Of a stretch of DNA of 34,136 nucleotides, positions 1 to 34,136 are shown one piece after another. Position numbers and translations under genes: made by a program. How positions within the stretch are numbered: position 1 is the first letter of the stretch; each line of letters opens with the position of its first letter. Source of the DNA: Hydrogenophilales bacterium (lineage in GTDB: Bacteria > Pseudomonadota > Gammaproteobacteria > Burkholderiales > Thiobacillaceae); NCBI GenBank assembly GCA_024636775.1, contig JAGXGP010000159.1, forward strand, positions 1 to 34,136, read 5' to 3'. The notes under the pieces are model-generated. The model did no database searches. It was not told the origin of the DNA and was given only the letters and a program-made list of their open reading frames with translations.

Positions 1-1
1 A

Positions 2-145
2 CGTTTCCTGGTGGAGCATGGCATCGATTCCATCTCGGTGAGCCCAGACAGTTTTCTGGCCGTGAAACTGATCGTCAGCCAGACCGAGCAAGTTGTCGGG
101 AAAACTCCGCGAGCGAAGGCAAAGAGCGCCCGGCAAAAAACCTGA
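2..145 (+). CDS. ppsA: Phosphoenolpyruvate synthase, C-terminal end (partial)
   Basis: The window opens inside a reading frame of 47 codons ending in TGA at 143-145. Its visible start, HGIDSISVSPDSFLAVK, is the conserved C-terminal strand and helix of PEP synthase and related PEP-utilising enzymes (the GIDSIS and NPD/SPD segment of the TIM-barrel PEP/pyruvate-binding domain). PEP synthase converts pyruvate plus ATP to PEP, AMP and phosphate in the cytoplasm, for gluconeogenesis. After the conserved part there is a short basic tail (TPRAKAKSARQKT) that is longer than in the E. coli enzyme. The body of the gene lies outside the window, so nothing can be said about its catalytic residues. A neighbouring pyruvate dehydrogenase operon makes this a pyruvate-node locus. 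Confidence 0.8.
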   Translation, partial: RFLVEHGIDSISVSPDSFLAVKLIVSQTEQVVGKTPRAKAKSARQKT

Positions 146-207
146 TAAATGCACGCTCCCACGTTACATGAAAAACTTGTAGTGAGTTAGAAAGAGGGAA
201 AACATCC

Positions 208-528
208 ATGGGAATCAAGGTCAACGATTCCTTTGAGCACTGGTTCTACGATCCGCTGACCGGCAAGCGCGTGTTCGTGCTGATCGGGTTGGTCCTGATC
301 GCTGTGGTCGTCAGGCTGTTGAGCAGAAAGTTGTCGTGCATGGTTCGTAAAAACACCGCGCCGCAGCCGGACGAACTTGCTCAGGATACGGACGATGAAG
401 CGGCGGTGAAATCGGACCAGGCCGTGCCAACCGCACACCGGACATGTATATGTGCCCAAAATGTCATCGTGGAAAAGCATCACATTGGCACTGAGCTACC
501 GGGGGCATGTGCGTTCGCAGTTGCATGA
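208..528 (+). CDS. Small membrane protein, possibly frameshifted or truncated
   Basis: This 106-codon ORF starts at an ATG with a purine-rich ribosome site (AGAGGGAA) about seven bases upstream, so the start is plausible. The first 45 residues look like a real protein: a short amphipathic lead, then one membrane helix (VFVLIGLVLIAVVVRLL) followed by basic residues. The helix with flanking PLTGK is reminiscent of the N-terminus of some MscS-type channels, but that is only an impression. The tail from about residue 75 looks non-coding. In a neighbouring frame the DNA over 448-487 reads MYMCPKCHRGK, a zinc-ribbon-like CPxC half motif followed by a stop. A frameshift may therefore have replaced the natural C-terminus. 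Function is unknown. Confidence 0.4.
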   Translation: MGIKVNDSFEHWFYDPLTGKRVFVLIGLVLIAVVVRLLSRKLSCMVRKNTAPQPDELAQDTDDEAAVKSDQAVPTAHRTCICAQNVIVEKHHIGTELPGACAFAVA

Positions 529-685
529 GTCCCTTGAGCTTGAGCAATCCTGCGGAAAGTTAATCGACAGGCTTCCTCGACTATTGTTTCTCGGCAGGAC
601 GAATTTTATTCGTTCTAGTGCGATCGTATTGCCTAAGCTGATAATCAGGTACCACAAGATGACCATTAGTTGATGGGAGCAATAC

Positions 686-1006
686 ATGACTGATACCGAC
701 GAAACGGCATTTACCTGGCAAGGTAAGCAGACGATCAATGCCATTCTTCCTCGTCTGGTGGCGCCCACCCGACTCGAAATCGCGCTTCCCGAGGATTACA
801 ACCATGCCCTGTTTGTCCGCCTCAACCCTGATGCCGGAACCGCCCAACCCGAGAAGCTGAACATCGAGGGAGATGTGATGCTGCTGCGCGAGATTTCGAG
901 CCTGAATGGCCTGGAAGAGCTTGCCGCTCTGATTGAACCCCTGTCCAGGTTGGCAGCCCGGGTGGCCGTGTTGAGTCCACCCAGGATCGTGATCGTCCTG
1001 GATTGA
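686..1006 (+). CDS. Hypothetical protein, 106 residues
   Basis: The ORF begins at an ATG preceded by GGGAG with good spacing. It encodes a soluble-looking acidic protein with regular alternation of hydrophobic positions (LEELAALIEPLSRLAARVAVL) suggesting a C-terminal helix. I do not recognise the family. It lies alone between ppsA and the pyruvate dehydrogenase operon. In another frame directly behind it, about 1003-1080, the DNA encodes a strongly hydrophobic stretch (YVWAALMLCTVLILLFVF, then TAA). The original protein may have carried a C-terminal membrane anchor now lost by frameshift. The ORF is probably real because of its ribosome site and lack of a better alternative on either strand. 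Confidence 0.5.
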   Translation: MTDTDETAFTWQGKQTINAILPRLVAPTRLEIALPEDYNHALFVRLNPDAGTAQPEKLNIEGDVMLLREISSLNGLEELAALIEPLSRLAARVAVLSPPRIVIVLD

Positions 1007-1080
1007 TTCCCTGGCCGAATGTCTATGTCTGGGCGGCCCTGATGCTATGCACGGTGTTGATCCTGCTGTTCGTCTTTTAA

Positions 1081-1520
1081 GCTCATGCCACTCTCCTTAA
1101 CATGCTTGAAGTTGATCGGACAACAATCATCTGCAAGGTCGCTACCCTGTTGCCCGCTGGGTGGTGTGAAGGGAGGCCCCTTCCATGACCAGCGCGTTTC
1201 TCACTGGAACGCCCGGACTCTGCCTCATTTAAATCCATGAAACTGGCCACTTGTTAATCAATATAGAACAATGCAGAAGGCTGCTCCTTTTGGACGCGGC
1301 ATACGTTAGGGTGCGGTGCAGACGAAACCGCTACTGGATTGCACGGATGGCTGGTGTATTGATTCACCGGTGGGGCGGGCTGAACTCAAGACGCGCATTC
1401 AGGCAATACCAGTCTAGACTCAAAAAGGAGTGTCTAATTGCTGCATTCAGCAGGAAGGGGTGAAATGTCATTGCGGTCAGCCGTGCCAGGTATTCTGGGC
1501 GCACCCAATCGGGACTGAAC
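1081..1520. other. Intergenic region before the pyruvate dehydrogenase operon
   Basis: About 440 bases contain no convincing gene. The 70-codon ORF 1251-1463 is rich in arginine and lacks a family resemblance or clear ribosome site, so it is left out. The promoter of the PDH operon should lie here, but I cannot point to a convincing -35/-10 pair. Confidence 0.4.
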
Positions 1521-2543
1521 ATGGAACGTGACCAGCTACGCGGCATGGTCCGCGATCTATTGCTCGCAAGACGCTTTGAGGAGCGGGCAGGGCAGGCCTA
1601 TAGCGAGGGCGAGTTCGGCGGATTTCTGCACCTTTATCCGGGGGAAGAGGCGGTGGCAGTCGGCGTACTGCATGCGGCCGAACCTTCCGATTACGTGGTC
1701 AGCACCTATCGCGAACATGTGCACGCGCTGGTGAAAGGAGTGCCGCCGGGGCGGGTGATGGCCGAACTCTATGGTCGCCGCGACGGGTGCAGCGGGGGAA
1801 TGGGCGGCTCCATGCATCTGTTCGACCGCGAAAGACGCTTCATGGGAGGCTATGCGATCGTTGGCGAAACTTTTCCGGTTGCCATCGGCATCGCCTACGG
1901 GATTGTGATGCGCAAACTTTCGGAAGCAGTCATCTGTTTTTTTGGCGAGGGCGCGGCCAATCAGGGCACCTTTCACGAATCCCTCAACATGGCCGCGTTA
2001 TGGCGCTTGCCGGTGCTGTTTGTGTGCGAAAACAATCGCTACCAGATCGGTACCGAAGTCCACCGGCAATCAGCCTTGCCGGAAATTCACAAGCGCGCCT
2101 GCGCCTATGGCATGCCGGGCGAAAACGCAGACGGCATGGATGTGCTGGCGGTGCATGAAGTTGCACAGCGCATGCTGCGCGGCATCCGTGCCGGTCAGGG
2201 GCCGCAGCTGCTCGAACTCAATACCTATCGGTTTCGCGGCCATTCGATGGCAGACGCCGGCGCCTACCGGTCGCGGGCTGAAGTCGAATCCTACAAACGG
2301 ACCGGCCCCTTGCAGCGGGTCGAACAGGATCTGGTCGCGCCGGTGGACCGGCTGACCGGCTCATCCATCGCGCTGGACCAGACAACGATGCAGCAGTTGC
2401 GCGACGAGGTCGAACAGATCGTGGAAGCGGCGGTCGCCTTTGCCGAGGCGAGTCCCGCGCCGGCCCTGTCCGATGCATGGGATGCGCTCGATGCCAACCG
2501 GCGGCATGAGACACTCGTTCGTCCGGAGCCGCGGCATGGCTGA
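1521..2543 (+). CDS. pdhA: Pyruvate dehydrogenase (thiamine-diphosphate) E1 component, alpha subunit
   Basis: This is the alpha chain of a heterotetrameric alpha-ketoacid dehydrogenase E1, which uses thiamine diphosphate to decarboxylate pyruvate and reductively acetylate the lipoyl group of E2. The 340 residues match the usual length. The thiamine-diphosphate/Mg motif runs from GEGAANQG (about residue 142) to ENN (about 170-172), with Glu in the second position of the usual GDG. The context FHESLNMAALWRLPVLFVCENN is diagnostic of the family. RFRGHSMAD near residue 240 is the active-site loop, normally HSMSDP; here the loop continues ADAGAY. It overlaps the E1 beta gene by eight bases (ATGGCTGA), which indicates translational coupling. 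Acetoin dehydrogenase and branched-chain E1 alpha are close relatives. Pyruvate is favoured because of the adjacent ppsA, not because of a proven specificity residue. Confidence 0.9.
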   Translation: MERDQLRGMVRDLLLARRFEERAGQAYSEGEFGGFLHLYPGEEAVAVGVLHAAEPSDYVVSTYREHVHALVKGVPPGRVMAELYGRRDGCSGGMGGSMHLFDRERRFMGGYAIVGETFPVAIGIAYGIVMRKLSEAVICFFGEGAANQGTFHESLNMAALWRLPVLFVCENNRYQIGTEVHRQSALPEIHKRACAYGMPGENADGMDVLAVHEVAQRMLRGIRAGQGPQLLELNTYRFRGHSMADAGAYRSRAEVESYKRTGPLQRVEQDLVAPVDRLTGSSIALDQTTMQQLRDEVEQIVEAAVAFAEASPAPALSDAWDALDANRRHETLVRPEPRHG

Positions 2544-3528
2544 AAAGCTGGCGTACTGGCAGGCGCTCAATTACGCGCTCGATGCGGAAATGGCTGGCGA
2601 CGACTCGGTGTTTGTGCTCGGTGAGGATGTCGGCCTCTATGGCGGGGCCTATCGCGTGACCGAGGGGTTGTACGCCAAGTATGGCGAATGGCGCGTGCGC
2701 GACACCCCGATCTCGGAGAACAGCTTTACTGGCTTGGGCGTGGGCGCGGCCATGATCGGCCTGCGCCCGGTGGTGGAGATCATGACGACCAACTTTTCGC
2801 TGCTGGCACTCGACGCCATTATCAACATGGCCGCAAAGATCCCGTTCATGTCCGGCGGCCAGTTTGGCATGCCGCTGGTTGTGCGCATGCCGGGCGGGGT
2901 GGCGAAGTCGCTTGCGGCCCAGCATTCGCAACGGCTGGAACATACCTTGATGAACGTGCCCGGTCTGCGCATCGCGGTTCCGGCGACGCCGCAGGATGCC
3001 TATTGGCAACTGCGCCAGGCGATCGCCAGCGACGATTGCATCGTGCTCCTCGAACACGAGTTGCTGTATGGCGAAAAGGGCGAGGTCGACCTGCAGGCCG
3101 CATCGCCACCCATGCACCAGGCGGTGGTGCGACGTACCGGCCGGGACCTGACCATCGTTGCGTATTCGCGCATGGCCAACCTGGCGCAAGAGGCGGCCGA
3201 CGTGCTTGCCGGCGAGGGCCTCGACGCGGAAGTCATCGACCTGCGCAGCCTGCAGCCCATCGACTGGGATCTGTGTGAGAAATCGCTGAGAAAAACCCGG
3301 CATCTGCTGATCGTGGAAGAAGACTGCCGCTTCGCCGGGGCCGGTGCGGAGATCGCCGCCACCCTGACCGAGCGCTGCTTCGATGTGCTGGCGGCCGCAC
3401 CGCTGCGGCTCGGCGGCCTGGGTCTGCCGACGCCTTTCAATGCGGCACTCGAGGCTGTCAGTATTCCGCAAGTGGACGATATCGTAGAGGCAGCACGGCA
3501 GCTGAGCCGTTCGCCTAGGGGGACGTGA
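2536..3528 (+). CDS. pdhB: Pyruvate dehydrogenase E1 component, beta subunit
   Basis: This is the transketolase-like beta chain partnering the preceding alpha subunit. The ORF track starts at 2440, but the family start is the ATG at 2536 (MAEKLAYWQALNYALD), giving 330 residues, the normal length. LGEDVGLYGGAYRVTEGL near residue 30 carries the conserved glutamate that activates thiamine. TPISENSFTGLGVGAA and MPGGVAKSLAAQHSQ are the other signature blocks. The C-terminal transketolase domain has the typical VIDLRSLQPIDWD segment. The start lies inside the last codons of pdhA, and the stop is followed after one base by the E2 start, so all three genes form one operon. Confidence 0.92.
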   Translation: MAEKLAYWQALNYALDAEMAGDDSVFVLGEDVGLYGGAYRVTEGLYAKYGEWRVRDTPISENSFTGLGVGAAMIGLRPVVEIMTTNFSLLALDAIINMAAKIPFMSGGQFGMPLVVRMPGGVAKSLAAQHSQRLEHTLMNVPGLRIAVPATPQDAYWQLRQAIASDDCIVLLEHELLYGEKGEVDLQAASPPMHQAVVRRTGRDLTIVAYSRMANLAQEAADVLAGEGLDAEVIDLRSLQPIDWDLCEKSLRKTRHLLIVEEDCRFAGAGAEIAATLTERCFDVLAAAPLRLGGLGLPTPFNAALEAVSIPQVDDIVEAARQLSRSPRGT

Positions 3529-3529
3529 A

Positions 3530-4774
3530 ATGAAGCAACCCGTCAAAATGCCCACGCTTTCCGACACCATGGAGAGCGGACGCCTGCTGCGCTGGCTGAA
3601 GCAGCCGGGCGATGCCGTGAAAAAGGGGGACGCCGTTGCCGAAGTCGAGACCGACAAGGCGGTGATGGAGATGGAGGCGTTTCATTCGGGAACGCTGATC
3701 GGACCGCTGGCGGAAGAGGACAAGGAATATCCGGTGGGCGAGACGCTGGCCTGGATCGGCGACGAGCAGAGCGGAGAAGCCGAAGCGAAGAAGGGACACG
3801 CACCGGCCAGACAAGACGACAAGGCGGTAGGCGAGCACAAGGCTGCAGAAGAACCGCAGCAGCCCGCAGCGGACGAAACGCAGACAGCGCGCCCGATCGA
3901 TCCCCGCACGACCGAAAAGAAAGCAGCGCATCACGCCGAGCCGGCTGCCGCTGAGGCCGAAACCAAAACCGAAAAAACCGGTACACGCGAGCCGGAAACG
4001 GGTACGCAAACCGCCAGGACCGGAAAGGGTGCGGCGCATGGTGCAGCCAGTGCCGTTCTGGAACAGGCGCTGGCGGGAAGATCTGCGCGTCCCCGCCGTG
4101 AGGAAGCGGATGCTGGCGCGGCGCTGCGGAAGGAGATCGAGTCCGGACCGCCGTATCGAATCGAACCCGCGTTACATCTGCGCCAGGTCATCGCCGTAAC
4201 GGTGAGCCATGCGGCGCAAACGCCACAGTTCCGCATCAGCATGCTGCTCGACCTGGGGGCCTTCAAGGCATCCGCGGACGAACACGATGGCTCTTTCACG
4301 CTGCTGCTCGCCAAGGCCTGCGCGATGACCCTGAACAGTTTTCCCGATTTCAATGCTGCCTGGACGCAGGAGGGCCTCGCCCGCCGCGAGCGGGTCGACG
4401 TGGCGATCGCCATGGAAGCGGAGAACGGATTGCTCACGCCAGTGGTGCGCGACGTTGCCGGACGGTCCTTGTCTGATCTGGCCGAAGCGTGGAATGTGCT
4501 CAAACAAAAAATCAGTCAGCACCGCACCGCGCCTGAAGACTTTCGCGGCGCGACCTTTTACCTGTCCAACCTGGGCATGTTCCCGGGAATCGTGCAGTTC
4601 GATGCCATCGTGCCGCCGGGGGCTACAGCGATCCTGGCCGTCGCATCGCCCGGGGAGAAAGGCACCATGCTGACCCTGACCTGCGACCATCGCGTGGTGT
4701 TCGGTGCCGACGCTGCCCGCTTCCTGGCTGCGCTGGCCGAGAAATTGACGCATCCCGACTTTGGGCCGGCATAG
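3530..4774 (+). CDS. Dihydrolipoamide acyltransferase (E2) with one lipoyl domain and atypical active site
   Basis: E2 carries the swinging lipoyl arm and transfers acetyl groups to CoA. Residues 1-80 are a lipoyl domain with the modified lysine in EVETDKAVMEMEAF. Residues 85-165 form a long charged linker rich in Ala, Glu, Lys and Thr. From about residue 210 to the end is the catalytic domain (TPQFRISM, LSNLGMFPGIVQFDAIVPPG). I cannot find the peripheral subunit-binding domain that normally sits between them and docks E1 or E3. The catalytic HxxxDG motif reads DHRVVFGADAARF: the histidine is kept, but the aspartate position is Phe. From memory, plastid and cyanobacterial E2 proteins have an aromatic there (HRVIYG). 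No lipoamide dehydrogenase gene follows. A decayed copy of this gene's 3' end lies at 7372-7560. It is the last gene of the operon. Confidence 0.88.
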   Translation: MKQPVKMPTLSDTMESGRLLRWLKQPGDAVKKGDAVAEVETDKAVMEMEAFHSGTLIGPLAEEDKEYPVGETLAWIGDEQSGEAEAKKGHAPARQDDKAVGEHKAAEEPQQPAADETQTARPIDPRTTEKKAAHHAEPAAAEAETKTEKTGTREPETGTQTARTGKGAAHGAASAVLEQALAGRSARPRREEADAGAALRKEIESGPPYRIEPALHLRQVIAVTVSHAAQTPQFRISMLLDLGAFKASADEHDGSFTLLLAKACAMTLNSFPDFNAAWTQEGLARRERVDVAIAMEAENGLLTPVVRDVAGRSLSDLAEAWNVLKQKISQHRTAPEDFRGATFYLSNLGMFPGIVQFDAIVPPGATAILAVASPGEKGTMLTLTCDHRVVFGADAARFLAALAEKLTHPDFGPA

Positions 4775-4960
4775 CCCGGCGGGAACCTGTCCGGCAACCG
4801 CCGGAAAATTCCTGTACCCGTGGCTGACCGTCACGAATGGATTGGGCATGGTAAGACAGGCATGCATTTCCCTTGGCAAATTGACAGGTGAGAGGCGTCT
4901 GCGTTGCTGGGGCAGCCTTCAATCGACATGATGATCAGAAAATGTCGCATATCGGGCTCC

Positions 4961-5269
4961 TTATTCGACCGGGACCTGCCGGGGCGGCTTTTTCAATTGC
5001 CAGCGGCCCAACAGAAATGCGGGGATGAAAACCAGGGTCGAAAAGATTGCGGCGCCCGGAAAGTCGTGCAGGGTATCAAGGCCGCCATAGCCGCTTAGCA
5101 GCATGAGCAGGATAGTGAACATCACGACGGCGCCCACTGAAAAGAGGGTGACGAACACCATGTAGGCCGCCAATGGTTTGGCGCGAGGATGTTTGGCATG
5201 GCGGACATAGGGTATGGCCAGCAGCATCAGAACCAACCACAAAATGATGCCCAGGGATTGAGTCGACAT
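4961..5269 (-). CDS. Small integral membrane protein, 102 residues
   Basis: This gene reads on the minus strand, convergent with the PDH operon. An AAGGAGA ribosome site sits a few bases before the ATG, supporting the start. Three membrane helices are visible: SLGIILWLVLMLLAIPYV at the N-terminus, LAAYMVFVTLFSVGAVVMFTILLMLL in the middle, and AAIFSTLVFIPAFLLGRW near the C-terminus. It ends in a basic, proline-containing tail (KKPPRQVPVE). I do not recognise a named family and see no catalytic residues. It is separate from its neighbours and probably monocistronic. Confidence 0.75.
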   Translation of the reverse strand: MSTQSLGIILWLVLMLLAIPYVRHAKHPRAKPLAAYMVFVTLFSVGAVVMFTILLMLLSGYGGLDTLHDFPGAAIFSTLVFIPAFLLGRWQLKKPPRQVPVE

Positions 5270-5638
5270 TGTTCATCTCCTTGTCGTTGTTTGAACCGGT
5301 ATCAGTTGCGTCCGACGCGTCGTTGTCGAATCTGCGTCAAATTGACGCCCCCACGCATTGAGCTTAGTTCCGATCATTGATTTGTCAGCAACGGCATCTG
5401 AACGGGTTGGATGAGCATCTCTGCTTCCTGCTTGTCGCAGAATTGAGCAAGGTTTAGGGCAGGTATTCAGCCGCAACCAGCCGCTTGCAGGACCCCTGTG
5501 ATGTGTGTGCGATAGCATTTCTAAGATTTCAGACCAAGCCCCGCAGCCCGTCTTTTGCCGGTGTTCCGAAAAATTGGGGTCTCACTGGAACTTGGACGTC
5601 TAGAATCAGAATGGACACTGAGTGTTAGGGGTGCACGC
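5270..5638. other. Intergenic region between divergent membrane-protein genes
   Basis: These 369 bases should hold both divergent promoters, for the 102-residue membrane protein and for the YihY-family gene. I see no RNA gene, no repeat and no promoter strong enough to call. The ORF-track entries here are short and lack ribosome sites. Confidence 0.4.
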
Positions 5639-6565
5639 ATGCCAAGAAAAAATGATCGACGCCGTCTGATCCGCTATCTGATGGTGCCCATCCGCGCCGG
5701 GCGCGGCTGGGTGACCCTTCACCTGACGACCCATGCCGCAGCACTGGCCTTTTATGCGATATTCGCGCTCTCGCCCATTCTCGTCATCGCGGTGTCCATA
5801 TCCGGCCTGGTCTTTGGTCAGGATGCCGTCGAAGGGCGGGTCGTAGTCCAGATGGAGAATCTGCTCGGCCAAGCGGGCGCGAGCCTGGTACAGCGTCTGA
5901 TCGAGAAAAGCTACCTGTCCGGCCAGGGGGGAGTCGCAGCCTTGATCGGCGTGGCGGGCATGCTCTTGGGCGCAACCGGATTGTTCGTGGAAATGAGCGT
6001 GGCCTTCGAGCGTATCTTCAATGCCAAGCGCCAGTACCGCCACGTGCTGGCGGTACTGGTCATGGATCGGTTGCGTGGTCTGGTCGTCGTCATTGGCGTG
6101 GGTTTCCTGCTTATCGTCTCGTTGCTGGCGAGTACGGTGATCGTAGCTGTGGGCGAGTATCTGACGCCGGGTTTTGTTCCCTGGCTGGAGGTTGTCGGCG
6201 TGTTCCAGACCCTGCTTTCGCTGGCCTTCATGACGGCCCTGGTGATGGTGCTATACCGCCTGCTGATCCCCGTGCACCTGCCGCGCCATATTCTGCTGAC
6301 GGGGGCAGCCGTATCGGCGGTGCTGTTCGAAGCCGGAAAATGGGGCATCGGTTTGTATCTGGGGCGGGGGGCCATCGCGAATACGTTCGGAGCGGCAGGC
6401 TCCCTGGCGGTCATCCTGATATGGGTGTATTTCGTCTCCCTGGTCATGCTCTACGGCGCCGAAATTACCCACCAACTGCACCGTCTGCACAAGGCTGAGC
6501 AGCGATCGGCCCGACTGAAATCCAAGCCAGGCGACACCCCTGCATTCCGCAACCAGCAATCCTGA
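5639..6565 (+). CDS. YihY/virulence factor BrkB family inner-membrane protein
   Basis: The family was once called ribonuclease BN, but that activity belongs to another gene; the true function is unresolved. The ORF track begins at 5555, but I prefer the ATG at 5639 (MPRKNDRRRLIRYL), which follows TAGGGGTG and gives 308 residues, the usual size. The first helix region has the family signature HAAALAFYAIFALSPILVIAV. A second signature, GATGLFVEMSVAFERIFNA, follows, then helices at VVVIGVGFLLIVSLLAS and LSLAFMTALVMVLYRLLIP. The last two helices carry the conserved GAAGSLAVILIWVYFVSLVMLYGAEIT block. Six helices in total are expected. The tail after residue 285 is basic and hydrophilic. Confidence 0.88.
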   Translation: MPRKNDRRRLIRYLMVPIRAGRGWVTLHLTTHAAALAFYAIFALSPILVIAVSISGLVFGQDAVEGRVVVQMENLLGQAGASLVQRLIEKSYLSGQGGVAALIGVAGMLLGATGLFVEMSVAFERIFNAKRQYRHVLAVLVMDRLRGLVVVIGVGFLLIVSLLASTVIVAVGEYLTPGFVPWLEVVGVFQTLLSLAFMTALVMVLYRLLIPVHLPRHILLTGAAVSAVLFEAGKWGIGLYLGRGAIANTFGAAGSLAVILIWVYFVSLVMLYGAEITHQLHRLHKAEQRSARLKSKPGDTPAFRNQQS

Positions 6566-6723
6566 TCGATCGCTTCCCGCATCGGCCTGACAATATCCTT
6601 TCAGTATCTACACTTTGACTGCAGGCCGGTTCCATCGAGTGGATGCGACCTGATGACACGGGTACGCGCTTGTCACATCAGTCAATAGCCGGACGTGCAT
6701 CGTCAACCTACAGGAGAAAGCCA

Positions 6724-6882
6724 AATGAAAAACAACCCAACCCAATCCGAGGGCCAGGGCCAGGGCGAGGGCGACTATGGTGGGGGAATTTACTGGGCAC
6801 CGTTTTCCCCTGCCACCAGGTGCGGGTGTCCACCACAAAATAGCGGATGCTCCAATCCTGATCGTCGAGAACAAGGTCATTA
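6724..6882 (+). pseudogene. 5' fragment of a small hydrophilic protein gene, fused to antisense PRC-barrel debris
   Basis: An excellent ribosome site (AGGAGA) precedes an ATG whose first 18 or so codons read MKNNPTQSEGQGQGEGDY. This resembles the start of small Gly/Glu-rich stress-type proteins common in betaproteobacteria (GEGNY/GEGDY followed by an ARRYNE-like helix), as I remember them. After GEGDY the frame runs into DNA that, on the opposite strand, encodes a PRC-barrel fragment. The continuation (CGCPPQNSGCSNPD) is therefore an antisense read. The junction lies at about 6778-6800. The start signals survive, so a short chimeric peptide could still be made. Confidence 0.45.
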
Positions 6883-7001
6883 ACATGCCCGAGTTCACCG
6901 TCCTGTGCCTGCAGGTGATAAGCCACCATCTCGCCGCTGTCGCGCAGGTGCGGATCTTCGAGCGCGCTGACCGGTTCTGTCGGCGGCTCGATTGGCGGCA
7001 T
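6800..7001 (-). pseudogene. PRC-barrel domain fragment (internal piece, both ends lost)
   Basis: On the minus strand the ORF reads DPHLRDSGEMVAYHLQAQDG, then a block with GHVNDLVLDD and IRYFVVDTRTWWQGKTV. This is the heart of a PRC-barrel domain: the GYHIQATDGEIGHV strand followed by WAIRYLVVDTxxWWPGKKV in family members. The continuation expected (LISPQWI and beyond) is absent. The frame instead runs into low-complexity sequence that is the antisense of the 6724 ORF. Upstream, an in-frame stop is reached after about ten codons, so the N-terminal portion is missing too. It matches the second of the two PRC domains in the longer family proteins. A separate PRC-like gene start appears at the right edge of the window (34114). 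Confidence 0.65.
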
Positions 7002-7054
7002 CGGGAGGAAGCGCGCGAATGCAGAGCATTAACCAGCCAGCCTGACAAGCAGAA

Positions 7055-7255
7055 TCAACTTATCCTGACAGGTTTGTGCCGGTTCAGGATTTCCACAATC
7101 TCGGGCTTGGTCGTCTCGGGAATAATGACTTTTATCTGCCTGGCCTGCTCGTCGACGAAGATTTTTTCGCTGGGAATGCCCGACGCCAGCAAGTCGTCCT
7201 CGACATTCCGGATTTGGTCGGTTGAATCGTAGATCCCAGTCACTGTTGCAGTCAT
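7055..7255 (-). CDS. Small conserved hypothetical protein, 66 residues
   Basis: The gene is short but has a near-consensus ribosome site (AAGGAGG) with ideal spacing before the ATG on the minus strand. The protein begins TVTGIYDSTDQIRNVEDDL, continues with ASGIPSEKIFVDE, and ends in IIPETTKPEIVEILNRHKPV. This beta-alpha-beta pattern, with a short motif about moving between two residues and a 'GIP' turn, resembles the small half-domain of general-stress-type proteins (the 17M/YflT-like fold). I recall similar unnamed proteins in sulfur-oxidising betaproteobacteria. It looks intact, unlike all its neighbours in this decayed stretch. Function is unknown. Confidence 0.7.
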   Translation of the reverse strand: MTATVTGIYDSTDQIRNVEDDLLASGIPSEKIFVDEQARQIKVIIPETTKPEIVEILNRHKPVRIS

Positions 7256-7371
7256 GCTTGGCCTCCTTCATGTTTGAGTGGGTATTACAAGACATCCTGA
7301 TTTCATCTTAGCCAATTAATGAACAGTTATCGGGAACAGCGCCATGTGAGCCGATTGCATCTATCTTGAAG

Positions 7372-7560
7372 CATGGTTAGGGGAATCGTGCAATTCGATG
7401 CCATCGTGCCCCCGGGCCTTGCCGCAATCCTGGCTTTCGCCTCACCCGGGGAGAAGGGCACCAGCTGACCCTGACCTGTGATCACAGTGTGGTGTTCTGC
7501 GCCGACGCTGCCCGCTTTCTGGGTGCACTGGCCGATCGCTTGGCCGATCCTGCCGCAAGA
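7372..7560 (+). pseudogene. Decayed second copy of the E2 acyltransferase 3' end
   Basis: The DNA closely matches the 3' end of the E2 gene at about 4577-4765. Shared words include GGGAATCGTGCA, TTCGATGCCATCGTGCC, CCCGGGGAGAA and GCCGACGCTGCCCGCTT. The encoded pieces read GIVQFDAIVPPG, ASPGEKGT, then after a frame change DHSVVFCADAARFLGALADRL. A one-base loss near 7465 (ACCAGCTGACC against ACCATGCTGACC) breaks the frame, and the active-site arginine is now Ser. The aromatic residue replacing the catalytic aspartate is present in both copies. No upstream E2 sequence remains. This is the relic of a paralogous or duplicated dehydrogenase locus. Confidence 0.85.
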
Positions 7561-7625
7561 ACAAACGATTTAACATGCCGGTCAGGCGTGTCATACCAGC
7601 ATGAATGGAAAAGCCTTATACATGA

Positions 7626-7751
7626 ATGGATGTCCACCCCGACAAGCATCAAAGCCTCCCTGAGCGTCTGATAAAGGCGGCTGAAATTGAAATGGGCCGC
7701 ATCAATCTAGCTTTTCAAATACTCCAGCGTGCTTCTGCGGAAGAGTTTTAG
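7626..7751 (+). pseudogene. J-domain (DnaJ-like) 3' fragment
   Basis: A 42-codon frame not listed in the ORF track begins MDVHPDKHQSLPERL, continues KAAEIEMGRINLAFQIL, and ends in TAG at 7749-7751. HPD followed by K is the hallmark of J-domains. The following helix pattern (AE.EM.RIN.AF.IL) is the helix III consensus that normally reads roughly FKEINEAYEVL. Helices I and II before HPD are missing, because an in-frame stop precedes the ATG. It is therefore taken as the remnant of a DnaJ-family protein whose 5' end was deleted. It directly follows the E2 relic. Confidence 0.45.
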
Positions 7752-8055
7752 GGTATTAACGCGTGTGAGGTGGAACAGGCGCCATAATCTTCGGGCGTGT
7801 GGCCCGAACCCAAGTGCTTTTCCGCAAATCCATTGACCATGCCGCGAAGCGCAACGCCTCGTCAGTTTGTAAGCCAGTGGCACAAGGTCACCTCATATCA
7901 CTAGGAAAATTACGTCAGAGGCCTCGAGTCGATTACCTCAAGACTTCCTTAATGGAATGGCGACCCGAGATAGGGTTACCAGAATTTCTAGGGTGGTTAC
8001 TGAAATTCCTTTGTCCCGACAACACCTCACAACAGGGGTCACTCGTAAAATAACT

Positions 8056-8083
8056 ATTTAACATAATATACATTATGCGAATT
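8056..8083 (-). other. dif: dif site: XerC/XerD chromosome dimer resolution site
   Basis: Read on the minus strand, the 28-mer consists of an 11-base XerC arm AATTCGCATAA, a 6-base centre TGTATA, and an 11-base XerD arm TTATGTTAAAT. The centre and XerD arm are identical to E. coli dif. The XerC arm keeps the inner CGCATAA and differs from E. coli only in the outer bases (GGTG becomes AATT). As I recall it, this is the form seen in Neisseria (AGTTCGCATAA). XerC and XerD bind the two arms and, activated by FtsK at the septum, resolve chromosome dimers. The site marks the replication terminus. It lies in a gene-free, decayed stretch, as is usual. Confidence 0.93.
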
Positions 8084-8133
8084 CGATAAGATAAGTCGGC
8101 AAGAATTGCCCGCGCCAAATGTTGGAACAGGAA

Positions 8134-8190
8134 CAACCTGCCAACTAACAACTTAAGGTTGCCAAACATCACAAGTGCAACCTGCCAACT
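8134..8190. repeat. Short direct repeat CAACCTGCCAACT near dif
   Basis: The 13-mer CAACCTGCCAACT occurs at 8134-8146 and again at 8178-8190, 44 bases apart start to start. Between them lies AAGGTTGCC, which is partly the inverse of the repeat (AACCT/AGGTT). The pair is about 50 bases to the right of dif. It could be binding sites for a terminus protein or a deletion scar; the sequence alone does not tell. Confidence 0.6.
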
Positions 8191-8474
8191 CAGACTTCGT
8201 TAAAACAATAACTTACAGAGCGTTAACTCACGACGTTTTGAACCGGCCAATGTGGGTCGGGCTGCCAAGCCTGCACTATTAATGCTGCTGAGTTAATTTA
8301 AGGCGAATCGATATGATCATGGATGACGAGGGAAGATTTAATTCAAATTGCGATTTCACTAGACCGATGGCACACGGGATTAATTTTGATCGCTAACTAT
8401 TTGATTCTTCAAGGTTGCGATTGGGTGCGTGTAGAGGTACCTTCACTTCTTTAACATCAACTATCGGATAAGCC

Positions 8475-8858
8475 ATGAACCTTGAGAAGGTCGTGTTTGG
8501 TTTTTTCATCATCCTGGCGATGACCCTCAACTTCGGCTTCGTTCTCGGCGATCTCGACAATCCGGCGCATCACCATGTGTATGAGTTATTTTTCGCCATC
8601 ATCGTCAATCTCATTGCCACGGTGCTCAAGTTTGGCGAACGCACACAGATTGGTGCCATTCACCTGGCCAGCAGTCTGGTGGCCGATCTGGGGCTTCTGG
8701 CCGCCGCCTGGGTCTGGGCCTCGGCCGTCTATATCAATGGCACGGGCCTCACGCCAGATGTCACTGCCAGCATTGTTTCACTGGCCGCCGGCGCCCTGGC
8801 CGCCAACATTCTGTCGGTCGTCATGCTGCTGATCGAAACCGTAATGTTCCGGCGCTGA
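8475..8858 (+). CDS. DUF6394-like four-helix membrane protein paired with a K+ channel
   Basis: This 127-residue protein is almost entirely hydrophobic. Helices are visible at VFGFFIILAMTLNFGFVLG, YELFFAIIVNLIATVL, LASSLVADLGLLAAAWVWAS and SIVSLAAGALAANILSVVMLL. The polar loop LDNPAHHHVYE sits between the first two. It resembles the small membrane proteins annotated DUF6394, which I recall lying directly upstream of RCK-domain channels. The stop is followed immediately by the start of such a channel (one base between), so the two are co-transcribed and probably translationally coupled. It may be an accessory subunit of that channel. That role is inferred from position only. Confidence 0.75.
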   Translation: MNLEKVVFGFFIILAMTLNFGFVLGDLDNPAHHHVYELFFAIIVNLIATVLKFGERTQIGAIHLASSLVADLGLLAAAWVWASAVYINGTGLTPDVTASIVSLAAGALAANILSVVMLLIETVMFRR

Positions 8859-8859
8859 A

Positions 8860-10584
8860 ATGCACAACACGTTGTTCCTGATTCTGCGGCGCATGCGTGT
8901 GCCGCTGATTTTCCTGATCCTCAGCTATGCCATTTCCATCCTTGGCATGACCCTGATCCCCGGGGTCGATGCACAAGGGCGGGACGCGCCCCCCATGGGC
9001 TTTTTTCATGCCTTTTATGTCGTGAGTTTTACCGCCACCACCATCGGTTTCGGCGAACTGCCCGGTACCTTCAGCGAAGCCCAGCGCGCATGGATTACCG
9101 CCACGATTTACATGACGGTCATCGTCTGGCTCTACAGCATTGGCTCCATCCTGAAACTGTTGCAGGATCCAGCGCTCATACGCGCGGCCAAGGGCAACCG
9201 GTTTGCAGCCAAGGTCAAGCACTTGCGCCAGCCTTTTTATCTGATCGCAGGGTGTGGCGAGACGGGGGCGCTGCTGATGCACGCCCTGGACAGTCGTAAC
9301 CAGCAGGCGGTGATATTGGACATCGACCCGGATCGGGTTGGCACACTGGAACTGGGTCAATACCAGTGGGACATCCCTGCTTTCACTGCCGATGTCAGCC
9401 TGCCTGAAAACCTGCTTACGGCGGGTCTGAATCATCCACATTGTGCGGGCGTCATCGCGCTCACCAATGATGATCGCGCCAATCTGAGTGTGGCGGTCAC
9501 CACCAAGCTGCTGCGCCCGGAACTGCCAGTCCTGTGTCGGGCTGACTCCCTGGAAACGGCGGCCAACATGGCCTCGTTCGGCACCGATGAAGTGGTCGTC
9601 GCGTTCGAGGTTTTTGGCGAGCACCTGGCCAAGGCGGTCAATACCCCGGGCCACCACCTGCTTTACGAATGGCTGACCAGCGTTCCCGGTGACCCGCTCG
9701 TCGAACCACTGGAGCCACCTCGGGGCAAGTGGGTGTTATGTGTTTACGGCCGTTTCGGCAAGGCCATCGCCCATCACCTGAAACGGGCCGGCATCGAACT
9801 GGTGGTGGTAGAGGCAGCCCCGGACAAGACTGACTGTGACAACTGCATCATCGGCAACGGTACCGAAGCGCGCACCCTGATGGAAGCCGGCATCGACGAG
9901 GCGGTGGGCATCGTCGCGGGCACCGACGACGATATCAACAACTTGTCGATCGCCATGACCGCGCGTGAACTCAATCCAAAACTTTTCACGGTATTGCGCC
10001 AGAATCGCCATGCCAACGCGCAGCTATTTCAGCGCTTTCATGCCAGCGTCACCATGCAGCCTTCCAGCATTGTCGCCCATGAGTTTCTGTCGTTGCTCAC
10101 AACCCCCCTGCTCTCCCGTTTTCTCAACCTGATTCGGGCCCGCGATGATGCCTGGGCCGATGTTTTGATCAGCCGCATCGCCGCTGTGCTTGAAAACTCG
10201 GTGCCTGAAGTGTGGGATGTGGAACTGTCCGGCACCCAAACCGAGGCGTTCTGGGAAGCCATGCGTGATAACACACCGGTTCCCCTGCGAGCACTTGTGC
10301 GCAGCCCTGTCGATCGGGACGAGGAATTGCCCTGCATTCCCCTGCTATTGAAGCGAGGCGAAACCAGCATCCTCTTGCCGGAGCCGGAAACCGTGCTGCA
10401 ACTGGGGGATCATCTGCTGTTCTGCGGCGAGCGACGGGCGCAAAATCTGCAGACCCTGGGCCTCTACAACTTCAATGTACTGAATTATTTGCTCACCGGG
10501 CAGGACGCCCCCGGAGGCAAGGTTTGGCGCTGGATGGAGCAACTAGGGAGAAAAACCCCGGGCGCCAATAGCCCTGGCGCTTAA
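8860..10584 (+). CDS. Two-helix potassium channel with tandem RCK/TrkA-N domains
   Basis: The protein has 574 residues. Helix 1 spans about residues 14-34, and the pore loop with selectivity filter TTIGFGE is at residues 60-66. Helix 2 spans about 82-101 (TATIYMTVIVWLYSIGSIL). A first Rossmann-type RCK/TrkA-N domain begins near residue 125 (LIAGCGETGALLMHAL, with the acidic ILDIDPD strand end). A second begins near 290 (VLCVYGRFGKAIAHHL), where the glycine motif is degenerate. The C-terminal part includes a TrkA-C-like segment ending ETVLQLGDHLLFCG. It is expected to be a ligand-gated inner-membrane K+ channel. The filter GFGE differs from the canonical TVGYG, as in many prokaryotic RCK channels. 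It shares an operon with the DUF6394-like gene. Confidence 0.88.
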   Translation: MHNTLFLILRRMRVPLIFLILSYAISILGMTLIPGVDAQGRDAPPMGFFHAFYVVSFTATTIGFGELPGTFSEAQRAWITATIYMTVIVWLYSIGSILKLLQDPALIRAAKGNRFAAKVKHLRQPFYLIAGCGETGALLMHALDSRNQQAVILDIDPDRVGTLELGQYQWDIPAFTADVSLPENLLTAGLNHPHCAGVIALTNDDRANLSVAVTTKLLRPELPVLCRADSLETAANMASFGTDEVVVAFEVFGEHLAKAVNTPGHHLLYEWLTSVPGDPLVEPLEPPRGKWVLCVYGRFGKAIAHHLKRAGIELVVVEAAPDKTDCDNCIIGNGTEARTLMEAGIDEAVGIVAGTDDDINNLSIAMTARELNPKLFTVLRQNRHANAQLFQRFHASVTMQPSSIVAHEFLSLLTTPLLSRFLNLIRARDDAWADVLISRIAAVLENSVPEVWDVELSGTQTEAFWEAMRDNTPVPLRALVRSPVDRDEELPCIPLLLKRGETSILLPEPETVLQLGDHLLFCGERRAQNLQTLGLYNFNVLNYLLTGQDAPGGKVWRWMEQLGRKTPGANSPGA

Positions 10585-11114
10585 CCTTGAATGCGCTGAA
10601 TCAGGCGGCGGGCATCGATGAACGGATCATTCGGTGAAACTCTTCTCACCCAGGATTTTCAATTTTTGGATTCATTACTTTCCACCCGCAATCCAGATTT
10701 CGAGTGGCTGCCCGATTCACGCCCTTACTCCACGATAAGAACTTGACGACCAAGGCAATGAAACAAAATATCTAATAAGCACCATATCAACAATCAAGTA
10801 TCTGTTTGATTGCAGAAGATTATGTGGGTCAGTGATACTGCCGGATGTGGCTTTACGCCTTCTCGAACTATTCCTTGTCTGCGTGTACTTTTGCTTTTGG
10901 CCATTGGTCCGTTACGGCTCGCCAATTTTCCTGAATTTGTTGTGTGGCCGCACTTTCACGAATTGCAGGAATACCTATTCAGCTCTGTGTGAATAATGGT
11001 ATTGATAGTTGAAAACCTACAGCACGCCTTCAAGTATTGCCCCGAACGGCGTTCGTGCAACAATTCAATGAAAAGCATTGTGCCAAACCTTTTGATTCAC
11101 GAGACAAGCAAAGA
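10585..11114. other. Intergenic region upstream of parE
   Basis: About 530 bases contain no supportable gene. The 60-codon ORF 10810-10992 lacks a ribosome site and any family pattern. The ORF-track start for parE at 11037 lies in this region but reads non-family sequence. The parEC promoter is presumably here. The stretch is AT-richer than the genes around it. Confidence 0.4.
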
Positions 11115-13079
11115 ATGGCCAAGGATTACAACGCAGATTCGATCCAGGTTCTCAAAGGACTTGAACCCGTCAGGGCTCGCCCCGGCATGTACACCCGAAC
11201 CGACAATCCGCTTCATGTCATCCAGGAGGTAATCGATAACTCGGCAGACGAAGCGTTAGCGGGACATGCCACCCGGATCGGTGTCCGATTGTGTGTGGAT
11301 GGTTCGGTCAGGGTCAGCGATGATGGACGCGGCATCCCGGTAGACCTCCATCCTCAAGAAAAAGAGCCCACGGTCGTCGTGGTGCTTACCCGTCTGCATG
11401 CAGGCGGCAAGTTTGACAAGACCTCCGGTGAAGGCGCCTACGCATTCTCGGGTGGTTTGCACGGTGTCGGCGTTTCGGTAACCAACGCCCTTTCCACTCG
11501 TATGGTCGTGACGGTGAAACGTGACGGCGAGATCAACGAGGTTGAGTTTTCGGATGGCGGCAAGGTCAATAAAAAACTCACTGTCATCGGCAAATGTGCC
11601 AAGAAAGACACGGGTACAACGATCCACGTTTGGCCCGACCCAGTCTTTTTTGAATCCGCCAAAATTCCTGATCGTGATCTGGCCCGTCTGTTGCGCGCCA
11701 AGGCTGTGCTGCTGCCAGGGGTAACCTTCCGGCTTGAGATTGAGCGGAACGAAACCGTGGAGGAGCTGATTTACTGCTACCAGGGCGGACTATCCGACTA
11801 CCTGTCAGAGCAGGTTTCTCCAGAGGACGCGCTGGTTCCGATTTTTGCGGGCGAGTCCTACGCGGATGGCAACAACGGATTTGCCAAAGGAGAAGGCGCG
11901 GCATGGGCCGTGACCTGGGCGGAGTCCGGGAGCTTTTCGGAATCCTATGTCAATCTCATTCCGACCTTGCAAGGCGGTACGCATGAGGCAGGCCTGCGTG
12001 CCGGCGTATTCGATGCGGTGAAATCCTTCGCCGAACATCACGCCCTTTTACCGCGCGGTGTGCAACTACGCCAAGAGGATGTCAGCGGGCGCATGTCCTT
12101 TGTCCTGTCTGCACGAATCCTCGACCCGCAGTTTCAGGGACAGGTGAAGGAAAAACTCAACTCCCGCGAGGCCGTAAAGCTCGTATCGACAATGAGCCGC
12201 GATCCTTTCGAGGTTTGGCTCAATGCCCACGTTGAATATGGCAAGGCCATTGCCGAGATGGCGGCCAAGGCGGCAGCGGCCCGACTCAAGTCTGGACAGA
12301 AAACCGAGAAGAGAAAAACTTCCGGAGTGGCCGTGTTGCCCGGCAAGCTCACGGACGCAGCCGCGGATGACCCCGCGGTACGTGAAATTTTCCTGGTGGA
12401 AGGTGATTCCGCCGGCGGCAGCGCAAAGCAGGCACGAGACCGCGAAACGCAGGCCATCCTGCCTTTGCGCGGCAAGGTGATGAATTCATGGGAGACCGAC
12501 CCGAACGCGCTCTACGCCAACAAGGAGATCCACGACATCGCGGTCGCGCTCGGGGTGGAGCGGCATAAGTTGGGCGACCATCCGGACCTCAGCGGCCTGC
12601 GTTACCACAAGGTCGTGATCATGACCGATGCTGACGTCGACGGTGCACACATTTCCACCCTGCTGCTGACCCTCTTCTTCCGACACTTCCCGAAGCTGGT
12701 CGAGTTGGGGCACATCTATGTGGCGCAGCCGCCCCTCTATAGGGTGGACAGCCCGGCCAAAGGCAAGAAACCGGCCCGACGCCAATACGCGCTTGACGCC
12801 GGTGAGTTGACGGCCATCAAGGACCGTCTCCTGCTGGACGGGTTCAAGCCGGAAGCCATCGAGGTCGGCCGCTTCAAGGGCTTGGGTGAGATGAATCCTT
12901 CTCAACTCCGGGAAACCGCCATGGACCCGGCCACCCGACGTGTCCTCCCTGTGCTCGCCACACCCGATGAAATGCAGGAAGCCCTGAAGTTGTTCGACAT
13001 GCTGATGGGCAAGAGCGCAGCCGGTGATCGGCGCGACTGGATGGAAGCGAAGGGCAACCTGGTGGAGGCTGACGTATGA
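11115..13079 (+). CDS. parE: DNA topoisomerase IV subunit B
   Basis: This is the ATPase subunit of topoisomerase IV, which decatenates sister chromosomes. The family start is the ATG at 11115 ([20 protein letters not shown]), giving 654 residues; the track's earlier start adds non-family sequence. The GHKL ATP site is seen in [13 protein letters not shown], the DGRGIPV loop and [14 protein letters not shown]. The TOPRIM metal site appears as [13 protein letters not shown] and [11 protein letters not shown], and [11 protein letters not shown] marks the C-terminal region. It is called ParE and not GyrB because it lacks the long GyrB insertion and is fused in an operon with a ParC-type gene by an ATGA overlap. 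Its position about 3 kb from dif places it in the terminus. Confidence 0.93.
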
Positions 13080-15469
13080 CCAAGGCGGTTGAAATCCATA
13101 CCCTGGACCTCTTCGGGAACCCGGATGTAACGTCTTCCCAGTCCACGCCACCGCAGGTACCGCCCTCCCCACCCTCTTCTGGTGACGGCGGTTTGAGTGA
13201 TGAAGAAGGGCTTCCACTGGGAATTTATGCTGAACGCTGCTACCTCGCCTACGCGATGAGCGTAGTGAAGGGCCGTGCGCTGCCCTACGTCGAGGACGGC
13301 ATGAAGCCCGTTCAGCGCCGCATCCTCTTCTCGATGCGCGAAATGGGCCTGACGTCCAGCACCAAGCACGTCAAATCTGCGCGGGTGGTCGGCGACGTGA
13401 TCGGCAAGCTTCATCCCCACGGAGACCAGTCTGTCTATGACGCCATGGTCCGCATGGCCCAGGGCTTCACCCTGCGCTATCCGCTGATCGACGGCCAGGG
13501 CAACTTCGGGTCGCGCGATGGCGACGGCGCGGCAGCGATGCGCTACACGGAAAGCCGGCTGACCCCGATTGCAGAACTGCTCCTGTCGGAGATCGACATG
13601 GGCACGGTGGACTTCGTACCCAACTACGACGGTGCCTTCAGGGAACCCGCCCTGCTTCCGGCCCGGCTGCCCATGCTCCTGGCCAACGGCGCATCCGGCA
13701 TCGCCGTCGGTATGCGCACCGAAATCCCCTCACATAACCTCCGAGAGCTGGGATCGGCCGCGATCGCCATTCTCAAAAAGCCTGATATCTCACTGGATGG
13801 GGTCTTGCAACATGTTCCAGGCCCTGATTTCCCCGGCGGAGGTCAGATCATCACTTCCGCCATCGATCTTCGCTCGGTGTATGAATCGGGTCGAGGGAGT
13901 GTACGTGTTCGTGCGCGATGGACGGTGGAACAACTTGCACGCAGCCAATGGCGAATCGTTGTCACCGAACTGCCACCTGGAATCTCCACGGCGCAGGTGC
14001 TGACCCAGATCGAGGCACTCGCCAATCCGCAAGCCAAGACCGGCAAGAAGGAGCTGTCGCCGGAACAAAAGAACCTCAAGCAGGCGACCCTCGCCCTCCT
14101 GGATGTCGCACGCGATGAATCGGACGAAGGCAATCCAGTGCGCCTGGTCATGGAGCCCCATTCGCGTAACCAGGATCCCGACGCTTTTATGCGCTTCTTC
14201 CTGGCTCAGACCGGCATGGAAACCAATGTGGCGGTCGACCTGACGGTGGTCGGGCGTGACGGTCGCCCCGGACAAAAAGGGCTAGTGGCGTTGATCGCAG
14301 AATGGGCGGGCTTCCGGGTCGACACGGTGCGCCGTCGCACCCAGTATCGACTCGAAGCAGTGAACCGTCGCGTCCATATCCTGGAAGGACGCCTGACCAT
14401 CCTGCTCAACATCGACGAAGTGATCCGGGTCATTCGAGAGTCGGATAATCCCAAGGTCGACCTGATGGCCGCTTTTGATCTCTCCGAGGTGCAGGCCGAG
14501 GACATCCTGGAGATTCGCCTGCGCCAACTGGCCCGGCTTGAATCCATCAAGATCGAGAAGGAACTGAAGGAACTGCTGGGTGAACGCGGCGAACTCAACC
14601 GCATCCTTGGCGATGGCAATGCCTTGACGTCTCTCGTCATCGACGAGATCCGCGCTGACATGAAAAAATACGGCGATGACCGCCGCACCCGCATCGAGGC
14701 AGCGCAGGCGGTTACCGCTTCAACGACGAGCGAAGAGTCCATCGTGGACGAACCGGTAACCGTCATCGTGTCACTGAATGGCTGGCTTCGCACCCGGCAA
14801 GGCCATGGTGTCGACCGGGGATCCATCCAGTACAAGGCGGGCGATGGAGAAATGGCGGTCATCGAAACCCGGACGGTGAATCCGCTCATCCTCATGGACA
14901 GCCGCGGCCGCACGTATACGCTTCGTATCACCGACTTGCCTTCCGGTCGCGGCGATGGGGTTCCGTTCACCAGTCTCGTTGATCTGGCCAAGAGCGCGAA
15001 GCTGATTCATGCCCTTTCGGCACCGCCAGAATCCCGTTGGCTGGTATCAACCACGTTGGGCTACGGATTCATTGCCAAGTGTGCCGACATGGCGTCCCGG
15101 CAACGGGCTGGCAAAGCATTCATGGTAGTTGAGGAAGATCAAACTCCCCTGCCCCCAGTTCCTACAACAGGCGACTGGGTTGCGGTTGCAGCAAGCAACG
15201 GCAAAGCCCTGGTGTTCCCCATCGATGAAGTCAAGGAAGGCACGGGCGGCAAGGGCGTGCAGCTGATCAAGCTCGACGAAGGCGAAAAGATGATGGCGCT
15301 GACTGTATTCGACGGCCAGACCCTGATGGTGGAAGGCGCCGTAAAGGGAAAACGCAACGCCAAACTGAAACTGTCAGGCGAGAATCTGGAGCGCTACCGG
15401 GTCCACCGAGCGAAGAAAGGCTGCCTCCTGGAGAAAGGGATGGTGGCGAGCAGGCTCTGGACAGATTAA
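13076..15469 (+). CDS. parC: DNA topoisomerase IV subunit A
   Basis: This is the DNA-cleaving subunit, 797 residues. A proline- and serine-rich N-terminal extension of about 45 residues precedes the family core, which starts at [21 protein letters not shown]. The active-site tyrosine is Y157 in AAAMRYTES. The quinolone-determining segment reads [12 protein letters not shown]: the position of E. coli Ser80 is Gln118 and that of Glu84 is Asp122. A GyrA-like coiled-coil segment ([14 protein letters not shown]) and a reduced C-terminal beta-pinwheel follow, without the GyrA box, as expected for ParC. The gene starts within the parE stop (ATGA). On the right of dif it is transcribed away from the terminus. 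Confidence 0.93.
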
Positions 15470-15647
15470 TCCTATCTTTTAGGCTCATCATCCGCCTCCC
15501 GCCGCTGGAGGACATTTTCAGCGGCCACAAATTGCGCCATCCCCTGTAATTAACTAGGCTGAACAAAAACATTCCGAAGAGAGTGTCGCCACGCGAAGCG
15601 CAACCAAGCACGCGTGCCCTACAAATCAGCCAGATGAAAGAGGCGCC

Positions 15648-15974
15648 ATGGCCCTGACCTATTCAACTTCGGCATTGCCGGAGCAACAACGTAGCACTTG
15701 GGTGAACGTCTATCAAAGTGTACGTAAGTGCAGCGAGGAACTCTGTGCACCGTTGTCTCCCGAGGATTACGTGATCCAGACAGTGCCCGAAGCCAGCCGC
15801 AGCCCGCTGGCGTATTACACTGAGCTAACCGCCAGCAGGCGGGTATGCGCATCCATGCAAGCGCCAAGAGCCTGTTCCAGCGACACACCGCGCGTCAAAC
15901 CAACATTCATTGTCGAACTTGATCTCCTCAACCATGGCCTCCTTCATGGTCTCCTTCTGATATTTCTTGATTGA
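15648..15974 (+). pseudogene. egtB-like (ergothioneine-type sulfoxide synthase) N-terminal fragment
   Basis: The ORF begins at ATG after GAAAGAGG. Its first 50 residues include WVNVYQSVRKCSEELCAPLS and PEDYVIQTVPEAS. This is the N-terminal DinB-like helix of EgtB and SenA-type enzymes, which normally continue PxxWHLAHTTWFFE. Here the similarity stops at PEAS (about 15795), and the metal-ligand histidine segment is missing. The rest of the ORF looks like random translation and ends at 15974. No catalytic FGE-like domain follows in any frame. The break coincides with an imperfect palindrome (GCTGGCG and CGCCAGC, about 15812-15841). It is taken as a truncated pseudogene. Confidence 0.6.
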
Positions 15975-16502
15975 AAGTCCAATTTTGGCAAGAGCTTTCG
16001 GCCTGCTTTGGCCGAGCTGCCACACCACAATCGATTTAATCTGTTGCATCCATCAATTGAATCCGCAGTCGAAAGCACGCGTTCGACGTGAACCCTGATC
16101 AGCGCCAGTTCAAGACCATATAGCGGACCCAATTGGCTGAAAATCGCCGGATGATTCGGCCCACTATGGAACGTTCAGCCGATAGCGCTTCGACTTTTTG
16201 CACCTGTACCTTGATCAGCACCCATTCCTGCTCCCAATAAAGACAAACTTTTTCATACGATAAATGGGGTCGGCCAGATGCGTTGTTATCGTTATACGAG
16301 CAAACAAAAATTACGAGGCAGTGCTATGGGTTGTTAACTGACACACCGATGTAACTTCGTAGCACTCATTACGACCAATACACTCTTCGAGTCAGGCAAA
16401 CCAAATAATGACCTTGTCATAAAGGGTTTCTACAATGATGTAATATATTTAACGGCCTATAAAGCCATACAAATTCATAAATTTAGATAGGGAAGCTGCA
16501 TT
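15975..16502. other. Intergenic region upstream of the secretion operon
   Basis: About 530 bases contain no supportable gene on either strand. The minus-strand ORF 15825-16049 is not recognisable. The last 100 bases are clearly AT-rich (TGATGTAATATATTTAAC), and TTGTCA occurs at about 16416. Promoter elements for the gspG operon are likely here, but the spacing between TTGTCA and the nearest TAATAT is too long for a confident sigma-70 call. Confidence 0.4.
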
Positions 16503-16931
16503 ATGTTGTCACCTGTTTTGCTACCCAGCCGTGCCCACGGCTTTACGCTGCTTGAACTATTGGTAGTGTTGGTCATTTTGGGCTTGCTCGCAGGTTATGT
16601 AGCGCCGAAGTACTTTTCGCAGATTGGTAAATCTGAGGTTAAAACGGCACGTGCGCAGGTCATCGCACTGGAAAAAGCACTCGACCAATACCGTATCGAC
16701 ACGGGACATTACCCCAGTAACGAACAGGGACTGACGGCACTGAATGCCAAACCCGCTAATGAGCCTCGCTGGGAAGGCCCCTATCTGAGAAAAGCCGTGC
16801 CTGACGATCCCTGGGGCAAGCCGTATCAATACAGGATGCCGGGTGAACACAGCGAGGTAGACATCTATTCATACGGCCGCGACGGCACCGCCGGCGGCAG
16901 TGATGATGGTGCAGACATCGGAAACTGGTAA
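16503..16931 (+). CDS. gspG: Type II secretion system major pseudopilin
   Basis: This is the major subunit of the periplasmic pseudopilus. The leader MLSPVLLPSRAHG ends in the prepilin-peptidase cleavage site G|FTLLELLVVLVILG, with the conserved glutamate at mature position 5. The C-terminal domain has the GspG hallmarks: TGHYPSNEQGLTAL, GPYLRKAVPDDPWGKPY, and the calcium-site region IYSYGRDGTAGGSDDGADIGNW. At 142 residues the length is standard. It is the first gene of a run of ten co-oriented genes, 12 bases before gspF. No prepilin peptidase gene is present in the window, so one must be encoded elsewhere. Confidence 0.95.
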   Translation: MLSPVLLPSRAHGFTLLELLVVLVILGLLAGYVAPKYFSQIGKSEVKTARAQVIALEKALDQYRIDTGHYPSNEQGLTALNAKPANEPRWEGPYLRKAVPDDPWGKPYQYRMPGEHSEVDIYSYGRDGTAGGSDDGADIGNW

Positions 16932-16943
16932 GCAACCCACTTT

Positions 16944-18128
16944 ATGCGCTATCAGGTAAAAGCCTTACGCCCCGGTGCCGGCATAACCCTACAAATAATG
17001 GAAGCCATCGACGAGACCGAGGCTGCCACGCGACTGCAGCGCGAAGGCGCACAGGTGCTTTCCATTGTTGCGGTACGTCGTGGCTGGCTGACTGCGCGGC
17101 GGACTCGTTTTCCGCTGATGCTCTTCACTCAGGAACTGATCGCACTGCTGGACGCCGGGTTAACCCTGACGGAATCGCTGGAAACGCTGGCCGAAAAAGA
17201 AAGTCGCCCCGAATCACGCCAATTGATTGAACGCCTGCTTGTCGCCATGCGCGAGGGTCGGCCGTTCTCGGCAGCACTGGCTGCACAGGCCGAATCATTT
17301 CCCCCCTTGTATGCCGCAACGGTGCGTGCGGCCGAAAGCACGGGCGACCTTTCGCCAGCACTCGCCCGCTATGTTGGCTATCAAAACCAGATCGATACGG
17401 TGAAGAAAAAAGTCCTGTCAGCGTCAATTTATCCCTTGCTGCTGATTGGCGTGGGCACCTTGGTAATTGGCTTTCTGCTGGGCTATGTGGTGCCGCGTTT
17501 TGCTTCTGTGTATGCCGATGCCGGACGCGATCTGCCCTGGATGTCGCGTGCATTATTAAGCTGGGGTGAGGCGGTGCAGGCACATGGGATGTTGATCGTG
17601 CTTGGGGTGTTTGCGCTCATCATAGGCTTGGCCATTGCGCTTGCACAGCCCTTCACCCGCGCCGCACTCACCCGGCTGGCCTGGCGCACGCCTGGCATTG
17701 GCGAGCACCTGCGCACGTTTGAACTGGCACGGTTTTATCGCAGCATCGGCATGCTGCTTTCAGGCGGCATCCCCATTGTCTCTGCACTCAATATGGTATC
17801 GGGACTGCTATCCGCGCACCTGCGCAGTGGCGCGGGTATCACGATAGAAGCGATGCGTCGGGGTGAAACCATTTCGGCAGCATTTGCCCGCGGCGAATTG
17901 ACTACCCCGGTGGCCGCCCGGTTACTGCGCGTGGGAGAAAAAAGCGGGCGCATGGGTGAGATGATGGACCGCATCGCGATTTTTCACGATGAAGAAATGG
18001 CACGCTGGGTAGACTGGTTCACCCGGCTGTTCGAACCGCTGCTGATGATATTTATCGGTCTGACAATTGGATTGATTGTGGTGCTGCTCTATATGCCGAT
18101 TTTCGAACTCGCGGGATCAATCCAGTGA
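16944..18128 (+). CDS. gspF: Type II secretion system inner-membrane platform protein
   Basis: This is a GspF/PilC-family polytopic protein of 394 residues that anchors the assembly ATPase and pseudopilus. Two repeated cytoplasmic helical domains are visible, with signatures FTQELIALLDAGLTLTESL and ELARFYRSIGMLLSGGIPIV. Membrane helices are at YPLLLIGVGTLVIGFLLGY, MLIVLGVFALIIGLAIAL and LLMIFIGLTIGLIVVLLYM. The C-terminal PIFELAG motif is typical. The gene lies between gspG and gspE and overlaps the latter by four bases (GTGA), so subunits are made in step. GspF and PilC cannot be told apart by sequence alone; the gspG-F-E context favours the secretion branch. Confidence 0.93.
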   Translation: MRYQVKALRPGAGITLQIMEAIDETEAATRLQREGAQVLSIVAVRRGWLTARRTRFPLMLFTQELIALLDAGLTLTESLETLAEKESRPESRQLIERLLVAMREGRPFSAALAAQAESFPPLYAATVRAAESTGDLSPALARYVGYQNQIDTVKKKVLSASIYPLLLIGVGTLVIGFLLGYVVPRFASVYADAGRDLPWMSRALLSWGEAVQAHGMLIVLGVFALIIGLAIALAQPFTRAALTRLAWRTPGIGEHLRTFELARFYRSIGMLLSGGIPIVSALNMVSGLLSAHLRSGAGITIEAMRRGETISAAFARGELTTPVAARLLRVGEKSGRMGEMMDRIAIFHDEEMARWVDWFTRLFEPLLMIFIGLTIGLIVVLLYMPIFELAGSIQ

Positions 18129-19801
18129 ATGCACCCCACGCTACCCTCACCCCGGAAAGTCTGGCCGCGCTGCGCAATGAGGCACGCGCTGCAGGGCAGT
18201 CTGTGGCGCAACGGGTGCAGGAACAATTCGGTCTTGATGCGGAAGCCACGCTGAATCTGTTGGCCACTCACAGCCATCAACCTGCGTTTGACATGGCAGC
18301 ACTGAACGCGCTGACGGTCGATTTCGGCAAGTTGAGCTTCAACGAAGCCGCTCGCCGCCACTGCCTTGCCGCGCGCGACGCCGAAGGCCAGCTCTGGCTG
18401 TTGCTGGCCGATCCGTGGGATAGCGCCGCGCGAGCCTATGCCGCGCATGTGCTGGGCGCACCGTTCAAGCTTGGACTGGCACATCCGGCCGACCTCGCCG
18501 CGCTGATGGCACGGCACGAAGAAGGTTTGCATGCGATGGAGGGGGTCGGTGATGGTGCAACACACGCCACGCTGGATTCCGGCGCTGAGACCTTGTCTTT
18601 TGCCAGCATCGCTGAAGACGCCAGCCCGGTGGTACGGCTGGTGCGCTCCACTTTGTACGATGCCTTGAAAGCGGGAGCATCCGACATTCACCTCGAAACC
18701 GACACGCGTGGCTTAACGGTGAAATACCGCATCGACGGCGTACTTTTGCACATTGCGCAGATACCCGGCGTTGAAACGGCCGAGCAGGCCGTGTCGCGCA
18801 TCAAGGTCATGTCCGAACTCGACATCGCCGAGCGTCGCGTACCGCAGGATGGTCGTTTCAAGGTGGCGATTCAGGGGCGCGAAGTCGATGTACGCGTCTC
18901 CATCATGCCAAGCGTGTTCGGTGAGGATGCCGTGCTGCGCATCCTCGACCGTCAGGCACTCTCGGAAGAATTGAGCGGGCTGACGCTGGAAGGCCTCGGT
19001 TATGCCGGGATCACGCTGGCACGCATCCGCAAGCTGGCCGCCGAGCCCTATGGCATGCTGCTCGTCACCGGGCCCACTGGCTCGGGCAAAACGACCACGC
19101 TGTATGCGGCAATTTCCGAAATAAATCATGGCCGCGACAAGATCATCACCATCGAAGATCCGGTCGAATACCATTTGCCGGGCGTATTACAAATCCCGGT
19201 CAACGAGAAAAAAGGCCTCACCTTTGCGCGCGGTCTGCGCTCGATCCTGCGGCACGATCCAGACAAGATCATGGTGGGTGAAATTCGAGATGCCGACACT
19301 GCGCAAATTGCCGTGCAGTCTGCGCTCACCGGCCACCTGGTGTTCACCACCGTTCACGCCAACAATGTATTTGACGTCATTGGTCGTTTCATCCACATGG
19401 GGGTCGATCCCTATAGTTTCGTCTCGGCATTAAACGGCATTGTCGCGCAGCGGTTGCTGCGGATAAATTGCCCGCAGTGCGCAACAACAATGGTGCCGAC
19501 TGACGAATTGCTGGAATTGTCCGGACTGAACCATGATAAAACCCACGACTACGTATTTCGTCAGGGCAATGGCTGCGGCCATTGCCGCGGCAGCGGCTAC
19601 AAAGGTCGGCGTGCAATCGCCGAGATTCTGTTGCTCACCGACGAATTGCGCGAGCTGATCGTGGCGCGTGCGCCGATCGGGCAAATCAAGGAAGCCGCGA
19701 TACGCGGCGGGACCCGAAATCTGCGCGAAGCGGCGCTTGACCTGGTGAAATCGGGCGACACCACATTGGAGGAAATAAACCGTGTCACTTTGGTCGGCTG
19801 A
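18125..19801 (+). CDS. gspE: Type II secretion / pilus assembly ATPase
   Basis: This is a cytoplasmic hexameric ATPase that powers pseudopilus assembly. It starts with GTG overlapping the gspF stop and has 558 residues. An N-terminal GspE-N-type region is followed by the CTE core (SDIHLETDTRGLTVKYRIDG). Walker A is GPTGSGKTTT near residue 315. The Asp box is IITIEDPVEY, Walker B is IMVGEIRDADT near 380, and the His box is LVFTTVHANN. A tetracysteine zinc module (CPQC and CGHC, about residues 447-485) is present, as in GspE and PilB. The last 20 bases overlap the next gene. All catalytic motifs are intact. Confidence 0.95.
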   Translation: MNAPHATLTPESLAALRNEARAAGQSVAQRVQEQFGLDAEATLNLLATHSHQPAFDMAALNALTVDFGKLSFNEAARRHCLAARDAEGQLWLLLADPWDSAARAYAAHVLGAPFKLGLAHPADLAALMARHEEGLHAMEGVGDGATHATLDSGAETLSFASIAEDASPVVRLVRSTLYDALKAGASDIHLETDTRGLTVKYRIDGVLLHIAQIPGVETAEQAVSRIKVMSELDIAERRVPQDGRFKVAIQGREVDVRVSIMPSVFGEDAVLRILDRQALSEELSGLTLEGLGYAGITLARIRKLAAEPYGMLLVTGPTGSGKTTTLYAAISEINHGRDKIITIEDPVEYHLPGVLQIPVNEKKGLTFARGLRSILRHDPDKIMVGEIRDADTAQIAVQSALTGHLVFTTVHANNVFDVIGRFIHMGVDPYSFVSALNGIVAQRLLRINCPQCATTMVPTDELLELSGLNHDKTHDYVFRQGNGCGHCRGSGYKGRRAIAEILLLTDELRELIVARAPIGQIKEAAIRGGTRNLREAALDLVKSGDTTLEEINRVTLVG

Positions 19802-20549
19802 AACACTGCGTATCGCACTCGCGCCTGGCGAAGTTGCGCTACTGCGCACAAGTGGCAAACCCGCCAGTCGCATCCTCACAACGGACGAACGCAGTGCGGC
19901 AAGCTTGCTGCTCCTGCTGGATGAGGCCCTGTCCGATCCCGCGTGGCACAGTCGCCGGGTTGAGGTCGTACTGTCGCAGCACTTTGTGCGCCATGTGCTC
20001 ACTCCGTCCCCTGGCAAGACACTTTCGCGTGTTGAAGAACAGGCCCTGGTGGCTGCCAGCCTGCGCGAGATATATGGTGAAGAAGCCAGTCACTGGCGGA
20101 TTCAGGTGATGAGCCAGCCACCCCAGCATGGGCTGATGGGTGCAGCAGTCGACGAATCGTTCGCGCAGCAACTGGATGCGCTGTTGGCGCGTCATGGCTG
20201 TCGTGATGTGACGATCAATCCGCTTGTCAGCGTGGCTGCCCGTCGCCTGCCGAAAAGCTTTCAGGGATGGTGGGTGTTGGCCGAGCCGGGTTGGTTGAGC
20301 CTGTTTGGCAAGGCAAACGGGGCCTGGCAGCACTGCGCCGGACAACCGATTGATGACAGCTGGGCCGCATCCCTGCCAGAACTGATCGAGCGCGAAGCCG
20401 GTTTAAAACCATCACCCCTGCCTGCTTCAGTATGGGTTCAGGCATTGGGCATCGGCGCGGTTTCAGCACCCTCACCCAATAACGGTGATTGGCGTATGTT
20501 GCCGCAAAAAAGTCCTTCCCATGGCACTCTGGCCCTGGCGGAGCTATAA
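19782..20549 (+). CDS. PilM/GspL-like cytoplasmic assembly protein
   Basis: This 255-residue protein starts with GTG after GGAGGAAAT inside the gspE end. It shows an actin-like-fold flavour of PilM or the cytoplasmic half of GspL: an N-terminal strand pair, VEVVLSQHFVRHVLTPSP, and a QALVAASLREIYGE helix. No membrane helix is evident, so it resembles PilM more than full-length GspL. It is immediately followed by PilN-like and PilO-like genes, the order seen in pilMNOP clusters. ATP-binding motifs of true PilM are not obvious. The family call therefore rests partly on context. It is expected to link the ATPase and platform to the PilN-like inner-membrane partner. Confidence 0.6.
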   Translation: MSLWSAETLRIALAPGEVALLRTSGKPASRILTTDERSAASLLLLLDEALSDPAWHSRRVEVVLSQHFVRHVLTPSPGKTLSRVEEQALVAASLREIYGEEASHWRIQVMSQPPQHGLMGAAVDESFAQQLDALLARHGCRDVTINPLVSVAARRLPKSFQGWWVLAEPGWLSLFGKANGAWQHCAGQPIDDSWAASLPELIEREAGLKPSPLPASVWVQALGIGAVSAPSPNNGDWRMLPQKSPSHGTLALAEL

Positions 20550-20551
20550 CC

Positions 20552-21067
20552 ATGGCGCAGCTTGATTTTGATTTTCACGCACGGCCTGCCACCCCATTCA
20601 AACTGGGCATCGCCTTGGCGATTGTCGGGGCGACCTCACTGATTTGGGTCTGGAGCAATTTACAGGCGGCGCGTGCAAGCGAAGCCGGGCTGGCCGCACA
20701 TATTGCCAACCTTGAGCAAACCCGGCCACACAAAATAGCCCAACCCACCGTGCCTGCCGAGAATCCCGGCCAGGTCACGCAGGCTCATGTCGCGTCACAA
20801 ATGGAATATTCCTGGGAACCCGCATTCGCTGCGTTGGCCGCCGCACGCAGCAGCAAGATTGCATTGGTTTCACTGGAAGCATCGCAAGCCAAATCGCAAA
20901 TCAAGCTGGTGGTTGAATCACGACATCTGGCCGATGCCGTGACTTATATCAATGCACTCCAGCAACAACCCGGGGTCAAGCGTGCCGCGCTCGTCCAGCA
21001 CGAAGTGCGGATGGAGGATACGCAAAAGCCGGTGCGCTTCAACGTCGTGGTGGAGTTGGGCACATGA
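20552..21067 (+). CDS. PilN-like bitopic inner-membrane protein
   Basis: I place the start at ATG 20552 (MAQLDFDFHARPA), two bases after the preceding stop, instead of the track's 20489. The 171-residue protein has a short cytoplasmic N-terminus and one membrane helix (LGIALAIVGATSLIWVW, about residues 19-35). A coiled-coil-like stretch and a periplasmic ferredoxin-like domain follow, containing SKIALVSLEAS and DAVTYINALQQQPGVKRAALVQHE. This topology is that of PilN or the membrane-proximal half of GspL. The N-terminal motif that PilN uses to bind PilM is not clearly visible. It overlaps the PilO-like gene by ATGA. Confidence 0.65.
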   Translation: MAQLDFDFHARPATPFKLGIALAIVGATSLIWVWSNLQAARASEAGLAAHIANLEQTRPHKIAQPTVPAENPGQVTQAHVASQMEYSWEPAFAALAAARSSKIALVSLEASQAKSQIKLVVESRHLADAVTYINALQQQPGVKRAALVQHEVRMEDTQKPVRFNVVVELGT

Positions 21068-21594
21068 ATACGCTTTGGTGGCACATCAATCAATGGGCAC
21101 GGCGTATCGGCGGTGCCGGGCTGGCCGGGATGGGTCTGCTGATCGCCGCACTGCTGCTGCAGTTGACCCAGGTCGAACCCACACAGCGTGCTGCCCTGGC
21201 ACAACGCGACAAGCTGGCCCAGTTGCAGTTGGAGGCGGCTTCGCAAGACGCGGTCCCTGCCCCGGTTCCGTTCAATCCATTGGCAATGTTGCCGCCAACC
21301 GGCGAGGCTGCGCAACTGATTGGCGAACTGGAGCGCATGGCACAGGTACATGGTTTGGAACTCCCACGCGGCCAATACAGCGTCACCCCGCTCACCGCCA
21401 CTTCGCTACTTCGCTGGCAGCTTGTATTGCCGGTTGAAGCGTCTTATCCGGCTTTGCATGCTTTTATTGCAACCGCGCTTGAACGCCTGCCCAACCTGAC
21501 GCTGGATGAGTTGAAACTTAAACGCGAACGCATTGAAGACGAAGCACTGCAGGCCGAGTTACGCCTGAGCTTTTTTGTGGAGACGGCGCCATGA
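21064..21594 (+). CDS. PilO/GspM-like inner-membrane protein
   Basis: The 176-residue protein has a single N-terminal membrane helix (GAGLAGMGLLIAALLLQL, about residues 17-34). A helix-rich linker (RAALAQRDKLAQLQLEAA) and a ferredoxin-like periplasmic domain follow (LRWQLVLPVEASYPALHAFI). This is the standard layout of PilO and GspM, which heterodimerise with PilN and GspL respectively. The gene lies between the PilN-like and PilP-like genes, with ATGA overlaps at both ends. The assignment to the PilO/GspM family is fair. Which branch it belongs to cannot be told by eye. Confidence 0.65.
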   Translation: MNTLWWHINQWARRIGGAGLAGMGLLIAALLLQLTQVEPTQRAALAQRDKLAQLQLEAASQDAVPAPVPFNPLAMLPPTGEAAQLIGELERMAQVHGLELPRGQYSVTPLTATSLLRWQLVLPVEASYPALHAFIATALERLPNLTLDELKLKRERIEDEALQAELRLSFFVETAP

Positions 21595-22112
21595 CTGACA
21601 AACAACGCCGTATTTTCCTGTTTCTGGCACTGGCCGGGGTGGGGGCATGGTCCGTCTGGTTGGCAAGTAACGAATCCTCTGACGAAGCCAATGGCAGTCC
21701 GGGCCAAGTGGCCGAACCCAGTGTTCGCAAAAACGCGTCTGCTCCTGTGGCGAGCATCTCTGACCCCATTCTGACCCCAGCCAAGACGCAGGAAATCCAG
21801 CCGCGGCTGGCGCTCGCACGCGCCAACCTGTTCCCCGAGCAGACCTGGTTCATTCCCCCGCCGCCGCCCCCACCGCCGCCACCTTATGTCGCCCCACCGC
21901 CGCAAGCCCCTGCCCTGCCTTTCGGCTACATGGGGCGTTGGCAGGAAGCCAATCAGACGACGTATTACCTGGAACGCGGTACGCTTCCGATAAGTGTCCG
22001 ACCCGGCCAAGTGCTGGATGGGGTGTGGCGGCTTGAACCCGTGACCGGTGGCGTCCTGAATTTCACCTATTTACCGCTGAACCAAACGCGCAGTTTGCGC
22101 ACAGGAGATTGA
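21591..22112 (+). CDS. PilP/GspC-like periplasmic coupling protein with polyproline hinge
   Basis: The 173-residue protein has one N-terminal membrane anchor (RIFLFLALAGVGAWSVWLA), a disordered segment of about 60 residues, and a run of ten prolines (WFIPPPPPPPPPPYVAPPP). It ends in a small beta-rich domain (FGYMGRWQEANQTTYYLERG, ISVRPGQVLDGVWRLEPV). The C-terminal domain follows the homology-region pattern of PilP and GspC, which connects the inner-membrane complex to the secretin. It is not a lipoprotein, unlike classical PilP, which makes it GspC-like in anchoring. The next gene is the secretin itself, which supports the role. Confidence 0.68.
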   Translation: MTDKQRRIFLFLALAGVGAWSVWLASNESSDEANGSPGQVAEPSVRKNASAPVASISDPILTPAKTQEIQPRLALARANLFPEQTWFIPPPPPPPPPPYVAPPPQAPALPFGYMGRWQEANQTTYYLERGTLPISVRPGQVLDGVWRLEPVTGGVLNFTYLPLNQTRSLRTGD

Positions 22113-22113
22113 G

Positions 22114-24048
22114 TTGCAGCCCACCCGCACTGTTTATTTAACCGCCGCACTACTCGCACTAAGTCTGTCCGGCTGTGCTTCAACCGGCCTCAAAGAAGGG
22201 CGCGAACTGATCGCAGCAGGGAAAACCGAAGAAGGGCTCAGCCGCCTGCGTTCCGAGCTCGATAAATCGCCCGGCAACATCGAGATCAAGGCCTATTACC
22301 ACACCCAGCGCGAACGTCTCGGCAGCCAGTTATTGGTTCAGGCGCAACAGGATCTGGACGCGGGGCGGTTCGATGCTGCCGAATCCAAACTACGCAAAGT
22401 GTTGTCCATCCATCCCGAAAACCCGCGTGCACGCAATCTGCTCGGTAACCTGGTCACTTCACGTCAGCACCAGGTGGATATGCAGGCTGCGCAAAAATCG
22501 TTCGCCGCAGGTCGACTCGATGAAGCAACGTTGGCCGCGCGTCAGATCCTGGCACAAGCCCCTGGCCATGCCGATGCGCTGGCAATGTTGCAAAAAATTC
22601 AGTCAACGCGAAGCGCAGAAGAACACAGCCCGCGCGAGCTTGGCGCAGCCTATCGCAAGCCCATCACACTGGAATTCCGCGACGCGCCGCTGCGCAATGT
22701 GTTCGACATGATCGCGCGACAATCAGGCATCAATTTCATCTTCGACAAGGACGTGCGGCTTGATACCAAAGCGACGCTGTTCGCACGCAACACCCCCATC
22801 GCCGATGCCGTCGACATGTTGTTGTTGACGGGCCAGCTAGAAAAAAAGGTAGTTAATACCAACACGCTGCTGATCTACCCGGATCTGCCGCAAAAGCAGA
22901 AGGCCTACCAGGAACTGCTGGTGAAAAGCTTTTATCTCGGCAACGCCGATGCCAAAGTCACAATGGCGATGCTGCGTACGCTGATCAAGGCCCGCGACCT
23001 GTTTGTGGACGAGCGGCTGAACATGTTGATCATGCGCGACACCCCCGAAGCCATCCGCCTGGCGGAAAAAATCATCGCGGTCCAGGATCTGGCCGAGCCG
23101 GAAGTGATGCTGGAAGTCGAAGTGCTTGAAATCAAGCGCGGACGGCTACTTGATTTGGGGATACAGTATCCGAATCAATTCAGCCTGCTGAACTTGCCGC
23201 CTTCGACCAGTTCGACCATTGGCCAAGGAGGCGTGGTCACCAATACCACGCCTGCGGCCTCGGCCCTGACAATCGAGAGTTTGAGAAGCATCGCGCGCAG
23301 CGATATCGCCATCAGCCCGACGCCAGCGGTGAATTTCCGTAAGGACGACAGCGACGTCAACATCCTAGCCAATCCGCGCATTCGCGTGAAAAACCGCGAA
23401 AAAGCCAAGATCCACATAGGCGACAAGGTTCCCGTCATCACGTCGAATACAACCTCGACCGGGGTGATCTCGGAATCGGTCTCTTATCTCGACGTGGGCT
23501 TGAAACTCGATGTCGAACCCAGCGTGCTGATGCGCGATGATGTGCAGATCAAGGTCGGACTGGAAGTGTCCAACATCGTGCGCGAGATCCGCAGCAACAG
23601 CGGCACCCTCACCTACCAGATCGGCACCCGCAATGCGGGAACCACCCTCCGCTTGAAAGATGGCGAAACTCAGGTATTGGCTGGGTTGATCTCGGACGAA
23701 GATCGCAGCACCGCAAGCCGCATTCCGGGTCTCGGCGACCTGCCGTTGCTGGGTCGGTTGTTCTCAAGTCAGCGTGACGAACGCAGCAAAACTGAGATTG
23801 TGTTGCTGATCACACCGCGTGTGTTGCGGAGCGACTCTACCCGGCAACCGGCATTGACCGAGTTCCGCGGCGGCACCGAAAATTCTATCGGTGGCGGATT
23901 CGCAGCACCGTATTCGGCTGCATTCGAGCAAACACCTCCGGTGCTGGCACCTGCAACGCCCAACGCGCCGGCTGATTCGGCCAATGAAAACAATGCTGTC
24001 GAACCACCTGGAATCCCTACCCTGCCATTCGTAATCCCTACCCCGTAA
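22114..24048 (+). CDS. gspD: Type II secretion system secretin (outer-membrane channel)
   Basis: The start appears to be TTG at 22114, right behind the previous stop and preceded by AGGAGATT. Residues 1-21 are a lipoprotein signal ending LSGC, with C21 as the lipidated residue. An N-terminal region of about 150 residues has TPR-like repeats (AGRFDAAESKLRKVLSIHPENPRARNLLG), unusual for a plain GspD. An STN/N0-like domain (LEFRDAPLRNVFDMIARQSG) and an N1-type domain (NMLIMRDTPEAIRLAEKIIA) follow. The secretin core is marked by VMLEVEVLEIKRGR, VPVITSNTTSTG, and a C-terminal RIPGLGDLPLLGRLF then ERSKTEIVLLITPRVL. The tail is Pro- and Ala-rich. It is the outer-membrane exit pore of the operon. Two KOPS-like octamers lie in its last 35 bases. 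Confidence 0.92.
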   Translation: MQPTRTVYLTAALLALSLSGCASTGLKEGRELIAAGKTEEGLSRLRSELDKSPGNIEIKAYYHTQRERLGSQLLVQAQQDLDAGRFDAAESKLRKVLSIHPENPRARNLLGNLVTSRQHQVDMQAAQKSFAAGRLDEATLAARQILAQAPGHADALAMLQKIQSTRSAEEHSPRELGAAYRKPITLEFRDAPLRNVFDMIARQSGINFIFDKDVRLDTKATLFARNTPIADAVDMLLLTGQLEKKVVNTNTLLIYPDLPQKQKAYQELLVKSFYLGNADAKVTMAMLRTLIKARDLFVDERLNMLIMRDTPEAIRLAEKIIAVQDLAEPEVMLEVEVLEIKRGRLLDLGIQYPNQFSLLNLPPSTSSTIGQGGVVTNTTPAASALTIESLRSIARSDIAISPTPAVNFRKDDSDVNILANPRIRVKNREKAKIHIGDKVPVITSNTTSTGVISESVSYLDVGLKLDVEPSVLMRDDVQIKVGLEVSNIVREIRSNSGTLTYQIGTRNAGTTLRLKDGETQVLAGLISDEDRSTASRIPGLGDLPLLGRLFSSQRDERSKTEIVLLITPRVLRSDSTRQPALTEFRGGTENSIGGGFAAPYSAAFEQTPPVLAPATPNAPADSANENNAVEPPGIPTLPFVIPTP

Positions 24049-24076
24049 ACCCCTGCCACCCACAGACACCCAAGCC

Positions 24077-24553
24077 ATGTCACGAAGCTGCCGCGGATTC
24101 AGCCTGATCGAACTGGTAGTCACGCTGGCCATCCTCGCGCTGCTCGCCAGCATGGCGGTGCCGTTTGCTCAATTGGTTCAGCAGCGCCAGAGGGAGACTG
24201 AATTAAGCATGGCGCTTCGCCAGATTCGTACAGCGCTCGACGCCTATAAACAAAACGTCAAGGAAGGTCGAATCGAATCTCCGGCAGATGGCAGTGGCTA
24301 CCCCCCCGATCTCGACGTGCTGTGGCAGGGCGTATCCGACAAAACCAAACCGGATGCGAGCAAACTTTATCTGCTGCGACGGCTCCCGCGTGATCCGTTT
24401 TATCCGGACGCTTCTGCGCCGGCAGCTTCCACCTGGGGCGTGCGCAGCTACGCCAGCCCTCCGGATGCCCCTTCGCCCGGCCGCGATGTATTCGACATTT
24501 ATTCGCTATCCGCCAAAACAGGGTTGAATGGCATCCCATATCGAGAATGGTAA
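24077..24553 (+). CDS. Pseudopilin (GspG-like minor subunit)
   Basis: The prepilin leader is very short (MSRSCRG) and cleavage gives FSLIELVVTLAILALLASMA, with Glu5 present. The 158-residue protein continues with a long helix (RETELSMALRQIRTALDAYKQ) and a C-terminal domain containing LYLLRRLPRDPFYP and FDIYSLSAKTGLNGIPYREW. The last part resembles the GspG core (DPW... IYS...). It is therefore a GspG-like pseudopilin and not a GspH/I/J type. It overlaps the next pseudopilin start if the latter begins at 24528, or is four bases away if it begins at 24558. Confidence 0.85.
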   Translation: MSRSCRGFSLIELVVTLAILALLASMAVPFAQLVQQRQRETELSMALRQIRTALDAYKQNVKEGRIESPADGSGYPPDLDVLWQGVSDKTKPDASKLYLLRRLPRDPFYPDASAPAASTWGVRSYASPPDAPSPGRDVFDIYSLSAKTGLNGIPYREW

Positions 24554-24557
24554 ATCC

Positions 24558-24938
24558 ATGCTGAAAGTGCCAAATCGCGGATTCACGCTGATCGAACTCG
24601 TGGTAGTCATGGCCATCATCGCCTTGTTGCTTTCACTTGCGTTGCCACGCTATTTCAATCACCTGGAAAGCGCACGCGAAACCATACTCAAACAGGATCT
24701 GGCCGTGATGCGCGACGCCATCGACAAATACCACGGCGATCGCGGGCGCTACCCCGACAGTCTTGATGAACTTGCAGGCGCACGATATTTACGCAGTCTG
24801 CCCGTTGACCCCATCACCGAACGGGCTGACACCTGGAGAATCATCGCACCACCGGGCGATGAAGCAGGCGCCATGTATGACATCCGGAGCGGGGCCCCTG
24901 GCGCGGCGCTCGACGGCAGCAATTATGTTGACTGGTAA
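24558..24938 (+). CDS. Pseudopilin (GspG-like), 126 residues
   Basis: I prefer the ATG at 24558 (MLKVPNRG), which gives a normal prepilin leader. The track start at 24528 adds ten residues. Cleavage yields FTLIELVVVMAIIALLLSLA with Glu5. A helix (ARETILKQDLAVMRDAIDKY) and HGDRGRYPDSLDELAGARYL follow, then a shortened C-terminal domain (LPVDPITERADTWRII, YDIRSGAPG). The GxYP then PxDP pattern again resembles GspG. It is the third pseudopilin-like gene of the operon and overlaps the fourth by 14 bases. Confidence 0.85.
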   Translation: MLKVPNRGFTLIELVVVMAIIALLLSLALPRYFNHLESARETILKQDLAVMRDAIDKYHGDRGRYPDSLDELAGARYLRSLPVDPITERADTWRIIAPPGDEAGAMYDIRSGAPGAALDGSNYVDW

Positions 24939-25449
24939 ATCCACACAAACTGGATTCAGTTACCTGTTTGTGCTGATGCTGATTGCGCTCATCGGCTTCG
25001 GTCTCGCTTTGGCAGGTACACTGTGGAGTACCGATGCACAGCGCGCCCGTGAGGCCGATCTGCTGTTTATCGGTGAGCAATACCGACAGGCGATACGCAG
25101 CTATTACGAACTCGATTCAGCACAACCCCGTTTACCTCAAAGCATCGATGAATTGCTGGAAGACAACCGCCGCCCTAACATCGTTCGACATCTGCGCCGT
25201 GGATACCGTGACCCGCTCACCCGTGGCGAATTTGAAACCATCCGCGCACCCGATACAATTGGCATCCTTGGTGTATACAGTCGATCAACCGGAAAGCCAT
25301 TCAAACAGACGGGATTTTTGCCCGAACAACAGACATTTTCAAAGGCAGACAGCTATAGTGAATGGCGTTTTGAATTTATCGTTCCGGTTGTTCAGCCCGT
25401 CCAGGTGAAGGAACCCAATAACCCTGATGTAAAAGCGCCGCAATCTTGA
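24925..25449 (+). CDS. Atypical pseudopilin-like protein lacking Glu5
   Basis: The family-consistent start is ATG 24925 (MLTGKSTQTG), not the track's 24763. The leader-like MLTGKSTQTG precedes FSYLFVLMLIALIGFGLALAG, a prepilin-type helix in which position 5 is Phe and not Glu. Glu5 is absent in the tip pseudopilin GspK, so this may be the tip-type subunit, although at 174 residues it is much shorter than GspK. The body contains ADLLFIGEQYRQAIRSYYE, LPQSIDELLED, and HLRRGYRDPLT, which recall pseudopilin globular domains. It is the last gene of the operon and faces the HD-GYP locus tail to tail. Confidence 0.7.
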   Translation: MLTGKSTQTGFSYLFVLMLIALIGFGLALAGTLWSTDAQRAREADLLFIGEQYRQAIRSYYELDSAQPRLPQSIDELLEDNRRPNIVRHLRRGYRDPLTRGEFETIRAPDTIGILGVYSRSTGKPFKQTGFLPEQQTFSKADSYSEWRFEFIVPVVQPVQVKEPNNPDVKAPQS

Positions 25450-25493
25450 TTGGAAAACACACAATCATGGTTACGCTCAAGACCTGATCGAGA

Positions 25494-26513
25494 TCAGGCG
25501 CCGGCAATCCATAGTTCAAGTGGCTGCCCGGTTTTTTCTTCATATTTTTGCAGTTGCTGGATCAGTTTTTCATCCAGTAAATAACCCTTGCTCAAAAGCA
25601 TTGCACCATCCTGGCCAACGATATCCCGAGCCAGTTGGGTTTTCACCTGCAACAGGGCCGACGCAACACGCCGCTCGGGGCCGGCAGCCACATCAACGAC
25701 GGTCATCCCCATTATTTTCAGGAATATGCCCACGACAGACGGGTCATATCGTGCCCGGGCACCTTCGCGGATCATGAGTGCCGCCTGTTCGGGTGAACGG
25801 CGCTTTTGCGTAATGCTTCCCAACTGGAGTTCATCATAATCGTCGGCTACGGCGAGTATGCGGGCGCCAATGGGAATATCCAGCCCGGCCAGATTGTCTG
25901 GGTAGCCCCGACCGTTGAAGTGTTCATGGTGATGATGAATGATTCTTGAGGAGTTGCGCATATTTTCCAACTCCATCAATAGCTTGGCAGCGATCGATGG
26001 ATGTTTCATGGCCAACTGGCGTTCTTCTATCGTGAACTCTTCGTTGAACGGCTTCTGGAACATGTCATCCGTCCAGCCTATCTTGCCAATATCATGCAGT
26101 AGACCTGCTACCGTGATGTCATTAATTTCCTGTTCACGCAAACCCAGTCGACTGGCCATTTTACGAGCCAGATCGGCAACCCGTTTGCCATGTCCCCCCA
26201 TATTCCCCTGTCGCAACTCGATCAGGTTTGAGAATACGCACAAGCTTGCATGGAAATTTTCCTTGAGTTTTTTGTTGCCCAACTCCAGGAAGTTTGCAGA
26301 TTGCCTGAGTTCAGATGTACGTGCCCTGACAGCATCCTTCAGGCCTTCATTAACAAAAGTCAGTTCATCGTTCTGTCGGGCAGTCAGCGCCAGCAATGCA
26401 TTGCGTTCATCGACCAGATGTTTCCGCTCGACAGCACCACGTACCGTCTGCAGTAATTGTGCATCGTCCCAGGGCTTATTCAGATATGCATGAATCCCCC
26501 ACCAGATAACCAT
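25494..26513 (-). pseudogene. HD-GYP phosphodiesterase with partial receiver domain (3' half of a frameshifted chimera)
   Basis: The frame contains a complete HD-GYP domain with LLHDIGKIGWTDD and HHHEHFNGRGYPD. This domain hydrolyses cyclic di-GMP, and the metal-binding His and Asp residues are present. In front of it is only the end of a response-regulator receiver domain, GIHAYLNKPWDDAQLLQTV, containing the KPW lysine. A coiled coil (LTFVNEGLKDAVRARTSELRQ) follows. The phosphorylated aspartate half of this receiver is missing. The nearest ATG (26513) has no ribosome site. Upstream in another frame lies 26476-27090. Dropping one G from the G5 run (26496-26500, minus strand) would join the two frames as DGYLVGIHAYLNKPW. 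After the HD-GYP domain come about 70 more residues with a small terminal domain. Confidence 0.75.
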
Positions 26514-27090
26514 CCGGATCGATTCCCAAAACGGGCAGAGGCAAGTGCGCGAGAATTTCCTGGGAAGCACGAAGCATGTTTTGATTACGCAAGATTTCCC
26601 GCGTTTTTGTTACAACGCGCTGCTCCAGTTCCTGATTCCACTGTATTAGCGTCTCATTCGCTGTCTTGAGCGCATTATTAAGATGGGTATTTTCCCGGGT
26701 CACCTGATTCAAATGGAATGCTTTGCGGACCGCTTCGCGCAGCGCATCATCATCCCAGGGTTTCGTCAGGAATTTATAGATTGCAACCTTGTTAACAGAG
26801 TCCGTCACGCTGGACAGTTCTGTAAATCCGCTCAGCATGATGCGTACAGTATCCGGCCACGTCTCACGGGCCTTGCTGAGAAGCTGTATCCCGCTCATGC
26901 CGGGCAGGCGCTGGTCCGAAATAATCACCCCCACCTCATTTTCTGCCAAAAGCGACAAGCCTTCCTGACCGCTTGATGCGCTCAGAATGCGATAACCGTC
27001 ATGTCTGAACAGACGCACCAAAGCAGTCAAAATATTCGGTTCGTCATCGACGATCAGAAGCGTGCCGATAACTTCATATTCATGCGTCAT
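26476..27090 (-). CDS. Response regulator receiver with truncated PAS start (5' half of the chimera)
   Basis: A complete receiver domain is seen: acidic LLIVDDEPN, phospho-acceptor region GVIISDQRLPGMSG, then RIMLSGFTELSS and YKFLTKPWDDDALREAV. A coiled coil (NNALKTANETLIQWNQELEQ) leads to ILAHLPLPVLGIDPDGYLV, the start of a PAS domain, which then breaks off into DSCISE and a stop. I prefer the ATG at 27090 (MTHEYEVIG) over the TTG at 27123. The receiver is followed by the remainder of a second regulator in another frame (25494-26513). The natural protein was probably REC-PAS, possibly followed by an output domain. As it stands the product would be a stand-alone receiver of 204 residues. Confidence 0.72.
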   Translation of the reverse strand: MTHEYEVIGTLLIVDDEPNILTALVRLFRHDGYRILSASSGQEGLSLLAENEVGVIISDQRLPGMSGIQLLSKARETWPDTVRIMLSGFTELSSVTDSVNKVAIYKFLTKPWDDDALREAVRKAFHLNQVTRENTHLNNALKTANETLIQWNQELEQRVVTKTREILRNQNMLRASQEILAHLPLPVLGIDPDGYLVGDSCISE

Positions 27091-27449
27091 GGGTAAGTGA
27101 AAAACGGAGTGCCCCGCCTCCAAACCGGCAAGCGGGCTTCAATTTTACAGAAATATGGTGCACTCCTTTTGTGGCGTTGGAGCGAAACAGACATAAAAGG
27201 TTATCGACGGTACTGCCCTCACCTTGAATTTCAGCGGTTGCGGTTGGTCCCTGATTTAACCATGTTGATCATGGGTGGTTGCTCTTACTATAGTAAACAG
27301 GCGCACCGACTATCAGGCTGAATTCGGGGTGATGCTAACGCTGGTAGTGCAACCCAATCAAAGCACAGCGCAGTCGCATATAAATGAGAGTTTGCTATCC
27401 TGAATGTTTGGATCGGATTTATGTCCTTTCCCTACAAACAGGAGGTTAG
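27091..27449. other. Intergenic region between the divergent HD-GYP locus and DksA-like gene
   Basis: These 359 bases contain no supportable gene; the ORF 27097-27321 has no ribosome site. Both divergent promoters should be here. An AT-rich stretch GCATATAAATGAGAG near 27376 and TATCCT near 27397 are possible core elements, but I cannot pair them confidently. Confidence 0.4.
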
Positions 27450-27848
27450 ATGGCTGCGCTGAAAAAATCCCAACTTGATGAGCTTGCACTCCAATTGAAG
27501 ACTCAGTATCAGGCGCTGTTGCGCGAAGTCCACGAGGAACTTGAAAATGCCGGGAGTCAGCATCGGATTGACCTGCTCAACAATGAGCCCGGCGATAGTG
27601 GTGACGAATCCATGGCGAACGCACTGGCCGATATCAATGTAGCCACATTGGATCATCACATTCGGGATATACGCGATATTGAAGTGGCGTTTAAGCGCAT
27701 CAAGGAGGGAACATTTGGCGCGTGTATCGATTGCGGGGACGATATTGCTATTGAGCGTCTACAGGCTTTCCCCACTGCCAAGCGCTGCATTGTGTGCCAG
27801 GAAAAACGCGAGCGGGAGTTTGTCCAGGAAGGCCATCCCACACTGTAG
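27450..27848 (+). CDS. DksA/TraR-family zinc-finger protein
   Basis: A near-consensus ribosome site (AGGAGGT) precedes the ATG. The 132-residue protein has a long N-terminal coiled-coil helix (LKTQYQALLREVHEELENA) with acidic residues, then LLNNEPGDSGDESMANALADIN, and a C4-type zinc finger CIDC-x17-CIVC near the C-terminus. These are features of DksA/TraR-like regulators that insert into the RNA polymerase secondary channel. The spacing and CGDDI after the first cysteine pair fit the family. The acidic coiled-coil tip of true DksA (DxxDxA) is not clearly conserved, so it is a paralogue and not necessarily ppGpp-responsive. It is followed within eight bases by the kinase gene. Confidence 0.85.
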   Translation: MAALKKSQLDELALQLKTQYQALLREVHEELENAGSQHRIDLLNNEPGDSGDESMANALADINVATLDHHIRDIRDIEVAFKRIKEGTFGACIDCGDDIAIERLQAFPTAKRCIVCQEKREREFVQEGHPTL

Positions 27849-27856
27849 CCCTACAC

Positions 27857-29416
27857 ATGGATAGGGAAGATCCATTGACCGAAAACGTTCAGCAAGCCGA
27901 GTTGATCCATCAACTGGTCAATATTCCCCGTTGTTATGATCACCCGACAGACTCTATTCAGCATGTGGAAACCCACATTTCCCACATTCTGCTGAGTGGT
28001 TCTTTTGCTTACAAGATCAAGAAGCCTCTCAACCTGGGTTTTCTCGATTTCAGTACGCTCGGCAAACGCCAGCACGCCTGCCAGGAAGAAGTCCGCCTGA
28101 ACCAGCGGCTGGCGCCAGCCCTCTATCTTGGAGTGGTGCCGATCACTGGATCGCCAACCGATCCACACATTAACGGAACCGGCGCGCCAATCGAATATGC
28201 CGTCAAAATGCGCCAGTTCCCGCCCGACGTCACGCTCGACCGCCTCGAAGCAGATGACCAGTTGACAGCATCGCAAATCGAAGCCATCGGTACCACCCTC
28301 GCCCACTTTCATCTGGAAAACTGCGCGCGCGCAGATGCAGACAGTCCATGGGGCGATCCAGAACAAATCTGGCAACCCGTGGAACAAAACTTCCTGCAAA
28401 TCTCCCCCCATTTCGCCGACCCGAACGACCGCTTGCAAGTCGACGCACTGCAACAATGGAGCGAGTCCGAGCATGCTCGCCTCGCCCCCCTTATGGCGAT
28501 GCGCAAGCGCGATGGCTTTATCCGGGAATGTCATGGGGACCTGCACCTCGGCAACCTGGCCTGGGTGAAGGACCAGTTGCTGGTCTTCGACTGTCTGGAG
28601 TTCAATCCGGGGTTGCGCTGGATCGACATCCAGTCCGAAATCGCCTTCTGCACCATGGACCTGATGCAGCGTGGGCATAAGGATTGGGCCTGGCTGCTGC
28701 TCAACACCTGGCTGGAAAAATCCGGCGATTACGCGGGGCTTGCGTTGCAGTCCTATTACGCGGTCTATCGCGCGCTTGTACGGATCAAGGTCGCCGTACT
28801 GCGCGCAGGTCAAACCACGGGCAAAGCGCACGACACGGTCCTTGCCGATATACACACGCTATTGAATCTGGCAACGAAACTAACGCGCTCATTGCCGTTG
28901 CGGCTCGACATCACACATGGTCTATCCGGCTCGGGAAAAACCACGATCACCCGGAGCTTGATGCAAATACCCGGTGCGATCCGCCTTCGTTCCGATATTG
29001 AGCGCAAGCGCCTGACCGGTCTGGATCCCCTAGCGCAGAGCAACGCTGGCGTAGGTCAAAACCTATATACGGCCGACACCACCCGCCTAACCTATACGCA
29101 CCTGGCCCAACTGTCAGGCGGCTTGCTCGACGCAGGCTGGCCGGTGATCGTCGACGCCACCTTCACCGCACGCTGGCAGCGCGATTTGCTTCGACAACAG
29201 GCGCCGTCGCATGGCGTGCCATTTCATATTCTGGATTTTGAGGTGCCGGTGGCTACTTTACGTGAGCGCATTCTCCAACGAGGACGCACCGGCCGCGATG
29301 CATCGGAAGCGGGCCTGGATGTGCTGCAGCATCAGATCGATACCGAAGAGCCGCTTGCCGCAGACGAACGAGAGAAGACTCTGCCGATCAATGCGGCTAT
29401 GCAGATAAAGCAGTGA
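27857..29416 (+). CDS. Bifunctional APH-like kinase and AAA/P-loop kinase
   Basis: The preferred start is ATG 27857 (MDREDPLTENVQ); a TTG six codons later follows AGGGAAGA and is an alternative. The 519-residue protein has two parts. Residues 1-330 are aminoglycoside-phosphotransferase-like: ILLSGSFAYKIKKPLNLGFLDF carries the ATP-binding lysine, CHGDLHLGNLAW is the Brenner catalytic loop, and FDCLEFNPGLRWID is the metal-binding segment. Residues 350-519 form a P-loop kinase with Walker A HGLSGSGKTT, RLRSDIERKRL, and VIVDATFTARWQRDLL. The domain pair is a known fused arrangement of unknown substrate. Sugar, amino-acid or nucleoside phosphorylation are possibilities. It is co-oriented with the DksA-like gene and probably shares its promoter. 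Confidence 0.82.
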   Translation: MDREDPLTENVQQAELIHQLVNIPRCYDHPTDSIQHVETHISHILLSGSFAYKIKKPLNLGFLDFSTLGKRQHACQEEVRLNQRLAPALYLGVVPITGSPTDPHINGTGAPIEYAVKMRQFPPDVTLDRLEADDQLTASQIEAIGTTLAHFHLENCARADADSPWGDPEQIWQPVEQNFLQISPHFADPNDRLQVDALQQWSESEHARLAPLMAMRKRDGFIRECHGDLHLGNLAWVKDQLLVFDCLEFNPGLRWIDIQSEIAFCTMDLMQRGHKDWAWLLLNTWLEKSGDYAGLALQSYYAVYRALVRIKVAVLRAGQTTGKAHDTVLADIHTLLNLATKLTRSLPLRLDITHGLSGSGKTTITRSLMQIPGAIRLRSDIERKRLTGLDPLAQSNAGVGQNLYTADTTRLTYTHLAQLSGGLLDAGWPVIVDATFTARWQRDLLRQQAPSHGVPFHILDFEVPVATLRERILQRGRTGRDASEAGLDVLQHQIDTEEPLAADEREKTLPINAAMQIKQ

Positions 29417-29538
29417 GAACGCTTATGCGCTCATCCCTAAACAAATTCGCAGTTAAAGTTAGATATATTTTTCAACACATTGCTTTAACTGATTGTATTT
29501 TTTAATTATTTGAACAGTAATTTGTCTTCTGAATGCGT
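29417..29538. other. AT-rich convergent intergenic segment
   Basis: This short segment between convergent genes is AT-rich (TAGATATATTTTTCAA, TGTATTTTTTAATTATTTG). The T-runs could serve termination on either strand, but no clear stem precedes them. Confidence 0.35.
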
Positions 29539-29853
29539 TCAGTGGTCACTGTCGCTGAAATCCCCAAGCGGCCGCGTGAATGTATATTCGGCTGGTTTGA
29601 TGATCAGTTCTCGGGCTGACGATTCCACGCTGCCACTGGGAATCGTGAACGGCAGGGCCACCACTGTCAGCACTGCACCAACCAACGTGGCCACCAAACC
29701 CAGAGGCCGCATTACCACCGCATCCATCACCATATCGGTGCCTTTGTCTCCGCTGATCGTGCCGTTCTGCTGGGCTGCCGAAAACTGTGGCGCCGTAGTC
29801 AAGAACACAACCAATATCACTGAGCTAATGCGATTTTTCATTTTTCTCATCAT
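29539..29853 (-). CDS. Small exported protein with signal peptide and hydrophobic segment
   Basis: The protein has 104 residues from the outermost ATG, although the third ATG (29841, MKNRISS) is also good. The N-terminus is a signal peptide (ISSVILVVFLTTAPQFSAAQ). A conserved core follows, VMRPLGLVATLVGAVLTVVALPFTIPSG, and a C-terminal block LIIKPAEYTFTRPLGDF. I recall this core as a widespread short proteobacterial protein family of unknown role, sometimes named a multidrug transporter without evidence. It starts inside the end of the upstream HicA-like gene, so translation is coupled. Confidence 0.75.
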   Translation of the reverse strand: MMRKMKNRISSVILVVFLTTAPQFSAAQQNGTISGDKGTDMVMDAVVMRPLGLVATLVGAVLTVVALPFTIPSGSVESSARELIIKPAEYTFTRPLGDFSDSDH

Positions 29854-30121
29854 CCGTTTGGTTGTGCATCGGGTTAACGCCTGCCGAAATCAAATAATCT
29901 CGTACATGACGCAACTCCTGTTTGTTGCAGGTGTTGCTGTTGTGTGGCCGGTGTAAAAAACCCTCTATACCGTTCAATTCCACGCGAAAACTCGCGCCAT
30001 GATGCGGCTCTACCTTGGCGCCCAGATGCGTCAACATCGATTCAATCTCGCGCCAGTGCACATTGCCGCTTACCGGCCCATCGAAAATTGAACGTAACAG
30101 GCTCTCATGTTTATGACTCAT
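29825..30121 (-). CDS. Orphan HicA-family toxin-like protein
   Basis: The true start is ATG 30121 (MSHKHESLLRSIF) with GAGAGGCC upstream. The longer track ORF adds 53 non-family residues. The 98-residue protein has the HicA double-stranded RNA-binding-like fold: a segment reading GNVHWREIESMLTHLGAKVE, then a strand with GASFRVELNGIEGFLHRPH, then KQELRHVRDYLISAGV. HicA proteins are usually ribosome-independent mRNA interferases controlled by the neighbouring HicB. No HicB-like ORF is present on either side. The downstream overlapping gene encodes an exported protein. Whether the catalytic histidine is retained is uncertain, since candidates are in EPHHG and HRPH. Confidence 0.68.
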   Translation of the reverse strand: MSHKHESLLRSIFDGPVSGNVHWREIESMLTHLGAKVEPHHGASFRVELNGIEGFLHRPHNSNTCNKQELRHVRDYLISAGVNPMHNQTDDEKNEKSH

Positions 30122-30368
30122 GGCGGGGCCTCTCGCTAATAACACTTTATAAGAATAGATCCGGGATGCCAGAACGCGAATTTCAGCAAAAGAATCGAAT
30201 AATTCATTCAACCATTCAGCTCCATCGCACCAACCAGAGATGCATGCTTCCAGGTGTGGCGTTGTGCGACCGGGTAACATGGTCGAAAGTACATCACGGG
30301 GTTCAATTTAAAATCCCCGGATTCACCCTGTCATTTATTGCACATCAACCAGCACCCTCAATCTGCTT

Positions 30369-31466
30369 ATGAACAATCTGCTACAACAATTCGATTTCTC
30401 CTTCTTTGCCGCATCCTGGCTGCCCCAAGTGGTACTGGTGATTGTTGCCATCATCGTTCTTAACGTCGGTGTTTATTTTCTGCTGCGAAAAATCGAAAAG
30501 ATTGCGCTGCTGAGCCCTTCCATCTGGGACGACGCATTGATCAAGGCCACGCGCAAACCTCTGACTCTGATTTTGTGGGTAACCGGGGCGACATTCGTCA
30601 TTGAAATCGTGCACTCACACCTGGGTACACCCGTTTATGATTTCGTGACCCCCACCCGCAGCACCCTCATCATCATCGCGCTAGCATGGTTTCTAATGCG
30701 GTTGATCGGTCAGGCTTCGCGCAACATGCTCGCCCCCTCCGAGGCGGCCGAAGACGCGATCGATCGCACCACAGTCGACGCCTTGTCAAAACTCGGTCGA
30801 GTCACGGTCATCATCCTGACTGCGCTGGTCATCCTGCAAACCCTGGGATTCAGTATTTCCGGCGTGTTGGCCTTTGGCGGAATTGGCGGTATTGCGGTAG
30901 GTTTCGCCGCCAAGGACATGCTGGCCAACTTCTTCGGCGGCCTGACCATCTATCTGGACCGCCCATTTGTCGTGGGCGAATGGATCCGCTCGCCCGACAA
31001 GGAGATCGAAGGCACGGTGGAATATATCGGCTGGCGTCAAACACGGGTACGCGGCTTCAACAAGAACCCGATTTATGTACCTAATTCTTTATTCACGACC
31101 ATCGTGGTTGAAAATCCCACCCGCATGACCAACCGGCGCATCAAGGAAACCATCGGCATACGCTACGCCGACCTCAATAAAATAGGTGCGATCATCACTG
31201 AAGTAAAAACCATGTTGCAGAGCCATCCTGAAATCGACACCGATGCTACGTTGATCGTTAACTTCATTTCATTCTCGGCGTCATCGCTGGACTTCTTCAT
31301 TTACACCTTCACTAAAACCGTCGACTGGATACAGTTCCACGAAGTCAAGCAGGACATCTTGCTGAAGATCGCCCTCATCATCCAGGCCCAAGGAGCAGAA
31401 ATTGCCTTCCCCACCCGTACGCTCCATATCGAAGCGGAGACCGCCGAAGCTCCTGAGCCTGACTAA
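30369..31466 (+). CDS. MscS-family mechanosensitive channel
   Basis: The protein has 365 residues. Membrane helices are at VVLVIVAIIVLNVGVYFLL, LTLILWVTGATFVIEIV, STLIIIALAWFLMRLIG and RVTVIILTALVILQTLGF. The pore-lining TM3 equivalent is GVLAFGGIGGIAVGFAAKDM, with the small-residue packing of MscS. The beta domain follows: FVVGEWIRSPDKEIEGTVEYIGWRQTRVR, then PIYVPNSLFTTIVVENPTRM. The C-terminal alpha/beta domain ends around AFPTRTLHIE, as in MscS. Four helices before the beta domain is slightly larger than MscS itself (three). It is divergent from the HicA-like gene with about 250 bases between. Confidence 0.92.
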   Translation: MNNLLQQFDFSFFAASWLPQVVLVIVAIIVLNVGVYFLLRKIEKIALLSPSIWDDALIKATRKPLTLILWVTGATFVIEIVHSHLGTPVYDFVTPTRSTLIIIALAWFLMRLIGQASRNMLAPSEAAEDAIDRTTVDALSKLGRVTVIILTALVILQTLGFSISGVLAFGGIGGIAVGFAAKDMLANFFGGLTIYLDRPFVVGEWIRSPDKEIEGTVEYIGWRQTRVRGFNKNPIYVPNSLFTTIVVENPTRMTNRRIKETIGIRYADLNKIGAIITEVKTMLQSHPEIDTDATLIVNFISFSASSLDFFIYTFTKTVDWIQFHEVKQDILLKIALIIQAQGAEIAFPTRTLHIEAETAEAPEPD

Positions 31467-31790
31467 CAACACGTTTGCAGCTTAATGGACGATAAGATGT
31501 GATTTTGGCGGCATTTTCCTGCGAGATCCCATCTTAACCCCGCTGTATCCACGGTATGCCGCGGTCTTACCCCGCGAGCCTTGCCCAGATGCGCCCTGAC
31601 CGCCATACTGTCTAGACGAAGTGGTCCTTTTATCAACCCACTTCTGCCCTGATGGGCACGCTGAAAGTTTGCCCACGGCATACGCACTATTTATCCGGGC
31701 GCATCTCGAAGCCCCGCACATTATTCGAAGACCCACGCACGTTGGCGCATTGCACCGACGCGTTATTGGCCCACATTGAGGTATCAAAGC
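31467..31790. other. Intergenic region before infA
   Basis: These 324 bases hold no supportable gene. A perfect 7-base inverted repeat GAAGTGG/CCACTTC surrounds a 13-base loop at about 31618-31644, without a T-run directly behind it. The infA promoter should be in the distal half. Confidence 0.4.
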
Positions 31791-32051
31791 ATGGCAAAAG
31801 AAGAATTAGTAGAAATGGAAGGCGTCGTTAACGAAGTCCTGCCGCAAACACGTTTCCGCGTCACGCTGGACAACGGCTTTGAAATCACCGCCTATGCTTC
31901 CGGAAAAATGCGCAAGCACCGTATCCGCATCCTGGCTGGCGACAAAGTCACCATCGAAATGTCACCCTACGACCTGACCAAAGGCCGCATCAACTTCCGT
32001 CACAAGGAAGCTTATTCGGGTGGCGCACGGCCACCTGCACGCTTTAACTGA
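31791..32051 (+). CDS. infA: Translation initiation factor IF-1 (second-copy type)
   Basis: The start is ATG 31791 ([18 protein letters not shown]), preceded by GAGGT. The 86 residues form a single S1/OB fold with family motifs [25 protein letters not shown] and [14 protein letters not shown]. The C-terminal tail ([13 protein letters not shown]) is longer than in the E. coli protein (72 residues). From family knowledge, betaproteobacteria commonly carry more than one IF-1. One copy sits in the ribosomal-protein cluster and another alone like this one. A strong rho-independent terminator follows at 32089. IF-1 binds the A site of the 30S subunit during initiation. Confidence 0.92.
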
Positions 32052-32088
32052 TGTGACTTAAAAAACAGAACACCCACAATGTGTTCAT

Positions 32089-32117
32089 AAAGGCTCGTCT
32101 AATAGACGGGCCTTTTT
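32089..32117 (+). terminator. Rho-independent terminator after infA
   Basis: The stem AAGGCTCGTCT pairs with AGACGGGCCTT (eleven pairs including one G-T) around a three-base loop AAT and is followed by TTTTT. A smaller hairpin GAACAC/GTGTTC lies just before it (about 32068-32086). This ends the infA transcript. Confidence 0.88.
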
Positions 32118-32415
32118 AATTGGTAAAACATCAATACCTGAATGTCGTTGTCAAGCACAACATTTATTCAATTAAATGCGTGCAGTGCCGATGACTAGAT
32201 AAGGCGCAACTGAAAACAGCTGTCCTGGATAGGTAGGTAAATATGAGTGCTGTCGTGCGTATAGGGTATGGCGGAGAGGGTGTCTGCCTCCGCCATGTTT
32301 CATATCGTCTCAACCAATCTCATAAGTCATTGTAGTACGCTGTATTTAGACGTATTTCGTCAAATATGTTGTTTCATTTCGCCTCACGAATTATCATCAA
32401 ATCTTACTCAAATTG
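32118..32415. other. Intergenic region upstream of the integrase
   Basis: About 300 bases contain no supportable gene. The GC-rich inverted repeat at 32268-32296 (see separate entry) lies in an otherwise AT-rich segment, as expected for an attachment region. TTGTAGTACGCTGTATTTAGA near 32333 is AT-rich, but I do not call a promoter. Confidence 0.4.
32268..32296. repeat. Inverted repeat with tRNA-Ser 3'-end-like sequence, candidate attachment site
   Basis: A perfect 9-base inverted repeat ATGGCGGAG/CTCCGCCAT surrounds an 11-base loop. The left arm and loop, TGGCGGAGAGGGTG (32269-32282), is the reverse complement of CACCCTCTCCGCCA. That is the form of the T-stem end, acceptor stem and CCA of bacterial serine tRNAs. 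tRNA 3' ends are common att cores for integrases of the type encoded 120 bases to the right. No complete tRNA is present here. Confidence 0.5.
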
Positions 32416-33642
32416 ATGGGTATTATGATGGGTAAAAAATCAAAAGAATTATTCGCCTTGGAAGTTAATCGGCTGACTAAAGCGGGTTTTTACTTCGTCG
32501 GTGGGGTCGCTGGCTTGGCCCTTCAGGTATCCGGTACAGGTGCACGCTCCTGGATACTCCGCAAGGTGATTGCGGGTAAGCGACGGGATATGGGTCTGGG
32601 TGGTTTTCCGGATGTCACTCTGGCAGGTGCTAGAGAGAAGGCGCGCCATATTCGTGAACAGGTAGATCAGGGGCTTGATCCGATTGAGGACCGCCGCGCC
32701 AAACGTTCCGCTCTGGCAGCTGAACGCGCCAAGGCAATGACCTTCTCGCAATGCGTGACAGGTTACCTGGATGCTCATAGCGACAGTTGGAAAAATGCCA
32801 AGCATCGCCAGCAATGGGCAAACACGCTGGATACCTACGCAAGTTCAATCATCGGCACCTTGAACGTCGCAAGTGTGGACACAGGGCTGGTGCTTAAAGT
32901 TCTGGAGCCGATCTGGAAAACAAAAACAGAAACCGCCAGCCGTTTGCGCGGGCGTATTGAGAACGTCCTGTCCTGGGCGACGGTGCGGGGTTATCGGCAA
33001 GGTGAAAATCCGGCACGTTGGAAAGGTCACCTGGACACCCTACTGGCTCAACCCTCTAAAATCCAGAAGGTGGCACACCATACCGCCCTGCCTTACGGTG
33101 AGGTGGGAACCTTCATGGCCGAGTTGGCGAAGATGGAAGGCATCAGTGCCAGGGCATTGGAGTTCACCATCCTGTGCGCTGCCCGTTCGGGTGAAGTACG
33201 CGGGGCCACATCGGCCGAAATTGATCTACAGGCTGCCGTCTGGATCATCCCATGTGATCGTATGAAAGCCGGTAAGGAACACCGTGTCCCCCTTTCCAAC
33301 AAAGCCCTGAAAATTCTCAAAGCCCTGCCACGGGGGGCCGACACCGACCTTGTGTTTCCCGGCATGAAGAACAACGCCCTGTCCGACATGAGCCTGATCG
33401 CTGTATTAAAGCGTATGGGCCGAGGCGATCTGACTGTCCACGGCTACCGCTCATCATTCCGGGACTGGGCAGCCGAGCAAACAGCCTACCCGTCAGAAGT
33501 GGTGGAAATGGCCCTGGCTCACACCATCGGCAACAAAGTGGAAGCCGCCTACCGCCGCGGTGACCTTTTCGATAAACGTCGGAAATTGATGGACGACTGG
33601 GCGAAGCATTGCGGGACAGCAACGCCCCGCCGGCCTGGCTGA
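32416..33642 (+). CDS. int: Tyrosine-type integrase with Arm DNA-binding domain (DUF4102)
   Basis: The family start is one of several near ATGs (32416, 32425 or 32428); the full length is about 408 residues. Residues 15-95 are the Arm-binding DUF4102-type domain: AGLALQVSGTGARSWILRKV and KRRDMGLGGFPDVTLAGARE. A SAM-like core-binding domain follows (TFSQCVTGYLDAHSDSW). The catalytic domain has ARSGEVRG with the first Arg, HGYRSSFRDW with the His-x-x-Arg pair, and LAHTIGNKVEAAYRRG with the late His and the nucleophilic Tyr. All catalytic residues appear intact. Such integrases, of the P4/CP4-57 type, mobilise genomic islands and often target tRNA genes. No cargo genes follow within the window. 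Confidence 0.92.
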   Translation: MGIMMGKKSKELFALEVNRLTKAGFYFVGGVAGLALQVSGTGARSWILRKVIAGKRRDMGLGGFPDVTLAGAREKARHIREQVDQGLDPIEDRRAKRSALAAERAKAMTFSQCVTGYLDAHSDSWKNAKHRQQWANTLDTYASSIIGTLNVASVDTGLVLKVLEPIWKTKTETASRLRGRIENVLSWATVRGYRQGENPARWKGHLDTLLAQPSKIQKVAHHTALPYGEVGTFMAELAKMEGISARALEFTILCAARSGEVRGATSAEIDLQAAVWIIPCDRMKAGKEHRVPLSNKALKILKALPRGADTDLVFPGMKNNALSDMSLIAVLKRMGRGDLTVHGYRSSFRDWAAEQTAYPSEVVEMALAHTIGNKVEAAYRRGDLFDKRRKLMDDWAKHCGTATPRRPG

Positions 33643-34113
33643 AGGGCAGATAGCGTCCACAAAAAATCGAGTGCGAAGAACGACAGCTAACGGATCCCGA
33701 ACCTGCCATTGGGACTTTTTGCCGGTCGGCCCGCTTCTCGGCCATAGCCGCCGTTGGCGTACTGATCAAACCAAGTCTGCTATGCGCTGGCGGCCGTTCG
33801 TGGATCATTAAAGCCGAGTGTCCGCTTTAACCTCCGCGAATGTGTTCTCCCGACCCGTTTCTTCCATTGGTGCCGGCGATGAGCTAGAGACTGTTATGTG
33901 TTTTTGAGCAGATGGGATCGTTGAAAGGCCATGGAAACCCCACTAGCCCTTGCAATCTTGCTGTGTGTGACAGCGTACAGACGCGCGCGCACCACCACGC
34001 GCATCCTCCACACGTAAATCTCATTACGACCCCTGTCACCTTCGCCCTCTGTCGCGAAGGCATATTTTTCAATTCGTCGAATTTGCCTGTTCGGTCTCTT
34101 GAAGGAGAAACAC
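33643..34113. other. Gene-free segment after the integrase
   Basis: About 470 bases contain no supportable gene. The minus-strand ORFs in the track have no ribosome sites and no family pattern. A perfect 7-base inverted repeat TTAAAGC/GCTTTAA with a 9-base loop lies at 33808-33830. A short alternating run GACGCGCGCGC lies near 33981. Confidence 0.4.
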
Positions 34114-34136
34114 ATGTTACGCAGCATGAACGATCT
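34114..34136 (+). CDS. Start of a probable PRC-barrel protein (partial)
   Basis: The last bases of the window contain a strong ribosome site (GAAGGAGAAA) and ATG, followed by MLRSMNDL. This is how I remember the opening of two-domain PRC-barrel proteins (MLRSMKDLxxYxIxATDG). Only seven full codons are visible, so the call is tentative. The broken PRC-barrel fragment at 6800-7001 would be a relative of the second domain of such a protein. Confidence 0.4.

Follow-up and report, generated by a model that had tools for sequence, protein, structure and literature searches.

The dif site and its surroundings

The window, the whole stretch of DNA analysed (34,136 nucleotides), is all of contig C65 of a draft genome of 2,806,840 bases in 159 contigs (87.4% complete). 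A 28-bp dif site lies on its minus strand at 8056-8083, with the sequence AATTCGCATAATGTATATTATGTTAAAT. It has the layout of chromosomal dif, in which two 11-bp Xer arms flank a 6-bp centre: the XerD arm is at 8056-8066, the centre at 8067-8072 and the XerC arm at 8073-8083 (AATTCGCATAA TGTATA TTATGTTAAAT). Identity with E. coli dif is 25/28. The alignment agrees with a sequence-only reading of this DNA, in which the XerD arm and the TGTATA centre were said to be identical to E. coli dif and the XerC arm to be common to both over the inner seven bases; T3 is shared as well. The published dif of Thiobacillus denitrificans differs from the window dif at one base (27/28; PMC2731167, table).

Genes that are intact around dif include pdh, BrkB-like, DUF6394, TrkA-N, parEC and type II secretion genes, among others, where the names pdh, parEC and type II secretion come from reading the translations by eye. 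No RNA families or tRNAs were found in the window. From 7256 to 8474, about 1.2 kb, there are relics and no intact gene. Among these is a frameshifted 3' end of pdhC (7371-7563, plus strand), located between dif and the yihY/BrkB-like gene and 75-82% identical to 4575-4755; it is a partial direct duplicate, 2.8 kb downstream of the intact pdhC. The flanking genes are open, namely a 66-aa ORF (7055-7255, minus strand) and, on the XerC side, the DUF6394 gene (8475-8858) followed by a gene for a TrkA-N, ion-channel-like protein (8860-10584), both intact on the plus strand. The description of this region as a gene-free stretch between decayed genes is therefore right for 7256-8474 and its pdhC relic, but not for the genes on either side. 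The additional proposal, that dif explains a relaxed gene content around it, is not supported: the gene content is ordinary, and relics are confined to the ~1.2 kb. A decayed transposon, missed by the sequence-only reading, is the better explanation for this relic-bearing stretch beside dif.

Topoisomerase IV genes, parE and parC, are found 3 kb from dif (11037-15469, plus strand). Their linkage to dif recurs in G059, the one exception to an absence of conserved gene order beside dif among 20 relatives. A close relative of parC is found in about 11 of 56 Thiobacillus genomes, while in most of the others, the complete G053 and G058 among them, the only match is a GyrA-like protein, which suggests that topoisomerase IV is patchy across the genus. 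The nearest parC relatives are from MAGs, mostly labelled Thiobacillus or Hydrogenophilales. Near the contig end there is a P4-type phage integrase gene with arm-binding, central and catalytic domains (32413-33642). An inverted repeat, GGCAA-TTC-TTGCC (8098-8110), ends 14 bp outside the XerC arm. Such a repeat (GGCAnnnnnTGCC or GGAAnnnnnTTCC) is present at this distance in 8/30 non-island dif sites (the window, G053, G054, G058, G079, G082, G083 and G084), with an apparent compensatory change between G054 and G079.

Placement at the chromosome terminus

In the entire 2.81-Mb draft genome there is one match to dif with up to three mismatches, making it a single-copy site. At the same threshold, the reversed control pattern has no match in the draft genome, and dif has none in 100 dinucleotide shuffles of the window. 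Genes for XerC, XerD and an FtsK-gamma domain are present, all above curated cut-offs (NCBI's for XerC and XerD). Within the contig, GC skew is +0.043 to the left of dif and -0.034 to the right, a contrast matched by 0/5000 permutations of 500-base blocks, and the best split point is at 6.5 kb, 1.5 kb from dif. This skew switch is local to the contig, and the genome-wide extremum is taken from a relative only, the genome itself being a 159-contig draft. The sequence-only reading spoke of a skew minimum; this depends on sign convention, and with G minus C the terminus is a maximum. In the complete relative G053 (2,909,809 bp), dif is at 1,430,772, that is 1.4308 of 2.9098 Mb. For T. denitrificans, dif has been published at 1,430,783 and the skew maximum at 1,440,104 (PMC2731167), the latter 9.3 kb from the G053 dif.

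All seven KOPS (GGGNAGGG) in the contig are directed towards dif: one to the left on the plus strand (1585-1592), and six to the right on the minus strand (13163-24043, with starts at 13163, 15147, 21255, 21908, 24015 and 24036). Across 46 related genomes, KOPS lying up to 10 kb from dif number 133 pointing towards it versus 10 away. The skew switch, the converging KOPS, the single copy and the Xer and FtsK partners thus identify the site as chromosomal dif, and together with the position of dif in G053 they support the proposal that it marks the chromosome terminus.

In the genus, dif is also joined to other elements. In about one third of the dif sites examined, an XerC arm of the form TATGCACATAA is joined to a highly conserved island end (L217, L216, L218, L219, L245, L252-L258, L292, L294, L295 and L299). 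The XerC side of this class is ~95-97% identical between genomes over up to 6 kb or more (shorter at contig ends), and TraD and MobH relaxase genes are carried where the locus has enough flank, so that the island resembles the gonococcal genetic island. In G061, the stretch L207:5071-6980 on the XerC side of dif holds an inovirus-type replication gene of the II/X family and a small gene that overlaps dif at its 3' end. The TraD/MobH island and the inovirus-type genes at dif are known kinds of dif exploitation.

The presence of such genes at dif in relatives, and of exact 26-mers in 62 viral contigs, raises the alternative that the window 28-mer is not the resident dif but a mimic that arrived with a phage or island exploiting Xer (IMEX). 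This is very improbable, as the site is the single copy in the genome and coincides with the switch in skew and KOPS direction, dif in the window has no phage or island gene next to it, and the XerC arm is of the resident type, not the island type TATGCACATAA. Chromosomal housekeeping genes on the contig likewise argue against a plasmid or phage carrying a mimic site, and the genome search revealed no better dif elsewhere; these were the two findings that the sequence-only reading had named as refuting it. The site shares with the proteobacterial dif described in T. denitrificans (Carnoy and Roten 2009, PMC2731167) 27/28 bases, single copy, the skew switch and XerC/XerD/FtsK, with no difference of substance, and is another member of that group. 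The window 28-mer is thus an ordinary chromosomal dif and already-known biology. It is presumably active in vivo, where FtsK, guided by the converging KOPS, would bring XerC and XerD to dif for the resolution of chromosome dimers.

Transposon ends at a fixed distance from dif

On the XerD side, a 34-bp spacer (8022-8055, minus strand) separates the XerD arm from a degenerate terminal repeat of a Tn7-like transposon, TGTCGGGACAAAGGAATTTCAGTAAC (7996-8021, minus strand), which points away from dif and agrees with the end consensus at 23/24 scored positions. Two TnsB-site-like repeats are seen on the same strand: an outer one, GGAATTTCAGTAACC (7995-8009), and an inner one, GAAATTCTGGTAACC (7974-7988), 21 bp (two helical turns) from it. 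The whole degenerate end covers 7974-8021, 34 bp outside the XerD arm, and its terminal repeat plus a further TnsB-type site place it, by sequence likeness, with Tn7-like elements. A search of the window found no right end, no target-site duplication and no transposition gene. For this reason it is, judged by its sequence, a scar, the worn left end of a former Tn7-like insertion. Elsewhere in this genome, on a contig without dif (L268, C62:12687), there is another end-like sequence of this transposon family.

In an alignment of 31 dif flanks, several genomes with unrelated spacers have TGTCG...GTAAC in common, which starts about 34 bp beyond the XerD arm and is succeeded by a second repeat; the window spacer, too, is unrelated in sequence to those at other occupied sites. 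The 24-position end consensus was scored over 120 offsets beside each of 46 dif sites. Eight of these score at least 19/24, all on the XerD side and in the same orientation, with gaps to dif of 33 bp (two sites), 34 bp (three) and 35 bp (three); the scores are partly circular, the consensus having been built from occupied sites, while distance, side and orientation are outside the consensus. No end with at least 19/24 was found on the XerC side of the 46 sites, and in 2000 random stretches of the same DNA the score was never above 18. In a ninth case, G067, the end is at a gap of 34 bp and the contig is cut inside dif. Both end patterns were also followed across the genus, where most copies are in dif-anchored elements; exceptions include G068 and contig C62 of the window's own genome.

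A general preference of transposons for the replication terminus, rather than for dif, is known in kind from Tn7, where TnsE prefers replication-termination features (review PMC11406308). As an account of these ends it is scarcely credible, since every high-scoring site has its end 33-35 bp from dif, on one side and in one orientation, which is more precise than a preference for a region would give.

A complete element is seen in G058 (complete genome). It runs for 33,636 bp, from the left end at 1418654 to the last base of an inverted copy at 1452289; the element is 35 bp from dif, with a 5-bp target duplication, GCTGC, on both sides. Domain matches identify TniB/TnsC, TniQ and Mu-transpos_C (TnsB-type) genes, and there is a TnsA-like gene with a weak match (24.5 bits). 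The cargo comprises a type I restriction system, AbiE and a CBASS cyclase with phospholipase effector. An IS21-type origin of the ends, the first guess, was dropped because this element holds TniB/TniQ genes. The TnsB coding sequence appears to be broken over two frames, and thus the G058 copy may be inactive. The full gene set is found in G058 only among genomes of the family. Another pair of end-like sequences comes directly after the element, which gives the appearance of older insertions displaced outward. Inserts are seen in other relatives. The G079 insert measures about 3.8 kb and has a direct repeat, CGCGAA, on either side. Four relatives (G075, G082, G106 and G052) have unoccupied sites that match the spacer of G064, and the G064 insert starts with a restriction gene that is near-identical, by eye, to that of G058.

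These inserts bear on a rival account, in which dif is ordinary and 7974-8021 is not a transposon end but a chromosomal accessory (protein-binding) site of dif. The stretch does recur in several genomes with its distance from dif unchanged. Most dif sites in the genus, however, do not have it. In G058 and G079 it forms the boundary of inserts that have direct repeats, inserts ranging from 142 bp to 33.6 kb carry inverted copies of it at their far end, and one insert has TnsC- and TniQ-type genes. An accessory site is therefore unlikely. A functional Thiobacillus dif adjoined by the worn left end of a Tn7-like transposon, with elements of the genus using dif as their landing site, has a high probability.

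For wider occurrence, 399 genomes of the order were searched with a pattern of dif arm + 31-37 bp + TGTCG. It matched only the window and two doubtful sites, of which the one inspected is without further repeats, and little came up outside Thiobacillus. No full-length homologues of the G058 TniQ were found in the family, in 369 class genomes or in plasmids. As the G058 TniQ is without full-length relatives in the sets searched, the range of dif-directed elements is narrow so far.

Dif as a probable target of Tn7-like elements

The occupied sites point, through their sequences, to dif-directed Tn7-like transposition. Since the spacers are unrelated, it should be dif, or something bound there, that is recognised. 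Tn7 offers a parallel, in that TnsD binds glmS and insertion follows at a fixed distance, while res hunters require resolvase on res. A Tn7-like group whose TniQ-type selector recognises dif or dif-bound XerD, with the window as one scar, is probable. As to mechanism, the likeliest is that TniQ would read dif, or XerD on dif, and recruit TnsC and TnsAB. Elements with TnsABC, a TniQ-type selector and defence genes would then insert 33-35 bp away from the XerD arm, always the same way round, and insertion there would leave dif undamaged. Newer elements would push older ones outward, and deletions would leave scars like the window copy.

With Tn7 and Tn7-like elements are shared TnsA-, TnsB-, TnsC- and TniQ-type genes, a 5-bp duplication, repeated end sites, defence cargo, and a fixed distance and orientation relative to the target. 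The target itself differs, being dif here, whereas those named in the papers cited are glmS, yhiN, comM, parE, tRNA genes and plasmid resolution sites (PMC8649781, PMC10293859, PMC11406308). The words dif, XerC and XerD are absent from the text of the surveys PMC8649781 and PMC10293859. No published dif-directed Tn7-like element was found in a search that mostly excluded subscription journals, so this absence is not proof. A landing site 33-35 bp from dif for a Tn7-like insertion is thus one that we could not find described, and is the new part of the finding.

The Tn5053/Tn402 "res site hunters" also insert beside a site-specific recombination site with TniA/TniB/TniQ-type proteins. Their targets are serine-resolvase res sites of plasmids, whereas here the target is a chromosomal tyrosine-recombinase site, and the G058 element differs in having a TnsA-like gene and no resolvase noted among its ORFs. 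Membership of the Tn5053 res site hunters, which insert beside serine-resolvase res, was rejected, as the target is dif. For IMEX phages and the gonococcal genetic island, dif is likewise a site to exploit, but as the attachment site within which they integrate by XerCD recombination, whereas the present element transposes 33-35 bp outside it with target duplication.

On its own, dif only places the contig at the terminus. Dif-directed insertion, if true, would be a new class of target for Tn7-like elements and would give them a safe place to land at the terminus, one of a kind present in most bacterial chromosomes. It would tie tyrosine-recombinase sites to TniQ targeting, as the res hunters tie serine-resolvase sites, and make testable the question of whether TniQ reads dif DNA or the XerCD-dif complex. 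It would also help to explain the fast turnover of dif flanks, with a defence island parked beside the site of chromosome dimer resolution.
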